Positions 1 to 64,000 of a DNA stretch of 64,000 nucleotides are shown here, piece by piece. The DNA comes from Bradyrhizobium liaoningense. Lineage in GTDB: Bacteria; Pseudomonadota; Alphaproteobacteria; Rhizobiales; Xanthobacteraceae. The translations under genes were made by a program, and so were the position numbers. Location: positions 248,001-312,000 of the forward strand of contig NZ_JAFCJT010000001.1 of NCBI RefSeq assembly GCF_018130785.1, given 5' to 3'. A model generated the notes under the pieces. That model ran no database searches. It worked only from the letters and a program-made list of their open reading frames with translations, and was not told the origin of the DNA. How positions within the stretch are numbered: position 1 is the first letter of the stretch; the number at the start of each line of letters is the position of its first letter.

Positions 1-191
1 CCGTCGAGCGCGGCCGCGAACACGATGGCGTAGACCGCGAGCGACATCCGCCCCTCGATCGACAGCCGGATCGACGTCAGGCCGGCACAGATCGCCAGCA
101 AGGTGATGACGTTGGGCACCAGCATCCGCACCGGAATCGGGCGGAACCGCCGGCGGCGCGTATCGGGGTCTTTGAAGTCATAGGGCGTCAT
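1..191 (-). CDS. pssA: CDP-diacylglycerol--serine O-phosphatidyltransferase (5' part only)
   Basis: Only the first 63 codons lie in the window, running off its left edge. The protein begins MTPYDFKDPDTRRRRFRPIP, an arginine-rich cytosolic start, followed by a membrane-entering stretch with the VPNVITLLAICAGLTSIR pattern typical of bacterial PssA. The enzyme would join CDP-diacylglycerol and serine to make phosphatidylserine at the inner membrane. It lies 86 nt downstream of psd on the same strand, so the two consecutive steps of phosphatidylethanolamine synthesis appear to be co-transcribed. The CDP-alcohol phosphotransferase motif is outside the window. The call rests on the N-terminal pattern plus the psd neighbour. 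Confidence 0.85.
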   Translation of the reverse strand, partial: MTPYDFKDPDTRRRRFRPIPVRMLVPNVITLLAICAGLTSIRLSIEGRMSLAVYAIVFAAALD

Positions 192-277
192 TGCTGGTCC
201 TCACCTCAAGGCGAGATATAGCAAGCCGCGTTCCCCTCCGCCATTGCGGCGGAAGGCCCCCTTGGACCGGCTTTTGG

Positions 278-976
278 TTAATTGGAGCGGTAGGCGCGGC
301 TCGGGTCGTCCCCCACGAGATCGGCCAGTATGGTCTCGCCCGCGATCGCGGTCTGCCCTTCCGACACCAGCGCCTTGGTGCCCAGCGGCAGGTAGACGTC
401 GAGCCGCGAGCCGAAGCGGATCAGGCCAAACCGCTCGCCCGCCCCGATTGCCTGCCCTTCCCTGACGAAGCAGACGATGCGCTTGGCGACGAGCCCTGCG
501 ATCTGGATCACGCCGATCTTGGCCGTCGGCGTCGTGATCACGAGCGAGTTGCGCTCATTGTCCTCGCTCGCCTTGTCGAGCTCGGCGTTGATGAACAGGC
601 CGGGCCGGTAGGCGATGCGGTCCACCCTGCCCGCGATCGGGCTGCGGTTCACGTGGCAGTTGAACACGCTCATGAACACCGAGATGCGCGGCAGCGGCCG
701 GTCGCCGAGCCCGAGCTCGGCCGGCGGCAGCGCCATGGTGATCATCGAGATGCGGCCGTCGGCCGGCGACACCACGAGCCCCTCGCGCACCGGCGTCACG
801 CGCACGGGGTCGCGGAAGAACAGCGCGCACCAGACGGTCAGGATCGTGCCGATCCAGCCCAGCGGCGACCACAGCCAGAACAGGATGAGGCTTGCCAGCG
901 CAAAGCCGCCAATGAAGGGATAGCCCTCCTTGTGGATCGGCGGGATCTGACGCTGGATCGAATCGAGAATGGACAT
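278..976 (-). CDS. psd: Phosphatidylserine decarboxylase, short form
   Basis: Converts phosphatidylserine to phosphatidylethanolamine using a pyruvoyl cofactor made by self-cleavage. The 232-residue product matches the short proenzyme class. It has an N-terminal hydrophobic hairpin (about residues 21-54), the conserved segments around FRDPVRV (54-60) and FNCHVNRSP (105-113), and the self-cleavage site RFGSR, with Gly189-Ser190 giving the beta and alpha chains. The gene sits between the Atm1-type ABC exporter upstream and pssA downstream, all on the minus strand, with gaps of 86-87 nt. Recognition is confident. The length and GS-type cleavage site distinguish it from the longer LGST-type enzyme of E. 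coli. Confidence 0.95.
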
Positions 977-1063
977 CGCTATCTGCCGCCTAGGAGTTGA
1001 TGGCGCGCGGGTCGTCCCCGTGCGGTGGAGTTGTTTAGGCCAGAGTTGGGACCCGAGACAAGG

Positions 1064-3025
1064 TCACTCCGCCGCCGCGGGCGTCGTCAGAACGTCCATG
1101 ACCGGCGGCGGCTCCCGGTTGGGCGCCTCGCTGGAATCCGCCATCTTGGCCAGTTTCTCGCGCGCCGCCTCGGCCTCGCGCTGCCTGTTCCACATGCTGG
1201 CATAGAGGCCGCCCTGCGCGAGCAGCTTGGCGTGGGTGCCGCGCTCGGCGATGCGGCCCTGGTCCAGCACGATGATCTCGTCGGCGCCGACGATGGTGGA
1301 AAGCCGGTGCGCGATCACCAGCGAGGTACGGTTCCTGGCCACGCGGTCGAGCGCGCCCTGGATCTCGTGCTCGGTGTGGGTGTCGAGCGCCGAGGTCGCC
1401 TCGTCCAGCACCAGGATCGGCGGCGCCTTCAACACGGTGCGCGCGATGGCGACGCGCTGCTTCTCGCCGCCGGACAGCTTCAGGCCGCGCTCGCCCACCT
1501 GGGTCTCGTAGCCCATCGGCGCCATCCGGATAAAATGGTCGATCTGCGCCAGCCGCGCCGCCTCTTCGACCTCGGCATCATCGGCGTCCCAGCGGCCATA
1601 GCGGATGTTGTAGCGTATCGTGTCGTTGAACAGCACGGTGTCCTGCGGCACCATGCCGATCGAGGCGCGCAACGAGGCCTGCGTAACCTCGCGGATGTCC
1701 TGGCCGTCGATCAATATCCTGCCGCCGGAGACGTCGTAGAGGCGGAACAGGAGCCGCGAGATCGTCGACTTGCCCGCACCGGACGGGCCGACGATCGCGA
1801 CCGTCTTGCCGGCCGGCACCTCGAAGCTGATACCTCTCAGGATGGGACGCGCGGGCTCATAGGCAAAGCGCACGTCCTCGAAGCGCACGGTGCCGGCAGA
1901 GACCGCCAGCGGCTGCGCGCCGGGGACGTCCTTGATCTCGGCCTCGCGGCCGATCACGCCAAACATCTTCTCGATGTCGATGATCGCCTGCTTGATCTCG
2001 CGATAGACCATGCCCATGAAATTCAGCGGCTGGTAGAGCTGGATCATCATGGCATTGACCAACACGAAATCGCCGACCGTGTTGGTGCCGTTGCGCACGC
2101 CGATCGCGCACATCAGCATGGTCGCGGTCAATCCCAGCGTGAATATCACGGCCTGGCCGGTGTTGAGCACCGCCAGCGAGGTATAGGTGTGGACGCTCGC
2201 CTCCTCGTAGCGCGCGACCGACTTGTCGTAACGCTGCGCCTCGCGCGTCTCCGCGCTGAAATATTTCACCGTCTCGTAGTTGAGCAGCGAGTCGATCGCC
2301 TTGGTGTTCGCCTCGGTGTCGGAATCGTTCATCTTGCGGCGGATGCCGATCCGCCACTCGGTCGCGATGTAGGTGTAGTACATGTAGACAGTGACCGTGA
2401 TCAGCGTCGCGACCACGTAGCGCCAGTCGAACTGCCAGAGCAGCACCGCCATCAGCAGCGTGACCTCGACGATGGTCGGAATCAGCTGCAGGATCACCAT
2501 GCGCACGATGACCTCGATGCCCTCGCGGCCGCGCTCGAGCACACGCGTCAGGCCGCCGGTCTTGCGCTCGAGGTGAAAGCGCAGCGACAGCTCGTGCATA
2601 TGGACGAATGTGATGGTCGCGAGCTTGCGCACCGCATGCATGGCGACGCGGGCAAAGATGCCGTCACGCCACTGCGTCAGCACCGCCATCACGATGCGCA
2701 TCACGCCGTAACTTGCAGTCAGCAGCAGCGGCGAGGCGATCACCCAGAGGTGCCAATTGTCCGCCTGCACCGGCGCGGTGTTGGCGCCGGTCAGCGCGTC
2801 CGTCGCCCATTTGAAGCTGAACGGCACGGTGAGCGTGATCAGCTTGGCGGCGAGCAGCAGCACCATCGACCAGACCACCCGCATCTTCAGGTCGACACGG
2901 TCGCCCGGCCAGATATAAGGCCACAGATGCGCCAGCGTGCCCATCAGCGTGGCCCGCTCCAGCGGTCCCCCGGCGGGAGGATCGGGAACGTCTGCGCCGT
3001 CGAACGATTGAGGTTGGTCCATCAA
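1064..3025 (-). CDS. Atm1/HMT1-type ABC exporter, fused permease-ATPase
   Basis: A 653-residue half-transporter with an N-terminal six-helix membrane domain (about 45-350) and a C-terminal nucleotide-binding domain. Visible motifs are Walker A GPSGAGKST (413-421), the signature LSGGEKQR (517-524), Walker B ILVLDE (537-542) and the H-loop His573. The stretch DSLLNYETVKYF (245-256) in the membrane domain is characteristic of the Atm1/ABCB7 branch, which exports glutathione-linked sulfur or metal compounds and supports Fe-S or heavy-metal homeostasis. It works as an inner-membrane homodimer. It is divergent from the LOG-family gene across a 189-nt gap and leads towards psd and pssA. The true substrate cannot be read from sequence. 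Confidence 0.93.
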   Translation of the reverse strand: MMDQPQSFDGADVPDPPAGGPLERATLMGTLAHLWPYIWPGDRVDLKMRVVWSMVLLLAAKLITLTVPFSFKWATDALTGANTAPVQADNWHLWVIASPLLLTASYGVMRIVMAVLTQWRDGIFARVAMHAVRKLATITFVHMHELSLRFHLERKTGGLTRVLERGREGIEVIVRMVILQLIPTIVEVTLLMAVLLWQFDWRYVVATLITVTVYMYYTYIATEWRIGIRRKMNDSDTEANTKAIDSLLNYETVKYFSAETREAQRYDKSVARYEEASVHTYTSLAVLNTGQAVIFTLGLTATMLMCAIGVRNGTNTVGDFVLVNAMMIQLYQPLNFMGMVYREIKQAIIDIEKMFGVIGREAEIKDVPGAQPLAVSAGTVRFEDVRFAYEPARPILRGISFEVPAGKTVAIVGPSGAGKSTISRLLFRLYDVSGGRILIDGQDIREVTQASLRASIGMVPQDTVLFNDTIRYNIRYGRWDADDAEVEEAARLAQIDHFIRMAPMGYETQVGERGLKLSGGEKQRVAIARTVLKAPPILVLDEATSALDTHTEHEIQGALDRVARNRTSLVIAHRLSTIVGADEIIVLDQGRIAERGTHAKLLAQGGLYASMWNRQREAEAAREKLAKMADSSEAPNREPPPVMDVLTTPAAAE

Positions 3026-3214
3026 AAAGCCTGAAAGCCCGCCGGGTGCGGGCAGCGTTACGATTTGCGATTTTCGCCCGTCATATAAAGCCTTCCGGAT
3101 GACAGCGCACCCCGCCAGATGGCGAATCTTTGATTGTTTGTCGCCATTTACCGGTAGATTTCCGGGGGATCCGAATCACCGATTGGGCTTGACGCCCCTT
3201 CGCTGCAATGCATC

Positions 3215-3829
3215 ATGGCACCAATGAGCACGATCAAAACCGTCTGTGTCTATTGCGGCTCCGGCCCAGGAACCAATCCCAGCTTCACCGAAGGCGCCAA
3301 GTCGTTCGGCAAGGCCCTCGCCGAGAGCAACATCCGCCTCGTCTACGGCGGAGGCTCGCTCGGCCTGATGGGCTCGGTCGCGACCTCCGTGCTCGATCAC
3401 GGCGGCACCGTCACCGGCATCATTCCCGAGTTCCTCCGCAAGCGCGAGAACGCGCTGACCCGCGTGCAGGAGATGATCGTCACCCCCGACATGCACGAAC
3501 GCAAGCGGCTGATGTTCGAGCGCTCCGACGCCTTCGTGGCACTGCCGGGCGGCGTCGGCACGCTCGAAGAATTGGTGGAGCAGCTGACCTGGAAACAGCT
3601 CGGCCGTCACGCCAAGCCGGTGCTGCTCGCCAACTTCGACAATTTCTGGGAGCCGCTGTTCTCGCTGCTGTCGCACATGCGCCAGACCGAGTTCATCCGC
3701 GCCGGCCTTTCGGTCGACATCCTCAAGGCCGATCGCGTCGAGGATATTCTGCCGAAGCTGAAGGCGGCAGCGGCACAGATCGCCGAGTCTGAAAAGCAGC
3801 TCGCCCCGGAAGTGGCGCGCAAGCTCTAG
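3215..3829 (+). CDS. LOG family protein (TIGR00730), putative nucleotide 5'-monophosphate phosphoribohydrolase
   Basis: A 204-residue Rossmann-type protein with the two LOG signatures: MHERKRLM (93-100) and PGGVGTLEE (111-119). LOG proteins hydrolyse cytokinin riboside monophosphates to free cytokinin bases, and bacterial homologues also act on AMP or other nucleotides. The N-terminal VCVYCGSGPG is the usual nucleotide-binding start. Two starts are possible, ATG 3215 or ATG 3224 (MSTIKTVCVYCG); neither has a strong ribosome site, and the second would fit the family better. It ends 4 nt before the convergent VOC gene. In a plant-associated bacterium a cytokinin-activating role is plausible but not shown. 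Confidence 0.9.
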   Translation: MAPMSTIKTVCVYCGSGPGTNPSFTEGAKSFGKALAESNIRLVYGGGSLGLMGSVATSVLDHGGTVTGIIPEFLRKRENALTRVQEMIVTPDMHERKRLMFERSDAFVALPGGVGTLEELVEQLTWKQLGRHAKPVLLANFDNFWEPLFSLLSHMRQTEFIRAGLSVDILKADRVEDILPKLKAAAAQIAESEKQLAPEVARKL

Positions 3830-3833
3830 CGCC

Positions 3834-4211
3834 TTACTCGGCCGGAAACGTCACCGCCTCGATCCGGTTGCCATCGGGGTCGGTCACGAACGCCGCGTAG
3901 TAGCGCACGCGATCATGCGGGCGGAGGCCCGTCGCGCCGTCGGACGCGCCGCCGGCGGACAGCGCTGCGGCGTGAAACGCATCGACCTCGGCCGTCGTCT
4001 TCGCCCGCAGGCAGATGTGCACGCCGCTCTCCGGCGCTACGTGCGGCATGCCTTCGCGTAGATTGATCCAGAACTCGGGATAGGCCTTGCCGAAGCCGAT
4101 CGTCCGCGGCCGCGTGACGAGGCGCACGAGCCCGAGGGTGGCGAGCGTGGCCTCGTAGAATTTTGAGGAGCGATCGAGGTCGCTGACGCCGACGGAGATG
4201 TGGTCGATCAT
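3834..4211 (-). CDS. VOC family (glyoxalase/bleomycin resistance-like) protein
   Basis: A 125-residue protein with the vicinal-oxygen-chelate pattern. It opens MIDHISVGVSDLDRSSKFYE with the first metal-ligand His at residue 4, continues through a beta-alpha-beta-beta-beta half, and ends YYAAFVTDPDGNRIEAVTFP, where the DPDGNRIE motif carries the usual C-terminal Glu ligand. Such small dimeric enzymes include lyases, dioxygenases and resistance proteins, so the substrate cannot be given. It is convergent with the LOG gene and lies 138 nt upstream of cimA on the same strand, separated from it by an intergenic palindromic element. Confidence 0.88.
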   Translation of the reverse strand: MIDHISVGVSDLDRSSKFYEATLATLGLVRLVTRPRTIGFGKAYPEFWINLREGMPHVAPESGVHICLRAKTTAEVDAFHAAALSAGGASDGATGLRPHDRVRYYAAFVTDPDGNRIEAVTFPAE

Positions 4212-4234
4212 GCTTGGCCCCTCCTCACCTCCGC

Positions 4235-4334
4235 CGTCATCGCCCGGCTCGACCGGGCGATCCAGTATTCCGAGCCGCCAGAGAGCGACCGAGAAGCCGC
4301 AGCATAATGGATACCCCGCTTTCGCGGGGTATGA
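4235..4334. repeat. Intergenic palindromic repeat element (two hairpins)
   Basis: The gap between the VOC gene and cimA holds a GTCAT...ATGAC-bounded element with two internal hairpins. One is CGCCCGG-5 nt-CCGGGCG at about 4241-4259; the other is TACCCCGC-4 nt-GCGGGGTA at about 4312-4331. Elements of this look (GTCAT, GC-rich hairpin, ATCCAGT) are scattered widely in Bradyrhizobium genomes. That is recalled knowledge, since only one copy of this exact form is seen here. It may act as a transcription or mRNA-end signal for the upstream VOC gene. Confidence 0.6.
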
Positions 4335-4349
4335 CAGCCGCTGCGCGTC

Positions 4350-5948
4350 CTAAGCCGGCGCCCCCGACTTCACCAGCTTGTAGATCACCGAGTCCATCAG
4401 CGCCTGGAACGAGGCATCGATGATGTTCGGGGACACGCCGACGGTGGTCCAGCGATCGCCGTTCTCGTCCTCGCTTTCGATCAGCACGCGCGTGACCGCG
4501 CCGGTGCCGCCGTTGAGGATACGGACCCGGTAGTCGATCAGCGTCAAGCCCTCGATGTACTTCTGGTACTTGCCGAGGTCCTTGCGCAGCGCGACGTCGA
4601 GCGCGTTGACCGGGCCGTTGCCTTCGGCCGCCGAGATCAAGCGCTCGCCGGCGACGTCGACCTTGACCACCGCGAGCGCCACGGTGACGCGCTCGCCATG
4701 CGAATTGTAGCGCTGCTCGACATTGACGTCGAACTGCTCGACCTCGAAATAATGCGGCACCTTGCCGAGCGTGCGCCGCGCCAGCAGATCGAACGAGGCG
4801 TTGGCGGATTCATAGGCGTAGCCCGCCGCCTCGCGCTCCTTCAATTCCTCGACCAGCCGCGTCAGCTTCGGATCGCTCTTCTCGTAGGCGATGCCGGCGC
4901 GGTCGAGTTCGGCGATGACGTTGGAACGGCCGGCCTGGTCGGACACCAGCACCTTGCGGTGGTTGCCGACAGTCTCAGGCAGCACGTGCTCGTAGGTCTG
5001 CGGATCCTTCAGCACGGCGGAGGCATGAATGCCGGTCTTGGTGACGAAGGCGCTCTCGCCGACATAGGCCGCGTGCCGGTTCGGCACACGGTTGAGCATG
5101 TCGTCGAGCGTGCGCGACACCTTGACCAGCGTCGCCATTTTCTCGGCCGTAACGCCGATCTCGAAGGCGTCCGCAAACTCCTTCTTCAATTTCAGCGTCG
5201 GGATCAGCGAGCAGAGATTGGCGTTGCCGCAGCGCTCGCCGAGCCCGTTCAACGTGCCCTGGATCTGCCGCGCGCCGGCGCGCACCGCGGCCAGCGAATT
5301 CGCCACGGCCTGCTCGGTGTCGTTATGGGCGTGGATGCCGAGATGATCGCCGGGGATGTGCTTTGCCACTTCCGTGACGATGGCCTCGACCTCGTTCGGC
5401 ATGGTGCCGCCATTGGTGTCGCACAGCACAACCCAGCGCGCGCCGGCCTCGTAGGCGGCCTTGGCGCAAGCGAGCGCGAAACTTGCGTCCTCCTTGTAAC
5501 CGTCGAAGAAGTGCTCGCAGTCGAGCATGACTTCACGGCCGGCGGCCTTGGCCGCCGCAACGCTGTCGCGGATCGAGGCGAGGTTTTCTTCCTTCGTCGT
5601 CTCCAGCGCGACGCGCACCTGATAGGCGGATGATTTTGCGACGAAGCAGATCGCGTCGGCTTTCGCTTCCAGCAGACCGGCAACACCGGGATCGTTGGAG
5701 ACCGAGCGCCCTGCCCGGCGCGTCATGCCGAAGGCGGTGAAGCGCGCATGCGAAAACTTCGGCTTGATGCCGAAGAACTCGGTGTCGGTCGGATTGGCGC
5801 CGGGATAGCCGCCCTCGACATAGTCGATGCCGAGATCGTCGAGCATCGCCGCGATGACCTGCTTGTCGGTCAGCGTGAAATCGACGCCGTTGGTTTGCGC
5901 ACCGTCGCGCAGCGTGGTGTCGAACAGGTAGAGACGCTGCTTGCTCAT
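4350..5948 (-). CDS. cimA: (R)-citramalate synthase
   Basis: Condenses pyruvate and acetyl-CoA to citramalate, the first step of the threonine-independent route to 2-oxobutyrate and isoleucine. The 532-residue product has the alpha-isopropylmalate synthase-like TIM barrel at its N-terminus (FDTTLRDGAQTNG near residue 8, metal-binding HAHND in the middle) and a C-terminal LeuA-dimer allosteric domain. The opening LRDGAQTNG pattern separates this group (TIGR00977) from LeuA and homocitrate synthase. The start MSKQRLYLF at 5948 is chosen because it overlaps the upstream GNAT stop as ATGA. A longer in-frame extension to 5993 reads through the GNAT gene and is rejected. Confidence 0.92.
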   Translation of the reverse strand: MSKQRLYLFDTTLRDGAQTNGVDFTLTDKQVIAAMLDDLGIDYVEGGYPGANPTDTEFFGIKPKFSHARFTAFGMTRRAGRSVSNDPGVAGLLEAKADAICFVAKSSAYQVRVALETTKEENLASIRDSVAAAKAAGREVMLDCEHFFDGYKEDASFALACAKAAYEAGARWVVLCDTNGGTMPNEVEAIVTEVAKHIPGDHLGIHAHNDTEQAVANSLAAVRAGARQIQGTLNGLGERCGNANLCSLIPTLKLKKEFADAFEIGVTAEKMATLVKVSRTLDDMLNRVPNRHAAYVGESAFVTKTGIHASAVLKDPQTYEHVLPETVGNHRKVLVSDQAGRSNVIAELDRAGIAYEKSDPKLTRLVEELKEREAAGYAYESANASFDLLARRTLGKVPHYFEVEQFDVNVEQRYNSHGERVTVALAVVKVDVAGERLISAAEGNGPVNALDVALRKDLGKYQKYIEGLTLIDYRVRILNGGTGAVTRVLIESEDENGDRWTTVGVSPNIIDASFQALMDSVIYKLVKSGAPA

Positions 5949-6436
5949 TGCGCGGCTCCAAGCGTCTTCTTCATCGTGGTGTTGGCGAGCCACTCGTCGT
6001 TGATGGTGACGCTGTTGCGCTGCTGGGCGGTGTAACCGCGCTTGGCGAAAAAGTTTTGCGCGGTGTCGCTGGCATCGACCGTAAGGGCTGTCGCGCCGCG
6101 GCCGCCGGCGAGCTTCTCCAGCGCGTCGAGCAACATGGTCGCAATGCCCTGCCCGCTGACCGCCGGATGCACATAGAGCATGCGGATGTGATCGGTGCCG
6201 CGAAGCGAGGCAAAGCCGACCGGCGAGCCCTCGAGCGTCGCGATCAGCGTCAGGTCGGACGCGAGCCGCTTGCCGAACTCCTCGTCCTCGGCCGCCTCCA
6301 TCCAGGCCTGCTGCTGCGCCTCATTGTAGTCGTCGCCGGTCAGCTCCTCGATGCTTGCCGTGAAGATCGCGGCGAGAACCGGCACGTCATCAGGCAGGAA
6401 CGGCCGCAAGCCGGGTTTTGGCAAACTCTGTCCCAT
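5945..6436 (-). CDS. GNAT family N-acetyltransferase
   Basis: A 163-residue acyl-CoA-dependent acetyltransferase. It starts MGQSLPKPGLRPFLPDDVP, shows the GNAT beta4 and acetyl-CoA pyrophosphate loop region IRMLYVHPAVSGQGIATMLL (Q/RxxGxG/A-like VSGQGIA), and ends with the usual DASDTAQNFFAKRGYTAQ motif. The start at ATG 6436 is preceded by GGTGAAG inside the end of the 37-codon upstream gene. A longer in-frame reading to 6661 lies antisense-like inside cysS and is rejected. It overlaps cimA by 4 nt, so it is translationally coupled to it. The substrate is unknown; the neighbours are amino-acid and aminoacyl-tRNA genes. Confidence 0.88.
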   Translation of the reverse strand: MGQSLPKPGLRPFLPDDVPVLAAIFTASIEELTGDDYNEAQQQAWMEAAEDEEFGKRLASDLTLIATLEGSPVGFASLRGTDHIRMLYVHPAVSGQGIATMLLDALEKLAGGRGATALTVDASDTAQNFFAKRGYTAQQRNSVTINDEWLANTTMKKTLGAAQ

Positions 6437-6441
6437 CGTCT

Positions 6442-6555
6442 TCACCACATCCCATAGAGTTTCAGCGCCAGCGCCACGGCGGCGGCGAGCAGCAGGAGCT
6501 TCAGCGCGATGTAATAGAGCCAGTGCCGCGGAAAGGGCGTGTCGGGCCGCTTCAT
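6442..6555 (-). CDS. 37-residue single-pass membrane peptide
   Basis: A short frame starting [17 protein letters not shown]. Its ATG (6555) overlaps the cysS stop as ATGA, and its TGA (6442-6444) lies 5 nt before the GNAT start. After a basic N-terminus, residues about 13-34 form one hydrophobic helix ([20 protein letters not shown]), ending KLYGMW. The exact stop-start overlap with cysS and the tight spacing to the next gene argue that it is translated. It is too short for family recognition. It could be a true membrane peptide or mainly a translational relay between cysS and the acetyltransferase. Confidence 0.65.
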
Positions 6556-7934
6556 CGCACGGCCTCCCAGGTCGTGCCTTCCTTGGAGTCCTTGATCGCA
6601 ACGCCCATCGCGGCGAGCAGATCGCGGATCCGGTCGGATTCCTTGAAGTCCTTGCGCGCACGCGCCGCCGTCCGCTCCGAGATCAGGCGCTCGACCTCCC
6701 CGGCATCGACCCCGCTCGCCTGCTGCTTGCGAGCTTCCCACTGCGCAGCGCTTTCGGAGAGGAAGCCGAGCAGGCGCAGCGACCCTGCCAGGGCGCTCAC
6801 GTCGCTGCCACGCAGGCCGTGCAGCGCCGCGATCGCCAGCGGCGTGTTGAGGTCATCGAGCAGCGGCTCGACCACGGACGCGGCCGGCTGGCCGGGCTCG
6901 GCGTCGGCCGCGACCCGATACCAGTCGTCGAGCGTCCTGGCGCTCTCCTCAAGCGACTTCATGGTCCAGTCGATCGGCGAGCGGTAGTGCGTCTTCAGCA
7001 TGTTCAGACGCAGCACCTCGCCCGGCCAATCCGCGAGCAGCTCATGGATGGTGATGAAGTTGCCGAGGCTCTTCGACATCTTCTCGCTCTCGACCTGGAG
7101 GAAGCCGTTGTGCATCCAGTAGTTCGCCATGCGCTCGCGGTGGAAGGCGCAGCAGGTCTGCGCGACCTCGTTCTCGTGATGCGGAAATACGAGATCGATG
7201 CCGCCGCCATGGATGTCGAAGTGCTCGCCGAGATGCTTCCAGGCCATGGCCGAGCACTCGATATGCCAGCCCGGGCGCCCCTGCGCGGCGATCCCTGCCG
7301 GCGACGGCCATGACGGCTCGCCCGGCTTGGACGGCTTCCACAGCACGAAGTCGGTATTGCCCTTCTTGTACGGCGCGACGTCGACGCGGGCACCGGCGAC
7401 CATCTCGTCCAGCGAGCGATTGGACAGCGCGCCATAGCGCGGCAACCCGGAGTTGGCCGCGTTCATGGCCTGCGGCGAGAACAGCACGTGGTCCTCGGCG
7501 GCATAGGCAAAGCCGCCGGCGATGAGCCTTTCGATGATCTCGCGCATCTCGCCGATATGCTCGGTCGCGCGCGGCTCGGCGGTCGGCCGGAGCGCGCCAA
7601 GCGCATCGACGTCGGCGTGAAACTGCTTGCCGGTCTGCTCGGTGACCTTGCGGATGGCCTCGTTCAGCGGCAGGCCGGGAAAATCGCGCGCGGCGCGGTC
7701 GTTGATCTTGTCGTCGACGTCGGTGATGTTGCGGACGTATTTGACGTGCGCCGCGCCATAGAGGTGGCGAAGCAGCCGAAACAGCACGTCGAACACGATC
7801 ACCGGCCGCGCATTGCCGATATGGGCGAAGTCGTAAACGGTCGGTCCGCAGACATACATGCGGACGTCCTTCGCATCGAGCGGCGCGAAGGTGCGCTTCT
7901 CTCGGCTCAACGTGTCGTAAAGGCGCAATTCCAT
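6552..7934 (-). CDS. cysS: Cysteinyl-tRNA synthetase
   Basis: Charges tRNA-Cys in the cytoplasm. This class I synthetase has 460 residues, the normal length. Signature motifs are [17 protein letters not shown] (HIGN at 38-41, zinc ligand Cys29), the second zinc region GWHIECSAM (222-230) with [15 protein letters not shown] (242-256), and KMSKS (285-289). The C-terminal anticodon-binding part ends in the usual [20 protein letters not shown]-like segment followed by [14 protein letters not shown]. It is the first gene of a coupled run with the 37-residue peptide, the GNAT protein and cimA. Confidence 0.97.
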
Positions 7935-8223
7935 ATGGATACCCGTCGGCTGTTGGCCGGGCGTCCAGTGCTCTCAATGTTTTTGAGAAAAGACGGCTCC
8001 AGCCAGCGAATCGCTAGCTCGTAATCTCGCGGCAAATGGCGCAAATGGCGAGGAGACCGTTCATGGCGGAACATATGGGCCACGAAGCGCCCTTGCGTCA
8101 AGAGAGCCGCGAAAAGGCCGTTTTATCTCCGCAGAGCGCGGCCGCCCCGCCTTGATGGTTCATCATCCTTAACCTTTTGAGTTTACTTGGAACCCGGCGG
8201 TTCCCTGAAGCCCCGGTGCACCC

Positions 8224-8529
8224 ATGCGATCCCTGTTCGCGCTCGTCTCCTGTGCCTCCATCGTCGCGGCCTCCGCCGCATTGGCCGAGACCCGCGTCTT
8301 CATCATCGCCAACCAGGCGGACGGCTACGGCGTCGACCAGTGCCTCGCCAAGGGCGAGAAATGCGGCGCACAGGTCGCGCGCACCTATTGCCAGTCACGC
8401 GATTTTGCCCAGGCCTCGTCCTATCGCCGGGTCGATCCCGACGAAATTACCGGCTCTGTCCCCAAAACCGGCGCAAACTGCTCCCATGGCCATTGCGACG
8501 AATATGTCGCAATTACCTGCCAGCGCTGA
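8224..8529 (+). CDS. Small secreted cysteine-rich protein
   Basis: A 101-residue product with a clear signal peptide (MRSLFALVSCASIVAASAALA, cleaved before about ETRV). The mature part is about 80 residues with seven cysteines (QCLAKGEKC, TYCQSR, NCSHGHC, ITCQ), suggesting a disulfide-stabilised periplasmic protein. No family is recognised with certainty; homologues of this style are annotated as hypothetical in Bradyrhizobium. It is followed 130 nt later by another exported protein on the same strand. The upstream 289 nt to cysS contain no convincing gene. Confidence 0.8.
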   Translation: MRSLFALVSCASIVAASAALAETRVFIIANQADGYGVDQCLAKGEKCGAQVARTYCQSRDFAQASSYRRVDPDEITGSVPKTGANCSHGHCDEYVAITCQR

Positions 8530-8659
8530 ATTCGCTCGGAGCTGGCGGACCTTAGGCCCAATCTTTGGCCCCTGAAACGACGTGACGATGCCGCAGGAAG
8601 CGGCTATTGGAGGGCGCGCTTCGGCCCCTTAAGTCGCATTGGGCCGTGACCTCGCTAGA

Positions 8660-9859
8660 ATGGCGGATATGCCTGAATTTTTGTCTCTCTCCCGTGCCTG
8701 CTCCATCCTTGCCTGCACCCTGCTTCTGAGCACGGTCGCGCTCACCACCGGCGCGGTCGCACAGGCCGGCCCGCCCGGACCGCCGCCCCAGCCCGGCCAG
8801 AACGGGCTCGGACCAAATCCGATGTGCGTGCGGCTGGAAGGCCAGCTCGCCGCGCTCGATCGTGGCGGCGGCGGTGGTGACCCCGCGCGCGAAGACCAGA
8901 TCCGCCGCTACCAGGAATCCCAGACCCGTCAGCAGACCGAGCTCGACCGCGTCACCATGCAGGCCAAGCGCATGGGCTGCGATTCCTCCGGCTTCTTCTC
9001 GCTGTTCAACGGCCAGTCGGCGCAATGCGGCCCGGTCAACACCCAGATTCAGCAGATGCGCGCCAATCTGGACCAGATCACCGGCAACCTCGAACGCCTG
9101 CGCGGCGGCGGCCCCGGCGGTTTCAGCCCCGAGCGCGACAACCAGCGCCGCTCGGTGCTGGTTGCGCTGGCGCAGAACAATTGCGGCCCGCAATATGCCA
9201 ACGCCGCGCAATCGCAAGGCGGCGGCAACTTCCTGAGCAATCTGTTCGGCGGCAACAACCCCAACAATCCGCAAGGCGTGCCGCCCTCCGATCTCGGGCC
9301 GCAGTCGCAGTCCGGCACCTATCGCACCGTGTGCGTCCGCACCTGCGACGGCGCCTATTTCCCGGTCTCGTTTGCCACCGTGCCGGCGCGCTTCCCGGAC
9401 GACGAGAAGACCTGCAAGGCGCTTTGCCCGGCCGCGGAAGCCGTCCTCTACACCCATCGCAATCCCGGCGAAGACATGAACTCCGCGGTCTCCACCAGTG
9501 GCCAGCCCTACACCGCACTGCCGACTGCGTTCAAATTCCGCAGCGAGTTCAACCCGTCCTGCTCCTGCAAGGCCGCGGGCCAGACCTGGGCCGACGCGCT
9601 GAAATCGGTCGACGACAAGGCTGCGGCCGAGCAGCAGGGTGACATCATCGTCACCGAGGAGAGCGCCAAGAGAATGCAGCAGCAGCGGCTCAACAAGGGC
9701 ACCCCTGCGACTGCCAAGAAGGGCGCGGCTCCGGCGCCGACGACGGCCAGCGCACCGGTTGCGACGCCGCCTGCGGACACCGGCACGGCCACCAATTCGT
9801 CGGAGAACAAGCCGATCCGCTCGGTCGGCCCGACGTTCCTGCCGCAGCAGCAGAAGTAG
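8660..9859 (+). CDS. DUF2865 domain-containing exported protein
   Basis: About 399 residues. A signal peptide (core ACSILACTLLLSTVALTTGAVAQA) is followed by a Gly/Pro-rich linker and a middle helical region with repeated Gln/Arg residues. The DUF2865 core runs from TYRTVCVRTCDGAYFPVSF to NPSCSCK, with conserved Cys pairs. The C-terminal tail is rich in Ala, Pro and Thr and likely lies in the periplasm or on the cell wall. Starts are possible at 8639 (GTG-like), 8660 (MADMPEF) or 8675 (MPEF); 8660 is taken because all forms keep the same signal peptide. Function unknown; the family is restricted mainly to Rhizobiales-type bacteria. Confidence 0.85.
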   Translation: MADMPEFLSLSRACSILACTLLLSTVALTTGAVAQAGPPGPPPQPGQNGLGPNPMCVRLEGQLAALDRGGGGGDPAREDQIRRYQESQTRQQTELDRVTMQAKRMGCDSSGFFSLFNGQSAQCGPVNTQIQQMRANLDQITGNLERLRGGGPGGFSPERDNQRRSVLVALAQNNCGPQYANAAQSQGGGNFLSNLFGGNNPNNPQGVPPSDLGPQSQSGTYRTVCVRTCDGAYFPVSFATVPARFPDDEKTCKALCPAAEAVLYTHRNPGEDMNSAVSTSGQPYTALPTAFKFRSEFNPSCSCKAAGQTWADALKSVDDKAAAEQQGDIIVTEESAKRMQQQRLNKGTPATAKKGAAPAPTTASAPVATPPADTGTATNSSENKPIRSVGPTFLPQQQK

Positions 9860-9913
9860 GCCCTAACCCGTCATGCCCCGCGGAGGCGGCCGCCAGGCGC
9901 GGCCGTTTCGCGG

Positions 9914-10822
9914 TTAATGCTCACCCTCGCGGCTCCACGGGAAGAGATTGGCCGGGAAGTCCGCTGCGTAGCGCTTTCCCTTCGGAGGCGGCGGCGGCTC
10001 GTCCGGTGGATTCGGATTCGGCTCGACCACCCGCCGATAGAGGTGCCAGGTGGCGTGACCGAGCACCGGCAGGACGACAGCGAGACCGACGAAGAACGGC
10101 AGCGAGCCGATCACGAGCAGTGCCGCGACGATGAGACCCCATCCGGCCATCGCAACCGGGTTCGCCGCGACCGCTCGGAGCGACGTGCGGATCGCGTCGA
10201 TCGCAGTCGCATGCCGATCGAGCATCAACGGAAACGACACGACGCTGACGCACAAGGCCACAACCGCAAACAGGAAGCCGACACCGCAACCGACGACGAT
10301 GAGCGACCAGCCTTCCGGTGTCGTCAGCACGCGCGTTGCGAAATCGGGAATGCTTGCGGCCGCCGCGTGACCGAAGATTGTGACATAGATTGCGTTCGCG
10401 ACACCGATCCAGGCTCCGAACAGGACCAGCAGGAGCACGCCGAGCTCGACCATGGCGCCGAACGACGGCGCGCGCAGCACCTTGATCGCATCCCATGCAT
10501 CGACCTCCTCGCCGCGCTCGCGACGCCGGCTGAGTTCGTAGAGACCGATCGCGGCAAAGGGGCCGATCAAGGCAAAGCCGGCAGCCAGCGGAAACAGGAG
10601 CGGCAGCACCGAATAGCCGAGGACCATCCTGAACAGGACGAGACCGAGAACGGGATAAATCACGCACACGACGATCGCGTGGCTCGGCATCGCCTGGAAA
10701 TCCTCCCAACCCAGGCGCAGGGCCTCGGTCAGGTCGGACAAGCTGATCTTGCGAATGGGATAGGAGGCCGCTTCGCCGAACAGGTGCCGCTTTACGATGT
10801 TGTCGGAATAAAGAGTGGCCAT
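9914..10822 (-). CDS. DUF2189 integral membrane protein
   Basis: A 302-residue membrane protein starting MATLYSDNIVKRHLFGE. It has about six hydrophobic segments between residues 45 and 265 and a proline-rich cytosolic tail (NPNPPDEPPPPPKGKR) before the C-terminal FPWSREGEH. The motif AEALRLGWEDFQAMPSH-like opening and the overall layout fit DUF2189, a family often found beside cytochrome oxidase genes and sometimes annotated as oxidase-associated. It is divergent from coxM across a 533-nt gap, supporting such a link. Longer readings to 10939 start with TTG and lack membrane or signal character, so the ATG start is preferred. Confidence 0.85.
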   Translation of the reverse strand: MATLYSDNIVKRHLFGEAASYPIRKISLSDLTEALRLGWEDFQAMPSHAIVVCVIYPVLGLVLFRMVLGYSVLPLLFPLAAGFALIGPFAAIGLYELSRRRERGEEVDAWDAIKVLRAPSFGAMVELGVLLLVLFGAWIGVANAIYVTIFGHAAAASIPDFATRVLTTPEGWSLIVVGCGVGFLFAVVALCVSVVSFPLMLDRHATAIDAIRTSLRAVAANPVAMAGWGLIVAALLVIGSLPFFVGLAVVLPVLGHATWHLYRRVVEPNPNPPDEPPPPPKGKRYAADFPANLFPWSREGEH

Positions 10823-11355
10823 GGACACACCCTCCTCTGCTGAAAGTCGCAGCGGCAAACGGCGTGCTCTCCGGCCGCGCGTATCCGCCCTTATGTGCGG
10901 GAGACGCGATCGAGCCGAGTACGGCAGTTCCAGGCTCAACGAGGAAGGAGCTTAGCCGGACGAAACCCGTCGCGACCTGCGCCGCGAGCTTAGCGCGCGC
11001 GATCTGGAATGACCAGCGCGCTCCCGGCTGGGTGAATTGTGCGTCGCATATTTTGTGCGATGCATCACATCGAGAATGCGACCGAGGCTCGCCAGCTCGC
11101 ACGGCAACATCGATCGCCCACGCCGCGTAAGCGTGTTGACATGCTATTGACGCCGGGTTCGCGGGGGATCATTTTAAACGCCTGGACGCCCCCAGCGGTC
11201 GCGGTCTTCCTCTTGAATATCGCGACCGGTTGAATGGGCGAGGCAACAGGCCGGCGATGGCATAGATGCCAGCCAAGAAAGGCCAGCCATCGCGACAGAC
11301 ATGAGCTCCGCCCTGGATTCGTATCCGTAGCCTTCGATGGCAAGGATGGATCAGG
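10823..11355. other. 533-nt divergent intergenic region upstream of coxM
   Basis: Separates the DUF2189 gene from coxMNOP. No frame here has convincing protein character; the longest, about 10864-11130 on the plus strand, lacks a ribosome site and family features. TTGACA at about 11136-11141 could be a -35 box, but no good -10 element follows at the right distance. The length suggests room for regulation of both transcripts. No Fnr-type TTGAT-N4-ATCAA box was found by eye. Confidence 0.5.
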
Positions 11356-12189
11356 ATGGTTGTCGCACTGATACTGCTTCTGGTCGCGATCGGCTCGGTG
11401 CTGTTTCACCTCTACAGCCCGTGGTGGTGGACGCCGATCGCCACGAACTGGGCCTATATCGACCACACCATCAACATCACGTTCTGGATCACGGGCTTCG
11501 TTTTCGTCGCGGTCATCGCCTTCATGGCCTATTGCGTCTTCCGCTTCCACCACAAGGAAGGAAGACGGGCCGACTACAATCCGGAAAACAAAAGGCTCGA
11601 ATGGTGGCTGAGCGTCGGGACCGGCGTCGGCGTCGCGGCCATGCTGGCGCCTGGCCTCGTGGTCTGGCACCAGTTCGTGACGGTGCCTGCGGATGCCACC
11701 GAGGTCGAGGTCATGGGCCAGCAATGGCAATGGAGCTTCCGCCTTCCGGGCAAGGATGGGCGGCTGGGCACATCCGATGTCCGCAACATCGCTTCCGACA
11801 ATCCGATGGGACTCAATCGTGACGACCCACACGCGCAGGACGACGTCGTGATCGAGAACGGCGACCTGCACCTTCAGATGGGAAAGCCGGTCAAGGTTCT
11901 CCTCCGCTCGGTTGATGTCCTGCACGATTTCTACGTGCCCGAATTCCGCGCCAAGATGGACATGGTCCCTGGCATGGTCACCTATTTCTGGATAACGCCG
12001 ATCCGAACCGGAACGTTCGATGTTCTATGCGCAGAGCTTTGTGGCGCTGCTCACTATCAGATGCGGGCCAAGGTCATCGTCGACGAAGAGCGTGAGTATC
12101 ACGCCTGGCTGGAGCAACAAAAGACGTTTGCCGAATTGTCGCCGGCAAGAGCTGTCGTGAAGGCGACGTACCAATCCGGTGGCAGGTAG
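11356..12189 (+). CDS. coxM: Alternative aa3-type cytochrome c oxidase subunit II
   Basis: A 277-residue CuA subunit of a heme-copper oxidase. It has two N-terminal membrane helices (about 1-20 and 40-62, with a third hydrophobic stretch at 84-104) and a periplasmic cupredoxin domain. All CuA ligands are visible: His190 (VDVLHDFYVPEF), Cys225, Glu227, Cys229, His233 and Met236 in CAELCGAAHYQM. The aromatic electron-entry motif GQQWQWSF (121-128) is present. There is no fused cytochrome c domain. The gene order subunit II, I, III, III matches B. japonicum coxMNOP, an oxidase additional to the main aa3 enzyme. It is the first gene of the operon. Confidence 0.93.
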   Translation: MVVALILLLVAIGSVLFHLYSPWWWTPIATNWAYIDHTINITFWITGFVFVAVIAFMAYCVFRFHHKEGRRADYNPENKRLEWWLSVGTGVGVAAMLAPGLVVWHQFVTVPADATEVEVMGQQWQWSFRLPGKDGRLGTSDVRNIASDNPMGLNRDDPHAQDDVVIENGDLHLQMGKPVKVLLRSVDVLHDFYVPEFRAKMDMVPGMVTYFWITPIRTGTFDVLCAELCGAAHYQMRAKVIVDEEREYHAWLEQQKTFAELSPARAVVKATYQSGGR

Positions 12190-12271
12190 CAGGCTGCCGC
12201 TGCGAAGATAGATAGATCGGGTGCAGGAGGCCAACGCCTCACCCCCGATGGAAACGACCGAGGAGGTTTCT

Positions 12272-14050
12272 ATGGTCGATATTCCATATGAAGGGATCGC
12301 AGGCATCCCGCCTGCCGAAGTACCTGAAGTCGAGCTCTATCATCCAAGGAGCTGGTGGACACGGTATGTCTTCTCGCAGGACGCCAAGGTCATCGCCATT
12401 CAGTATTCGCTGACGGCCTCTGCCATCGGGCTGGTGGCCCTGGTGCTGTCGTGGCTGATGCGACTGCAACTGGGATTCCCCGGCACCTTCTCTTTCATCG
12501 ATGCCAACCAGTACCTCCAGTTCATCACCATGCACGGCATGATCATGGTGATCTATCTGCTCACCGCATTGTTCCTCGGCGGCTTCGGCAACTACCTGAT
12601 CCCGCTGATGGTCGGCGCCCGGGACATGGTCTTCCCCTATGTGAACATGCTGAGCTACTGGGTCTACCTGCTCGCAGTCCTGGTGCTGGCCTCGACATTC
12701 TTCGTGCCCGGCGGCCCCACCGGCGCCGGCTGGACGCTCTACCCGCCGCAGGCAATCCTCTCCGGAACGCCCGGGCAGGATTGGGGCATCATTCTCATGA
12801 TGTCGTCCCTGATCCTGTTCATCATCGGCTTCACCATGGGCGGGCTGAATTACGTGGTCACGGTGCTGCAGGCGCGCACCCGCGGCATGACGTTGATGCG
12901 CCTGCCCCTGACGGTGTGGGGCATTTTCACGGCGACCGTCATGGCGTTGCTGGCATTCCCCGCACTCTTCGTTGCCTCGGTCATGCTGCTGCTCGACCGT
13001 CTCCTCGGAACCAGCTTCTTCATGCCCTCCCTCGTCGAGATGGGACAGCTTTCGAAATATGGCGGCGGCAGCCCGCTGCTGTTCCAGCACCTGTTCTGGT
13101 TCTTCGGCCACCCCGAGGTCTACATCGTCGCCCTGCCCGCCTTCGGCATCGTCTCCGATCTGATCAGCACGCATGCGCGCAAGAACATCTTCGGTTATCG
13201 CATGATGGTCTGGGCGATCGTGGGGATTGGTGCGCTCAGCTTCGTCGTGTGGGCGCACCACATGTATGTGAGCGGCATGTTCCCGCAATTCGGCTACTTC
13301 TTCGCCACCACGACGCTCATCATTGCAATCCCCACCGCGATCAAGGTCTACAATTGGGTGCTGACCCTGTGGCGCGGCGACATTCATCTCAGGGTGCCGA
13401 TGCTGTTCGCCCTCGGCTTCATCATCACCTTCGTGAATGGCGGCCTCACCGGCCTCTTCCTCGGCAACGTCGTCGTGGACGTGCCCCTCTCGGATACCAT
13501 GTTCGTGGTCGCGCATTTCCACATGGTGATGGGCGTGGCACCAATCATGGTCGTGCTGGGCGCGATCTATCATTGGTACCCCAAGGTCACGGGACGGATG
13601 CTGAACGACGTCCTGGGCAAGTTTCACTTCTGGGTCACCTTCCTCGGCGCCTACCTGATCTTCTTCCCCATGCACTATCTTGGACTGCTCGGGGTCCCGC
13701 GCCGGTATTTCGAACTCGGCGACACGGCGTTCATCCCGTCCTCGGCCCATTCACTGAATGCCTTCATCTCCGTGGTGGCCTTGACCGTCGGCTTCAGCCA
13801 GATGGTGTTCCTGTTCAATCTCGCCTGGAGCCTGTTCAAGGGTGAGGCCTCGGGCGGCAATCCGTGGCGGGCGACAACGCTGGAGTGGCAGACGCCGGAG
13901 ACGCCCCCAGGGCACGGCAACTGGGGCAAGGAGCTCCCGATCGTGTACCGCTGGGCCTATGACTACAGTGTGCCCGGCGCCGCGGAGGACTTCATTCCGC
14001 AGAACCAGCCGCCACGCGCGACGCAGCTCGTTCAGGGAGCTGCTTCGTGA
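12272..14050 (+). CDS. coxN: Alternative cytochrome c oxidase subunit I
   Basis: The 592-residue catalytic subunit with about 12 membrane helices. Heme a ligands are His88 (ITMHGMIM) and His417; the heme a3 ligand is His415 (VAHFHMVMG); CuB ligands are His280, His329 and His330 (FFGHPEVYIV, VWAHHMY), with Tyr284 in position for the His-Tyr crosslink and Glu282 as the proton-gating glutamate, so this is an A-type oxidase. The start at 12272 is set by AGGAGG at 12261-12266, five nucleotides upstream of ATG; an in-frame upstream reading to 12221 is rejected. The stop overlaps the coxO start (GTGA). Confidence 0.95.
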   Translation: MVDIPYEGIAGIPPAEVPEVELYHPRSWWTRYVFSQDAKVIAIQYSLTASAIGLVALVLSWLMRLQLGFPGTFSFIDANQYLQFITMHGMIMVIYLLTALFLGGFGNYLIPLMVGARDMVFPYVNMLSYWVYLLAVLVLASTFFVPGGPTGAGWTLYPPQAILSGTPGQDWGIILMMSSLILFIIGFTMGGLNYVVTVLQARTRGMTLMRLPLTVWGIFTATVMALLAFPALFVASVMLLLDRLLGTSFFMPSLVEMGQLSKYGGGSPLLFQHLFWFFGHPEVYIVALPAFGIVSDLISTHARKNIFGYRMMVWAIVGIGALSFVVWAHHMYVSGMFPQFGYFFATTTLIIAIPTAIKVYNWVLTLWRGDIHLRVPMLFALGFIITFVNGGLTGLFLGNVVVDVPLSDTMFVVAHFHMVMGVAPIMVVLGAIYHWYPKVTGRMLNDVLGKFHFWVTFLGAYLIFFPMHYLGLLGVPRRYFELGDTAFIPSSAHSLNAFISVVALTVGFSQMVFLFNLAWSLFKGEASGGNPWRATTLEWQTPETPPGHGNWGKELPIVYRWAYDYSVPGAAEDFIPQNQPPRATQLVQGAAS

Positions 14051-14751
14051 GCGCCATCATCCTGTTCCTGGCTGCGCTTGCGGTGATCGCCGGATGGTGG
14101 CTGTCGCAGCAGCGGCTGACGGCCAAGCCCTGGCTGGAGGAAGGCTCGGTCGGTGACTTCCCCGGCGGCGACAGCATGACCTGGCCTGCGGCGAAGGTCG
14201 GACTTGGCGTGTTTCTCGCCGTCGCGAGCGCATTGTTCGTCCTCTTCATCAGCGCCTACTCGATGCGCATGAGCGTGGTGGACTGGCGGCCGCTGCCGGT
14301 ACCGCGGCTGCTGTGGGTCAACACGGGCGTCCTGGTCCTGAGCAGTGTCGCGCTGCAATGGTCGTACGTGGCTGCCGGGCGACAGGACACCGAGAGCGTC
14401 AAGATCGGCCTGCTCGCCGGCGGAGCATCTGCCGTGATCTTCCTCGCCGGACAGCTCCTGGCCTGGCAGCGGCTCGGGGCTGCCGGATATCTCGTGGCGT
14501 CCAATCCGGCGAATTCCTTCTTCTACCTGTTGACCGCGGTGCACGGGCTGCATCTGACGGGTGGCCTGGTGGCGCTCGGGCGAACCTCGGCCAAGGTGTG
14601 GCGCGGCGCCGAAATCGCCGACATGCGCTTGAGCGTGGAGCTGTGCACCATCTACTGGCACTTCCTGCTGCTGGTCTGGCTTGTCCTGCTCGGTCTTCTC
14701 ACGGGCTGGACCGACGATTTCGTCAACATCTGCCGTCAATTGCTGAGCTAG
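14047..14751 (+). CDS. coxO: Cytochrome c oxidase subunit III homologue (first copy)
   Basis: A 234-residue membrane protein of the subunit III family, with about six or seven helices. Characteristic motifs are NSFFYLLTAVHGLHLTGG (conserved HGLH) and ELCTIYWHFLLLVWLVL near the C-terminus (YWHF-x3-VW). It starts at GTG 14047, overlapping the coxN stop by 4 nt. It is followed 14 nt later by a second subunit III-type gene, which is the hallmark of coxMNOP. The N-terminal region is diverged relative to classical CoxC. Its role is in assembly or stability of the oxidase rather than in catalysis. Confidence 0.9.
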   Translation: MSAIILFLAALAVIAGWWLSQQRLTAKPWLEEGSVGDFPGGDSMTWPAAKVGLGVFLAVASALFVLFISAYSMRMSVVDWRPLPVPRLLWVNTGVLVLSSVALQWSYVAAGRQDTESVKIGLLAGGASAVIFLAGQLLAWQRLGAAGYLVASNPANSFFYLLTAVHGLHLTGGLVALGRTSAKVWRGAEIADMRLSVELCTIYWHFLLLVWLVLLGLLTGWTDDFVNICRQLLS

Positions 14752-14765
14752 GGAGGCGAGACCAG

Positions 14766-15488
14766 ATGGCTGAAACCGTGCTGACACATGCGGGCCAATC
14801 GACTGCGCAGCTTGAAGGCTGGCGCGGCATCGCCGCCGACTGGGCGTCCGATCAGCGCGCCTTCAAGAACGTGTCCTGGGGCAAGGCCATGATGTGGATC
14901 TTCCTCCTCAGCGACACCTTCATCTTCAGTTGCTTCCTGCTCTCCTACATGACGGCGCGCATGTCGACGACCGTGCCGTGGCCGAATCCCAGCGAAGTCT
15001 TCGCCCTCAATATCGGGGGCAACCACATCCCCCTGATCCTGATCGCCATCATGACCTTTATCCTGATCAGCAGCAGCGGCACGATGGCGATGGCCGTCAA
15101 TTTCGGCTACCGCCGCGATCGCGTCAGAACCGCGGCCTTGATGCTGGTCACGGCGGCCTTCGGCGCAACCTTCGTCGGAATGCAGGCCTTCGAATGGACC
15201 AAGCTGATCATGGAGGGCGTCCGGCCCTGGGGCAATCCATGGGGTGCACCGCAGTTTGGTGCAAGCTTCTTCATGATCACCGGCTTCCACGGCACCCACG
15301 TGACGATCGGCGTGATCTTCCTGATCGCCATTGCGCGGAAGGTCTTGCGCGGCGACTTCGATGTCGAGAGGCGCGGCTTCTTCACGAGCCGCAAGGGCTA
15401 TTACGAGATCGTCGAGATCACGGGCCTGTACTGGCACTTCGTCGATCTCGTGTGGGTGTTCATCTTCGCATTGTTCTATCTTTGGTGA
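14766..15488 (+). CDS. coxP: Cytochrome c oxidase subunit III homologue (second copy)
   Basis: 240 residues, starting MAETVLTHAGQSTAQLEGW after AGGGAGGCGAG. It shares the subunit III landmarks with the preceding gene: WGKAMMWIFLLSDTFIFSCF at helix 1, FFMITGFHGTHVTIG (HGTH) and ITGLYWHFVDLVWVFIF at the end. Two adjacent subunit III genes in one operon match B. japonicum coxO and coxP. Whether both are in one enzyme complex, or each replaces half of a split CoxC function, is not known from sequence. It lies 9 nt upstream of the subunit IV gene. Confidence 0.9.
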   Translation: MAETVLTHAGQSTAQLEGWRGIAADWASDQRAFKNVSWGKAMMWIFLLSDTFIFSCFLLSYMTARMSTTVPWPNPSEVFALNIGGNHIPLILIAIMTFILISSSGTMAMAVNFGYRRDRVRTAALMLVTAAFGATFVGMQAFEWTKLIMEGVRPWGNPWGAPQFGASFFMITGFHGTHVTIGVIFLIAIARKVLRGDFDVERRGFFTSRKGYYEIVEITGLYWHFVDLVWVFIFALFYLW

Positions 15489-15497
15489 GGTCGGCGC

Positions 15498-15890
15498 ATG
15501 ACAAACGCGGCGGTACACATGGAAGGCCAGCTCCACACTCCGGCGCACGGCGCAGTCGCAACAGCAGCCGTGCACGCCAAGGGGCAACAGCACCCGATCA
15601 AGCTCTACCTCGTGGTCTGGGGCTGGCTGTTCGTCCTCAGCACGTGCTCCTACCTCGTCGACTACTTTGGCCTGCATGGCTATCTGAGGTGGTCGCTGAT
15701 CCTGCTGTTCATGGTGTTGAAGGCCGGCCTGATCGTCGCCGTCTTCATGCACATGGCCTGGGAGCGGCTGGCGCTTACCTATGCCATCCTGCTGCCGCCG
15801 ATCGCGGTGATGGTGTTTGTGACAATCATGGTTCTCGAATCCGAATACACGCACTTCCTGCGGGTGCTGTTTTTCGCAACCCCGTCATAG
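15498..15890 (+). CDS. Cytochrome c oxidase subunit IV-type protein
   Basis: A 130-residue protein with a His/Ala-rich soluble N-terminus (about 1-33) and three membrane helices (about 37-57, 63-87 and 95-116). The motif WGWLFVLSTCSYLVDYF and the FMHMAWERLALTYA segment fit the prokaryotic COX4/CyoD-like family. It is the fifth gene of the oxidase operon and probably an accessory subunit. The end of the gene faces nadE convergently across 96 nt, which contain a small TGTCAT...ATGACA inverted repeat and no gene. Confidence 0.85.
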   Translation: MTNAAVHMEGQLHTPAHGAVATAAVHAKGQQHPIKLYLVVWGWLFVLSTCSYLVDYFGLHGYLRWSLILLFMVLKAGLIVAVFMHMAWERLALTYAILLPPIAVMVFVTIMVLESEYTHFLRVLFFATPS

Positions 15891-15986
15891 CGGCAATCTG
15901 AGTTCGCGCATCGCTCGATGTCATGCCCCGCCTTCGCCGATGATGACAGATAGACGTGTGGCGAGACCGTCCGCCTCTCTCCGGTG

Positions 15987-17744
15987 CTACCCCTCGAACG
16001 CGTCGATCGACGCCGTGCTGCCGCGCGAGACCAGCGTCTCGTCCGCCGCAGGCAACGGCTCACCCCTGTCGCGAAAGCGGTTGGTGATGGGATAGCGGCG
16101 GTCGCGGCCGAAATTCCTGGCCGTCACCTTCACGCCCGGTGCGGCCTGGCGGCGCTTGTATTCGGCGACGTTGAGCAGATGGTCGATGTGGATGACCGTG
16201 TCGCGGTCGAAGCCGGCAGCGATGATCTGGTCGAGCGGCTCCTCGCGCTCGATGAGACGCTCCAGGATGGCGTCGAGCACGTCGTAGGGCGGCAACGAAT
16301 CCTGATCGGTCTGGTTCTCGCGCAGCTCCGCCGTCGGCGGGCGCGTGATGATATCAGGGGGAATGACCTCGCCCGCGGGCCCGAGCGCGCCATCCGGCTT
16401 CCAGCTGTTGCGCAGCGCGGCCAGCCGAAACACCTGCGTCTTGTAGATGTCCTTGATCGGGTTGAAGCCGCCATTCATGTCGCCGTACAGCGTGGCGTAG
16501 CCGACCGACATCTCCGACTTGTTGCCTGTCGTCACCACCATCAGCCCGGTCTTGTTGGAGATCGCCATCAGCAGCGTGCCGCGGGTGCGGGCCTGGAGGT
16601 TTTCCTCGGTGATGTCGGGCGGCAGATTCTGAAAGATGCCGGACAGGATGGTCTCGAACCCGGTCACGGCTTCGGCAATCGGCAGCACCTCGTAGCGGAC
16701 TCCGAGATGCCCGGCGAGCTCGCCGGCGTCCGCGATCGAATGTGCTGCGGTGTAGCGATAAGGCAGCATCACGCCGTGCACCTGGTCGGCACCTAGCGCA
16801 TCAACCGCGATCGCGGCGCAGAGCGCAGAGTCGATGCCGCCTGAAATGCCGAGCAGCACGCCGGGGAATCCGTTCTTGGCGACATAGTCGCGCAAGCCCA
16901 GCACGCAGGCCGCATAGTCGGCGTGGTCGCCCTCGGGCAGCGCGGCAATCGGCCCCGCGCAACGCCAATCGTCGCCATTCCTGGTGAAGCGCAGAGTGGT
17001 GACGCTCTCTTCGAACGCCGGCAATTGCGCCGCGAGCGAGAGATCGCCGTTGAGCACGAAGGACGCACCGTCGAACACCAGCTCGTCCTGGCCGCAGACC
17101 TGGTTGAGATAGACCAGCGGCAGGCCGCTCTCGGTGACCCGTGCCACTGCGACCGACAAACGGACGTCGTTCTTGTCGCGGGCGTAGGGCGAGCCGTTCG
17201 GCACCAGGATGATCTCGGCGCCGGTCTCGGCCAGCGTCTCGACCACGTTCTCGTAATCTTCGGATTCCTCCAGCCAGATGTCCTCGCAGATCGGCACGCC
17301 GATGCGCACGCCGCGGACGGTCACGGGACCTGCGGCAGGGCCGCGCGAAAACAGCCGCTTCTCGTCGAACACGCCGTAATTCGGCAGGTTGCATTTGAAG
17401 CGCAAGCCAGCGATGCGGCCGCCATCGAGCAGCGCGCAGGCATTGTAGAGCCTTCCGTCCTCGACCCAGGGCGTGCCGACCAGCATCGCCGGACCGCCAT
17501 CGGCGGTCTCGCGCGCGAGCGCCTCGATCCCGGCGCGGCAGGCGGCCTGGAACGCCGGCTTCTGCACCAGATCTTCCGGCGGGTAGCCGGCGATGAACAG
17601 TTCCGGAAACAGCACGAGATCGGCGCCGTCAGCGATCGCCTGCGCGCGCGCGGCACGAACCTTCGCGGCATTGCCCTCGACGTCGCCCATGGTCGGATTG
17701 AGCTGGGCGAGCGTGACCGCGAATGCGTTGAGACGTTCGGGCAT
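15987..17744 (-). CDS. nadE: Glutamine-dependent NAD+ synthase
   Basis: A 585-residue two-domain enzyme making NAD+ from nicotinic acid adenine dinucleotide, ATP and glutamine-derived ammonia. The N-terminal nitrilase-fold glutaminase shows the Glu48-Lys117-Cys153 triad (LFPELF, RFKCNLPNYGVFDE, GVPICEDIWLEE). The C-terminal synthetase has the PP-loop GISGGIDSALCAAIA and the later YNMGG-like NKTGLMVVTTGNKSEMSVGYATLYGDMNGG. Full length. It is the last gene of a minus-strand run after DAHP synthase and dgkA (17-nt gap). Confidence 0.96.
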   Translation of the reverse strand: MPERLNAFAVTLAQLNPTMGDVEGNAAKVRAARAQAIADGADLVLFPELFIAGYPPEDLVQKPAFQAACRAGIEALARETADGGPAMLVGTPWVEDGRLYNACALLDGGRIAGLRFKCNLPNYGVFDEKRLFSRGPAAGPVTVRGVRIGVPICEDIWLEESEDYENVVETLAETGAEIILVPNGSPYARDKNDVRLSVAVARVTESGLPLVYLNQVCGQDELVFDGASFVLNGDLSLAAQLPAFEESVTTLRFTRNGDDWRCAGPIAALPEGDHADYAACVLGLRDYVAKNGFPGVLLGISGGIDSALCAAIAVDALGADQVHGVMLPYRYTAAHSIADAGELAGHLGVRYEVLPIAEAVTGFETILSGIFQNLPPDITEENLQARTRGTLLMAISNKTGLMVVTTGNKSEMSVGYATLYGDMNGGFNPIKDIYKTQVFRLAALRNSWKPDGALGPAGEVIPPDIITRPPTAELRENQTDQDSLPPYDVLDAILERLIEREEPLDQIIAAGFDRDTVIHIDHLLNVAEYKRRQAAPGVKVTARNFGRDRRYPITNRFRDRGEPLPAADETLVSRGSTASIDAFEG

Positions 17745-17761
17745 GGCCGCCGCACTCCGCT

Positions 17762-18115
17762 TCAGAGGAACCCCAATCGCTCGATGATGGCGATGATCCA
17801 GAACGCGCCGGCCATCAAGAGCGCAACGCCGACCGCGGCCGAGCCCATGTCCTTGACCCGGCCGATCTGCTTGTCGTGATCCATGGTCAGGCGATCGGCA
17901 AGCTTCTCGATCGCGGTGTTGAGCAGCTCGACCACCAGCACGAACGCGACCGCACAGACCAGCTCGACCGCGCGCATCGCGGTCGCGCCGATGAACCAGG
18001 CCAGCGGCAGCGACAGGAGGAGCGCAAAAATCTCCTCGCGGACGGCCTGCTCCGATCGGAACGCAAAGGCCAGACCGTTACGGGAATTGATCGTGGCCTT
18101 CCAGATCCGCAGCAA
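17762..18115 (-). CDS. dgkA: Diacylglycerol kinase, DgkA type
   Basis: A 117-residue integral membrane kinase that phosphorylates diacylglycerol or related lipids. It has an N-terminal amphipathic part, RSEQAVREE with an acidic active-site residue, and then three hydrophobic segments. The catalytic signature ELLNTAIEKLADR and the KQIGRVKDMGSAAVGVAL segment (Lys-Asp pair) match the family. The likely start is TTG at 18115, 4 nt after the DAHP synthase stop; CTG at 18112 is the alternative. Further in-frame upstream sequence lies inside the preceding gene and is rejected. The use of a weak start next to the upstream stop suggests coupling. Confidence 0.88.
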   Translation of the reverse strand: MLRIWKATINSRNGLAFAFRSEQAVREEIFALLLSLPLAWFIGATAMRAVELVCAVAFVLVVELLNTAIEKLADRLTMDHDKQIGRVKDMGSAAVGVALLMAGAFWIIAIIERLGFL

Positions 18116-18119
18116 GGTT

Positions 18120-19508
18120 TTAGAGTCCCGCTGCGACCGGCATCGGCCTGGCCTTGCCGGCGCGTTCCTGCTTGAGGAGTTCCGCGACCAGGAAAGCCAT
18201 GTCGATCGATTGCTCGGCATTGAGGCGGGGATCGCAGACCGTGTGGTAGCGATCGTTGAGATCCTCGTCGGTGATCGCACGGGCACCGCCGATGCACTCG
18301 GTGACGTCCTGACCGGTCATCTCCAGATGCACGCCGCCGGCGTGCGTGCCTTCCGCCGCGTGGATCGTGAAGAACGACTTCACCTCCGACAGGACGCGGT
18401 CGAACGGGCGCGTCTTGTAGCCTGACGTCGAGGTGATGGTGTTGCCGTGCATGGGATCGCACGACCAGACCACAACCCTGCCCTCGCGCTTCACGGCGCG
18501 GATCAATCCCGGCAGATGGTCGGCGACCTTGTCGGAGCCGAAGCGGTTGATCAGCGTCAGCCGGCCCGGCTCGTTGTCGGGATTGAGCACGTCGATCAGC
18601 TTCAAGAGCTCGTCGGGCTTGAGCGACGGGCCGCACTTCAGGCCGATCGGGTTCTTGATGCCGCGGAAATATTCGACATGGCCGTGATCGAGCTGGCGGG
18701 TGCGGTCGCCGATCCAGATCATGTGGCCCGAGGTCGCGTACCAGTCGCCGGTGGTGGAATCGACCCGGGTCATGGCCTGCTCGTAGCCGAGCAGCAGTGC
18801 CTCGTGGCTGGTGTAGAAATCGGTGGAGCGCAGCTCGGGATGGGCCTCGAGATCGAGGCCACAGGCGCGCATGAAATTGAGCGCGTCCGAGATGCGGTCG
18901 GCCAGCTCCTTATAGCGGCGGGACTGCGGGCTATCCTTGAGGAAGCCGAGCATCCACTCATGCACGCTGCCGAGATTGGCGTAACCACCTGTCGCAAACG
19001 CACGGAGCAGGTTCAGCGTCGCTGCCGACTGGCGGTAGGCCATCAGCTGGCGCTGCGGGTCCGGCACGCGCGCTTCCCTGGTGAAGGCGATGTCGTTGAC
19101 GATGTCGCCGCGATAGCTCGGCAGCTCGACGCCGTTCATCTTCTCGGTCGGCGACGACCGCGGTTTTGCGAACTGGCCGGCAATGCGGCCGACCTTCACC
19201 ACCGGCACCGCGCCGGCATAGGTCAGCACCACCGCCATCTGGAGCAGCACGCGGAAGAAATCGCGGATGTTGTTGGCGCCGTGCTCGGCAAAGCTCTCGG
19301 CGCAATCGCCGCCCTGGAGCAGGAAGGCCTCGCCGGCCGCAACGCGCCCCAGCGACTTCTTCAGATTGCGCGCCTCGCCCGCGAACACCAGCGGCGGAAA
19401 GGTCGCAAGCTGCGCCTCGACGTCGGCCAGGGCCTTGGCGTCAGGATAATCGGGCACCTGTAGCACCGGCTTGCTGCGCCAGGACTCGGGCGTCCACCGC
19501 TCGGACAT
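18120..19508 (-). CDS. Class II (plant-type) 3-deoxy-7-phosphoheptulonate synthase
   Basis: The first enzyme of the shikimate pathway, joining phosphoenolpyruvate and erythrose 4-phosphate. The 462-residue length and motifs such as [26 protein letters not shown] and [11 protein letters not shown], plus the HTVCDPRLN metal region near the end, identify the class II type found in plants, actinobacteria and many alphaproteobacteria rather than E. coli AroFGH. The start [10 protein letters not shown] at 19508 fits the family; a longer reading to 19664 runs into the divergent intergenic region. It leads a run with dgkA and nadE. Feedback behaviour cannot be judged. Confidence 0.95.
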
Positions 19509-19690
19509 CGCAATCTCTCCGTGAAGCAAAAAAGCACAACCTGATCTGTGGGTTGCGAGGGCCGCCTTATACACAGCCCGGTCCCCCGCCGCCAGTTGTA
19601 AATCCATTTCGCACTGCAAACCCTTGCGGCGAAAGCCGAATTCGCATTTGCTGAGGGCTGGCACGGAAACTGGCAGGACATTGGCTGCCC

Positions 19691-20587
19691 ATGGACGCGG
19701 CGCGCGACGACGTTTTCATCGACGAGATCACCTTCCCGGCGACGGACGGGTATCCGCTGGCCGGCACCCTGTTCCTGCCGCGCGGCACCAAACGCCATGC
19801 CGTGCTGATCAACTCCGCCACCGCCGTCCCGCGAAAGATCTATCGCGGCTTTGCCTCCTACCTCGCCCATCGCGGCTGCGCGGTCATGACCTACGACTAT
19901 CGCGGCATCGGCGACTCCCGGCAGCCGGCGATGGTCGGCTACAACCAGCCGAAATCGCTTGTCGGCTTCAAGGCCTCGATGTCGGACTGGGCCGCGCAAG
20001 ATGTTACCGCCGCGGTGCGCTGGATGCGCGAGCGCTACAATACCCTGCCGCTCGCCTATGTCGGCCACTCCTTTGGCGGCCAGGCGCTCGGACTCATCGC
20101 CAACAACAGCGACATTTCGCGCGCCGCCTTCGTGGCCTCGCAGGCCGCGACTTGGCGGCTGATGACGTCGCCGGAAAAATACCGCGTCTTCGCCTTCATG
20201 AATTTTGTCGGCGTGCCGCTCGTCCACACGCTCGGCTACGCGCCTGGCTGGGCGGGCATCGGCGAGGATCTGCCCAAGGGCGTCTTCCTGCAATGGGCGG
20301 ACTGGGTCTCGAGCCCGCGCTACCTCTTCGATTCAAAACTGCCGGCGCTGGAGAATTTTGCAAACTACAAAGGCGAGCTGCGCGCGCTCTGCTTCTCCGA
20401 CGATCCCTGGGCGACGCGGCCCGCGGTCGAGCTGCTCACGAGCGGCTTCACCGCGATCAAGCCGGAGGTGCTGACGGTCAAGCCGTCCGACGTCGGCGCC
20501 AAGGCGATCGGCCATTTCGGCTTCTTCCGCCCCGAGCACCGCGACACGCTGTGGCGCGGCGTGGCGGAATGGATCCAGGGGGAGTAA
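19691..20587 (+). CDS. Alpha/beta hydrolase, serine aminopeptidase-like (S33/YheT type)
   Basis: A 298-residue cytosolic alpha/beta hydrolase without a signal peptide. The oxyanion and nucleophile regions are visible: the opening [21 protein letters not shown], then [10 protein letters not shown], the nucleophile elbow GHSFGG, a late acidic residue in FSDDPWA, and His in [12 protein letters not shown] as the catalytic histidine. This layout fits the group of esterases or thioesterases annotated as serine aminopeptidase S33 family. It is divergent from DAHP synthase and ends 3 nt before the convergent small gene at 20591. Substrate unknown. Confidence 0.87.
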
Positions 20588-20590
20588 GCC

Positions 20591-20854
20591 TTAGCGGATG
20601 ATCGTCGTCAGAGACGAGTAGCGCCGGTTCGGCTTGGCCTCGCCCGGCGCAAACTGCGCGAAGGCCTCGCTGACGCGGACCGCCGGCGGCGTGTCGCTTG
20701 CGAAGCGGAATTCCTTTGGCCGCGGCGCGTAGAAGCTGGCGCTGTAATAGGCGTCGTCGAAACGCGCCTCGCCGACGCCGAACAATGCGTCGCAGACGAA
20801 CAGGAGTGCGTAGACTCCAGCGACCGCCACGACGATCTCCTTGAAAATTGACAT
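20591..20854 (-). CDS. Small membrane-anchored protein of unknown function
   Basis: An 87-residue product starting MSIFKEIVVAVAGVYALLF. One N-terminal hydrophobic helix (about 5-25) looks like a signal anchor, followed by a hydrophilic, probably periplasmic part rich in Arg, Phe and Tyr (FDDAYYSASFYAPRPKEFRF). No domain is recognised. The start at 20854 places the helix at the N-terminus; a 15-residue extension to 20899 is possible but less likely. It is convergent with the hydrolase gene. Confidence 0.7.
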   Translation of the reverse strand: MSIFKEIVVAVAGVYALLFVCDALFGVGEARFDDAYYSASFYAPRPKEFRFASDTPPAVRVSEAFAQFAPGEAKPNRRYSSLTTIIR

Positions 20855-20978
20855 GCAAATGCCCCAGCCTTTTGCGGTGAGAATGCACGCCGGTTCCAAA
20901 GCCGAGGTTTAAGGCCACAGCCTTCTTGTCCGCAGGGTTTGCCGCCGCTGAGCGGATTGCAGACGATTTTATCGACTT

Positions 20979-21014
20979 CAAAAAAAGAGCCCGCCTGACC
21001 GGATCAGGCGGGCC
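20979..21014 (-). terminator. Rho-independent terminator after the aldehyde dehydrogenase
   Basis: A perfect 9-bp stem CCCGCCTGA / TCAGGCGGG (20990-20998 and 21004-21012) with a 5-nt loop. Read on the minus strand it is followed by a run of seven T (20980-20986). This lies 25 nt past the stop of the minus-strand aldehyde dehydrogenase and is the clearest intrinsic terminator in the window. Confidence 0.85.
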
Positions 21015-21038
21015 CAGGATTGGCCGATCGGGAGGTTA

Positions 21039-22523
21039 TCAGACGGCCAGATTCATCCAGACAGCCTTGGGCTCGGTGAAATTGTCGAGCGCGGCGGTGC
21101 CGTGCTCACGGCCGAGGCCGGAGTCGCGCTCGCCGCCCCAGGGCAGACGCACGTCGGTGTAGCCATAGGTGTTCATCCAGACCGTGCCCGCCCGCGCCCG
21201 CTTGGCGAAGCGCTGGAGCTTGCCGACGTCGCGGCTCCAGACGCCGGCGGCGAGGCTGTAGGCCGTGCCGTTGGCGATCCTGAGCGCGTCGGCCTCGTCC
21301 TTGAACTTGATGACGCTGACGACGGGGCCGAATATCTCCTCCTGCGAGATCCGCATCTCGTGCGCGACGCCTGCGAACACCGCGGGGCTGATGAAATAGC
21401 CGCGATCTCCGACTTTCTCGCCACCGGTGACGAGGGTCGCGCCCTCCTTCTGGCCGATGTCGACATAGTCGAGGATCGACTTCATCTGCTTCTCGGAGAT
21501 GACGGGGCCGAGCGCCGTCTTGCGATCGAGCGGATCGCCGATTCTGAGCGACTTCGCGCGCGCGGCGAGACGCTCGACGACCTCGTCATAGGCCTTCTCC
21601 TGCACCAGCACCCGGGAGCCTGCCGAGCACACCTGACCCGCATTGAAGAAGATGCCGGAAGCCGCAGCCTTGGAGGCCGCTTCGAGATCGGCGTCATCGA
21701 AGATGACGTTGGCCGACTTGCCGCCGAGTTCGAGCGAGACGCGCTTGAAGTTGCTCGCCGCACCCTTCATGATTCCACGGCCGACGCCGGGCGAGCCGGT
21801 GAAGGTCACCTTGTCGACGTCGGGGTGATTGACCAGCGCGTCGCCGACGACACGGCCCGGCCCGGTGACGACGTTGAAGACGCCCGCCGGCAGGCCCGCT
21901 TCGAGTGCAAGCTCGGCAATGCGCAGCGCCGACAACGAGGTCAGCTCGGCCGGCTTCATCACGATGGTGCAGCCGCAGGCCAGCGCCGGCGCGAGCTTCC
22001 ACATGCCGATCATCAGCGGGAAATTCCACGGCACGATCGCTGCGACCACGCCGACCGGCTCACGCACGGTGTAGGTCAGCGCATCGTCGCGCACGGGCAC
22101 GACGTCTCCGCTGATCTTGTCGGCCCAGCCGGCGTAGTAGGTCAGCGTGTCGACCGCGGCCGGAAAATCCTGGCGCGTCGTCGCGGAGATCGGCTTGCCG
22201 GCGTCGATCGACTCGAGCTCGATGATTTCTTCGGCGTGCGCCTTGAGCAGGTCCGCCCAGCGCAGCAGGATCTGCCCCCGCTCGGAGGCGCGCATCGTGC
22301 GCCACGGGCCTTCGAACGCCCGGCGTGCGGCCGCGACTGCGTGCTCAACATCGGCCTCGCCGCCTTCGGCGACGACAGCGATGACCTGCCCGGTGGCGGG
22401 ATTGAGGGATTTGAAGGTACGGCCGGAGCTTGCGGGGACGCGGCGGCCGTCGATCAGCAGATGCTGCGGCCGGGCCATGAACTCGGCGGCCGGCGAATGC
22501 GCGAAGTCATATGCAACAGACAT
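21039..22523 (-). CDS. Aldehyde dehydrogenase family protein
   Basis: A 494-residue NAD(P)-dependent aldehyde dehydrogenase. Catalytic residues are Asn167 (VPWNFPL), Glu265 (LELGGKSANV) and Cys299 (FNAGQVCS), and the Rossmann motif FTGSPGVG is at 241-248. The nearest well-known relatives by pattern are betaine or aminobutyraldehyde-type enzymes, but the substrate is not assigned. The start is ATG 22523 (AGGAGG seven nucleotides upstream) or the adjacent ATG 22526. It is divergent from a ModE-like/PBP-like regulator across 113 nt that hold an 18-bp palindrome, and it ends in a strong terminator, so it is probably a single-gene unit under that regulator. Confidence 0.93.
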   Translation of the reverse strand: MSVAYDFAHSPAAEFMARPQHLLIDGRRVPASSGRTFKSLNPATGQVIAVVAEGGEADVEHAVAAARRAFEGPWRTMRASERGQILLRWADLLKAHAEEIIELESIDAGKPISATTRQDFPAAVDTLTYYAGWADKISGDVVPVRDDALTYTVREPVGVVAAIVPWNFPLMIGMWKLAPALACGCTIVMKPAELTSLSALRIAELALEAGLPAGVFNVVTGPGRVVGDALVNHPDVDKVTFTGSPGVGRGIMKGAASNFKRVSLELGGKSANVIFDDADLEAASKAAASGIFFNAGQVCSAGSRVLVQEKAYDEVVERLAARAKSLRIGDPLDRKTALGPVISEKQMKSILDYVDIGQKEGATLVTGGEKVGDRGYFISPAVFAGVAHEMRISQEEIFGPVVSVIKFKDEADALRIANGTAYSLAAGVWSRDVGKLQRFAKRARAGTVWMNTYGYTDVRLPWGGERDSGLGREHGTAALDNFTEPKAVWMNLAV

Positions 22524-22608
22524 CATATTTCCTCCTGTTCTGGTATGCCAGGATAGGCCGCGATTGGCTGGAGTAAATATGATATGATCTGCAAATGGAT
22601 GCCCTACA

Positions 22609-22626
22609 TATGAAGCGTAGTTCATA
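22609..22626. promoter_or_regulatory. Palindrome in the divergent promoter of regulator and aldehyde dehydrogenase
   Basis: TATGAA-GCGTAG-TTCATA: perfect 6-bp inverted arms with a 6-nt spacer, ending 10 nt before the regulator start at 22637. Nearby, 22578-22589 carries further TATGAT-like half sites. This is a candidate operator for autoregulation by the divergently encoded regulator and for control of the aldehyde dehydrogenase. It differs from the three Mo-box-like sites elsewhere in the window. Confidence 0.5.
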
Positions 22627-22636
22627 AGGTTTTCAG

Positions 22637-23719
22637 ATGCTTCAGATCGAGATCGAAGCCGTCTGGCGATTTCGCCACGAGGGCAGCCCGCGCACCGCAG
22701 TCGTCATGCTCGGCGTGCTCAACGAGATCCGGAAGACCGGAAAGATCACGAGCGCGGCCAGCGATGCGCACCTGTCCTACCGGCACGTCTGGAACCTGAT
22801 CGAGCAATGGTCGGAGTTCTTCGGAACTCCTCTGGTCGAAACCCAGCGCGGCAAGGGCTCAAAACTCACGCCGTTCGGCGAGCGGCTGGTGTGGGCCGGC
22901 GAGCGCATGCAGGCCCGGCTCGGCCCGCAGCTCGAAAACCTGGCGCAGGAGCTGGCGAGCGAGATCAAGCCGTTCCTCGAACAGCGCCCTTCGGTGATCC
23001 GCGTTCATGCCAGCCACGGCTTTGCCGTGGCAAAACTGCGCGAATTCCTCGATCGCGAGCCCGGCATCGGCGTCGACCTTCGCTATGTCAGCAACCAGCA
23101 TTCGCTGGTTGCGCTGGCGCAAGGCGCCTGCGATCTCTCGGGCCTGCATCTGCCGCACGGCGCGTTGCGCGCGCAAGGCATCAAGGCGGCACGCGAATGG
23201 CTGGATCCGCGCGAGGATCGCATCATCAGTTTCGTCACGCGCGAGATGGGGCTGATGGTCGCGCGCGGCAATCCGCTGCGCATCGCTTCGCTTCAGGATC
23301 TCACCGGGCCAAAAGTCCGCTTCGTCAACCGCGACCATGATTCCGGCACGCGGCTGTTGTTCGACCAGCTGCTTGCCGCGAACGGCATCGACGAGAGCAG
23401 GATCAACGGCGCGCAGCAGATCGAGTTCACCCACGCCGCGGTCGCTGCCTATGTCGCGAGCGGCATGGCGGATGCGAGCTTTGGCGTCGAGGCGGCCGCT
23501 CGCCACTTTGGCCTCGATTTCATCCGCATCCTCACCGAGGATTATTTCTTCGTCTGCAAGCGCGCGTTCCTCGATACCGGGCCGATGCAGCGCATCCTGG
23601 AGATCATGCGCAGCGCCGATTTCCGCGCCGCCGTCGCCACCCTGCCCGGCTACGTGCCGTCGGATACCGGCAACGTGACCGGCGTGAAGGCGTTTCTGGA
23701 GATGCACGCCGTGCGGTGA
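22637..23719 (+). CDS. ModE-like winged-helix regulator with C-terminal PBP-like ligand domain
   Basis: A 360-residue regulator. Residues about 25-85 form a LysR/ModE-type winged helix: VVMLGVLNEIRKTGKITSAA, then SYRHVWNLIEQW as the recognition helix, then GKGSKLTPFGERLV as the wing typical of ModE. Residues about 115-355 resemble a type 2 periplasmic-binding-protein fold (PF12727-like), with VRVHASHGFAVAKLREFL and an FVNRDHDSGTRLLFDQLL motif. Such proteins sense oxyanions or other small ligands. It is divergent from an aldehyde dehydrogenase. The ligand is unknown; molybdate, tungstate or a small organic acid are all possible. Confidence 0.85.
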   Translation: MLQIEIEAVWRFRHEGSPRTAVVMLGVLNEIRKTGKITSAASDAHLSYRHVWNLIEQWSEFFGTPLVETQRGKGSKLTPFGERLVWAGERMQARLGPQLENLAQELASEIKPFLEQRPSVIRVHASHGFAVAKLREFLDREPGIGVDLRYVSNQHSLVALAQGACDLSGLHLPHGALRAQGIKAAREWLDPREDRIISFVTREMGLMVARGNPLRIASLQDLTGPKVRFVNRDHDSGTRLLFDQLLAANGIDESRINGAQQIEFTHAAVAAYVASGMADASFGVEAAARHFGLDFIRILTEDYFFVCKRAFLDTGPMQRILEIMRSADFRAAVATLPGYVPSDTGNVTGVKAFLEMHAVR

Positions 23720-23790
23720 TGTCGCATGCCGCATGCAGGCCATGCGCACGGCAGATCCGGCCCGGAACCGTCTGGACGAGGCCCGGCGTT

Positions 23791-23814
23791 CGTTATATCT
23801 ATACAGATATAGCG
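23791..23814 (+). promoter_or_regulatory. Putative Mo-box (ModE/MopAB-type operator), site 1
   Basis: CGTTATAT, 8-nt spacer CTATACAG, ATATAGCG: an inverted repeat with seven of eight arm positions matching. The arrangement CGnTATAT-N8-ATATAnCG is the geometry described for ModE and for MopA/MopB of Rhodobacter. It lies 38 nt upstream of the amidotransferase start (23853), in the gap after the PBP-like regulator, so it could control the amidotransferase / aldehyde dehydrogenase / methyltransferase run. Two further copies are at 33520 and 33614. Confidence 0.65.
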
Positions 23815-23852
23815 GATACCGTCGAAAGACCCCGCGCAACAGGGTTTTGTGG

Positions 23853-24599
23853 ATGTTTCAACGCCGCCGGTCTGCCGTCGCGCTCCGTCACGTGGCCTTC
23901 GAGGATCTCGGCCTGCTGGCGCCGATCATGGAACGTGAGGGCTGGAACGTGTCGTTCTGCGAGGCGCCGGTCGACGATCTCAGCCATTGCTCGATTGGGG
24001 ATGCCGACCTGCTGATCGTGCTCGGCGGCCCGATCGGCGTCTACGAGACCCAGAGCTATCCGTTCCTCACAAGGGAAATTGATCTCCTGGAGCGCCGCCT
24101 TGCGCAGGGACTGCCGACACTCGGGATCTGTCTCGGCGCGCAGCTCATGGCGAAGGCGCTCGGCGCGCGCGTCTATGCCGGAGGTGTGAAGGAGATCGGC
24201 TGGGGATCGATAACATTGTCGGACGCAGGCCGTGCCTCCAGCCTGAAGCCGCTCGCCGAGGGCGCGCCGGTTCTGCACTGGCACGGCGACACGTTCGATC
24301 TCCCCGACAACGCCGCGCGACTCGCCTCGAACGAAAACTACGCGAACCAGGCATTTGCCTTTGGCAGCAACGCGCTCGCGCTCCAGTTTCATCTCGAGGC
24401 CGATCCGCGGCAGCTCGAGGAATGGTATGTCGGCCATGCCGTCGAGCTCGCGTCCGCCAGGATTTCGGTGCAGGAGCTTCGCGCCAGGACGGCCGAGGTC
24501 TCAAAGACCGTCGCACGCGCCGCCGACCGAGTGTTCACGACATGGCTCAGCCAGCTCGGCCAGGGAAACGCCGCTGGCAAAACCGCACAAGCAAGGTGA
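23853..24599 (+). CDS. Class I glutamine amidotransferase
   Basis: A 248-residue stand-alone GATase1 domain similar to the amidotransferase part of GMP synthase. It shows the nucleophile elbow GICLGAQ with Cys93, and LQFHLEADP with His180 and Glu182, completing the triad. The loop LIVLGGPIGVYE (54-65) is the usual oxyanion-side motif. The start MFQRRRSAVALRHV is chosen because the Mo-box-like operator lies upstream of it; a reading from 23733 would include the operator. It is followed 6 nt later by an aldehyde dehydrogenase. Possible roles are hydrolysis of gamma-glutamyl compounds or supplying ammonia; not determinable here. Confidence 0.88.
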   Translation: MFQRRRSAVALRHVAFEDLGLLAPIMEREGWNVSFCEAPVDDLSHCSIGDADLLIVLGGPIGVYETQSYPFLTREIDLLERRLAQGLPTLGICLGAQLMAKALGARVYAGGVKEIGWGSITLSDAGRASSLKPLAEGAPVLHWHGDTFDLPDNAARLASNENYANQAFAFGSNALALQFHLEADPRQLEEWYVGHAVELASARISVQELRARTAEVSKTVARAADRVFTTWLSQLGQGNAAGKTAQAR

Positions 24600-24605
24600 A
24601 GAACA

Positions 24606-26033
24606 ATGGCGGAATATCCTCTGATCGAACTCTACATCGACGGCCAATGGAAGCGCGCCAGCGGACAGCCGATCATCAATCCCGCCGACGAGAGCGTGCT
24701 GGGCACCGTCCCCACCGCCACCAGGGCCGATCTCGACAACGCACTCGCCGCCGCCGAGAAGGGCTTTGCGATCTGGCGCAGCACCGCGCCCGCCAAGCGC
24801 GCGCAGATCATCCTGAAGGCCGCTTCCCTCATCCGCGAACGCGTCGATGTGATGGCATCAGCAATGACGCTCGAACAGGGCAAGCCGATCGAACAGGCGC
24901 GGCTCGAAATCCTGCGCGGCTGCGACATCATCGAATGGGATGCCACCGAAGGCCTGCGCCTCTACGGCCGGGTGATCCCGAGCGAGCCCGGCATGCGCCA
25001 CACCGTGCTGCGGCAGCCGATCGGCCCGGTCGCGGCGTTCTCGCCGTGGAATTTCCCCATGAGCTCGCCGGCCCGAAAAGTGGCAGGCGCCCTCTCCGCC
25101 GGCTGCTCGATCATCCTCAAAGCCTCCGAAGAAACGCCAGCGGGCGCGTTCCAGCTGGTCCGCGCCTTCCATGACGCGGGTCTTCCGGCCGGCGTGCTCA
25201 ATCTCGTGTTCGGCAATCCCGCCGAGATCTCGGAATACCTCATTCCGCAATCGCGCATCCGCCTCGTCACCTTCACGGGCTCCATTCCCGTCGGCAAGCA
25301 TCTCGCGGAGATGGCCGGCCGCCACATGAAGCCCGCGATCATGGAGCTTGGCGGCCACGCGCCGGTAATCGTCTGCGACGACGTCGATCCCGTTGCGACC
25401 GGGGCCGCCTCTGCTATCGGCAAGTCGCGGAATGCGGGACAAGTCTGCGTCGCGCCGACGCGCTTCTTCGTGCAGGAAAAGATCTACGAGCAGTTCGCGC
25501 AATCCTTTGCCGAGCGCGCCAGCCAGCTGAAAGTCGGCAACGGCCTCGATCCCTCGACCCAGCTCGGGCCGCTGGCCAATGCACGCCGCATCGATGCCAT
25601 GGAGACGCTGGTTGCGGACGCCAAGGCCAAGGGCGCGCGCGTGCTCGCCGGCGGGCAGCGCATCGGCAATCGCGGCTATTTCTTTCCGCTCACCGTGCTC
25701 GCTGATCTGCCCGACGATGCCCGCGCCATGAACGAGGAGCCGTTCGGGCCGCTCGCGCTAGTCAATCCGGTCAAGACGCTGGATGAGGCGATCGAGAGGG
25801 CCAACGCCCTTCCCTACGGCCTTGCCGCCTACGCGTTCACGCGCTCGGCGAGCAATGCCGAGCGCCTCGCCGAGAGCGTCGAGGTCGGAAACCTCTCGAT
25901 CAACCATTTCGTCGCCTCCGTCGCGGAGACGCCGTTTGGCGGCGTGAAGGACAGCGGTTACGGGCGTGAAGGCGGCACCGAGGGCTTGCAGTGCTACACC
26001 GTCGTCAAGAACGTGTCGCATAAGACGCTGTAG
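24606..26033 (+). CDS. NAD(P)-dependent aldehyde dehydrogenase, succinate-semialdehyde type
   Basis: 475 residues with catalytic Asn149 (SPWNFPM), Glu247 (MELGGHAPVIV) and Cys281 (NAGQVCVAPTR). The ELGGHAP and QVCVAPTR motifs and the TLEQGKPIEQA segment are close to the GabD-like succinate-semialdehyde dehydrogenase group, though many such enzymes take other aldehydes. It follows the amidotransferase by 6 nt and precedes a methyltransferase by 8 nt, so the three form one transcript probably read from the Mo-box-like site at 23791. The pairing of amidotransferase and aldehyde dehydrogenase recalls gamma-glutamyl polyamine degradation (PuuD/PuuC), but no glutamyl-ligase is adjacent. Confidence 0.92.
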   Translation: MAEYPLIELYIDGQWKRASGQPIINPADESVLGTVPTATRADLDNALAAAEKGFAIWRSTAPAKRAQIILKAASLIRERVDVMASAMTLEQGKPIEQARLEILRGCDIIEWDATEGLRLYGRVIPSEPGMRHTVLRQPIGPVAAFSPWNFPMSSPARKVAGALSAGCSIILKASEETPAGAFQLVRAFHDAGLPAGVLNLVFGNPAEISEYLIPQSRIRLVTFTGSIPVGKHLAEMAGRHMKPAIMELGGHAPVIVCDDVDPVATGAASAIGKSRNAGQVCVAPTRFFVQEKIYEQFAQSFAERASQLKVGNGLDPSTQLGPLANARRIDAMETLVADAKAKGARVLAGGQRIGNRGYFFPLTVLADLPDDARAMNEEPFGPLALVNPVKTLDEAIERANALPYGLAAYAFTRSASNAERLAESVEVGNLSINHFVASVAETPFGGVKDSGYGREGGTEGLQCYTVVKNVSHKTL

Positions 26034-26041
26034 GATCGTTC

Positions 26042-26827
26042 ATGCAGGACGCCGCACCACGCCACCAGGACGGCAGCGCCGGCGACGCCAATTACGGCGC
26101 CATCGGCAAGGGCTACACGAATTTCCGCCGCCCGGACCCACGCATCGCCGAGCTGATCGACGCGGCGCTCAGCGAGGCCCGCACCATCCTCAATGTCGGC
26201 GCGGGCGCCGGCTCCTACGAGCCGGTCGGCCGCACCGTGACGCCGGTCGAGCCGTCGCAATCGATGCGGGCGCAGCGGCCGGCTCATCTTCCCGCGGCGA
26301 TCGATGCGGTCGCGGAGAAGCTGCCCTTCGAGGACGGCGCGTTTGGCGCCGCGATGTCGACCTTCTCGGTGCATCAGTGGAAGAACCTGAACGCCGGCCT
26401 CTCCGAGATGCGGCGGGTGACGCGCGGCCCGATCGCGATCATGACCTGCGCCCCCGACGAGCTCGATCGCTTCTGGCTCAACGCCTATTGCCCGGAGGTG
26501 ATCGCGGTCGAGGCTGTGCGCTATCCGGCAATCCGCGAGATCGCGGAAGGCCTCGGCGGCACAACGGATGTCCTGCCCGTCCCGATCCCGCTCGACTGCA
26601 CCGACGGCTTCAACGAGGCCTATTACGGCCGCCCCGAGATGCTGCTCGATCCGGCCGCGCGGCTCGCCTGCTCGGCCTGGAGCTTTGTTGCCGACGATGT
26701 GGTGCGGCGTTTCGAGGACCATCTCGGCAGCGATCTCGCATCCGGCCGGTGGGATGAACGGCACGGGCACTATCGGCGGCGTCCGACTTTCGTCGGCTCG
26801 CTCAAGCTGATCGTCAACCACATCTGA
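26042..26827 (+). CDS. Class I SAM-dependent methyltransferase
   Basis: A 261-residue methyltransferase with the SAM-binding motif ILNVGAGAGSYEP (about 46-58), the acidic strand VTPVEPSQ in place of a typical D/E-x, and a later LPFEDGAFGAAMS motif, the usual post-I/II pattern of UbiE-like methyltransferases. The C-terminal half shows SAWSFVADDVVRRFEDHL and no further domain. It is third in the run after the amidotransferase and aldehyde dehydrogenase (8-nt gap) and ends 14 nt from the convergent LuxR-type gene. Substrate unknown. Confidence 0.88.
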   Translation: MQDAAPRHQDGSAGDANYGAIGKGYTNFRRPDPRIAELIDAALSEARTILNVGAGAGSYEPVGRTVTPVEPSQSMRAQRPAHLPAAIDAVAEKLPFEDGAFGAAMSTFSVHQWKNLNAGLSEMRRVTRGPIAIMTCAPDELDRFWLNAYCPEVIAVEAVRYPAIREIAEGLGGTTDVLPVPIPLDCTDGFNEAYYGRPEMLLDPAARLACSAWSFVADDVVRRFEDHLGSDLASGRWDERHGHYRRRPTFVGSLKLIVNHI

Positions 26828-26841
26828 CCCGGCGCGGCACC

Positions 26842-27633
26842 TTATTGCCGAGCGCTCGGACTCAGCAGGCAGGCCGCAAGCTCGGTGCGGTTGTGCACGC
26901 CGAAGCGTCGGCACAGGTTCGCGACGTGTTCCTTCACGGTCTGATCGGAAATCCCCATCTCGCGGGCGATTTCCTTGTTGGTCTGGCCGCGGCAGACCCG
27001 GATGGCGACGTCCGCGGACCGTGGCGGAAGCGATGCCGAGAGCGTCGCCACCGGCGTCGCTGCCGGCTCGGGGACCCGGATTGCGGCAGGATGAGCGTCG
27101 ATCGCGCCCGCGTTCGTCATGTTGGTCAAAGCGAGCGAACCGGCCCGACACAGCATCTCCATGCGCTGCCGCGACCGCATCGTGTAGGGCGCGTCCGTAT
27201 CGGTCGTCGCCGTAAACAGCACGCCGACGATCTTCTGTCCGCACCACAACGGGCCGCCCATGTTGTATGCAAAGCCCCACTCGTGGAGCATCTCGAAGGA
27301 CGGACTGTGCCGCCATTGCTGCGGACCGATCACCGTTTCACCGTCGACCGCGCGGCCTTGGGTCATGATGCAGTCGAGCACGGGGTCGCGCTTCCAGAAG
27401 CCGGCCCTGTAATTGTCGAGCAGGCCTTCTGCGACGTGCCGGCTGTAGACCAGTTCCGGTTCAAGCCCATCGAGCAAATAGAGGCCGACGGTCGGCGATC
27501 CCGTCAATTCCGTGATCGCCGAGCAGCAGGCAATGCCAAGCGCGCGCACCGAGCGGCTCTCGGCGATGGACATCAGTCGATCTGCGAGCTGGCGCTCGGG
27601 CAGACCATCCAAATGCTCCCGCTCGGCTCTCAC
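26842..27633 (-). CDS. LuxR-type transcriptional regulator with N-terminal sensor domain
   Basis: A 263-residue regulator. Residues about 20-165 form a GAF/PAS-like or LuxR-sensor-like domain with many aromatic residues (WRHSPSFEMLHEWGFAYN, GGPLWCGQKIVGVLF). The C-terminal 60 residues are a LuxR/FixJ-type helix-turn-helix: VAIRVCRGQTNKEIAREMGI, then SDQTVKEHVANLCRRFGVHN. The start at GTG 27633 is supported by GAGGAG five nucleotides upstream; GTG 27654 is the longer alternative. It is divergent from the flavin-monooxygenase cluster and likely controls it. The intervening 421 nt contain a 15-bp palindrome. No quorum-sensing synthase is nearby, so the ligand is probably not an acyl-homoserine lactone made locally. 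Confidence 0.86.
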   Translation of the reverse strand: MRAEREHLDGLPERQLADRLMSIAESRSVRALGIACCSAITELTGSPTVGLYLLDGLEPELVYSRHVAEGLLDNYRAGFWKRDPVLDCIMTQGRAVDGETVIGPQQWRHSPSFEMLHEWGFAYNMGGPLWCGQKIVGVLFTATTDTDAPYTMRSRQRMEMLCRAGSLALTNMTNAGAIDAHPAAIRVPEPAATPVATLSASLPPRSADVAIRVCRGQTNKEIAREMGISDQTVKEHVANLCRRFGVHNRTELAACLLSPSARQ

Positions 27634-28054
27634 CGCCACTCCTCGCGCGAACACGGGGTGCCCTCGGACACACGCGCGTCATTGCCGATTGTTATAGGCT
27701 TAAAATTTCTGCCTCGCCTGATCTTTGGTCAAGCGAAAAGAAGCGGCAAGAAACTGCTCTCCCGGCCCAGCTTTGCGGCAGAGCAGCATGGCCAACACCC
27801 CCCATGATGGGGGATTGCTGTTTTGGCCGCCTCATCTCTAGCATCCCGGCCGTCGGGGATCGCGTAACGACGTTCGCGCGGTTCCGACGGGGACATCTCG
27901 ACACCAACGCGAGCCGTTCGTCGCGCGCACCAACAGTCATTGGCGCGTGTGGGCGGAGTCTTGCCCGCGACCGGTGTCTGTTCCGCCCGACCGAGATCTT
28001 CGCGTCCAGCAGCGTTGCGCGAAGAACCAACAGCCCGACGTGGAGACACCGACC
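27634..28054. other. 421-nt divergent control region of the flavin-monooxygenase cluster
   Basis: Lies between the LuxR-type gene (minus) and the monooxygenase gene (plus). It includes an AT-richer stretch at about 27690-27715 and a G/C palindrome at 27799-27813. In-frame extensions of the monooxygenase back to 27947 look non-coding. No other gene is supported. Confidence 0.55.
27799..27813. promoter_or_regulatory. 15-bp palindrome, candidate LuxR-type operator
   Basis: CCCCCATGATGGGGG is a perfect palindrome around a central G (7-bp arms), sitting in the middle of the region between the LuxR-type regulator and the monooxygenase gene. The size and symmetry fit a dimeric LuxR/FixJ helix-turn-helix protein. 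It is 241 nt upstream of the monooxygenase start and about 165 nt upstream of the regulator start, so a shared or activator-type role is likely. Confidence 0.5.
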
Positions 28055-29287
28055 ATGAGCCCTTCCGTGCAACTCGCCGTAAAACCTTCCGCGACCCCGA
28101 CGGTGGCCGAGTTCCATGCGCGCCTCGACGCGCTGCTACCGCTGGTCGAATCCAGAGCCGCGGAGGCCGAGGCACAGGGCTATCTGACTGACGACGTGGT
28201 GGCGGCGCTGCGCAAGGCCGGCATCTACACCATGCTGTTCCCGAAGGAGGTCGGCGGCGCCGAGCTTCTGCCTTACGACGCCATGACCGTGATCGAGCGG
28301 CTCGCTTACGCACACGCCTCCGCCGGCTGGTGCGTCATCGGCAACAACATGGAAGGCACGACGCTCGCCATCTACATCGAGGACGAAGGCATCAAGAAAG
28401 TCTTCGCGGGCGGGCCCGACATCACGATTGCCGGCAACGGCGTGCCGCGCGGCTTCGCCCGACCGGTCGATGGCGGTTACATGATCCGCGGCAACTGGGC
28501 CTATGGCAGCGGCATTCAGCACGCCGAGTGGGTCCATTCAGGCTGCTTCGTCACCGACGCATCCGGCAAGGACATGGTGTTTGGCCCGAACGGCCAGCCC
28601 AAGATCGTCGTCACCCATCATCCGCGCGCGACCATCAAATTGATGGGCAATTGGGACGTGCTCGGCCTGCGCGCGACGGGAAGTTTCGACTACACTTTGA
28701 GCGAGGGCGACGAGTTGTTCGTGCCCACGCACATGACCTACGATTTTGACATTGGCGCGCCGCGCCGAGGTGGTGTGCAGGGTGCACTGGGGCTGGCGGG
28801 CTACAGCGCCTGGGCGCATTCCGCTTGGGCCGTCGGTGTCGGCCGCCGCATGCTCGACGAACTCGTCAAGGTGATCGTCCAGCGCCAGGATCCATTCGGC
28901 AAGTCGCGCGACAGCGCGAGCTTCAAGTTCCAGTTCGCGCAGGCCGAAGCTCGTTTCCGCGCAGCACGTGCATTGGTCCACGAAACCTGGAAGGACGTCT
29001 CGGAGACTTGCGCCCGCGGTGAAAGTCCGTCGCTGGAGCAGATGACGATGATCAAGCTGTCATTGCGCCACGTCCACGACGTTCTGTCGGATGTCGCGAC
29101 CTTCGCGCATCGTGCCGCCCGCGGTGCCTCGCTGCACAACACGCCGATGCAGCGGTTTTATCGCGACATCCATTCGGGCACGCAGCACATCCTGATGGCC
29201 GACCAGATCGTCGAAGAGTGCGGTCGCGCGCTGCTCGGCCTCCCCGGCCCTGGTGCGCAATGGACGGTCTTCGGGGTGACGGGCTGA
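28055..29287 (+). CDS. Acyl-CoA-dehydrogenase-fold flavin-dependent monooxygenase
   Basis: 410 residues with the acyl-CoA dehydrogenase layout: helical N-terminus (VAALRKAGIYTMLFPKEVGGAEL), a beta middle domain (WDVLGLRATGSFDYTL) and a C-terminal helical domain (QFAQAEARFRAARALVHETW, RDIHSGTQHILMADQIVEECGRALLG). The IHSGTQH segment and absence of the acyl-CoA dehydrogenase catalytic Glu pattern fit the HsaA/DszC/HpaB-like two-component monooxygenases that use reduced flavin. The adjacent flavin reductase gene supports this. The start MSPSVQLAVKP at 28055 is taken; the upstream in-frame stretch looks non-coding. The substrate may be an aromatic or sulfur compound. Confidence 0.85.
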   Translation: MSPSVQLAVKPSATPTVAEFHARLDALLPLVESRAAEAEAQGYLTDDVVAALRKAGIYTMLFPKEVGGAELLPYDAMTVIERLAYAHASAGWCVIGNNMEGTTLAIYIEDEGIKKVFAGGPDITIAGNGVPRGFARPVDGGYMIRGNWAYGSGIQHAEWVHSGCFVTDASGKDMVFGPNGQPKIVVTHHPRATIKLMGNWDVLGLRATGSFDYTLSEGDELFVPTHMTYDFDIGAPRRGGVQGALGLAGYSAWAHSAWAVGVGRRMLDELVKVIVQRQDPFGKSRDSASFKFQFAQAEARFRAARALVHETWKDVSETCARGESPSLEQMTMIKLSLRHVHDVLSDVATFAHRAARGASLHNTPMQRFYRDIHSGTQHILMADQIVEECGRALLGLPGPGAQWTVFGVTG

Positions 29288-29315
29288 GCAAGCGACCAGA
29301 CACGAGGGCGTCGAG

Positions 29316-29864
29316 GTGAGGACATCCCGCATCGTTGGTTTCTGCGGCAATAGTTGGCGCCCGGCGAAGTCGCGCATGCTGGTGGAAGCCGTCGCCGCCG
29401 ATCTTCAGGCGCAGCATGGACTGAAGACCACCGTCCTCGACCTTGTCGACGCCGGTTGCGGCATCGCCGGCTTCACCCGGACCGCACTCGATGACAATGC
29501 GCGCGCCGTCGTCGAGGCCATCGAACAGGCCGACGGCCTCGTGATCGGATGCCCGGTGTTCCAGGGCTCTTATCCCGGATTGTTCAAGCACCTATTCGAC
29601 TTGATCGAACCCAGCGTGCTGCGCAATCGCCCGGTGCTGCTTACCGCGGTCGGCGGCGGCCTGCGCCACTCGCTGGTGGTCGAGCACCAGCTCCGCCCGC
29701 TGTTCGGCTTCTTCGAAGCCTGCACCGTTTCGACGGCGATCTACGCCAGCAGCGGCGAGATCGTACCGGGCGAACCGCTCGCACCAATGACGGCCGCGCG
29801 GCTCGCCAACGCCGTCGAACAATTCGCCTCACTTCTCAGCGGTCGCCAGGAGGCCGCCGCATGA
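29316..29864 (+). CDS. NAD(P)H-dependent FMN reductase (MsuE/SsuE-like)
   Basis: A 182-residue flavodoxin-fold reductase. The phosphate-binding loop GFCGNSWRPAKSR (8-20) and the middle motif VIGCPVFQGSYPGLFKHLFDL are typical of the NADPH-dependent FMN reductase family that supplies reduced flavin to two-component monooxygenases. It starts at GTG 29316 (MRTSRIVGFCG) and lies 28 nt after the monooxygenase gene, so it is most likely its electron donor. The second half includes VGGGLRHSLVVEHQLRPLF, as seen in MsuE-like proteins. Confidence 0.9.
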   Translation: MRTSRIVGFCGNSWRPAKSRMLVEAVAADLQAQHGLKTTVLDLVDAGCGIAGFTRTALDDNARAVVEAIEQADGLVIGCPVFQGSYPGLFKHLFDLIEPSVLRNRPVLLTAVGGGLRHSLVVEHQLRPLFGFFEACTVSTAIYASSGEIVPGEPLAPMTAARLANAVEQFASLLSGRQEAAA

Positions 29865-29906
29865 CTCACCAACGCCCGGCCCTGCCGCCTTCAACCGGAG
29901 ATGACC

Positions 29907-30707
29907 ATGCTTGATACCGTCAAACCCTCGCCGGATCTGACCGGCTTCTCCCGCGCGGAATATGCGATCAACCACGTGCGGACCATCGTCCACAGCATCG
30001 GAAGCGGCCCGGCGCTGGTGTTCCTACACGGCACCGGCACCTTCACCGGCTTCGAGATGGCGCGCGAATGGGCGAAGCGGCACACGGTCATCATCCCCTA
30101 TCATGCGGGCTTTGGCGACTCCGGCGACGCCGAGACGATCGACACCGTCGAGGATCACGTCCTTCACTACATGGATCTGTTCGACAAGCTAGGCCTTGAG
30201 CAGTTCGACCTCGCCGGGTTCTCGCTCGGCGGATGGCTTGCCGCAGAGTTCGCGATCCGTCAGCCGCATCGGGTCCGTAAGCTGGTGCTGGTTGCTCCCG
30301 CCGGTCTTGTGGTCGGAAGCGCGCCTGCGCCCGGGTTGTTTGAGATCGCACCGCATGAACTGCCAGCCTATCTCGCGCACGATCCGGCCGCGGCACTCCG
30401 TTACTTTCCCAAGGCGCCCGATCCGGCCTTCGATGCCCAGCTCGGACGCGAGGTGACGGGCTTTGCCAAGCTGATCCGCAGCGAACCGCAGGGCAATCCC
30501 AAGCTCGCGCACTGGCTGCATCGGATCACGATGCCGACGCTGGTGCTGTGGGGAGCCGCGGATCGCCTGCGCCCGACCGCCCAGGCAGATGCCTGGAAAA
30601 CAGGGCTCCCCGACGCACGCGTGACGCTGGTGCCTGCGACCGGTCATCTCGTGTTCGAGGAAACGCCGTCTTCTGCACACTACGTCACCGATTTTCTCGC
30701 CGATTGA
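29907..30707 (+). CDS. Alpha/beta hydrolase
   Basis: A 266-residue alpha/beta hydrolase with the oxyanion region VFLHGTGTFTGFEMA, the nucleophile elbow GFSLGG, a late Asp in LWGAADRLRPTA and His in ATGHLVFEE, i.e. a complete Ser-Asp-His triad. The pattern is close to carbon-carbon bond hydrolases and carboxylesterases found in aromatic degradation clusters. The start MLDTVKPSPD at 29907 has GGAG six nucleotides upstream; ATG 29901 is too close to that site. It lies between the flavin reductase and cupin genes and would act on the monooxygenase product. Confidence 0.87.
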   Translation: MLDTVKPSPDLTGFSRAEYAINHVRTIVHSIGSGPALVFLHGTGTFTGFEMAREWAKRHTVIIPYHAGFGDSGDAETIDTVEDHVLHYMDLFDKLGLEQFDLAGFSLGGWLAAEFAIRQPHRVRKLVLVAPAGLVVGSAPAPGLFEIAPHELPAYLAHDPAAALRYFPKAPDPAFDAQLGREVTGFAKLIRSEPQGNPKLAHWLHRITMPTLVLWGAADRLRPTAQADAWKTGLPDARVTLVPATGHLVFEETPSSAHYVTDFLAD

Positions 30708-30732
30708 TCCGCACACAACAGAGGACACCACC

Positions 30733-31176
30733 ATGATCGAGATGCCTCCGGGCGTGACCCCTGCCAAAGAAGGCTTTGGCAACGTCATCTGGAACATTCT
30801 GGGCCAGACCTACACGCTGAAGCAGCATTCCGAGGCGTCGATGGCCTGGCATGCCGTGTTTCCGGATGGCACCTTCGTGCCGCCGCACGTGCATCCGACC
30901 CAGGATGAATTCGTCTATGTGCTGAGCGGCCGCTACGACCTCTGGCTCGATGGCAAGGACTTTGTCGCCAAGGCCGGCGACCTCGTCCGCATGCCCAAGG
31001 GCATCCCCCACGGCATTTTCAACAAGTCGGGTGAAACCGCCACCAGCCTGTTCTGGGTCGCACCGACGCGGTCGCTGAAAGAGCTGTTCGAGCGCATCCA
31101 CAATCTCCCCGATCCGCAGGAGGTCGTGCGACGTGCCGCCGAACACGAGGTCAACTTCCTGCCGCCGCCCGCCTGA
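30733..31176 (+). CDS. Cupin domain-containing protein
   Basis: A 147-residue single-domain cupin. Metal ligands are visible: His52 and His54 in PPHVHP, Glu59 in QDEFVYVLSG, and His93 in GIPHGIFN, giving the usual 3-His, 1-Glu site. The surrounding order (monooxygenase, flavin reductase, hydrolase, cupin, transporter) suggests a dioxygenase, isomerase or decarboxylase step in a degradation route, but the activity is unknown. It is preceded by GAGGACACCACC and spaced 25 nt from the hydrolase. Confidence 0.87.
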   Translation: MIEMPPGVTPAKEGFGNVIWNILGQTYTLKQHSEASMAWHAVFPDGTFVPPHVHPTQDEFVYVLSGRYDLWLDGKDFVAKAGDLVRMPKGIPHGIFNKSGETATSLFWVAPTRSLKELFERIHNLPDPQEVVRRAAEHEVNFLPPPA

Positions 31177-31216
31177 GGCCACGCCGATTCCGTCGACACT
31201 CAAACCGCGAGAACCG

Positions 31217-32506
31217 ATGATGACATTGCTGACAACAACTTGGACGTCCATCTCCGAGAACGACCGCCGTCGGATAGCCCGTTGGCAAAAAGGCATGCTG
31301 GCGCTCGCCATCCTCTGCGAGATCTTTCTCGCCGCCGACTGGTATGCCTTCGCGGCCGTACTGCCCTTCGTCTCCGAGAGCCTCAAGCTCAATCCCGCCG
31401 AGGCAGGACTCGCCCAAGGCATCTTTGCGCTGACCTACGGCATCGGCATGGTCGTCTGGTCGCCGGTCAGCCGGTCGATGACGGCGCGCAACATGCTGCT
31501 GATCGGGCTTGCGGGCACTGGTATCGGCATGGTGCTCCAGGTGTTCGTGCAAAGTTACACACAGCTCGTGATGCTCCGGCTCGTGATCGGCTTCTTCGAC
31601 GCCGGCATCTTCATCGGCAACATGAAGCTGATCTTCGACTGGTTTCCGCAAAGTCGGCGCGGCTCGGTGGTAGGCATCATCCTCGCCGCCTACAGCCTCG
31701 CCATCACCATGGATTTCGCGCTCGGCATTCCCCTGACGATTGCGACCGGTTGGCGGACCTTCTTCGCCGTGCTGGCGATCGGCACCCTGTTCGTCGCGGC
31801 GGTCGACGCGCTCGTCGTCCGTAACAATCCGCGCGAGCTTGGCATCGACGGTTTTACCTGGGGCAATGAAACACCTCAGGAGCACCTGCCGCTCGGCGAG
31901 ATCTTCCGCTCGAAATGGATCGCGGTCGCCGGCTTCGGCATCGTGGCCTGCACCTTTGCGATCGCCGGCACCGCCACCTGGGTGGTGCCGGCCTTCATCA
32001 GTGTACAGCACATGCCGCCGGAAGCCGGCGCTGTCATCGGCACCGTCATGGGGTTGTCGCAGGTGCTATTCCTGGTGATTGGCGGCTACATGTCCGATCG
32101 GCTCGGCAAGCCCTTCATGATCAAGCTCACCGCATGTCTCGCTTTCCTGACCGCGCTGATGTTCCTGTGGAGCGTGGTCACACCGATGTCGTTCGCGATG
32201 CTGGTGCTGTTTGCAGCACTCAGCGGTATCGCGCTGCTCGGCGGCGGCGCTATCTTCGCTCTGCTCAGCGAAAAATACTCCGGCGCGCTCGCACCGGCCG
32301 CGATTGGATACGCCGAGGTATTTGGCATCTTCTCGGCCTTCGTGGCGCCCTGGATGATGGGCGCCATCATCAACGCCTCGGCCGGCTCGTTCACCGGCGC
32401 CTTCATTGCTTTCGCGGTGGTCGAGCTCATCATCGTCGGCCTTTTGATGATCCTCGCCCGCGAGGACGTCAGTCAGGGTGCGGTGATCGGAAGCCCCGCG
32501 GAATAA
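31217..32506 (+). CDS. MFS transporter
   Basis: A 429-residue major facilitator with 12 predicted membrane helices and the usual 6+6 layout; the cytoplasmic loops carry SRSMTARNML between helices 2 and 3 and a second-half GGYMSDRLGKPF motif (motif A-like). The start is one of two adjacent ATGs (31217 or 31220); an in-frame upstream extension to 31133 overlaps the cupin gene and is rejected. As the last gene of the monooxygenase cluster it probably imports the substrate or exports a product. Specificity cannot be read from sequence. Confidence 0.9.
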   Translation: MMTLLTTTWTSISENDRRRIARWQKGMLALAILCEIFLAADWYAFAAVLPFVSESLKLNPAEAGLAQGIFALTYGIGMVVWSPVSRSMTARNMLLIGLAGTGIGMVLQVFVQSYTQLVMLRLVIGFFDAGIFIGNMKLIFDWFPQSRRGSVVGIILAAYSLAITMDFALGIPLTIATGWRTFFAVLAIGTLFVAAVDALVVRNNPRELGIDGFTWGNETPQEHLPLGEIFRSKWIAVAGFGIVACTFAIAGTATWVVPAFISVQHMPPEAGAVIGTVMGLSQVLFLVIGGYMSDRLGKPFMIKLTACLAFLTALMFLWSVVTPMSFAMLVLFAALSGIALLGGGAIFALLSEKYSGALAPAAIGYAEVFGIFSAFVAPWMMGAIINASAGSFTGAFIAFAVVELIIVGLLMILAREDVSQGAVIGSPAE

Positions 32507-32652
32507 GATGCAGCGATCACGGGCACGGGGCTGAAACCCGTGCCCTGAAGACGTCGACAAAGGTCCATCTTTTGGGAAATCAGGCGCCCTCACCTTGTCC
32601 GCGGCGGGCAAGAGTGGCAATCTCGCATGCAAGTACCCCAAGAGACCCCATC

Positions 32653-33027
32653 ATGTCGCGCGCGAGCGCCAAATCCCTCCCCCAGCTGAGCCTTCGCATC
32701 GACCTCGACGGCGAGGATCGGATCGGGCCCGGCAAGATCGAGCTTCTGGAGCAGATCCGCGAGCACGGCTCGATCTCGGGGGCCGGCCGGGCCATGGACA
32801 TGTCCTACAAGCGCGCCTGGGATCTGGTCGACGAGATCAACCGCATCTGCGGACATGCCGCGGTCGAGCCGCAGGCCGGCGGCAAGAACGGCGGCGGCGC
32901 CATGCTGACCCCGTTCGGCGAGAAACTTGTTGCGCGCTACCGCAAGATCGAGCGCGATGCCGCGCGCGCCGTGCACAAGGAGCTCGAAGCGCTCAAGAGC
33001 GACATCGCCCGTTCCCGGAAATCGTGA
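32653..33027 (+). CDS. Single-domain ModE-like winged-helix regulator
   Basis: A 124-residue DNA-binding protein. The segment IGPGKIELLEQIREHGSISG followed by AGRAMDMSYKRAWDLVDEIN matches the N-terminal DNA-binding domain of ModE, including the GGGAMLTPFGEKLVARYRKIE wing and helix. The two C-terminal molybdate-binding Mop/TOBE domains of E. coli ModE are absent. It therefore may sense molybdate through a partner, or respond by another mechanism. It lies 146 nt after the MFS gene, before the gene with a Mo-box-like site at 33520, and is the best candidate to bind the Mo-boxes in this window. Confidence 0.88.
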   Translation: MSRASAKSLPQLSLRIDLDGEDRIGPGKIELLEQIREHGSISGAGRAMDMSYKRAWDLVDEINRICGHAAVEPQAGGKNGGGAMLTPFGEKLVARYRKIERDAARAVHKELEALKSDIARSRKS

Positions 33028-33120
33028 GCGCGCGTGCGCATGGACGAACCTCTGCTCATTCGGCCCGCTTTGCCCGCCGATCTGCCGCCGCGGGTGGAAG
33101 CAGGCGACTGACGCCGCCGC

Positions 33121-33498
33121 CTAGTTCGGCCGCACCGACATTTCCGGCATCGGCCGGGTCAGCGCTTCGCCGAGCAGGCTTTGCTCGTCCCTGGGGATCG
33201 CAAAGCGGACCTTGAAGCCGTCCTCGGTCTGGAGCGTGATGATGCGCTGGGTGGTGTCGGTCGACTGCTCGATCGCCCAGGACGCCAGCGGATAGGCGTA
33301 GCGTAGGCTCTGGTCGCCGTAGCGGGCCTTCAGCGCCGCCTCGAGCAGCCCGGGCAGCGTCATGATGAGGGCGCCGACCTGGTTGAGCGAGACGCTGACC
33401 GCGGCGGGGTTGCCCGCCAGATCCTCGAAGCCCAGCGAGATCGCACCGCCGTCGGCAGCCACCTCGCAGGTCGTGAGCTGCCTCACCTTGATTTCCAT
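33121..33498 (-). CDS. Uncharacterised 125-residue protein under a Mo-box-like site
   Basis: Starts MEIKVRQLTTCEVAADGGAI. No recognised domain, no signal peptide and no membrane segment; the centre has LVGALIMTLPGLLEAALKARY-like hydrophobic helices (about 42-62) and the C-terminus is charged. It is convergent with the ModE-like gene (93-nt gap) and divergent from the aldehyde dehydrogenase at 33678. A Mo-box-like site (33520-33543) lies 21 nt upstream of its start. The start at 33498 is used because an upstream ATG at 33531 would put the start codon inside the palindrome. Confidence 0.65.
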   Translation of the reverse strand: MEIKVRQLTTCEVAADGGAISLGFEDLAGNPAAVSVSLNQVGALIMTLPGLLEAALKARYGDQSLRYAYPLASWAIEQSTDTTQRIITLQTEDGFKVRFAIPRDEQSLLGEALTRPMPEMSVRPN

Positions 33499-33519
33499 CG
33501 CCAGTCCCGGAACGCAATT

Positions 33520-33543
33520 CGCTATATCCATCACGATATATCG
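33520..33543 (-). promoter_or_regulatory. Putative Mo-box, site 2
   Basis: CGCTATAT, 8-nt spacer CCATCACG, ATATATCG. The arms match at seven of eight positions as an inverted repeat and keep the CGnTATAT-N8-ATATnnCG spacing. It lies 21 nt upstream of the minus-strand orphan gene start, a position suitable for repression, and in the same divergent region as site 3. Confidence 0.65.
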
Positions 33544-33582
33544 ATATGTCCATCTGCCCAGCCCTGCTTTTCTGGAATTGAT

Positions 33583-33606
33583 CGAACCGGCCGCATGGCC
33601 GGTTCG
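33583..33606. promoter_or_regulatory. 10-bp-arm palindrome between the two Mo-box-like sites
   Basis: CGAACCGGCC and GGCCGGTTCG, perfect 10-bp arms with a 4-nt GCAT loop, midway between Mo-box-like sites 2 and 3. It could be an operator for another regulator or a structured RNA hairpin in the leader of either transcript. No T-run follows, so it is not a typical intrinsic terminator. Confidence 0.45.
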
Positions 33607-33613
33607 GCGGAAG

Positions 33614-33637
33614 CGTGATATATAGTTCGATATAACG
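33614..33637 (+). promoter_or_regulatory. Putative Mo-box, site 3
   Basis: CGTGATAT, 8-nt spacer ATAGTTCG, ATATAACG. Arms match at seven of eight positions, with the same spacing as sites 1 and 2; the right arm ATATAACG is the exact consensus half of the Rhodobacter Mo-box. It lies 40 nt upstream of the aldehyde dehydrogenase start (33678), where a regulator could overlap the promoter. Confidence 0.65.
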
Positions 33638-33677
33638 AGGCCCGAACGGCCCGTTTCTTCAAGGGAGCGCAAAGCCA

Positions 33678-35087
33678 ATGAGCGACTACAATCTTCTCAT
33701 CGACGGCAAGATGGTGCCCGGCGACCAGACCATGCCGGTTCTCAATCCCGCGACCGAAGAGGTGCTGGCGCAGTGTCCGCGTGCCTCGAAGGCGCAGCTC
33801 GATGCCGCCGTCGCCGCAGCGAAGGCCGCCTTCCCGGCCTGGGCCGCGACCCCGATGGCGGAACGTCGCAAGCTCGTGAACAAGATGGCCGACGTCATCG
33901 AGGCCAATTCGGGCGAGCTCGCCCACATCCTCACCAGCGAGCAAGGCAAGCCGCTCGGCGACGCCACCGGCGAAGTTTTGGGGATGGCCGCGTTCTTCCG
34001 CTACCTCAGCTCGCTCGAATTGCCGATGAAGGTGATCGAGGATTCCGGCGACCGCAAGGTGGAAGCCTATCGCCGCCCGCTCGGCGTCGTCGGCGCCATC
34101 ATCCCCTGGAACTATCCGCTGCTGATCCTCAGCTTCAAGCTGCCGTCGGCGCTGCTCGCCGGCAACACGCTGGTGGTGAAGCCGGCGCCGACCACGCCGC
34201 TTGCGACCTTGCGCTTCGCCGAGCTGATCAAGGACGTCCTGCCAAAGGGGGTTCTCAACTTCATCACCGACGCCAACGATCTCGGCGGCGAGATGACCAA
34301 GCATCCCGACATCCGCAAGATCTCCTTCACCGGCTCCTCCGCCACGGGGCAGAAGGTGATGGCGAGCGCAGCGCAGACGCTCAAGCGCATCACGCTGGAG
34401 CTCGGCGGCAACGACGCCGGCATCGTGCTCGACGACGTCGACCCGAATAAGGTCGCCCCCGGCATCTTCGAGGGCGCGTTTCAGAACTCCGGCCAGGTCT
34501 GCCTCGCCATCAAGCGGCTCTATGTCCATGAGTCCGTCTATGACGAGCTCTGCAACGAGCTGGTCGCGATCGCCAAGAGCACGGTGGTCGACGACGGCGC
34601 CAAGCAGGGCACCAAGCTCGGGCCGCTTCAGAACAGGATGCAGTACGAGAAGGTGAAGACGTTCCTCGAGGACGCCCGCAAGAACGGCAAGGTGGTCGCG
34701 GGCGGCTCCGCGATGGATCGGCCCGGCTATTTCATCGAGCCGACCATCGTGCGCGACATCCAGGAAGGATCGAAGCTGGTCGACGAAGAGCAGTTCGGCC
34801 CCGTGCTGCCGCTGATCAAATACTCCGACAAGAACGACGCGATCCGCCGCGCCAATGCCACGACCTATGGTCTCGGCGCGTCGGTCTGGTCGTCCGACGT
34901 CAAGCGCGCGCACGAAGTCGCGACCCAGCTCGAGTCCGGCACGGTCTGGATCAACAAGCATCTCGACATGGCCCCGCACATCCCGTTCGGCGGCGCCAAG
35001 CAGTCGGGCATCGGCACCGAATTCGCCGAGGAAGGCCTCGCCGAATTCACCCAGCTCCAGATCATCAACGGGCCGCCGGCGGCCTGA
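33678..35087 (+). CDS. Aldehyde dehydrogenase family protein
   Basis: A 469-residue NAD(P)-dependent aldehyde dehydrogenase with Asn145 (IPWNYPL), Glu241 (LELGGNDAGIV) and Cys275 (QNSGQVCLA), and FTGSSATG at 217-224. The start has GGGAGCG about eight nucleotides upstream. A Mo-box-like site 40 nt upstream and a ModE-like gene nearby suggest molybdate-linked control. It is followed 67 nt later by a DUF2478 gene on the same strand. The substrate is not assigned; the motif ELGGNDAGIV differs slightly from the succinate-semialdehyde group seen at 24606. Confidence 0.92.
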   Translation: MSDYNLLIDGKMVPGDQTMPVLNPATEEVLAQCPRASKAQLDAAVAAAKAAFPAWAATPMAERRKLVNKMADVIEANSGELAHILTSEQGKPLGDATGEVLGMAAFFRYLSSLELPMKVIEDSGDRKVEAYRRPLGVVGAIIPWNYPLLILSFKLPSALLAGNTLVVKPAPTTPLATLRFAELIKDVLPKGVLNFITDANDLGGEMTKHPDIRKISFTGSSATGQKVMASAAQTLKRITLELGGNDAGIVLDDVDPNKVAPGIFEGAFQNSGQVCLAIKRLYVHESVYDELCNELVAIAKSTVVDDGAKQGTKLGPLQNRMQYEKVKTFLEDARKNGKVVAGGSAMDRPGYFIEPTIVRDIQEGSKLVDEEQFGPVLPLIKYSDKNDAIRRANATTYGLGASVWSSDVKRAHEVATQLESGTVWINKHLDMAPHIPFGGAKQSGIGTEFAEEGLAEFTQLQIINGPPAA

Positions 35088-35154
35088 TCCGGAATCCGGG
35101 GCCGCGGCGGAAGCGTCGCGGCCCCAATTCTTTGCAGTCAAACGGAGGCGGACC

Positions 35155-35715
35155 ATGTTCGATGCGCAATGCGACCTCGCCGCCCTCGTCTACCAACCGC
35201 ATCAGGACCCCGACGCGGTCCTGCGCAGCTTCGCGGCGGATCTGAATGCGCGCGGCTTCCGCGTCGTCGGCATGGTTCAGGCCGGCCAATGCGCGGACTC
35301 GAGCCTGTCGGCGGTGCTGCTTCACAACGGCGAGACGCTTCTGCTCGCGCAGGATTTCGATCCGGCCGCGCGCGGCTGCCGTCTCGATCTCGCGCGGCTG
35401 CAAAATGCCGGGATGCGGATCACGGACGCCCTCTCGCATGGCGCCGATCTCGTTGTCATCAACCGCTTCGGCAAGCGCGAACGCGACGGCAAGGGCCTGT
35501 CCCAGCTGATCAAACGCGCGCTCAATGCCGACATTCCCGTGGTGATCGCGGTTGGCAGAGACCATTTCGCCGACTGGATCAAGTTCGCCGGCGGCATGAG
35601 CGTCAGGCTCGGATGCGAGCGCGAGGCGTTGGAGGCGTGGTGGCGGAGCATCTCCACAAGCAACGCGCGGCGTGACGTCGGATCACATCCTACGGTGTGC
35701 GAAATTCTGAAGTGA
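35155..35715 (+). CDS. DUF2478 domain-containing protein
   Basis: A 186-residue soluble protein starting MFDAQCDLAALVYQPHQDPD, preceded by GGAGGCGG. It fits DUF2478, with LNARGFRVVGMVQ (about 31-43), a central ADLVVINRFGKRERDGKGLSQLI and IPVVIAVGRDHFADWIKFAGG. From memory, members of this family are frequently encoded next to molybdate-transport or ModE genes, although no function has been established. Here the location after a Mo-box-like aldehyde dehydrogenase unit supports that link. There is no classical P-loop despite the NTPase-like look of the fold. Confidence 0.82.
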   Translation: MFDAQCDLAALVYQPHQDPDAVLRSFAADLNARGFRVVGMVQAGQCADSSLSAVLLHNGETLLLAQDFDPAARGCRLDLARLQNAGMRITDALSHGADLVVINRFGKRERDGKGLSQLIKRALNADIPVVIAVGRDHFADWIKFAGGMSVRLGCEREALEAWWRSISTSNARRDVGSHPTVCEILK

Positions 35716-35889
35716 ACGATCTGAGCCTGCCGGACTCGCGTCCTTGTCCGTGAGGTCCTCACAGCATCGCGCCGACTTCCCCAGTCGCCGCCGCGCTGGC
35801 AGTAGTTTCCCGGAATATGGCCGATGGTCGGGCCTCTGATACTCTTCTGCTGTCCAACCCAATCACCCCGACATACCCTGGGATACCGA

Positions 35890-36837
35890 ATGCCGGTCCG
35901 TCGGCTAAAACCATCGCGCGTCCTCGGCGTCGAGCGCTTCTCGGACTTCGGCGAATTTCGCGCCAACGAGGTGCTCGGTCTCGGCACCAGCACGCCGCTC
36001 CGTCCACGGGAATTCTCGCTGTCTCGCGCCATCCTGCCGCTCCGGGACGGGCTCTTCGTGCTCCAGCGCTCCTTTGCACGGAAGTTTGAGGCGGAGATCG
36101 GCACGGACAAAGGCGTCGGCCTCGTTGTCCCCCTCACCTTTCACTCCATCGCCAATGGCCGCGAGGTCGATAGTTCGACCATCTCCATCATGCGCGGCAA
36201 AGCCGCCGTAGAAGCGATCGAGCATCATCCCAACACTTACCTGATGCTGCGCTTCAACTCGGACATGCACCATCGCGGCTGGGCGGATTTCGACACCAGC
36301 CTCGCGTATGTTCGCGCGCAGGACGATCCGATGACGCGCCTGCGCGCTGCTATCCTGGAGATGTTCTCGCTGGCTTCGGCGTGCAACGATCCCCGGCAAT
36401 TCGAGCCGCTCAACCGCCCGATCCAGGAAACGCTGCTCGCCGGCCTCGACGCCACCCTGCTGCCATCAGGCGCACTCGCCGCCCGCCGCGGTTCATTCGA
36501 CAGGCACCGCAGGCTGATCGCGCATCTCGACGAAGTCGTTGCGCTGTTCGGCAGCAAGCCACTCTACAGCGACGACCTCTCCGCCGCGCTCGGCGTCTCC
36601 GTGCGTACGCTCCAGACCGCGACGCACGCGGTGCACGGCGTGAGCCTGCATCACTATCTGCGTCTCAAGCGGTTATGGTCGACCCGCATTCAGCTCATGA
36701 CCGGAAGCGCCGGACTGAGCGTCAAGGCCGCGGCGCTCGGCAACGGCTTCTGGCATCTCGGCGACTTCTCGCGGAGCTACAAGATGACGTTCGGCGAGGC
36801 CCCATCCGAGACGCTGGCGCGGGGCCGTCGCCTGTAG
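35890..36837 (+). CDS. AraC family transcriptional regulator
   Basis: A 315-residue regulator. The N-terminal two-thirds is an unrecognised ligand-binding region (EREFSLSRAILPLRDGLFVL-like; FHSIANGREVDSSTISI). The C-terminal 100 residues form the AraC double helix-turn-helix: YSDDLSAALGVSVRTLQTAT, then HGVSLHHYLRLKRLWSTR, and later the second-helix-turn-helix signature GNGFWHLGDFSRSYKMTFGE. The start at 35890 (MPVRRLKPSRV) is preferred over 35824. It is convergent with the UPF0114 gene (20-nt gap). Its target is unknown; the DUF2478/aldehyde dehydrogenase unit is upstream on the same strand. Confidence 0.88.
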   Translation: MPVRRLKPSRVLGVERFSDFGEFRANEVLGLGTSTPLRPREFSLSRAILPLRDGLFVLQRSFARKFEAEIGTDKGVGLVVPLTFHSIANGREVDSSTISIMRGKAAVEAIEHHPNTYLMLRFNSDMHHRGWADFDTSLAYVRAQDDPMTRLRAAILEMFSLASACNDPRQFEPLNRPIQETLLAGLDATLLPSGALAARRGSFDRHRRLIAHLDEVVALFGSKPLYSDDLSAALGVSVRTLQTATHAVHGVSLHHYLRLKRLWSTRIQLMTGSAGLSVKAAALGNGFWHLGDFSRSYKMTFGEAPSETLARGRRL

Positions 36838-36857
36838 ATGCCGCCGCGATCGCACGC

Positions 36858-37436
36858 TCAGCCGTGAGGGGCCTCCTTGCGGTGGCCGCTCTCGCTGAGG
36901 CGGTCGACCCAGGCGATGCCGATCGCGGAGATGATGAAGGTCAGGTGGATCAGCACCTGCCACATCACGCCACTCTCGGTGAAATTGCTGCGCGTCGTGC
37001 CGAGATTGCCGGCCTCGATGAAGGTCCTGAGCAGCGAGATCGAGGAAATGCCGATGATCGCCATAGCGAGCTTGATCTTGAGCACGCTGGCATTGACATG
37101 GCTGAGCCATTCCGGCTCGTCGGGATGGCCGTTCAGGTTCAGGCGCGAGACGAAGGTCTCATAGCCGCCGACGATCACCATCACCAGCAGGTTCGAGATC
37201 ATGACGACGTCGATCAGTCCGAGCACGACCAGCATGATCTGCTGCTCGCTGGCGTCGAACGAATGCGCAACCAGGTGCCAGAGCTCTTTCAGGAACAGCA
37301 GCACATAGACGCCCTGCGCGACGATGAGGCCGACATAGAGCGGCACTTGCAGCCAGCGCGAGCCGAAGATGAGCTGGGCGAACGGGCCGATTTGGGGCCG
37401 CGGCCCGGCCGAAAGTGCTTTGGGTTCAGACGACAT
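36858..37436 (-). CDS. UPF0114 (YqhA) family integral membrane protein
   Basis: A 192-residue membrane protein with about four hydrophobic segments. The family signature is seen in [20 protein letters not shown] and [29 protein letters not shown], followed by [26 protein letters not shown]. Function is unknown; relatives in other bacteria are found in stress-response neighbourhoods. It is the last gene of a minus-strand run TerB-like / membrane protein / TerC / UPF0114 (33-nt gap to the TerC gene), which suggests a joint role. Confidence 0.9.
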
Positions 37437-37469
37437 GGATCACTCCGGATTGCAGGCAAAAGCGCCGCG

Positions 37470-38105
37470 TCAGAGACTCGCGATCACAGGCGCAAGCTCC
37501 AGCGAGCCGCGATAGATCATCTCGAAGGCGACGTAAACGATGATGGCGAGACCGACATAGGCGATCCAGCGCTGCTTCTGCAACACCCGGCCGAGCAGGT
37601 CGGCGGCGACGCCCATCATCGCGACCGACAGCAACAGTCCGAACGCGAGGATGTAGGGATGCTCGCGCGCGGCGCCTGCGACCGCGAGCACGTTGTCGAG
37701 CGACATCGAGACGTCGGCGGCGACGATCTGCAACGCCGCCTGCCCGAAGGTCTTGCGCGGCGCCGGCGCGCTGCCCGCGCTGCCGCCATGGCTCAACGCG
37801 AGCTCGGTGTGCGCAGACTGCTCGCGCAGCTCGCGCCACATCTTCCAGCACACCCACAGCAGCAGCACGCCGCCGGCGAGCAGCAGGCCGATCACCTGCA
37901 GGAGCTGGGTCGCGACCCCGGCAAAGACGATACGCAAGGCTGTGGCTGCGACGATGCCGACGATAATGGCGCGGCGGCGTTGCTCGGCCGGCAGGCCGGC
38001 GGCCGCAAGGCCGATGACGACGGCGTTGTCGCCAGCGAGCACGAGGTCGATCAGGATGACCTGGAGCAGCGCTGTCAGCGCGTCGGCGGTGATGAATTCA
38101 GTCAT
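37470..38105 (-). CDS. TerC family membrane protein (YjbE type)
   Basis: A 211-residue TerC-like protein with seven predicted helices. The key motifs are LIDLVLAGDNAVVIGLAA (about 19-36) and VAADVSMSLDNVLAVAGAA (about 128-146), with Asp residues of the two repeats (GDN, LDN) proposed to bind cations such as manganese. YjbE-type members are linked to metal efflux or ion protection, while classical TerC is linked to tellurite resistance. The start overlaps the previous gene by 4 nt, so the two are co-translated. The specific ion is unknown. Confidence 0.93.
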   Translation of the reverse strand: MTEFITADALTALLQVILIDLVLAGDNAVVIGLAAAGLPAEQRRRAIIVGIVAATALRIVFAGVATQLLQVIGLLLAGGVLLLWVCWKMWRELREQSAHTELALSHGGSAGSAPAPRKTFGQAALQIVAADVSMSLDNVLAVAGAAREHPYILAFGLLLSVAMMGVAADLLGRVLQKQRWIAYVGLAIIVYVAFEMIYRGSLELAPVIASL

Positions 38106-38470
38106 GATTGATCATTTTTCGATGCAGACGGATCGAGCCATTGCGGCTTCTTCCGCTCGACCCAATCCAGGACCTTGGAGCGCGAGGCGCGCAATGCCGG
38201 GACGTCTTCGGCGAGCAGTGCGAGGCCGAGCGGCAGCATCCAGATTCCGAGCACCGGCAGGAAGGAGAGCGCGCCGCCAACGATGAGCAGCGCGCCCGAT
38301 GGGATCCTCACCCAGCGGCTGGACGGTTTCAGCAGATAGGCGACGGTATCGCCCATGCGCGGCGGCAGGCGGCGGACGAGCTTGTCGAGACGCGGGTCGC
38401 CACCGGCCATCTGGCGGGTGGCGACCAGGTTTCCTGTCGTACGCTCGTCCGATGCTGCACTCATGCTCAC
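38102..38470 (-). CDS. Small membrane protein between TerB-like and TerC genes
   Basis: A 122-residue protein with a soluble N-terminus (DPRLDKLVRRLPPRMGDTVAYL) and a hydrophobic hairpin (IPSGALLIVGGALSFLPVLGIWMLPLGLALLAEDV, about 57-90), followed by a charged tail with SRSKVLDWVERKKPQW. The start is GTG 38470, overlapping the TerB-like stop (GTGA), or ATG 38464. It overlaps TerC by 4 nt. No family name is given with confidence; the sequence pattern is often annotated as a hypothetical transmembrane protein next to TerB-like genes. Confidence 0.75.
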   Translation of the reverse strand: MSMSAASDERTTGNLVATRQMAGGDPRLDKLVRRLPPRMGDTVAYLLKPSSRWVRIPSGALLIVGGALSFLPVLGIWMLPLGLALLAEDVPALRASRSKVLDWVERKKPQWLDPSASKNDQS

Positions 38471-38940
38471 TCCTGCGTGGCGGCGCGCCGTTCCGTGCCT
38501 GCGCTGCCCGGCGCCACCGGCTTTGCGCGCGGCAGCACCAGCGTCAGCAGGCGCAACAGCTTGATCGCCTGCACCTCATGGGGATGCACGTCCTCGTCCG
38601 CAGCCGCGACGCGCTCCGACAGTTCCATCAAATGGGCTGACAGCGGCAGGTCCGAGACCGGACGCAACGTGTCGATCACCACATTGGCAAAGTCGGGCTC
38701 CTCAAGCCGTTCCGCCAGTTCGTCGAATATCGCAAACAGCCGGTCGTCGCTCATGTGCGGCGCCAGTCCGCGATCCCTGATGAAGCGGATCACCTCGTCG
38801 CGCTCGACCGGCGAAACGCGCCGGTCGGCAACGGCGACGAGCGCGCCGGCAATGACCAGCGCCACCGCCGCCTGCTCGTTCAGGCTGGACGGTTCCGTGA
38901 TCTCGATCTCGGTCGGATTTGAAGTGGCTGCGTCGGACAT
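38467..38940 (-). CDS. TerB-like protein (tellurite resistance TerB/DjlA superfamily)
   Basis: A 157-residue, mostly helical cytosolic protein. The core from EQAAVALVIAGALVAVADRR to VAAADEDVHPHEVQAIKLLR repeats the acidic two-helix motif of TerB proteins (VADRRVSPVERDEVIRF; AADEDVHPHEVQAIKLL), with Asp/Glu residues that bind metal in known members. It leads the operon and overlaps the next gene by 4 nt. No TerD or TerF homologue is adjacent, so this is not a full ter cluster. Likely role: metal or membrane-stress response together with TerC. Confidence 0.85.
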   Translation of the reverse strand: MSDAATSNPTEIEITEPSSLNEQAAVALVIAGALVAVADRRVSPVERDEVIRFIRDRGLAPHMSDDRLFAIFDELAERLEEPDFANVVIDTLRPVSDLPLSAHLMELSERVAAADEDVHPHEVQAIKLLRLLTLVLPRAKPVAPGSAGTERRAATQE

Positions 38941-39342
38941 CGTAGCTCCCTTACGTTGCGAAATGACCGCGCGGGACTGCGATGGGGACGATTGGTCGGA
39001 GGAAACAGAGAAGGCCCGACGATCGGCCGATCCATCGCATTCGCGCGGGACAGGTCATCCGACATCGCGAGGTTTTGCCGACATTGTCGGCGTCCTCGCC
39101 AGAGGGGCCCGGATTCTTGTTCGTGTCAGAAATAAAGATGCGTGAGCCGGAATCAAGCCAGCAGACTGCGACCAGCCGCCGCATCGGGTTCCGTGTTGCT
39201 GGATTTGGTTAAGTAGTCGTGCACGCGTCCCGGACATGCTGCTTCCACATCGTCATTGCGAGCGCAGCGAAGCAATCGAGACTGCGACTGCGGAAAGACG
39301 CTGGATTGCTTCGCTCCGCTCGCAATGACGGAGGGTGCCGAG
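38941..39342. other. 402-nt intergenic stretch with a palindromic repeat
   Basis: The region between the TerB-like gene start and the SnoaL-like gene end contains no convincing gene. About 300 nt are unremarkable and the last part holds a long inverted repeat (39251-39330). CCGACATTGTCGG near 39078 is a short imperfect symmetry, too weak to call. Confidence 0.5.
39251..39330. repeat. Long dispersed palindromic repeat
   Basis: Two 30-nt arms, beginning CGTCATTGCGAGCGCAGC and ending GCTCGCAATGACG, are inverted complements with only two mismatches, separated by about 20 nt. This is a well-known intergenic repeat of Bradyrhizobium and other alphaproteobacteria (recalled; only one copy is in this window). 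On RNA it would form a strong stem and may protect or terminate transcripts reading from either side. Confidence 0.75.
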
Positions 39343-39723
39343 CTACCCCACCCGCTCCACCAGATGCGCGCGCGACGGTGCCGGATCGAACCTCTCGCCG
39401 AAATACTGCGTCTCGTGCGCCACCAGTCCGTCGCGGAATTCCATGATGCTGACGACGTAGGACGGCACCCCGTCATAGGTCAGCACGAACTCGCTCACCC
39501 AGAGATCGCCGCCGCCGACGATCCGCCGGACCGTGAAGCGCTTCTGGTTTGGCTGCACGAAGCGGCTTTCCTGAATCGTCCTGCGGCCGCGGATGCGCTC
39601 GCCGGACTGCGGATAGTCGAGCACGGCGTCGTCGCGATAGATGTCATGCTCGGCCTCGAAATCATTCGCGTCCGAAGCGTCCCAATGGCGCTGCAGCGCC
39701 GCCAGTATCGCCTGATCATCCAT
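39343..39723 (-). CDS. SnoaL-like / NTF2-fold family protein
   Basis: A 126-residue small cone-fold protein starting MDDQAILAALQRHWDASDAN. The order helix, DFEAEHDIYRDDAVLDYPQSGERIRG, beta strands, and FRDGLVAHETQYFGERF fits the nuclear transport factor 2/SnoaL superfamily, which includes isomerases, cyclases and hydrolases as well as uncharacterised proteins. The start at 39723 is taken as the ATG that gives a complete domain; the upstream in-frame part to 39783 seems non-coding. It is divergent from the MOSC-fusion gene across 177 nt without another gene. Confidence 0.85.
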   Translation of the reverse strand: MDDQAILAALQRHWDASDANDFEAEHDIYRDDAVLDYPQSGERIRGRRTIQESRFVQPNQKRFTVRRIVGGGDLWVSEFVLTYDGVPSYVVSIMEFRDGLVAHETQYFGERFDPAPSRAHLVERVG

Positions 39724-39900
39724 CGCGCTCTCCCGTCTTGCGGTGTCTGCGCCCCAGATCGGGGCGCAGACAGCCCGCGACAAGACCGTCTAGCAACGTC
39801 TAACAACGACTAACGGGCCAAAAATCCGACATGGATGCAGATTGCCATTGCAGCGACCTGGAATCCGCCAGAGCCGCGCCCGTCACGCCGGGGAACCCCC

Positions 39901-41658
39901 ATGGCCCGTTTGCTCTCCGTCAATGTCGGCCTGCCGCGCGACATCGCGTGGCAAGGCAAAACCGTGCATACGGGCATCTGGAAGACACCCGTCAGTGGCC
40001 CGCGCAGGGTGCGCCGGCTCAACATCGACGGCGATGGCCAGGGCGATACCGCCGGTCATGGCGGCGAGCAGCGCGCCGTCTATGTCTATCAGCAGGAGTC
40101 CTATCAATACTGGCAGGAGCACCTTGGTCGATCGAACCTCGTCCTCGGTCAATTCGGCGAGAATTTTACCGTCGAGGGCCTCGCCGACAGGGTCGTCTGC
40201 ATCGGAGACCGTTACAAGATCGGCTCTGCCCTGTTCGAGGTGACGCAGCCCCGCGTCACCTGCTACCGGCTCGGCATTCGCATGGATGAGCCGGACATGG
40301 CCGCGCTGCTCGTCAGGCACGGCCGGCCCGGCTTCTATTTTCGTGTGATCGAGGAAGGCGACGTCGAGGCCGGCGACGAGATCGTGCAAGTCGCCAGCGG
40401 GCCCGAACGCATGAGCGTGTCCGAGATCAATGCGCTGCTCTATCTGCCCCCTCACCCGCGCGACGGCCTGGAGCGCGCGCTGAAAATTCCGGCGCTGAGC
40501 GGCGGCTGGCGTCATTCCTTCGCGGCGCTGCTCGAGCAGCAGCGCAAGGATACGACAGCGGGAAACGCCGGGCTCGGCCCGGCGTCGAGCCCGCCTCCGG
40601 CCTGGCGCGGCTTCCGGCCGTTTCGCGTGGCGCGCAAGATCGCTGAAAGCGGCAACGTGACGTCGCTGATCCTCGAACCCACGGACGGACATCCCGTCGC
40701 CGCCGCTCTCCCTGGGCAGTTCGTCGTCGTGCGGCTCGGCGCCTCCACCGCACCGGCGATGACGCGCAGCTATTCGCTGTCGAGCCGCTCCGATGCCGCA
40801 TCCTGGCGCATCAGCATCAAGCGGGAAGCCCACGGTGCGGCGAGCCAATATGTCGCCGACGAGGTCCGAATTGGCGACGCCGTGCAGATCGGCGCGCCGC
40901 GCGGGCGCTTCACGCTGCGGCAAGATGCACGGCCCGTCGTCTTGCTGAGTGCCGGCATCGGCGTGACGCCGGTGCTTGCGATGCTGCACGCGCTCGCCGC
41001 GGAAGCAACGACGCGAGAGGTCTGGTGGCTGCACGGCGCCCGCAACGGTCGCGAACATGCGTTCGCCACCGAGGTGCGCGGGCTGTTGGCTGGGCTGGCT
41101 CACCATCACAGCCATGTCTGCTACAGCGCGCCCGACCCGGGCGATCGCCTCAATGTGGATTTCGACACGATCGGACATCTGGACCTCCGGGTGCTTCAAA
41201 CCCTCGGCGTCCCGCGAGACGGTGATTTCTATCTGTGCGGGCCGGCACCGTTCATGACCGATCTCTCGCGCGGGCTTGCCGGACTTGGCATTGCACCGGA
41301 TCGCATCCACACCGAGATGTTCGGTGCCGGACCATCCCTGACACCCGGCATAGCGGCCTTCCCGCAGAAGCGGGCGCACTTGCCAGCCGGCGCAGCCGGC
41401 CCGGGTCCGATGGTTTCATTCGCCCGCAGCGGCCTCAATGTCTGCTGGGGACCATCCTATGCCAGCCTGCTCGAACTGGCCGAAGCCTGCGACGTTCCCG
41501 TGCGCTGGTCGTGCCGAACCGGCGTGTGCCACAACTGCGAGAGCGGGCTCGTGGCCGGATCTGTCAGCTACGCGCCGGACCCACTTGACGCGCCGGCGGA
41601 CGGCAATGTCCTGATCTGCTGTTCACGGCCCCAGGGCGATGTCGTGATCGATCTGTGA
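39901..41658 (+). CDS. MOSC domain fused to FAD/NAD(P) reductase and 2Fe-2S ferredoxin
   Basis: A 585-residue three-part protein. Residues 1-165: MOSC domain of YiiM type with the conserved Cys121 in QPRVTCYRLGIR. Residues 235-460: ferredoxin-reductase-type FAD domain (TRSYSLSS, 288-295) and NAD domain (SAGIGVTPVLAM, 350-361; LCGP, 445-448). Residues 505-585: plant-type 2Fe-2S domain with Cys538, Cys543, Cys546 and a later Cys573/574. MOSC domains bind molybdenum cofactor or carry sulfur; related MOSC plus reductase proteins reduce N-hydroxylated compounds or act like PDR enzymes. The start MARLLSVNVGLP follows GGGGAACCCCC. It precedes a redoxin gene by 46 nt. Confidence 0.9.
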   Translation: MARLLSVNVGLPRDIAWQGKTVHTGIWKTPVSGPRRVRRLNIDGDGQGDTAGHGGEQRAVYVYQQESYQYWQEHLGRSNLVLGQFGENFTVEGLADRVVCIGDRYKIGSALFEVTQPRVTCYRLGIRMDEPDMAALLVRHGRPGFYFRVIEEGDVEAGDEIVQVASGPERMSVSEINALLYLPPHPRDGLERALKIPALSGGWRHSFAALLEQQRKDTTAGNAGLGPASSPPPAWRGFRPFRVARKIAESGNVTSLILEPTDGHPVAAALPGQFVVVRLGASTAPAMTRSYSLSSRSDAASWRISIKREAHGAASQYVADEVRIGDAVQIGAPRGRFTLRQDARPVVLLSAGIGVTPVLAMLHALAAEATTREVWWLHGARNGREHAFATEVRGLLAGLAHHHSHVCYSAPDPGDRLNVDFDTIGHLDLRVLQTLGVPRDGDFYLCGPAPFMTDLSRGLAGLGIAPDRIHTEMFGAGPSLTPGIAAFPQKRAHLPAGAAGPGPMVSFARSGLNVCWGPSYASLLELAEACDVPVRWSCRTGVCHNCESGLVAGSVSYAPDPLDAPADGNVLICCSRPQGDVVIDL

Positions 41659-41704
41659 GTGTCGGCACCCACGCCCGACATGCGAGAAGATATGGGAGAG
41701 TTCA

Positions 41705-42301
41705 ATGCGACCTGACATGATGCCGGGAGTAACCTTCCCCGATTACGAGCTCAGCGACCACACCGGCAAGCACCGAAAGCTTTCCGAACTCCAGGGTGGC
41801 GATCCGATGGTGCTCGTTCTCGGCCGCGGCGGCTTCTGTCCGAAGGACCGCCGCCAGGCCGAAGGCCTGCTGCAACTCCATCGCGAGATGGAGGTCGGCT
41901 ATTGCCGTCTCGTCACGATCACCACCGACAACATCACCCAGACCAGCGAATATCGCAGCGGTGTCGGGGCGCACTGGACTTTCCTGTCGGATTCGCGGCG
42001 GATCGTTCAGAAGGATCTCGACATCGCCGAATACACCGATCCCGTCCACAATCCGATGATCCCGCACGTCATCGTGCTGGAGCCCGGCCTGCGCGTTCAC
42101 AAGATCTATAACGGCTACTGGTTCTTCGGACGCCCGACTGTCGAAGAGCTGCGCCAGGATCTCCGAGCCGTCAGCATGAATTGCCGGCCGGACTGGGACA
42201 TCACCGCGCTCGGGCTCAAGGCACTCTGGGATCAAGGCCGCAAGGAGCATTTTTACCCCTACGGCAAGGCTTTCGTCGAAACTCTCGGTGGACAGGATTA
42301 G
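41705..42301 (+). CDS. Redoxin (peroxiredoxin-like, AhpC/TSA) family protein
   Basis: A 198-residue thioredoxin-fold protein. FPDYELSDHTGKHRKLSELQ (11-30) and LVLGRGGFCPKDRRQAEGLL (37-56) match the redoxin N-terminus, with a single Cys45 in the place of the peroxidatic cysteine. The classical PxxxT/SxxC context is altered (GGFCPKDRR), so peroxidase activity is uncertain. A second Cys (VSMNCRPDW) is near the C-terminus. The gene has GGGAGAG upstream and follows the MOSC-reductase gene, suggesting a shared redox role. Confidence 0.86.
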   Translation: MRPDMMPGVTFPDYELSDHTGKHRKLSELQGGDPMVLVLGRGGFCPKDRRQAEGLLQLHREMEVGYCRLVTITTDNITQTSEYRSGVGAHWTFLSDSRRIVQKDLDIAEYTDPVHNPMIPHVIVLEPGLRVHKIYNGYWFFGRPTVEELRQDLRAVSMNCRPDWDITALGLKALWDQGRKEHFYPYGKAFVETLGGQD

Positions 42302-42352
42302 AACCGCATTCCGGCATCGTCCGTTCGGACGAATGCCGGCCCAGGAATGTGG

Positions 42353-43819
42353 ATGATCCAGATGAAGACAATTCCCGGCGACCGCGCCGGCCGCATGGGC
42401 GCGCGCCAGATCTATGAAGCCCTGAGGGATCAGATTTTGGCGCGGGTCTACGGGATCGACGGCCTGCTGCCGTCGTCGCGGGCGCTTGCCGGCGAGATGG
42501 GCGTGGCGCGCTCGACCGTGACCGTCGCTTATGAACAGCTCGCCGCCGAAGGCTTTATCGAGACGCGCCATGGCGCACGGCCGCGCGTTGCCCGCGCCGT
42601 CGTCGAGCGGGGGCGTGCGCGCGTTGCATCCCGACCGTCGGCGCGCAAGGCGCGGCTGTCGGCTTTCGGCGAGCGCTTGTTGAAGGACCCGCCGCGCTGG
42701 ACCGAGCCGCCGCGCGGGCTCATCGCGAACTTCCGCTACGGCGAGCTCGCGCCATCGGATTTCCCGGTGCTGGCATGGAAGAAGGCCATGACTGCTGCGA
42801 TGGCGCGCAAGCCCGACCGGCTGGCCTATGACGATCCCTGCGGTTCGCTTCGGCTGCGAACCGCGCTTCAGGGCTATCTCTGGCGATCGCGCAGCGTCCG
42901 CTGCGAGGTCGAGCAGATCGTCGTCGTGAACGGCTCGCAGCAGGGCCTCGACATCTGCGCGCGGCTGCTGCTCGATGCCGGCGATCGTTTCGTGATGGAG
43001 GATCCCGGCTACCAGATGGCACGGCATACGTTTGCAGCGACGGGCGCCGAGACGGTGCCGGTCCCTGTGGACGCCGACGGACTGGAGACAGCGCGGCTCG
43101 ACGGCGTCGAAGCCCGCCTCGCCTATGTGACCCCGTCGCATCAATATCCGCTCGGCGGCGTCATGCCGATCAGACGCCGGCATCAATTGCTCGCCTGGGC
43201 GCGGAAAGCCGATGCCTATGTGATCGAGGACGATTACGACAGCGAGTACCGCTACGACACCAAGCCGATCCCCCCGCTGCATGCACTCGAGGGAAGCAGC
43301 AACGTGATCTATCTCGGCACCGTCTCCAAGACGCTCTCCCCGACCTTGCGGATCGGCTACCTGGTGGTCCCCGCCGGGCTGCGATCCCTGTTCGCCGCCG
43401 CCAAGCAGATCATGGACCGGCACACGCCGCTGATCGAACAGGAGGCGCTTGCCGCGATGCTGGAGGGCGGCGCCTATGAGAGCCACATCAGGCGCGTACG
43501 CCGGCGCAACGCCGAGCGCCAGCAGGCGCTGCTCGATGCACTTCGCCGAAGGTTCGGCGATCGCGTCCGGATCGAGGGCACGGCCGCCGGCCTGCACGTC
43601 GTGGCGTGGTTTGACGATCTGCCGCAGAAGCGTGAGGACGCGCTGATCGACGCGGCCCGCGCAAGGGGCGTCGGTATCTATCCCGTGTCCGCGCTGTTCG
43701 CCGGCTCCCGCCGGATGCGGAAGAGCGTCGGCCTCGTCATGGGCTATTCGGCGCTGGAGGCCGCACAGATCGAACGTGGCTGCAAGCTTCTCGCGGAGGC
43801 CATCAGCAAACTGGACTGA
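42353..43819 (+). CDS. MocR-type (GntR + aminotransferase) transcriptional regulator
   Basis: A 488-residue PLP-dependent regulator. The N-terminal GntR winged helix (GARQIYEALRDQILARVYG, then GEMGVARSTVTVAYEQLAAE, about 15-68) is joined by a linker to a fold-type I aminotransferase domain. The PLP lysine is in GTVSKTLSP (Lys326 from this start), with EDDYDSEYRYD upstream as in PdxR/GabR. The start at 42353 has AGGA six nucleotides upstream; ATG 42347 is closer. It probably senses an amino-aldehyde or amino acid through PLP. The next gene is a PaiB-like protein 74 nt away, with an inverted repeat between them. Confidence 0.92.
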   Translation: MIQMKTIPGDRAGRMGARQIYEALRDQILARVYGIDGLLPSSRALAGEMGVARSTVTVAYEQLAAEGFIETRHGARPRVARAVVERGRARVASRPSARKARLSAFGERLLKDPPRWTEPPRGLIANFRYGELAPSDFPVLAWKKAMTAAMARKPDRLAYDDPCGSLRLRTALQGYLWRSRSVRCEVEQIVVVNGSQQGLDICARLLLDAGDRFVMEDPGYQMARHTFAATGAETVPVPVDADGLETARLDGVEARLAYVTPSHQYPLGGVMPIRRRHQLLAWARKADAYVIEDDYDSEYRYDTKPIPPLHALEGSSNVIYLGTVSKTLSPTLRIGYLVVPAGLRSLFAAAKQIMDRHTPLIEQEALAAMLEGGAYESHIRRVRRRNAERQQALLDALRRRFGDRVRIEGTAAGLHVVAWFDDLPQKREDALIDAARARGVGIYPVSALFAGSRRMRKSVGLVMGYSALEAAQIERGCKLLAEAISKLD

Positions 43820-43831
43820 TTAAATCTTCCT

Positions 43832-43860
43832 GATCTGGACGTTTTTAACAGACCAGATTC
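43832..43860. promoter_or_regulatory. Inverted repeat between MocR and PaiB genes
   Basis: ATCTGG at 43833-43838 and CCAGAT at 43853-43858 form a 6-bp inverted pair with a 14-nt A/T-rich spacer (extended arms GATCTGGAC / GACCAGATTC share 8 of 10). Candidate operator of the MocR-type regulator in front of the PaiB-like gene. Confidence 0.5.
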
Positions 43861-43893
43861 CGGCTATCTCCGAACCCGGAACGGAGACATGCC

Positions 43894-44523
43894 ATGTACA
43901 TCCCCCCGGCCTTTAAAGACGACGACATCGAGAGCATTCGGGCGACCATCCGCGGTGCGCGCCTCGCCAGCCTGGTGACGGCCACCGCCGAGGGCCCGGT
44001 CGCGACGCCTCTGCCGCTCTTCCTCGACGAGAGCGAAGGCCAGCACGGGGTGTTGTACGGACATGTCGCGAAGGCCAACCCGCAATGGACGCTGCCGCCC
44101 ATCGGAGACGCACTGGCGATCTTCAGCGGTCCCGACGCCTATGTGACGCCGTCCTGGTACGCGACCAAGCAAGAGACGGAAAAGGTGGTGCCGACCTGGA
44201 ATTACGTCGCCGTGCACGCTTACGGCCCGGTCGAATTCTTCCAGGAGCCGCAACGCCTGCTCGACGCGGTGACACGGCTGACCAACCGACACGAAGGCGC
44301 GCGCGCCAAGCCGTGGGCCGTCAGTGACGCGCCCGCCGATTTCATCGCCGCGCAGTTGCGCGGGATCGTCGGCGTGCGCATTCCCGTGGTGCGGTTCGAG
44401 GGCAAGCGCAAGATGAGCCAGAACCGCTCCGAAGCCGATCGCGTCGGCGTCGCAGCGGGTCTCGCGGCGAGCGAAAACCCAAGCGATCGCGAGGCTGCGG
44501 CCCTGATTCCGCTTCCGATCTAG
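43894..44523 (+). CDS. FMN-binding PaiB-like negative transcriptional regulator
   Basis: A 209-residue protein of the PaiB family with a split-barrel flavin-binding fold. Seen are [20 protein letters not shown] at the start, [10 protein letters not shown] (56-65), SPTWYATK-like [28 protein letters not shown] and the [16 protein letters not shown] motif near the C-terminus. Despite the historical name from Bacillus, many members are FMN-binding proteins of unknown activity. Its position just after a MocR regulator suggests the two act together, as in several proteobacteria. The stop overlaps the convergent nhaA stop by 4 nt. Confidence 0.93.
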
Positions 44524-45755
44524 TCTCCGATCTCCTTGCGCCGGCGCTGGGCGTATTCGGAGCCCCATCCGAGGCCAAGCGTCACGGAGATGAGCGAGCC
44601 AAGCAGCACGCCGAATTTCGCGGCGTCCAGCAGCTTGTCGTCGTTGAATGCCAGCATGGCGATGAAGATCGACATGGTGAAGCCGATGCCGGCCAGAAGC
44701 CCGATGAGGCAGATGCCGGCCCATGTCACGTCAGGTGCGAGCCGGCATCCACCCACGCGCACAGCAAGCCAGGTCGCACCGATCACCCCGATCGGCTTTC
44801 CCGCACAAAGGGCGAGCGCGACGCCGAGCGTCACGAACTGAGCGCCACCGGCGAGCTCCATGCTCGTGAAGCTCACTCCCGCGTTCGCCAGCGCGAAGAT
44901 TGGCATGATCCCGTAGGCGACCCAGGGATGCAGCGCCGTCTCCACGCGGATGACCGGCGGCACGATCTCCGGGCTGGCCGATCGCACCGGCGTGATCAGA
45001 CCAAGCACGACGCCTGCGAGCGTCGGATGAACCCCGGCCATGAGAAAGCCCGCCCAGACAATGAACGCCGGTACGATATAGGCATACGCGGAGCCAAGCC
45101 CGAGCCGCTGAAAGCCGAGCGCCAAGAGAACGCCGAGCACCGCAACGGCAAAGCCATTGAGATCGAGCCCGCTGGTGTAGAATAGCGCGATGATGAGCAC
45201 CGCGATGATGTCGTCGATGATCGCAAGCGCCAACAGAAAGACCCGGACGTTGCCGGGAATGGATTTTCCGAGAAGTGCCAGCACGCCGACGGCGAACGCG
45301 ATATCCGTTGCCGTTGGTATCGCCCAGCCATGCTCCCGCCCCGCAGCCGCGTTGAAGCTCAGATAGATCAGCGCGGGGACGGCGACACCGCCGAAAGCCG
45401 CCAGCACCGGCAGCATGGCCTGGTCGAACTTGCTGAGTGCGCCCTCATGGATCTCGCGGCGAATTTCCATGCCGACGACCAGGAAGAAGATCGTCATCAA
45501 CGCATCGTTGATCCAGAAGTGCAGCGATCTGGTGAAGACGAACTCGCCAAGCCGAAGCCGGACCGGCAGGTCCCAGAGGTCATGATACGTATGGGCAAAG
45601 GGCGAGTTGGCCCACAGCAATGCGGCAGCCGCGGCCGCGAGCAACACCACGCCGCTGACAGCCTCGACATGCAGGAAATGCTGGAGCGTCGTGAGTGCCC
45701 GTTCGACGAAAAACGGAGATTTCGACAGGTCCCTGCCGGGCAGCTGATCGTTCAT
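44520..45755 (-). CDS. nhaA: Na+/H+ antiporter NhaA
   Basis: A 411-residue antiporter exchanging internal Na+ or Li+ for protons. It has about 12 helices; the functional residues are visible as Asp151 in [10 protein letters not shown] and Asp181-Asp182 in [14 protein letters not shown]. The C-terminal [15 protein letters not shown] stretch is also typical. The start [10 protein letters not shown] at 45755 is taken; the longer 45827 form includes a Cys-rich segment not found in the family. It is convergent with the PaiB-like gene and divergent from the class II amidotransferase (193-nt gap). Confidence 0.95.
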
Positions 45756-45948
45756 GGGCGCACGCTTTCCGCGTGGCGGCCCGACCATCGCTTGACCTGT
45801 CGCTGCGCAAATGCAGCGAGCACCCAAGGCTGTTCTACACAGCGATGGCCGTAAGGCAACCCCTGCTCAGTGCAGGGCCCGCGCCTGGAACTCCGATGCG
45901 TTGAGGATCGTTGGTGAACCTCAGGACATATCCCCGACAGGAACCCGC

Positions 45949-46776
45949 ATGTGCCGCTGGATCGCATACCGGGGCGAGACAACCTCGTTCGAACCCTACG
46001 TCACCGAGCCCGAGCATTCGCTGATCGCGCAAAGCATCCGGTCGCTTCAATCCACGGCGGGCTCGAACGGCGACGGCTTCGGTCTCGGCTGGTATGGCGA
46101 GCATCCGGAGCCCGGCCTTTACCGCGAGACACGGCCGGCCTGGTCGGATGAAAATCTCCGTTACCTCTGCCGCCATCTGCGTTCACACCTGTTCTTCGCT
46201 CATGTGCGTGCCGCCACCGGCACGGCGGTGACGCGGCAGAATTGTCATCCCTTTGCCTGCGGCCATTGGATGTTCATGCACAACGGCTTCGTCGGCAGCT
46301 GGAATCGCCTGCGGCGAAAAGTCGAGGCGCTGATCCCCGATGCCTATTATCCCTCGCGCCTCGGCACGACCGATTCCGAAGCCGTGTTCCTCGCCATGAT
46401 GGGCGCGGGCCTTGACAGCGATCCGCTTGCCGCGACGCGAACCGTGCTGCAATCACTCGTCGGCCTCGTCAACGAAGGCCAGCTCCGCGAGCGGCTGCGC
46501 TTCACCAGCGCGATCGCAAACGGCGGGGATCTCTATGCATTTCGCGTCGCGGTCAACGATGCCGCCAACACACTCTACTATCGCGAGGCCGGTGGTCAGG
46601 TCATCGTCGTGTCCGAGCCGTTCGACAAGGAAACGGACTGGACGGAAGTGCCGCCGAATCACGCGCTGGTCGCGCGCGCGTCCGACAGTGTCAAAATTGT
46701 TCCATTCGACCTTGCAATTTCCGGTGAGTCCGAAGCGGAACCCACCCCCGTCAGACGGATTATTGCCCGCAGGTAA
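45949..46776 (+). CDS. Class II glutamine amidotransferase, EgtC/YafJ-like
   Basis: A 275-residue Ntn-type amidohydrolase. It begins Met-Cys (MCRWIAYRGE), so Cys2 becomes the N-terminal nucleophile after Met removal. Also seen are GSNGDGFGLGWY, SHLFFAHVRAATGTAV, NCHPFACGHWMFMHNGFVG (the usual His-x-Met and Asn-Gly motifs) and RLGTTDSEAVF. Family members include EgtC (gamma-glutamyl hydrolase in ergothioneine synthesis) and YafJ. It lies 19 nt upstream of a glutamate-cysteine-ligase-like gene on the same strand, making a likely gamma-glutamylation pair. Signature genes EgtB and EgtD are not present here. Confidence 0.9.
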   Translation: MCRWIAYRGETTSFEPYVTEPEHSLIAQSIRSLQSTAGSNGDGFGLGWYGEHPEPGLYRETRPAWSDENLRYLCRHLRSHLFFAHVRAATGTAVTRQNCHPFACGHWMFMHNGFVGSWNRLRRKVEALIPDAYYPSRLGTTDSEAVFLAMMGAGLDSDPLAATRTVLQSLVGLVNEGQLRERLRFTSAIANGGDLYAFRVAVNDAANTLYYREAGGQVIVVSEPFDKETDWTEVPPNHALVARASDSVKIVPFDLAISGESEAEPTPVRRIIARR

Positions 46777-46795
46777 TACCACTGCCGGGTGGCCA

Positions 46796-48022
46796 ATGAC
46801 CCTTGCTTCAGACGTTTTGAAACTTCTGCGGCTCGATTCCTCTGCTGACAAGCAGCACCTCGTCATTCGCTCTGCCGGCGGACGCGGCAAGGTGGCTGAC
46901 TATTCCTTCGGCATCGAGGAGGAATACTTCCTCGCCGATCGCCGCAGCCTCGAGGTCGCGATCGAAACACCCAACGCGCTGTTCGAGTCGGTGAACTGGT
47001 CCACCGGCGGCCAGGCGATGCGGGAGATGCTGCAATCCCAGCTCGAAGTTGCCACCAACGTTCACGTCGATGTCAATGACGCCCGGGAAGAGCTGCGGTT
47101 CCTCCGCCGCGAGGTCGCCAACGTCGCCGCGCAATACGGCTTCGTCATCATGGCCTGCGGCACGCATCCGACTGCGGTCTGGCGCATGTCGCAGCCGAGC
47201 CCGAAGCCGCGCTACGAGGAGATGATCGAGGATCTGCGCAGCATCGGCCACCGCAACATGATGTGCGGCATGCATGTGCACGTGCAGCTGCCCGATCCCG
47301 AGAAGCGGATGGCGGTGATGCGGGCGATGCTGCCCCATCTGCCGCTGTTCATCGCGCTGTCGGCCTCCTCCCCGTTCTGGAATTCCCACAAGACCGGCCT
47401 GAAGGGCTACCGGCTTGCCGCCTATTCCGAGCTGCCGCGCACCGGCCTGCCCGAATTGTTCGAAAACAGGCGCGAGTACGACGAATATGTCGGCGCGCTG
47501 CGACGCTCCGGCGTGATTCCCGACGAGAGCCACATCTGGTGGGCGATGCGGCCGTCCATGAAGCACCCGACCCTTGAGCTTCGCGCGCCCGACACCTGCA
47601 CCTTCGTCGACGATGCCGTTGCCATCGCCTCGCTCTATCGCTGCCTGACGCGCCATCTCTACCTGCGGCCCCATCTGTCCAAGGAAGTCACCGCGGTCGA
47701 ACGCGCGATTGCGGTCGAGAACAAATGGCGGGCCCAGCGCTACGGCACCGATTGCATCTTTGCCTCGAAGGACGGGCCGGTCACCATCTCGGAGCTGCTG
47801 ACCCGGATCATCGACGACGTCGCCGAGGACGCAGCCGCGCTGAACTGCGCCGCAGAGGTCGAGCATTGCCGGACCATCGTGGAGCGTGGCAGCTCGGCGG
47901 AATTCCAGCTTCGCACCTATCGCGAGAATGCCGAGGACATCGGGGCGGTCTCGCGCTGGATCGCAGCCTCGACGATCTCAGGCGCGAGCGCTCCGACCGG
48001 AAGCGTTCGTGCGCCTTCATAG
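46796..48022 (+). CDS. YbdK-type carboxylate-amine ligase (GCS2 family)
   Basis: A 408-residue ATP-dependent carboxylate-amine ligase. The core GIEEEYFLAD (39-48), GHRNMMCGMHVHVQL and MKHPTLELRAPDTCTFVDD (metal and substrate region) are typical of the GCS2/YbdK family, known to link glutamate to amines such as cysteine. The start is ATG 46796, 19 nt after the EgtC-like gene. The pair resembles EgtA/EgtC in actinobacteria, but YbdK alone is also found widely. Whether the product is gamma-glutamylcysteine or another amide is not known. Confidence 0.92.
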   Translation: MTLASDVLKLLRLDSSADKQHLVIRSAGGRGKVADYSFGIEEEYFLADRRSLEVAIETPNALFESVNWSTGGQAMREMLQSQLEVATNVHVDVNDAREELRFLRREVANVAAQYGFVIMACGTHPTAVWRMSQPSPKPRYEEMIEDLRSIGHRNMMCGMHVHVQLPDPEKRMAVMRAMLPHLPLFIALSASSPFWNSHKTGLKGYRLAAYSELPRTGLPELFENRREYDEYVGALRRSGVIPDESHIWWAMRPSMKHPTLELRAPDTCTFVDDAVAIASLYRCLTRHLYLRPHLSKEVTAVERAIAVENKWRAQRYGTDCIFASKDGPVTISELLTRIIDDVAEDAAALNCAAEVEHCRTIVERGSSAEFQLRTYRENAEDIGAVSRWIAASTISGASAPTGSVRAPS

Positions 48023-48084
48023 CGCCCGCGCAAGCTTGGCGGACGACAATGTCGCTCCTGAATTCGTTGATCGCAGAGGAAAGC

Positions 48085-48270
48085 ATGAATCGCGTTACGT
48101 CTTGCGCCGGCTGCGGCCACGGACTTGTCCCGATGCTTTCGGCCAAGGGCCGCGCGGAGCTCACCTGCCTCTGGTGCGAAGGCATCGACGCGCGAACGGT
48201 GGACATGGCGAAGTGGGCGGACAGCCCGATCGGCAAGCCCGAGCGGATCGCCCGTCAGTCGTTCGAATGA
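48085..48270 (+). CDS. 61-residue zinc-ribbon-like protein
   Basis: Starts MNRVTSCAGCGHGLVPMLSA at ATG 48085, which has GAGGA six nucleotides upstream; a longer start at 48049 exists. Two CxxC pairs (CAGC near 7-10, CLWC near 29-32) suggest a zinc-binding knuckle. The remainder is DARTVDMAKWADSPIGKPER, with no recognised domain. It follows the YbdK-like gene on the same strand (62 nt) and may be part of the same transcript. No function assigned. Confidence 0.65.
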   Translation: MNRVTSCAGCGHGLVPMLSAKGRAELTCLWCEGIDARTVDMAKWADSPIGKPERIARQSFE

Positions 48271-48616
48271 GCGGTTTCAAATGCCCAGCCGCCAACCTTT
48301 GCTGATCGGCGCGGCCTGCGCGGCTGCACGCCCGCGCAAGGGCTTGCCGACAAATTAGACAAACCGCGCCCCGTAGTCGGGGTTGCGGGCTCGGCGATGA
48401 GGCCCAGGCAAGCCAGCCTACCGCGCCGTCTAACCTCAGGTGCAATCTCGATTTTTCATCGCGCCGCGCGGAGCCGCCGAGCCCGCGCGTCGTGCTGCAT
48501 CTCGACTGGCCCAGAATTCGCAAGGCAGCGTCAGGCCTGATTCCCTGCTCCCACGAATTGGCGCAGCAGATGCGTGCGCCCGGAGACCGGATGAGCGGCA
48601 AAGATCGGAGAGTGCC
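48271..48616. other. 346-nt intergenic stretch without a recognised gene
   Basis: Between the Cys-rich mini-protein and the cupin-like gene. In-frame extension of the cupin-like gene back to 48440 has no protein-like features. Apart from weak GC-rich symmetries around 48365-48395 nothing is supported. Confidence 0.5.
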
Positions 48617-49756
48617 ATGAACGTGCATGCCGCGGGCGATCTCAAATTTACCGGCCTCACCCATCCGAACGGCGCGCCGCTACGCCTCAACGCTCAGGAT
48701 TTCGTGGCGATCGATCGCGACAGGAATGCCAAGTTCGAAGCGACGTACCGGCCGCAAGCCCTCTACAACCGCGCAAACGAGGGCTTCCACGCCAACAACG
48801 AAACCTTCCTCCTGCACGAAGTCGCGACCAACCTCCCGATCTACCGCCCAGACACCGGCCCCACCGATTTCCATCTTCATCTTCCGCCGGGCGGCTTTCA
48901 GCTCGTGCTGGTCACCTCGGGCGCCTTCACCTTCGACTATGACGGGCGCTTCTACAATGTCGGCCCCGGCGCGGTGATGTTGCAAAGCGCGATCGTCCAC
49001 CGCCAGCTGTTCTACACCTGGTCGGGACTGTCGACCGAAGAAAACCTGAAGACGCCGCAGACCGTGGTGCCCGACCCGATCTCGATGGGTTACTCCGGCA
49101 AATTCCTCGAAGCCTTCGTGACCGATCCGACGACCTTTCCGAACCCGACGATCGTCGGTCCGGACCAGATCAACGAGGCCGAAACGCCGCGCGTGGCCTG
49201 GAGCCACCCTCTGCATGACCGCCCGTCCAATGCAGGCTTCTGGCTTCAGGATCCCTTGGCGCTGGACGCGCTATTCAAGCCGCTCACCGACAGCCCCGTC
49301 AAATCGGCCGCGCCGGTTTACCTGCGCGATATCGGGATCGAAATTCCCAGCGGTCATCTCGTCACCGGCCACATCATCGCAACCGACCCGCGTGGCCAGT
49401 CGCTCCTGCCGAAGAGCACGTCGACCGCCGCAGACGCCACCTGTCTTGGCAAGGGCGAAGTCGCGATCTACCGCGTCATTCGCGGCACCGCTGAATTCAA
49501 GAACAACGCCGGTGAGGCGTTCGAGCTTGCGGCTGGCGACGTGGTGACAGCGGGCAAGAGCTCGATCAGCCTAGCAGGCCTCGGCGAGAACACCCAGGTC
49601 CTCAGGCTCGGCCTGCTGAAAGGCATGAACGACCTGCGCAGCTGGACGCCGACCCAGCGCGACGAGATCGACGGCCTCGCCGGTCAGATCATCACGCAAA
49701 AAGACGTCCGTCCCCTGCGCACTGAGGGCAAGCCGGTGGGGTATCTGTACGGGTAG
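48617..49756 (+). CDS. Cupin-like protein of unknown function
   Basis: A 379-residue protein starting MNVHAAGDLKFTGLTHPNG. Residues about 85-140 look like one cupin half (DFHLHLPPGGFQLVLVTSGA, with HLH, followed by VGPGAVMLQSAIVHRQLF), and residues about 290-345 like another (EVAIYRVIRGTAEFKNNAGE, then LAAGDVVTAGKSSISLAG). No second metal His cluster is obvious in the C-terminal half, so only the first site may bind metal. This is consistent with a bicupin, but the family is not named. It is convergent with gor (9-nt gap). Confidence 0.75.
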   Translation: MNVHAAGDLKFTGLTHPNGAPLRLNAQDFVAIDRDRNAKFEATYRPQALYNRANEGFHANNETFLLHEVATNLPIYRPDTGPTDFHLHLPPGGFQLVLVTSGAFTFDYDGRFYNVGPGAVMLQSAIVHRQLFYTWSGLSTEENLKTPQTVVPDPISMGYSGKFLEAFVTDPTTFPNPTIVGPDQINEAETPRVAWSHPLHDRPSNAGFWLQDPLALDALFKPLTDSPVKSAAPVYLRDIGIEIPSGHLVTGHIIATDPRGQSLLPKSTSTAADATCLGKGEVAIYRVIRGTAEFKNNAGEAFELAAGDVVTAGKSSISLAGLGENTQVLRLGLLKGMNDLRSWTPTQRDEIDGLAGQIITQKDVRPLRTEGKPVGYLYG

Positions 49757-49765
49757 GCGCGAACC

Positions 49766-51154
49766 CTATTCCGCCGCCTGACGGACGTGGCGCGCCGTCG
49801 GCGTGCGCATGGTGACGAGCTCTTCGGCCGCGGTCGGATGCAGCGCGATCGTCGCGTCGAAATCGGCCTTGGTCGCCTTCATCTTCACCGCGATCGCGAC
49901 CACCTGGGTGACCTCGGCGGCACAATCGCCGACGATGTGGCAGCCGAGCACGCGGTCGGTCGAGCCATCAACGACGAGCTTCATCAGCACGCGGGTGTCG
50001 CGGCCGGACATGGTCGCCTTGATCGGCCGGAACGTCGTCTTGTAGATGTCGACGTGGCTGAATTGCGCACGCGCCTCGGTCTCCGTCAGACCGACCGTGC
50101 CGACCTCCGGCTGCGAGAACACCGCGGTCGGAATGTAGGAATGATCGACCTGCACCTCGCGCTTGCCAAACACGGTGTCGGCAAACGCATGCCCCTCGCG
50201 GATCGCGACCGGCGTCAGATTGTGCCGGTGGGTGACGTCGCCGATCGCATAGATGCTGTCGACCGAGCTCTTCGAGAAATGGTCCACCGCGATGCCGCCA
50301 TTGTCAGGGTTGATGGCGACGCCGGCCTTCTCCAGGCCGAGATTGGCGACCGACGGATGGCGGCCGATCGCGAACATCACCTGGTCGGAGGCAAGGCTCG
50401 AGCCGTTCGACAGATGCGTGGTGAATTCCTCGCCGTGCCGATCGACCTTCGCCACCGTGCAGCCGGTGAGAATGGTGATGCCCTGCTTCTCCATCTCGCT
50501 GCGGACGTGGGCGCGAACGTCCTCGTCGAAACCGCGCAGGATGTTGTCGCCGCGGTAAACCACGGTGACGTCGGAGCCGTAGCCGGCGAAGATGCCGGCG
50601 AATTCCAACGCGATATAGCCGCCGCCCTGAATCACGATCCGCTTCGGCAGCTTCTTGAGGTGAAACGCCTCGTTGGAGGAGATCACGTGCTCGATGCCGG
50701 GAATCGAGGCGCCGTGGTTGGGCGCGCCGCCGGTGGCGATCAGGATGTATTTTGCGGTGATCTTCCGGTCGTTCTCGAGCAGGCGGACGGTGTGCTTGTC
50801 CTCGATCACCGCGCGGCTCTTGAAGACCTGCGCGCCCGACTTCTCGACATTCGTCGTGTAGGCCGCTTCCAGCCGCGCGATCTCCTTGTCCTTGTTGGCG
50901 ATCAGCGTCGGCCAGTCGAAGGTCGCGGGCGGAACGGTCCAGCCGAAACCGGCGGCATCTTCCAGCTCGTGGCGGACATGCGAGCCGATCACGAACAGCT
51001 TCTTCGGCACGCAGCCGCGGATCACGCAGGTGCCGCCCATGCGGTACTCTTCCGCGATCATCACGCGCGCACCGTGACCGGCCGCGATGCGGGCGGCACG
51101 CACGCCGCCCGAGCCGCCACCGATGACAAAGAGGTCGACGTCGAATTCAGCCAT
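49766..51154 (-). CDS. gor: Glutathione-disulfide reductase
   Basis: A 462-residue NADPH-dependent flavoenzyme keeping glutathione reduced. The N-terminal FAD motif is VIGGGSGGVRAARIAA (10-25) and the redox pair is Cys43-Cys48 in GGTCVIRGCVPKK. The C-terminal HPTAAEELV provides the catalytic His-Glu. Length and motif place it with bacterial and plant-type glutathione reductases. It is last in the order rpiA, DUF2059, gor on the minus strand, though a hairpin in the 131-nt gap before it suggests its own promoter. It is convergent with the cupin-like gene. Confidence 0.96.
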   Translation of the reverse strand: MAEFDVDLFVIGGGSGGVRAARIAAGHGARVMIAEEYRMGGTCVIRGCVPKKLFVIGSHVRHELEDAAGFGWTVPPATFDWPTLIANKDKEIARLEAAYTTNVEKSGAQVFKSRAVIEDKHTVRLLENDRKITAKYILIATGGAPNHGASIPGIEHVISSNEAFHLKKLPKRIVIQGGGYIALEFAGIFAGYGSDVTVVYRGDNILRGFDEDVRAHVRSEMEKQGITILTGCTVAKVDRHGEEFTTHLSNGSSLASDQVMFAIGRHPSVANLGLEKAGVAINPDNGGIAVDHFSKSSVDSIYAIGDVTHRHNLTPVAIREGHAFADTVFGKREVQVDHSYIPTAVFSQPEVGTVGLTETEARAQFSHVDIYKTTFRPIKATMSGRDTRVLMKLVVDGSTDRVLGCHIVGDCAAEVTQVVAIAVKMKATKADFDATIALHPTAAEELVTMRTPTARHVRQAAE

Positions 51155-51235
51155 TGTCCACTCCGACCTCTTCTTTCAGCGCGTGATCCGGAGACGTGTG
51201 CAGCGGTTCTCCGATAGGACCATGCGCAAATAACA

Positions 51236-51263
51236 CCCTAAAGCGCGATGACGCGCTTTAGGG
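51236..51263. terminator. Perfect 12-bp hairpin after the DUF2059 gene
   Basis: CCCTAAAGCGCG / CGCGCTTTAGGG with a 4-nt ATGA loop. It lies 22 nt beyond the DUF2059 stop and about 80 nt before gor. There is only a weak T-run afterwards on the minus strand, so it may be a partial intrinsic terminator or an mRNA 3' stabiliser. Similar AAAGCGC palindromes are common in Bradyrhizobium (recalled). Confidence 0.6.
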
Positions 51264-51285
51264 ATTTCTGATCAGATAGGGACTG

Positions 51286-51837
51286 TCAGATTTCCTTGCC
51301 ACGCTTGCGCATCTCGGCACGGAAGGCACCCATCACGGTCTCGGAGAAGTTCTGGGCCCAGGAGTTCATGAAGGCCATGCTCAGGCCGATGGCACGTGGC
51401 TCTGCATCGATCAGCTTCTGGCCCAGCGGCGACTTGTAGAAGGTGACGAGATCCTTCAGCTCCTGCTCGGTGAACTCGCTGGCATAGACCTGCGCCATGC
51501 CTTCGCCGATCTCGTTCTGGCGCCCGTTGAGCTGTTGGACGACGACCTGGGCAACCTCGTTGAGGTCCTTCTGGTAGTTCAGGTTCTGCTGGATCAGCGT
51601 GATCTTGGTCTTTTCGACCATGCCCGGCACCGCGCCGGCGTACATCGCACCAGCGTTCTTCATCTGCAAAATTTCCTTGGCCGCCGCAATCGCCGCCGGC
51701 GTGGCCTTCGGCTGGGCCGGCGCGGCAGCAGCCTTGGGCTGGGCCGGAGCCGGCTGCTGCGCGATGGCCGGAGCGGCCGAAAGCGCCACACCCACAGCAA
51801 GCGTCGCGGCCGGCAAGAATCTCAAAACGCTCTTCAT
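51286..51837 (-). CDS. DUF2059 domain-containing exported protein
   Basis: A 183-residue protein with a signal peptide (MKSVLRFLPAATLAVGVALSAAPAIAQ), an Ala/Pro/Gln-Lys-rich spacer (about 28-52) and the DUF2059 helical domain (AIAAAKEILQMKNAGAMYAG to FTEQELKDLVTFYKSPLGQK and ALGLSMAFMNSWAQ-like). Found in the periplasm; the family has no firm function. It is preceded 2 nt earlier by rpiA on the same strand, so the two are co-transcribed. The start is the ATG giving the signal peptide. Confidence 0.9.
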   Translation of the reverse strand: MKSVLRFLPAATLAVGVALSAAPAIAQQPAPAQPKAAAAPAQPKATPAAIAAAKEILQMKNAGAMYAGAVPGMVEKTKITLIQQNLNYQKDLNEVAQVVVQQLNGRQNEIGEGMAQVYASEFTEQELKDLVTFYKSPLGQKLIDAEPRAIGLSMAFMNSWAQNFSETVMGAFRAEMRKRGKEI

Positions 51838-51839
51838 TC

Positions 51840-52565
51840 CTAGTCTCCTTTCGGCTTACGCCGTTCAATCACGCGAATTCCCTCGCCGCCCGCCAAAACG
51901 GCCGAGCTGGCCAAGCCGATGAACAACCCATGCTCGACCACGCCGGGGATCGCGCTCAACGCCTTGGCGAGGGCAGGCGGATCCACGATACGTCCGAGCT
52001 GGGCATCGACGATCCAGTGGCCGCCATCGGTGACGAAAACGTGGCCATCCTTGTCGCCGCCTTTGGCCTTGCGGACCGCCATTTGCCCGGAAACGCCGCA
52101 TTCGGCAAATGCCTTCTCGATCGCGCGGCGCGTCGCGCCAAGCCCGAACGGGATGACCTCGACCGGCAGCGGAAAGCGGCCGAGCGTCGGCACCCATTTG
52201 CTGTCGTCGGCAATCACGATCATGCGATCCGAGGCGGCCGCCACGATCTTCTCGCGCAGCAGCGCGCCGCCGCCGCCCTTGATCAGGTTGAAGTCGGGAT
52301 CGATCTCGTCGGCGCCGTCGACGGTGAGGTCGAGGTGATCGATCTCGTCCAGCGTCGTCAGCTTCACACCGCAGCGCTCGGCATCGAGGCGCGTCGCCTC
52401 CGAGGTCGGTACGCCGATCACTTTCAGCCCGGCCTGCACGCGCTCTCCGAGCAGCTCGACGAAATGTTTGGCGGTCGAGCCGGTGCCGAGCCCGAGCTGC
52501 ATGCCGTCACGCACCTCCTCGAGGGCGCGCGCCGCAGCCTGCCGCTTCAACTGGTCCATGTTCAC
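51840..52565 (-). CDS. rpiA: Ribose-5-phosphate isomerase A
   Basis: A 241-residue pentose phosphate enzyme interconverting ribose 5-phosphate and ribulose 5-phosphate. Motifs are [17 protein letters not shown] (26-42), [20 protein letters not shown] with the catalytic Asp/Glu, and [21 protein letters not shown] near the end. It may start at GTG 52565 (MNMDQLKRQ) or ATG 52559. It is first of the rpiA, DUF2059, gor order and divergent from gph; the neighbours gph and rpiA both serve sugar phosphate metabolism. Confidence 0.96.
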
Positions 52566-52729
52566 GATGCGCCCGCCCCTGAATTTAGAGTGTGCCGCCG
52601 ATAGGTTGCTTGCGGCGGCCTATGTAGCCTCGTTTTTCCCGCCGGAATAGGCCTCTGGGCCGATCTTATAAGGTGAACTTATGGCTACGGCCCTTGCGCG
52701 GGCGGGGCCGGCCCGATAGCGCTTGAACC

Positions 52730-53404
52730 ATGACCTCGCCCTACACCCTCGTCTTCGATCTCGACGGCACGCTTGTGGATACGGCGCCCGACCTGATCAC
52801 CGCGCTGAATTTCGTGCTCGACCGCGAAGGGCTGCCGCCCGTGCCGATGGCCTCTGCCCGCAACATGATCGGCGCCGGCGCCCGCAAGCTGATCGAACGG
52901 GGGGTGGAGGCCGAAGGCCGCACTGTCACGCCGGCTGACATGGACCGGATGACGGCGGACTTCATCGCCTATTACGCCGACCATATCGCGGTCGAATCGC
53001 GCCCCTTCGAAGGGCTCGAGGCCGCGCTCGACCAGTTTGCGGCCCAGGGCCACCGGTTGGCGGTCTGCACCAACAAGCTGGAATGGCTGTCGAAGCGGCT
53101 TTTGGACCAGCTCGACCTCACCCGCCGATTTGCCGCGATCTGCGGCGCGGACACCTTTGGCGTCCAGAAGCCCGATCCGACCATTTTCCGCGAGACGGTG
53201 GCGCGAGCCGGCGGAGCGGTCAAAGCCAGCATCATGGTCGGCGATGCCGGAACCGACGTCGGCGTCGCCCGGCGCGCGGGGGTGCCCGTGATCGGGGTCA
53301 GCTTCGGCTATACGGACGTGCCGATCGCCGAGCTGAAGCCGGACCGGCTGATCCATCACATGCGCGACCTGCCGGACGCGGCCCACAGCCTGATGACGGC
53401 CTGA
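52730..53404 (+). CDS. gph: Phosphoglycolate phosphatase
   Basis: A 224-residue HAD-superfamily phosphatase. The nucleophile motif is FDLDGTLVDT with Asp10 and Asp12; motif II is AVCTNKLEW (Thr), motif III is VQKPDPTIF (Lys), and motif IV is MVGDAGTDVGVA (Asp pair). A helical cap lies between about 18 and 85. It dephosphorylates 2-phosphoglycolate produced by DNA repair or by RuBisCO side activity. The start MTSPYTLVFD is preceded by TTGAACC without a strong ribosome site. Divergent from rpiA. Confidence 0.93.
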   Translation: MTSPYTLVFDLDGTLVDTAPDLITALNFVLDREGLPPVPMASARNMIGAGARKLIERGVEAEGRTVTPADMDRMTADFIAYYADHIAVESRPFEGLEAALDQFAAQGHRLAVCTNKLEWLSKRLLDQLDLTRRFAAICGADTFGVQKPDPTIFRETVARAGGAVKASIMVGDAGTDVGVARRAGVPVIGVSFGYTDVPIAELKPDRLIHHMRDLPDAAHSLMTA

Positions 53405-53551
53405 CGCCGACAAGCCACTGACATTTCTGCGATATTTCACGAAACCCTGCGTTAACCATCTATTATCTATGCGCCGTGCGCCGGTTGCCTGCCCGAAACG
53501 ACACTTCTATGGTCCGGCCGGGGATGTGGCGGTTCGTCGCAGTAGAAGTGG

Positions 53552-54034
53552 ATGGTCATGCGTCGTGTCATCGCGATTGCGTTAGCGGGAGCGAGCCTTG
53601 GGGGCTGCTCCTCGATGTCTTGGGACATGTTCAAATCGGCGCCGCCGACCGTCCAGGTCCGGCTCGAATCCAATCCGCCCGGGGCTGACGCCACCACCTC
53701 GCTCGGCCAGGGCTGCAAGACCCCCTGCTCCGTCTCGGTTCCCGCCCCCGACGCACCGTTCACGGTCGCTTTCGCGCTGCCCAAGTTCCAGCCAGCCAGC
53801 GTACCGGTGAATGTGATCAAGAATCCCGGGGATTTCACCTCGCCCGCCTCGGTCACCACCGATCCAAATCCGGTCTTCGCCGAGCTTCAGCCGGCCGCCC
53901 CGCCAAAACCGGTCCGCAAGCCGCACCGGCCGAAGAAGCCGAAATCTGTCGCGGCCGCGCCCGCTCCTGATCCCGTCGAGACCGCGCCGGCCGCAGGCTC
54001 ACCGTTCCCCGATCCGAACGCCGGGAAACGCTGA
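53552..54034 (+). CDS. Small lipoprotein with PEGA-like region
   Basis: 160 residues with a lipobox: MVMRRVIAIALAGASLGGCS, Cys19 being the likely lipidated residue. The mature part has a beta-rich segment resembling the PEGA domain (VQVRLESNPPGADATTSLGQ, then CKTPCSVSVPAPDAPFTVAF), followed by a Pro/Lys/Ala-rich tail (APPKPVRKPHRPKKPKS). It is likely anchored in the outer membrane or inner membrane facing the periplasm. The start may be ATG 53552 or ATG 53558. It lies between gph and moaA without a clear functional link. Confidence 0.85.
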   Translation: MVMRRVIAIALAGASLGGCSSMSWDMFKSAPPTVQVRLESNPPGADATTSLGQGCKTPCSVSVPAPDAPFTVAFALPKFQPASVPVNVIKNPGDFTSPASVTTDPNPVFAELQPAAPPKPVRKPHRPKKPKSVAAAPAPDPVETAPAAGSPFPDPNAGKR

Positions 54035-54154
54035 TTCAAGCGCCGACTTACGTATACCACCCGATTGTCCTCTGCGTGCGCGATGCTTAGATTGCTTCCA
54101 AGGCGCCGTTGAAGCAAAGGTGCGCCCGTCGCCGTAAGTGACAAGGCAGTTGGT

Positions 54155-55207
54155 ATGAACGGACTTTCCGCGAGCCCTCTCGCTACTGCGAGCCCCCGCG
54201 ACGCGCTGTCGAGCGCGATGACCGATCCGTTCGGGCGGACCATCTCGTATTTGCGCGTTTCCGTCACCGACCGCTGTGATCTGCGCTGCTTCTATTGCAT
54301 GTCGGAAGACATGACCTTCCTGCCCAAGGCGGACCTGTTGACGCTGGAGGAACTAGACCGGCTCTGCTCGGCCTTCATCGCCAAGGGCGTGAAGAAGCTG
54401 CGGCTCACCGGCGGCGAGCCGCTGGTCCGCCGCAACGTGATGACGCTGGTGCGCTCGCTGTCGCGCCACCTTTCGAGCGGTGCCCTGAGCGAGCTGACCC
54501 TGACCACCAACGGCACCCAGCTTGCGAAACATGCAAGGGAGCTCGCCGATTGCGGCGTCCGCCGCATCAACGTCTCGCTCGACACGCTCGATCCCCGGAA
54601 ATTTCGCGAGATCACCCGCTGGGGCGAGATCGACAAGGTGCTGGAAGGGATCGAAGCCGCGCGCGCCGCGGGGCTTGCTGTGAAGATCAACGCGGTGGCA
54701 CTGAAGAACCTCAACGAGGACGAGCTTACCGACCTGATGCGCTGGGCCCACGGCAAGGGCATGGGGCTGACGTTGATCGAGGTGATGCCGATGGGCGAGA
54801 TCGGCTCGGGCCGCATCGACCAGTACCTGCCGCTGTCGCTGGTGCGCGCCCGGCTCGCCCAGCAATTCACGTTGACGGATCTCGCCGAGAGCACCGGCGG
54901 CCCGGCGCGCTATGTCAGCGTTGCCGAGACCGGCGGCAAGCTCGGCTTCATCACGCCGATGACCCATAATTTCTGCGAATCCTGCAACCGGGTGCGCATC
55001 ACCTGCACCGGCACGCTGCACACCTGCCTCGGCCACGAGGATGCCTCCGATTTGCGCAAACCTCTGCGTGCATCTGATGACGACATGCTGCTTGCGGATG
55101 CGATCGACCGCGCCATCGGGCTGAAGCCCAAGGGTCATGATTTCATCATCGACCGCCGCCACGACCGGCCCAGCGTCTCCAGGCACATGAGCGTGACCGG
55201 CGGCTGA
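54155..55207 (+). CDS. moaA: GTP 3',8-cyclase (molybdenum cofactor biosynthesis)
   Basis: A 350-residue radical-SAM enzyme that starts molybdenum cofactor synthesis by converting GTP to the 3',8-cyclo intermediate. The N-terminal 4Fe-4S cluster is bound by Cys41, Cys45 and Cys48 ([13 protein letters not shown]) and the second cluster by [19 protein letters not shown]; the C-terminal Gly-Gly (SVTGG) is the usual end. The start ATG 54155 includes a 25-residue extension before RTISYLRVS. It stands alone, upstream of the TRAP genes, and there is no moaC or moeA within the window. Confidence 0.96.
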
Positions 55208-55237
55208 GGACTCGCGCCACTCCGTCAACCTAACCTT

Positions 55238-55252
55238 TTGACGGCGCGTCAA
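55238..55252. promoter_or_regulatory. TTGACG-GCG-CGTCAA palindrome
   Basis: A 15-nt palindrome with 6-bp arms and a 3-nt centre; additional CGTCAA (about 55223) and TTGACG (about 55269) half sites flank it on both sides. The regular cluster of half sites suggests an operator for a dimeric regulator in front of the TRAP genes. It is not assigned to a specific family. Confidence 0.4.
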
Positions 55253-55481
55253 TTTGCCCATTTTCCGATTGACGGCGCACAAGCCCGCTGGTTTGGTGCG
55301 ACCGCCTTTGCTTGCCCGGCAGCAATAAGCCGGCCCGCCCCTTTGGCGGTCGCGGTCAAGACGGCAAGGCACGAGGGGAGGACTGACGCCGCAATCGCTC
55401 CGGAAATACGATCCGTGCGCTCGCGTGCTTTTTGCACGCCGGCCCAGCGATGCGTGCTGAAGCCTCCCGCAAAGTGACCGA

Positions 55482-55525
55482 GCGTTTTCGAGCGAAGTGG
55501 ATACCGGTTCGCGTGAAGAAAACGC
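55482..55525. repeat. Dispersed hairpin element
   Basis: GCGTTTTC at 55482-55489 pairs with GAAAACGC at 55518-55525, and the interior GCGAA / TTCGC extends the stem around a GTGGATACCGG loop. This GAAGTGGATACCGGTTCGCG-type element is repeated many times in Bradyrhizobium genomes (recalled; single copy here). It may act as an RNA processing signal. Confidence 0.65.
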
Positions 55526-55604
55526 GTCAAAGTAATCTGGAGTTAGGTCCTGATGTCGTCAGGGCCGAAGCTCCGGGCCGCGACGGCGACGGAGAGAAAA
55601 TAAG

Positions 55605-56144
55605 ATGCGTCCATTGCTGGCGGTGAGCAACGCCATCGACGCCCTCAATGAAAAGATTGGGTACGTCTGTAACATCCTGGTGCTGCTGGCGTGCCTGGTC
55701 AGCGCGGCGAATGCCATGATCCGCTATGCCTTCAGCAACTCCTCGAACGGCTGGCTGGAGCTGCAATGGTACATGTTCGCCATCCTGGTGATGTTCGGCG
55801 CGTCCTATACCTTCAAGCGTAACGAGCATGTGCGGGTCGAGATCTTCTATTTGACGCTCTCGGACCGCGGCCAGCTCTGGCTCGACATGATCGGCACGCT
55901 CTGCTTCCTGATCCCTTCCTGCCTGCTGCTCGCCTACCTGTCCTGGCCGTTCTTCATGCAGGCCTATAACGTCGGCGAGATGTCGGGCAATGCGGGCGGC
56001 TTGCTCCGCTGGCCCATCAAGTTCGTGATCCCCGCCGGCTTCGTGATGCTGGCGCTCCAGGGTGTTTCCGAAGTCATCAAGCGTATCGCGGCTCTCCAGG
56101 GCTATGTAACGATCGACGCCAAGTACGAGAGGCCGACCCAATGA
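55605..56144 (+). CDS. dctQ: TRAP transporter small permease (DctQ)
   Basis: A 179-residue inner-membrane subunit of a tripartite ATP-independent periplasmic transporter. It has four hydrophobic segments. The family motif is the middle part: NGWLELQWYMFAILVMFGASYTFKRNEHVRVE (about 46-77). The start is at ATG 55605; the stop overlaps the dctM start by 4 nt (ATGA). The DctQ helper works together with DctM and a periplasmic DctP, which is not encoded here. The substrate cannot be inferred. Confidence 0.93.
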   Translation: MRPLLAVSNAIDALNEKIGYVCNILVLLACLVSAANAMIRYAFSNSSNGWLELQWYMFAILVMFGASYTFKRNEHVRVEIFYLTLSDRGQLWLDMIGTLCFLIPSCLLLAYLSWPFFMQAYNVGEMSGNAGGLLRWPIKFVIPAGFVMLALQGVSEVIKRIAALQGYVTIDAKYERPTQ

Positions 56145-57742
56145 TTACGCTGGAGATGATGCCGCCGTTGATGTTCGGCGGCCTGGTTCTGGCGATGCTG
56201 ATCGGCTTCCCCGTGGCGTTCACGCTCGCCGCGGTCGGCCTCTCCTTCGGCTTCCTCGCCATCCATCTCGGATTCTTCGACCTCAACTTCCTCCAGGCGA
56301 TCCCCGGCCGCGTGTTCGGCAGCGTGCTCTCCAACGAGCTGCTGCTCGCGATCCCGTTCTTCACCTTCATGGGCGCGATATTGGAAAGATGCGGGCTCGC
56401 CGAGGACATGCTGGATTCGATGGGCCAGCTGTTCGGCCCGGTCCGCGGCGGCCTCGGCTATTCCGTGATCATCGTCGGCTTCATCCTCGGCGCCATCACC
56501 GGCACGGTGGCGGCGCAGGTCATCGCCATGGCGCTGATCTCGATGCCGGTGATGATCCGCTACGGCTACAACATGCGCTACATCACCGGCGTGCTGGCTG
56601 CCTCCGGCACCATCACGCAGCTGGTGCCGCCCTCGCTGGTTCTGATCGTGCTCGCCGACCAGCTCGGCAAGTCGGTCGGCGACATGTATCTCGGCGCCTG
56701 GGGCCCCTCGGTGTTCCAGATCATGCTGTTCGCCGGCTACACCTTCGTCCTCGGCCTGATCAAGCCGGGCCACGTGCCGCCGGTGCCGCTGGAAGCGCGC
56801 ACGCTGACCGGCTGGGCGCTGTGGAAGAAGTGCCTGATGGGCATCATCCCCTCGGCCGTGCTGATCTTCGTCGTGCTCGGCACCATGATGATGGGGCTTG
56901 CGACCCCGACGGAAGCCGGCGCCATGGGCGCGGTCGGCGCCATCGTGCTCGCCGCGATCCACCACAAGGACTTCTCTTCGACCGACCGCAAGGTGCTGAT
57001 AACGGGCGTGATCGCCGCCGGCATCGGCACCATCGTCGCGATGCTGTACAGCGAGAACCTGATCTTCAAGCTCGCATTCGCGGTGACCTATCTCGCGGTA
57101 ACCTGGATCTGCATCCAGGCCGCGCGCATCCCCGACCTGCGCGACCTCATCAAGCAGGGCTACGAATCGACCATGCGCCTCACCTGCATGGTCACCTTCA
57201 TCCTGATCGGCTCGACCTGCTTCTCGGTGGTGTTCCTCGGCGTCTCCGGCGGCGTCTGGCTCGAGCATCTGCTGACCTCGCTGCCCGGCGGCGTGTGGGG
57301 CTTCCTGATCTTCATCAACCTCTTCATCTTCTTCCTGGCGTTCTTCCTCGACTTCTTCGAGATCGCCTTCATCATCCTGCCGATGATCGCCCCGATCGCG
57401 CAGAAGGTCCTCGCGCCGGTGGTGGGACCGGACGCGGCGCTGATCTGGTTCGGCGTGATGCTGTGCGTGAACATGCAGACCTCGTTCCTGCATCCGCCGT
57501 TCGGCTTCGCGCTGTTCTACCTGCGCGGCGTCGCGCCGAAGGAAGTGAAGAGCTCCGACATCTATTGGGGCGCGATCCCCTGGATCGGCCTGCAGATGAT
57601 CATGGTGCTGCTCGTGATCATTTTCCCGGTCACGGTGACGGGCCTGCTCGACAAGCCGCTCAACGTCGACCTCGACAAGGTCAAGATCGAAGTGCCGCAG
57701 ATCGACCTGCCGCCGCTGGATCTGGGGCCACCACAGAAGTAG
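56141..57742 (+). CDS. dctM: TRAP transporter large permease (DctM)
   Basis: The 533-residue channel subunit with about 13-14 hydrophobic helices. Typical sequence is PFFTFMGAILERCGLAEDML, then GAITGTVAAQVIAMALISMPVMIRYGYN, and later TPTEAGAMGAVGAIVLAA. It is about 100 residues longer than a classical DctM (about 430), with an inserted middle region and a Pro-rich, cytosolic C-terminal tail (LPPLDLGPPQK). Longer DctM variants exist in other TRAP subfamilies. The binding protein partner must be encoded elsewhere. Confidence 0.93.
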   Translation: MITLEMMPPLMFGGLVLAMLIGFPVAFTLAAVGLSFGFLAIHLGFFDLNFLQAIPGRVFGSVLSNELLLAIPFFTFMGAILERCGLAEDMLDSMGQLFGPVRGGLGYSVIIVGFILGAITGTVAAQVIAMALISMPVMIRYGYNMRYITGVLAASGTITQLVPPSLVLIVLADQLGKSVGDMYLGAWGPSVFQIMLFAGYTFVLGLIKPGHVPPVPLEARTLTGWALWKKCLMGIIPSAVLIFVVLGTMMMGLATPTEAGAMGAVGAIVLAAIHHKDFSSTDRKVLITGVIAAGIGTIVAMLYSENLIFKLAFAVTYLAVTWICIQAARIPDLRDLIKQGYESTMRLTCMVTFILIGSTCFSVVFLGVSGGVWLEHLLTSLPGGVWGFLIFINLFIFFLAFFLDFFEIAFIILPMIAPIAQKVLAPVVGPDAALIWFGVMLCVNMQTSFLHPPFGFALFYLRGVAPKEVKSSDIYWGAIPWIGLQMIMVLLVIIFPVTVTGLLDKPLNVDLDKVKIEVPQIDLPPLDLGPPQK

Positions 57743-57758
57743 CGGCCGCGCTTTCTTC

Positions 57759-57810
57759 CTTCTCCCCTCATGTCCGCCGAAGCCTTGGCGAAGACGGATG
57801 TGGGAGAAGA
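57759..57810. repeat. Palindromic hairpin element downstream of dctM
   Basis: Inverted arms CTTCTCCC / GGGAGAAG at the ends and CATGTCCG / CGGATGTG inside, with a GCCTTGGC loop region, starting 16 nt after the dctM stop. The TCCGCCGAAG...GCGAAGACGGA core is a widespread Bradyrhizobium intergenic repeat (recalled). It may serve as a transcript end or mRNA stabiliser for the TRAP operon. Confidence 0.6.
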
Positions 57811-57942
57811 CGTTTTTGGCAGCCCCGCTAAGGGCTGCTCAACGTCCGCTAGGCCTCGCCAGCGACCAAGCTCCGTAGCGCAGCGAGATGACGCGATGGG
57901 CCATCAGACTGAAGTCGCTTCCTGAGAAACGGCGAGACCGTT

Positions 57943-60138
57943 TTACCAACTGTAGCGGATCGTGCCGGTGCCAGCGTAGGTGGACGAGTGCGAGGCGAAA
58001 TCGCCGTCGAACTTGGCGAGCAGGCTAATGCCGTTCGCGAACCGAAGCTCCGCGCCCAACGACGCGAGCGCGCTGTCTTTCGCGGGTGTCGCGCCATTAA
58101 CGATGAAGCTCGCCCCCGGCAGCGCCTGGAACACCGGCATAAGGGTGGGGTCGCTCACCCAGTCATGCGCCCACGCAAGCCGCCCGCGCAACGTCAGTAC
58201 GGCGTTGGAATAGAGAGCCAGCGCCCGGTCGAAGCGCGCACCGAGCTCGCTCCTTGTGTCGGTCGCGTCGCGCGAGCCGAACGCGAGAGCAAACCCGTTG
58301 GGAATGGTGCCGATCTCGCTGTAGCCCGGCGTGTGGAAGCTCTGCGCCTGGATCGCGGCGTAGGGCGCAACCCCGACATACGGCGTGTCGAAATGATAGC
58401 CGCCTTCCAGTCGCCCGCCGTAGCTCTGCGCGTTGAAGTCAGCCGTCAGATGGTCGCCGCCAAAAGCGAAGCGGTCGGTTGACATCCAGTGATTGGTGAA
58501 CGCGAAGTCAGCGGCGAGATAGGCCGCGCCCCAGCGGGTCGCGCCGTAGACGCCAGCCTGGAAGGCATCGCTTCTGCCGCCGCCAAGCCCCTGCGACAGG
58601 CTCCAATTGGTGCCGCCACCGGCAACCGCAAAGCCCACCACGGAATTGGGCGCAAGGCGGTAGTCGAACCCGCCCGCGAAACCCGCGGTGCGTGCCGAGA
58701 GATCATGGCTGCCCACAACGGGATCGCCGCTGGTCTTGTTGCCCCCGCCGTAGCCGCCCCCCCACACCGTCCAGCGCGGCTCATAGATCGGCGCTGGCGC
58801 CGGGGGTGCCTTGGTGTACATCGAGGCATAGGCGAGAGCCGGTCCCGACGGCCGAGGCTCGCAGTCGGGCCTGAAGCCGAGCGCCGGATAGTCAGTACGG
58901 CCAACACCGCATCGACCATCGACGAACGGATCGAGCATCAGGTTGAGAAACTGGCTGCCGAGCTGGAAAGCGGCTGTCTGTGCGCCGGTGGCAGCCTCCC
59001 CGGAGATCTGATCGAGGGCAGTGGTTAGATTGCTGCCGGCGAGGCCAAAGAGCGACACGAAAGCCGGCGGCAGCGCACCGCCGTTGTTGAAGAAGTTGTC
59101 GATGGCACGGCCAACGTTGAGCTGGTTGTCGGTGAAGACCTGCGGGGGCGGCAAAGGAGACGGCAGCCCCGGTATCGGCGGCTCCCCAGGTATCGGCGGC
59201 TGCTCGGGCGGGATAGGTTCGGGAACGAGTTGTGCCCTAAGGTTAAGTATTGCGTTGTTGCCGACGTAGGCCAGTCGAGTGCCGAAGCCAGCCGGCAAGC
59301 CGACGTTGACGAGCGCGTCGAAGGTGCCGGTGATGCCGCCCACAGCCGTCAAAATGGTGTATTGGCGCGAGACGTAACTGCCTGCCGCGAAGTTGGCCAC
59401 TACGGTGCCGGCAAGTGCGGCGGTGCCCAACACATTGCTGGTCGAGGCCGTCGTGGGATTGACCTGTATGACGTAGAACGCGCCGGACTGGAATGCGAGA
59501 TTGCCGATGAAGCGCATCGCGTCGGGCGTTCCCCCCTGACCGGGAACGATGTCCCGACCGGGAACGAGAAAGCCGCCAGCGTTGATCTGGGTCAGGGTCG
59601 ACGACACGCTGCCGTTGCCGATCAGTGCTCCGGAGAAAACATCGCCGCCCCCACCCACGGTGATACGCCCCCCAACCGAGGTGCCGGACGGCGTGTCGCT
59701 GACTTGGCCACCGTCCGCGACTGTGAGCGTGCCAACCCCTGAGCCGCTCCCGACCTGGATGCCGCCGTTGACGTTTGTCCATTGCGAGCCCGGGCCGGTT
59801 ACCGTGACATCGCCCCTGCCGAGTCCGCCGATGACGCCGCCCGCGAAGGTCAAGAGCGTGCCACCATTCTGGATCGTCAGATTACCCACTCCGAAGAACT
59901 GGCCAAGGCCAATAGCCTGCGCTACCGCGCCGGGGGCCCCAACCACCGTCGCATTCGGGCTTGTGGTGTTAATGTTTGCATTTGCTCCGCCAAGTACAGG
60001 GACGCCAGCGGTCCAGTTAGTGGCGGTAAACCAGTCGTTGGATGTCGCACCGGTCCAGCTGGTCTGGGCGCGCGTCGATCCTATCGACGCGGAAAGCAAC
60101 GCCATCACCGCGGTGGTTGTCAGCAAAGATGTGCGCAC
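57943..60138 (-). CDS. Autotransporter domain-containing outer membrane protein
   Basis: A 731-residue type V secretion protein. The signal peptide (MRTSLLTTTAVMALLSASIG, cut after STRA) is followed by a passenger of about 290 residues with autotransporter-associated beta repeats (TIQNGGTLLTFAGG, TVTGPGSQWTNVNGG, TVADGGQVSDTPSG). A proline-rich linker, PEPIPPEQPPIPGEPPIPG, leads to a region of about 380 residues including the beta-barrel, which ends with the aromatic YSW. The start GTG 60138 has GGAG six nucleotides upstream and opens directly into the signal peptide; the TTG start at 60231 would add a 31-residue Cys-containing extension. Probably an adhesin or surface enzyme; no protease motif was seen. 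Confidence 0.85.
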   Translation of the reverse strand: MRTSLLTTTAVMALLSASIGSTRAQTSWTGATSNDWFTATNWTAGVPVLGGANANINTTSPNATVVGAPGAVAQAIGLGQFFGVGNLTIQNGGTLLTFAGGVIGGLGRGDVTVTGPGSQWTNVNGGIQVGSGSGVGTLTVADGGQVSDTPSGTSVGGRITVGGGGDVFSGALIGNGSVSSTLTQINAGGFLVPGRDIVPGQGGTPDAMRFIGNLAFQSGAFYVIQVNPTTASTSNVLGTAALAGTVVANFAAGSYVSRQYTILTAVGGITGTFDALVNVGLPAGFGTRLAYVGNNAILNLRAQLVPEPIPPEQPPIPGEPPIPGLPSPLPPPQVFTDNQLNVGRAIDNFFNNGGALPPAFVSLFGLAGSNLTTALDQISGEAATGAQTAAFQLGSQFLNLMLDPFVDGRCGVGRTDYPALGFRPDCEPRPSGPALAYASMYTKAPPAPAPIYEPRWTVWGGGYGGGNKTSGDPVVGSHDLSARTAGFAGGFDYRLAPNSVVGFAVAGGGTNWSLSQGLGGGRSDAFQAGVYGATRWGAAYLAADFAFTNHWMSTDRFAFGGDHLTADFNAQSYGGRLEGGYHFDTPYVGVAPYAAIQAQSFHTPGYSEIGTIPNGFALAFGSRDATDTRSELGARFDRALALYSNAVLTLRGRLAWAHDWVSDPTLMPVFQALPGASFIVNGATPAKDSALASLGAELRFANGISLLAKFDGDFASHSSTYAGTGTIRYSW

Positions 60139-60606
60139 CGATCGCTCCGGCAAACACGCTGAGCACTTTGAACGAACCCACGAAATGGTGAAAGCGCAAA
60201 TCACCCCAATTGTGGCAAACAACAAACGCAATTACAGTTTGTGGCCTGCTGTTGTGAATTTGTCACGAGGGGGCCAGTGAGGCTGACCAATTCTGCATTC
60301 ATAAGGTCGAGTACGTCGGCTCGCGGTCTCTTATTTGCAATCTCGCCGCATTAATTGCAGCGATCGTGGGGGCCAGCGTCAACGGTCACCCCGATCAATC
60401 CGTGAGAATGCTACCACGTTCGGCGCATCGTATTACGCCTCCATCTTCTTTTTGCAGTTGGCGTACACTTCGCTAAAGCGACGTTCTGAGTTGCACAACC
60501 TTTCCAGCTTATGAACAAACAGCGTCATCGTGCCAGCTCCGCGCGCGTGACAAGCACCGGAAACCCGGGCATACCGGACCATCCTCCAACTGATGGACCG
60601 TCGCGC
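60139..60606. other. 468-nt divergent intergenic region with AT-richer DNA
   Basis: Between the autotransporter and the M20 peptidase gene. It is more AT-rich than the neighbours (for example about 60210-60260 and 60330-60360), as expected for promoters of two divergent genes. Longer in-frame forms of either gene reach into it but lack start support. No other gene or strong palindrome was found. Confidence 0.5.
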
Positions 60607-61896
60607 ATGTCCCGATCGCACCCTGCTCCGTTGCTCGTAGCTCCGCTGATCGCCTCGCTCTGGCTGGCATGTGCCGCAACGATGGCGCATGCGGAACCGA
60701 TGACCGATGTCCATGCGCTGGCGCAAAAGGAGCAACAGCCGTTGCTCGACACGCTGCGCGATCTCGTCAGCATCGAATCCGGTAGCAAGGACGTCGAAGG
60801 TTTGAACCAGATCGCCGAGCGCGTTGCCGGCCAGCTCAGGCAGCTCGGCGGCACGGTGGAGATCCTGCAACCCACCGACATCTATCGCCTCGACGACACG
60901 CCCGAGAAAATCGGCCCGGCCGTGCACGCCGTGTTCAAGGGCACCGGCAGCAAGAAGATCATGCTGATCGCCCACATGGACACGGTGTACCTGAAGGGCA
61001 TGCTGAAGGACCAGCCGTTCCGCATCGACGGCGACAAGGCCTACGGCCTCGGCATTGCCGACGACAAGCAGGGTGTCGCGCTCATTCTCCATACCGTGGC
61101 GTTGCTGCAGAAGCTGAACTTCAGGGATTACGGCACGCTGACGGTGCTTACCAATGGCGACGAGGAGATCTCCTCGCCCGGCTGGCGCAGCACCATCACG
61201 AAATTCGCCTCGGATCAGGACGTGGTGTTCTCGTTCGAAGGCGGCGGCACTGACGGCACGCTGCGCCTCGCCACCAGCGGCATCGGCTCGGCCTATCTCA
61301 CGGTGCAGGGCAAGTCGTCGCATGCGGGCGCGCGGCCCGAGGGCGGCGTCAACGCGCTGTACGAGCTCTCGCACCAGGTGCTGCAGATGAAGGACCTGTC
61401 CAAACCCGAGCAGGGCCTGAAGCTGAACTGGACGGTCTCCAAGGCCGGCACCAATCGCAACGTGATCCCGGCTGACGCCACGGCCCAGGCCGATGCGCGT
61501 GCGCTCAAGGTGGCGGATTTCGACGAGCTGGAGAAGGCGCTCCAGGACAAGATCAAGAACCGCCTGCTGCCCGACTCCAAGGTCGATCTGAAATTCGAGG
61601 TGCGCCGCCCGCCATTGGAAGCCAACGACGCCTCGCGCCGCGTCGCGGCCTACGGCAAGACGATCTATGGGGAGATCGGACTGTCCCTCAAGGTCGACGA
61701 GAAGGCGACCGGCGGCGGCACCGACGCCGCGTTTGCCGCACTCAAGACCAACGGCGCCGTAGTGGAAGGCATGGGCCTGTCGGGCTTCGGCGCGCATTCC
61801 AACGATGCCGAATATGTACAGATCAACAGCATCGTGCCGCGTCTTTATCTGGCCACCCGCATGATCATGGACCTGTCCACCGGCAAGCTGAAATAG
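60607..61896 (+). CDS. M20 family metallopeptidase, carboxypeptidase G2-like, exported
   Basis: A 429-residue zinc exopeptidase with a signal peptide (SRSHPAPLLVAPLIASLWLA, cut before about AEPMTD). Metal ligands and catalytic residues are His123 and Asp125 (IAHMDTV), the Asp in GLGIADDKQG, and the Glu pair in NGDEEISSPG; the dimerisation domain starts at LTVQGKSSHAGARPEGG. The sequence fits the glutamate carboxypeptidase/CPG2 group that cleaves C-terminal glutamate from folates or peptides. The start MSRSHPAPLL at 60607 is taken; the ATG at 60511 would add a 32-residue hydrophilic leader. Periplasmic. Confidence 0.9.
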   Translation: MSRSHPAPLLVAPLIASLWLACAATMAHAEPMTDVHALAQKEQQPLLDTLRDLVSIESGSKDVEGLNQIAERVAGQLRQLGGTVEILQPTDIYRLDDTPEKIGPAVHAVFKGTGSKKIMLIAHMDTVYLKGMLKDQPFRIDGDKAYGLGIADDKQGVALILHTVALLQKLNFRDYGTLTVLTNGDEEISSPGWRSTITKFASDQDVVFSFEGGGTDGTLRLATSGIGSAYLTVQGKSSHAGARPEGGVNALYELSHQVLQMKDLSKPEQGLKLNWTVSKAGTNRNVIPADATAQADARALKVADFDELEKALQDKIKNRLLPDSKVDLKFEVRRPPLEANDASRRVAAYGKTIYGEIGLSLKVDEKATGGGTDAAFAALKTNGAVVEGMGLSGFGAHSNDAEYVQINSIVPRLYLATRMIMDLSTGKLK

Positions 61897-61900
61897 CCCC

Positions 61901-63292
61901 TCAGATTTGACGAAGGGAGGGAGCAGTAACGGCTCCCTCCGCCAGCCGAAACCGCAGCGTGAACTCCGCGCCGCCGCCCGGAAGATTTTCCACCGTGATC
62001 GTCGCGGCGTGATCGTCCGCCACCCCGCGCACGATCGAGAGCCCGAGGCCGGCGCCGTCGCTGCGCTGGCGGTCGGCGCGCCAGAAGCGCTGGAAGATCA
62101 GCTCGCGCTCGGCTTCCGCGATGCCCGGGCCGCAATCGCGCACCCGCACCTCACCGTCCTCGCGCACCTCGACATCGACGGAGGTGTCCTTCGCGGTGAA
62201 CTTGATGGCGTTTTCGGCGAGGTTGAAGATCGCGCGCTGGAGCATCTCGGAATTGCCGTGGATCAGCACCGGCGCGTCGGTGCCCCGGAGTGCGATGTCC
62301 TTGTGCTGCGCGATCGCGAACGGCGCGATGGAGCCGACCACCTCGGCGCAGACGGCGCGCAGATCCGCGGTCTCGCCGGGATCGAGCACCAGGGTGTCGA
62401 GCTCGGCGATCTCCAGCAGCTGGGCGACGATGCGGCTCATGCTCTCGATGTCGGCGTGCAGCGCTTGCCGTGCCGCGCCATCGTGAAGCGTCTCGATCCG
62501 CGTGCGCAGGATCGTGAGCGGCGTGCGCAATTGATGCGCGGCGTCGGCGGTGAACTGCCGCTGCACCCGGAAGCCGTCCTCGAGGCGGTCGAGTGCCTGG
62601 TTGACGGCGGTGACCAGCGGCATGATCTCGCGCGGGATCTGCTCCGTCGGCAGGCGGATGTCGGTGCGTGCCGGGCCGATGTTGCTGGCCTCCTCGGAGG
62701 CCTTCCACAGCGGCGCGACGGCGCGGCGGAAGATGATGATGTCGGTGGCGAGCAGGATCAGCAGAATCGGAATGGTGATCCATCCGACCCGCCGGAAGAA
62801 GTTCGAAATGATGTCGTCGATGATCACGTCGCGATGCGCGAGATCTTCGGCGACGCGGATGCGCACGATCTTGCCGTCGATGATGCGGGTCACTCCGGCG
62901 CCGGAAATCGTCTCGGACAGCGGTGGCGCCTGGACCGCTGCGCCCGCCTTGCGGCGTGACGAAAACAGCAGACGGCCGTCGGCATCGCGGATGTCGTAGA
63001 GGTAGCGGCCATAGGCTTCCGAATAGAGACCGCGAAGACTGTCGGGCAGATTGAACGTCAGCAGGCCGTCCGGCTGCGCGACGATCCGCTCCGCCAGAAC
63101 CTCGGCCTGTGCGCGCATGGCATCCCGGTGCAGTTGGTCGATCTCGGAATTGAGCAGCCAGAACAGCACAAGCGGCAGGAAGATCGCGACCACCGCGACC
63201 GCGACGATGTGCAGGAACACGATCCGCCAGATCAGCGATTTGAAGGTCGGCGACCTGCCATAGGACGCGGCATAGGATCCGGCCTCGGCCAC
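61901..63292 (-). CDS. Sensor histidine kinase, TctE-like
   Basis: A 463-residue membrane kinase. Two membrane helices (about 22-48 and 172-188) flank a periplasmic sensor region of about 120 residues (2CSK_N-like, WHxx... LNSEIDQLHRDAMR to RIIDGKIVRIRVAEDL). Then follow the dimerisation and phosphoacceptor region with His253 (AAHQLRTPL) and the ATPase part with NLAENAIKF, DCGPGIAEAE and GLGLSIVRGV. There is no clear HAMP signature by eye. It is 1 nt from the response-regulator gene. TctE homologues sense citrate or other carboxylates. Convergent with the M20 peptidase gene. Confidence 0.9.
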   Translation of the reverse strand: MAEAGSYAASYGRSPTFKSLIWRIVFLHIVAVAVVAIFLPLVLFWLLNSEIDQLHRDAMRAQAEVLAERIVAQPDGLLTFNLPDSLRGLYSEAYGRYLYDIRDADGRLLFSSRRKAGAAVQAPPLSETISGAGVTRIIDGKIVRIRVAEDLAHRDVIIDDIISNFFRRVGWITIPILLILLATDIIIFRRAVAPLWKASEEASNIGPARTDIRLPTEQIPREIMPLVTAVNQALDRLEDGFRVQRQFTADAAHQLRTPLTILRTRIETLHDGAARQALHADIESMSRIVAQLLEIAELDTLVLDPGETADLRAVCAEVVGSIAPFAIAQHKDIALRGTDAPVLIHGNSEMLQRAIFNLAENAIKFTAKDTSVDVEVREDGEVRVRDCGPGIAEAERELIFQRFWRADRQRSDGAGLGLSIVRGVADDHAATITVENLPGGGAEFTLRFRLAEGAVTAPSLRQI

Positions 63293-63293
63293 G

Positions 63294-63968
63294 CTATTTC
63301 TCCTCGGCCATGAGATAGCCGACGCCGCGGATGGTATGGATCACGACCTTGGCGCCGTGCTCGGCGAGCTGCTTGCGCAGCCGCGAGACGTAGACCTCGA
63401 CGGCGTTGGAGGCGACCTCGCCTTCGAGCCCGAAGATGTGGTCCTCGACGTTCTTCTTCGGCACCACCCGCCCCTGCCGGCGCAGCAGGATCTCCAGCAC
63501 CGAGGTCTCGCGCGCGGAGATGATCCGCGGCTGGTCGTCGACGAAGATCTGGCGGCTTTCGGTGTCGTAGACGAGGTTGGCAAGGCGCAGCGAGCGGCCA
63601 AGCAGCTGGCCGGGCCGGCGCAAAATCGCCTCCAGCCGCGCCACCAGCTCCTCCATGGCGAATGGTTTTGCCAGATAGTCGTCGGCGCCGCTGCGCAGGC
63701 CGCTGACGCGGTCCTGCAGGCCGCCGCGCGCGGTCAGCACCAGCACCGGCAGCGGCTCCATCTGCCGGCGCAGCTCGCGCAGCACCGACAGTCCGTCGCC
63801 GTCGGGCAGGCCGAGGTCGAGGATCATCGCAGCGTAGCTGACGCTGCTGATCGCCTCGCGCGCCTCGGCCGCGCTGCCGACGATGTCGCTCTCATAGCCG
63901 GACGCCGCCAGCCCGGCGGCAACGAGCCGCGACAGTTCGGCATTGTCCTCGACGATCAGAAGGCGCAT
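63294..63968 (-). CDS. OmpR-family response regulator, TctD/QseB-like
   Basis: A 224-residue regulator. The receiver domain has acidic Glu7-Asp8, phosphoacceptor Asp51 (MILDLGLPDG), Thr79 and Lys101 (YLAKPF). The C-terminal half is an OmpR/PhoB winged helix (ARETSVLEILLRRQGRVVPK, then VEVYVSRLRKQLAEHGAKV, ending IRGVGYLM). It is upstream of the kinase gene by 1 nt, so the pair is co-transcribed. In TctD/TctE systems the target is a tricarboxylate transporter; none is visible in the window. Confidence 0.93.
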   Translation of the reverse strand: MRLLIVEDNAELSRLVAAGLAASGYESDIVGSAAEAREAISSVSYAAMILDLGLPDGDGLSVLRELRRQMEPLPVLVLTARGGLQDRVSGLRSGADDYLAKPFAMEELVARLEAILRRPGQLLGRSLRLANLVYDTESRQIFVDDQPRIISARETSVLEILLRRQGRVVPKKNVEDHIFGLEGEVASNAVEVYVSRLRKQLAEHGAKVVIHTIRGVGYLMAEEK

Positions 63969-64000
63969 CGCATTCCCGCGGGATGTTCCGGAGCAACCAT

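Follow-up and report, generated by a model that had tools for sequence, protein, structure and literature searches.

Three Mo-box-like palindromes beside a one-domain ModE gene of Bradyrhizobium liaoningense as putative operators of aldehyde dehydrogenase and orphan genes

Introduction

ModE-type regulators are familiar from molybdate uptake, from molybdoenzymes and from alternative nitrogenases; a one-domain form is represented by PDB entry 2IJL of Agrobacterium tumefaciens. In Rhodobacter capsulatus, according to one report (PMC6925177), the MopA/MopB regulon includes mopA-modABC, morAB and anfA, with repression at Mo-boxes under molybdate, and molybdenum shortage frees the molybdenum-free Fe-nitrogenase.

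In this study, three palindromes were investigated in a stretch of 64,000 nucleotides from Bradyrhizobium liaoningense, which as a whole is called the window. Compared with the E. coli ModE regulon, the locus shares the 24-bp core, the arms and the spacing of the consensus, as well as a ModE-type DNA-binding domain, but its regulator is without Mop domains, its putative targets comprise a GATase run and an orphan besides aldehyde dehydrogenases, and there is no box at the genome's own modABC. The likeness to the R. capsulatus system would lie in repression at Mo-boxes and in a molybdenum-free isoenzyme freed by shortage; it differs in that aldehyde dehydrogenases are the molybdenum-free enzymes here, and in that the regulator, like 2IJL, consists of a single domain. 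A literature search found no account of ModE control of such aldehyde dehydrogenases, which is weak evidence, as "ModE" also matches "mode" and coverage was partial.

Results

The features considered are collected in Table 1. We observed that the three sites begin at 23791, 33520 and 33614, exactly where the original prediction had placed them, with no mismatch to CGNNATAT-N8-ATATNNCG, and that the arm pairs of each are complementary at 7 of 8 positions, as had been claimed. The spacing from site end to ATG, predicted as 21-40 nt, was found to be 38 nt for GATase, 21 nt for the orphan and 40 nt for ALDH3; the GATase start at 23853 is supported, since the alignment to NCBIfam PRK07053 (328 bits, cut-off 250) begins at residue 6. 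The proposed ModE/Mo-box geometry also holds. Measured against the core consensus published for E. coli ModE (PMC2700814), the sites agree at 16, 15 and 15 of 18 positions, and no other place on either strand of the window reaches at least 14. By the published 24-bp inverted repeat, the three palindromes thus qualify as Mo-boxes on sequence grounds, and the observation of three Mo-box-like sites is confirmed.

Table 1. Positions of genes, palindromes and candidate promoter elements in the window
Feature	Position	Strand	Remarks
Aldehyde dehydrogenase ALDH1	21039..22526	-	PF00171; divergent from ModE-PBP; no box
ModE-PBP (HTH plus PBP_like)	22637..23719	+	PF12727 and HTH_1; neighbour
Candidate -35 element CTGGAC	23772..23777	+	16 nt before TATATC
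Mo-box 1	23791..23814	+	exact match; before GATase-ALDH2-methyltransferase run
Candidate -10 element TATATC	23794..23799	+	inside left arm of Mo-box 1; placed by its spacing to CTGGAC
Class I glutamine amidotransferase (GATase)	23853..24599	+	PF00117; NCBIfam PRK07053; ATG 23853
Aldehyde dehydrogenase ALDH2	24606..26033	+	PF00171; best NCBIfam model SSADH, under its cut-off
Methyltransferase	26042..26827	+	PF08241
Short one-domain ModE, 124 aa	32653..33027	+	TIGR00637, 94 bits; PDB 2IJL and 1B9M matches
Orphan gene, 125 aa	33121..33498	-	no Pfam or NCBIfam match; ATG 33498
Mo-box 2	33520..33543	-	before orphan
Mo-box 3	33614..33637	+	before ALDH3
Aldehyde dehydrogenase ALDH3	33678..35087	+	PF00171; best PDB match 8YEN; ATG 33678
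DUF2478 protein	35155..35715	+	PF10649, 160 bits; downstream of ALDH3

With up to two mismatches, the window holds 4 matches to the pattern against 0.82 expected by chance. A genome-wide scan, which the prediction had proposed, showed that the 8.30 Mb genome has no exact match besides the three sites, all of which are within 10 kb of the short ModE, its best-scoring ModE-domain gene. At up to two mismatches the genome has 172 matches against 57 with the reversed pattern, and gene calls enclose 7 of the 8 sites that have one mismatch. Among 148 family genomes, 130 exact sites were detected in 66 genomes, with 3 matches to the reversed pattern; among 194 genus genomes, 188 sites were detected in 78, with 38 reversed matches. 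The loose pattern gives false positives, as 13 of the 29 first-listed family sites fall inside gene calls, among them each of the 9 that lack both T4 and A21; 16 of the 20 with T4 or A21 are intergenic. Both bases are present at the window sites 23791 and 33520, and A21 alone at 33614.

The sites are kept at orthologous promoters in related genomes, as expected if the prediction was right. A box with at most one mismatch was noticed upstream of ALDH3 in all 32 named loci and upstream of the orphan in 54 of 58, and the proximal ALDH3 box (at most 75 nt from the start) is exact in 26 of the 32, with one mismatch in 2 more. For GATase, 6 of 13 named loci have a box at 34-39 nt, and 15 of 22 distinct upstream regions carry one with no more than a single mismatch. 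Placement at the promoter and conservation there, as expected of a Mo-box, hold, for GATase within the limit of these 6/13 named loci. In the same loci, no box was detected before ModE-PBP (0/21), ALDH1 (0/21), the short ModE gene (0/44) or AraC genes (0/15), and 118 of 6000 random 230-mers, true sites included, contained a box with at most one mismatch. In 51 of 54 loci the orphan has such a box 8-36 nt ahead of it, and in these 51 promoters, selected by the requirement of at most one mismatch, the specified arm positions hold 1.94 bits, the 8-bp centre 0.54 and the flanks 0.64 and 0.40. Beyond the family, 3 of the 5 genomes with the orphan have an exact box directly upstream of it, and no box was found in the other 2.

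A ModE-type regulator gene does adjoin the sites, as predicted. The short ModE scores just under the TIGR00637 cut-off (98.5 bits), aligns with the one-domain 2IJL (98 bits over 112 residues) and also matches E. coli ModE (1B9M); its only domain found was HTH_1, below its Pfam cut-off. These matches indicate a ModE DNA-binding domain, present singly as in proteins of the 2IJL type. The C-terminal Mop/TOBE molybdate-binding domains of E. coli ModE are absent from both the short ModE and ModE-PBP; the former was consequently not filed as an E. coli-type ModE, and direct molybdate sensing by the regulator is not supported. The prediction had named both proteins as possible readers, and only the short ModE tracks the sites, with the reservation that these co-occurrence counts come from related, and hence not independent, genomes. 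Of the 78 site-bearing genus genomes, 75 have the short ModE, 3 are without it and 63 have ModE-PBP; an exact site was found in none of the 21 genus genomes with ModE-PBP and no short ModE, and a site in 12 of the 36 with the short ModE and no complete ModE-PBP. Among the 114 genus genomes with the short ModE, 39 are without an exact site. The short ModE is most likely the reader of the three boxes, judging by this pattern, and ModE-PBP probably is not.

A promoter-like element, CT[GTA]GAC, precedes the box in 60 of 71 boxed orphan regions and, at a distance of 5-26 nt, in 13 of the 15 GATase regions that have a box, against a background of 0.8% of 21-mers, but in only 1 of 45 ALDH3 regions; the orphan of the window itself has a degenerate form (CTGGGC). 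A sigma-70 consensus scan returned no promoter at the boxes. The spacing suggests that at the orphan and GATase the promoter -10 lies inside the box, as for a repressor.

The enzymes behind the boxes are not molybdoenzymes, in agreement with the prediction. The best PDB match of ALDH3 is an aldehyde dehydrogenase family protein (8YEN, 507 bits). The DUF2478 neighbourhood recurs in relatives' loci, and the DUF2478 gene itself has a box in just 4 of 32 named loci. Of all genes, the orphan is the one that boxes most often precede; its alignment of 37 sequences has a mean column identity of 71%. Its AlphaFold2 model (mean pLDDT 75, pTM 0.46) displays beta-beta-beta-alpha twice. Foldseek gave no match at E <=0.001 and only weak rows for Pur-alpha, ModG and the Mop domains of E. 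coli ModE (TM-scores 0.19-0.27), and VIA-align a best Z of 6.2 (Rtt106), with 3.5 for ModG; these modelled resemblances are too weak to assign.

In relatives, boxes also occur by ModA-like, WtpA-like, Mop, FecCD, TonB-like, nifH and moeA/mobA/mobB genes. The genome's own modABC operon was rejected as a target, as it has no box within three mismatches, and visible control of an uptake gene is therefore lacking here. Because of this, and because boxes stand by the WtpA-like transporter operon of a relative's locus, we call the system a variant regulon. One paper places Bradyrhizobium modABC under NifA (PMC4999443).

A metal-free formate dehydrogenase, its identity set by Pfam, NCBIfam and PDB, is present in 38 of 291 family genomes. 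Within about 1.5 kb upstream of 30 such loci, one exact, one one-mismatch and one two-mismatch box were detected and 27 loci had none, so the enzyme mostly failed as a general target. The reversed pattern, at up to two mismatches, occurs in 5 of the 30, and thus only the exact box, in genome G037, stands out. In a genome outside the family, G432, a two-mismatch box precedes a LysR-formate dehydrogenase pair. A box before this enzyme is only a lead.

Discussion

We consider it quite probable that the three palindromes are operators of the one-domain ModE repressor encoded beside them and that they answer to molybdenum. When molybdenum or the finished molybdenum cofactor is plentiful, the short ModE would occupy the boxes and the promoters would be blocked, with the -10 element expected within the box before the orphan and GATase. 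Under scarcity, the orphan protein, ALDH3 with the DUF2478 protein, and the GATase-ALDH2-methyltransferase run would be made. Binding by the short ModE is suggested by its co-occurrence with the sites, repression by the place of the -10 element, and molybdenum as the signal by the genes beside relatives' boxes. Weighing against this reading are the missing molybdate-binding domain, the unboxed modABC, the 39 short-ModE genomes with no exact site and the 3 site-bearing ones with no short ModE, the incomplete conservation at GATase, the 2 unboxed orphan genomes outside the family, and the rarity of CT[GTA]GAC at ALDH3 together with its degenerate form at the window's orphan. The original interpretation is thus partly supported: it stands in its geometry, conservation, regulator and non-molybdoenzyme targets, and falls in its use of ModE-PBP as a reader.

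A different account, unlikely though not negligible, is that the short ModE still reads the boxes while molybdenum has ceased to be its signal, and that it now governs aldehyde metabolism locally in response to something else. The absence of a sensor domain, the confinement of all three exact genomic sites to 10 kb surrounding the regulator, and the unboxed modABC would all suit it. Against it stand relatives' boxes by ModA-like, WtpA-like, TonB-like, Mop/FecCD and nifH genes, and an Agrobacterium study which reportedly links molybdate uptake to cofactor status and whose ModE presumably has one domain. Less probable still is that ModE-PBP binds the sites: its gene stops 71 nt short of Mo-box 1, and the protein matches the ModE domain weakly (45.6 bits) and is frequent in site-bearing genomes, but it was rejected on the co-occurrence and promoter tests (0/21 in each), another inverted repeat is conserved at its own promoter, and it is without the glycine-rich wing common to the short ModE and E. 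coli ModE. That the similarity is accidental, or stems from a constraint of another kind than a ModE operator, is scarcely credible given the genomic uniqueness, the controls and the conservation at fixed places, even if the loose pattern falls inside genes at 13 of 29 first-listed family sites and the reversed one occurs 38 times in the genus.

Returning to the short ModE as a molybdenum-dependent repressor, the arrangement suggests that molybdenum-free enzymes may be switched in under metal shortage. More weakly, the purpose could be to let NAD-dependent aldehyde dehydrogenases take over aldehyde oxidation that otherwise depends on molybdenum. This would fit the recurrence of aldehyde enzymes downstream of boxes and the genome's many genes for Mo-hydroxylases, but the unboxed modABC and the 27 of 30 formate dehydrogenase loci with no box speak against it. 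It is possible, but remains a tentative proposal, that this represents a Mo-sparing regulon of the order, in which a one-domain ModE swaps Mo hydroxylases for NAD-dependent aldehyde dehydrogenases, with the orphan perhaps as partner or feedback element, and in which a few relatives exchange Mo-formate dehydrogenase for the metal-free NAD enzyme, similar to the exchange of Mo-nitrogenase for Fe-nitrogenase in other bacteria.

If this is true, the exchange of isoenzymes by metal supply would extend to oxidative metabolism in bacteria of soils and nodules, the orphan family and DUF2478 would gain a setting, and how a sensor-less ModE reads molybdenum status would become testable.

Conservation and specificity of the boxes

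With reference to the sequence comparisons, the three sites are real, conserved Mo-boxes before molybdenum-free aldehyde enzymes, and most likely they belong to a one-domain ModE. The palindromes, each with 7 of 8 arm positions complementary, were found exactly where the original prediction had placed them, 21-40 nt before three starts. T4, A21 or both (bases at box positions 4 and 21) are present in each. A longer GATase frame would take in the box, but the short form was preferred because the PRK07053 family model aligns from its residue 6.

Boxes and neighbouring features in the window
Feature	Position	Location or note
24-bp palindrome CGnnATAT-N8-ATATnnCG	23791	38 nt before GATase start codon (23853)
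24-bp palindrome CGnnATAT-N8-ATATnnCG	33520	21 nt before orphan start codon (33498, minus strand)
24-bp palindrome CGnnATAT-N8-ATATnnCG	33614	40 nt before ALDH3 start codon (33678)
CTGGAC, intact, before GATase	23772	spacer 16
TATGAA-N6-TTCATA inverted repeat	22609-22626	between ALDH1 and ModE-PBP
Cassette of additional genes	26842-32506	between two boxed units

The genome-wide scan proposed with the original prediction was run with the pattern, and in the 8.30 Mb genome nothing but these three boxes matched exactly. With up to two mismatches tolerated, 172 matches were counted, compared with 57 when the pattern was reversed; of the 8 sites with one mismatch, 7 were inside called genes. When the 24-bp core of the E. 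coli ModE consensus, quoted as ATCGCTATATANNNNNNTATATAACGAT in PMC2700814, was scored across both strands of the window, at least 14/18 was reached at the three boxes only, the consensus being that of E. coli. Exact sites outnumbered reversed-pattern matches in the family set (130 versus 3; 148 genomes) and in the genus set (188 versus 38; 194 genomes). Among the 29 first-listed family sites, 16/20 with T4 or A21 were intergenic versus 0/9 with neither, so the plain pattern is not stringent enough, and the TATAT arm counts.

Alignment of the orphan led to 61 named loci, mostly Bradyrhizobium, in which sites with at most one mismatch were counted from -200 to +30 relative to each start. The conservation before orthologues that had been set as a check was observed for the orphan (54/58) and ALDH3 (32/32) and was weaker for GATase (6/13); ALDH2 had 2/9 and DUF2478 4/32, and none was detected before ModE-PBP or ALDH1 (0/21 each), short ModE (0/44), AraC (0/15) or methyltransferase (0/9) genes. 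Random 230-mers from the same loci contained a site in 118/6000 cases. The four orphan misses were L254, L262 (Bosea; two mismatches, 14 nt away), and L264 and L265 (four mismatches, 15 nt away). Since the divergent promoter region is common to both genes, the orphan and ALDH3 counts overlap. Taken alone, the orphan-proximal site was within one mismatch in 51 of 54 loci (another 7, partial or distant, were omitted), had two mismatches in 1 and was absent from 2. The ALDH3-proximal site was exact in 26/32; 2 further loci had it with one mismatch, 1 with two, and 3 had no such site. The 51 orphan promoters all differed from one another, and in them the specified arm positions held 1.94 bits, a value slightly lifted by choosing rows with at most one mismatch (51/54 passed), against 0.54 for the 8-bp centre and 0.64 and 0.40 for the flanks.

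In example regions, a conserved CTGGAC was counted 16-19 nt before the TATATC or TATATT of the left arm. CT[GTA]GAC occurred 5-26 nt before the box in 60/71 boxed orphan and 13/15 boxed GATase regions. It was seen in just 1/45 ALDH3 regions and was absent from the small number of boxed DUF2478, 93-aa protein (s93), TonB, SMP-30-like and WtpA-like regions; its background is 0.8% of 21-mers. The element is degenerate before the window's orphan. Because -35 elements of Alphaproteobacteria are CTTGAC, we read CTGGAC as a putative -35 and place the -10 within the box, at the position where a repressor would sit.

The regulator

The original prediction had tied two ModE-like proteins to the sites, namely the one-domain short ModE (124 aa; 32653..33027, plus strand) and ModE-PBP, an HTH plus PBP_like protein (22637..23719, plus strand); the association held for the former, present in 75 of 78 site-bearing genus genomes (counts ignore kinship), and failed for ModE-PBP alone, as none of the 21 genomes with it but without short ModE had a site. 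The ModE-domain model scored short ModE at 94 bits, ModE-PBP at 48 and four others at 27 or less, with no own-genome match above its cut-off of 98.5. Within the genus set, 114 genomes had short ModE, 99 had ModE-PBP and 71 had the orphan, including contig-end fragments for the orphan and excluding distant paralogues and two ModE-PBP fragments. Short ModE accompanied the orphan in 70/71; a site was present in 12/36 genomes with short ModE but without ModE-PBP, and 39 genomes had short ModE without any exact site. 2IJL and E. coli ModE align with short ModE and have in common with it the SYK-AWD and GGK-GGGA stretches, which we take as its probable recognition helix and wing; ModE-PBP does not have the GGK-GGGA stretch.

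The ModE-PBP promoter displays a different conserved inverted repeat, TATGAA-N6-TTCATA, which, together with an upstream GTAAATATGATAT block, is retained by eye in most of 33 aligned upstream regions (one truncated). It is a candidate operator of ModE-PBP itself.

Boxed genes in relatives

G081, from another genus, has four exact sites within 10 kb, neighboured by ALDH3, the orphan, DUF2478, short ModE, GATase and a ModA-like protein. An exact box precedes its GATase (L175) and one lies by the GATase start of L192 (G108); no box precedes the GATase of L279 or L280. Two boxes lie ahead of a WtpA-like protein with short ModE in its operon (L180); the labels ModA-like and WtpA-like come from sub-cut-off NCBIfam matches. 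Boxes also precede TonB-receptor-like genes, a 93-aa protein (see below) and, at about 300 nt, a nifH. Another G081 locus (L187) has a box before an aldehyde dehydrogenase adjoining moeA, mobA and mobB; this aldehyde dehydrogenase gene is broken by what, judged by eye, appears to be a transposase gene. All of these loci were picked for having sites, giving an association, not a rate.

The orphan was found in 9 of 297 order-set genomes, 5 of them outside the family, and an exact box immediately preceded it in three of these five (L274, L276, L278), with no box in L275 and L277. Its neighbours were Mop, FecCD, periplasmic binding protein and TonB-like genes (L274), an aldehyde dehydrogenase across the box, then short ModE (L276), and short ModE, DUF2478, GATase, LysR and a metal-free NAD formate dehydrogenase (L278). 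Distant orphan paralogues (33-34% identity) form divergent pairs in L281 and L283, and neither locus has a box even when 2 mismatches are allowed.

Other boxed genes were also noticed. A conserved 93-aa protein, of which a single member was scanned and gave no Pfam match, is preceded by a box at 101-103 nt in three genomes (L164, L165, L167), and a relative with a one-mismatch box lies after the nifH of L178 and before ALDH3 (L182). In L161, L162 and L217 a box lies 112-124 nt upstream of an SMP-30-like protein of 334 aa (Pfam score below cut-off), the 24 bp being identical throughout, centre included, between L161 and L162. The window's cassette encodes a HsaA-like monooxygenase and MFS transporter, and, as judged by eye, a LuxR-type regulator, FMN reductase, hydrolase and cupin; its genes are present in 4 named loci and, for the most part, in L200 too, and are absent from compact relatives, among them L110, L124 and L170.

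Proposed mechanism and purpose

Short ModE would most probably repress the boxed genes while molybdenum or its cofactor is plentiful. It has no sensor domain, the organism's own modABC has no box, and an Agrobacterium study reportedly ties molybdate uptake to cofactor status. For Rhodobacter capsulatus, PMC6925177 and PMC7294313 describe ModE-like proteins that repress at Mo-boxes under molybdate and also hold back the molybdenum-free nitrogenase; Mo-box repression is established there.

The genome encodes about 20 Mo-hydroxylase large subunits, read from 27 domain matches (some two per gene). Under molybdenum shortage NAD-dependent enzymes could stand in for them, a substitution that we put forward tentatively and consider somewhat doubtful. 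A metal-free formate dehydrogenase behind a box, exact in G037, with one mismatch in G018 and two in G432, would fit this idea; 27 of 30 loci with that enzyme had no box, and the reversed pattern matched in 5/30. No NCBIfam model exceeded its cut-off among the best 25 listed for each of ALDH2 and ALDH3, and the predicted structure of the orphan gave no reliable fold match. Boxed molybdenum-free aldehyde enzymes together with a one-domain ModE would amount to a ModE regulon in a new variant form.
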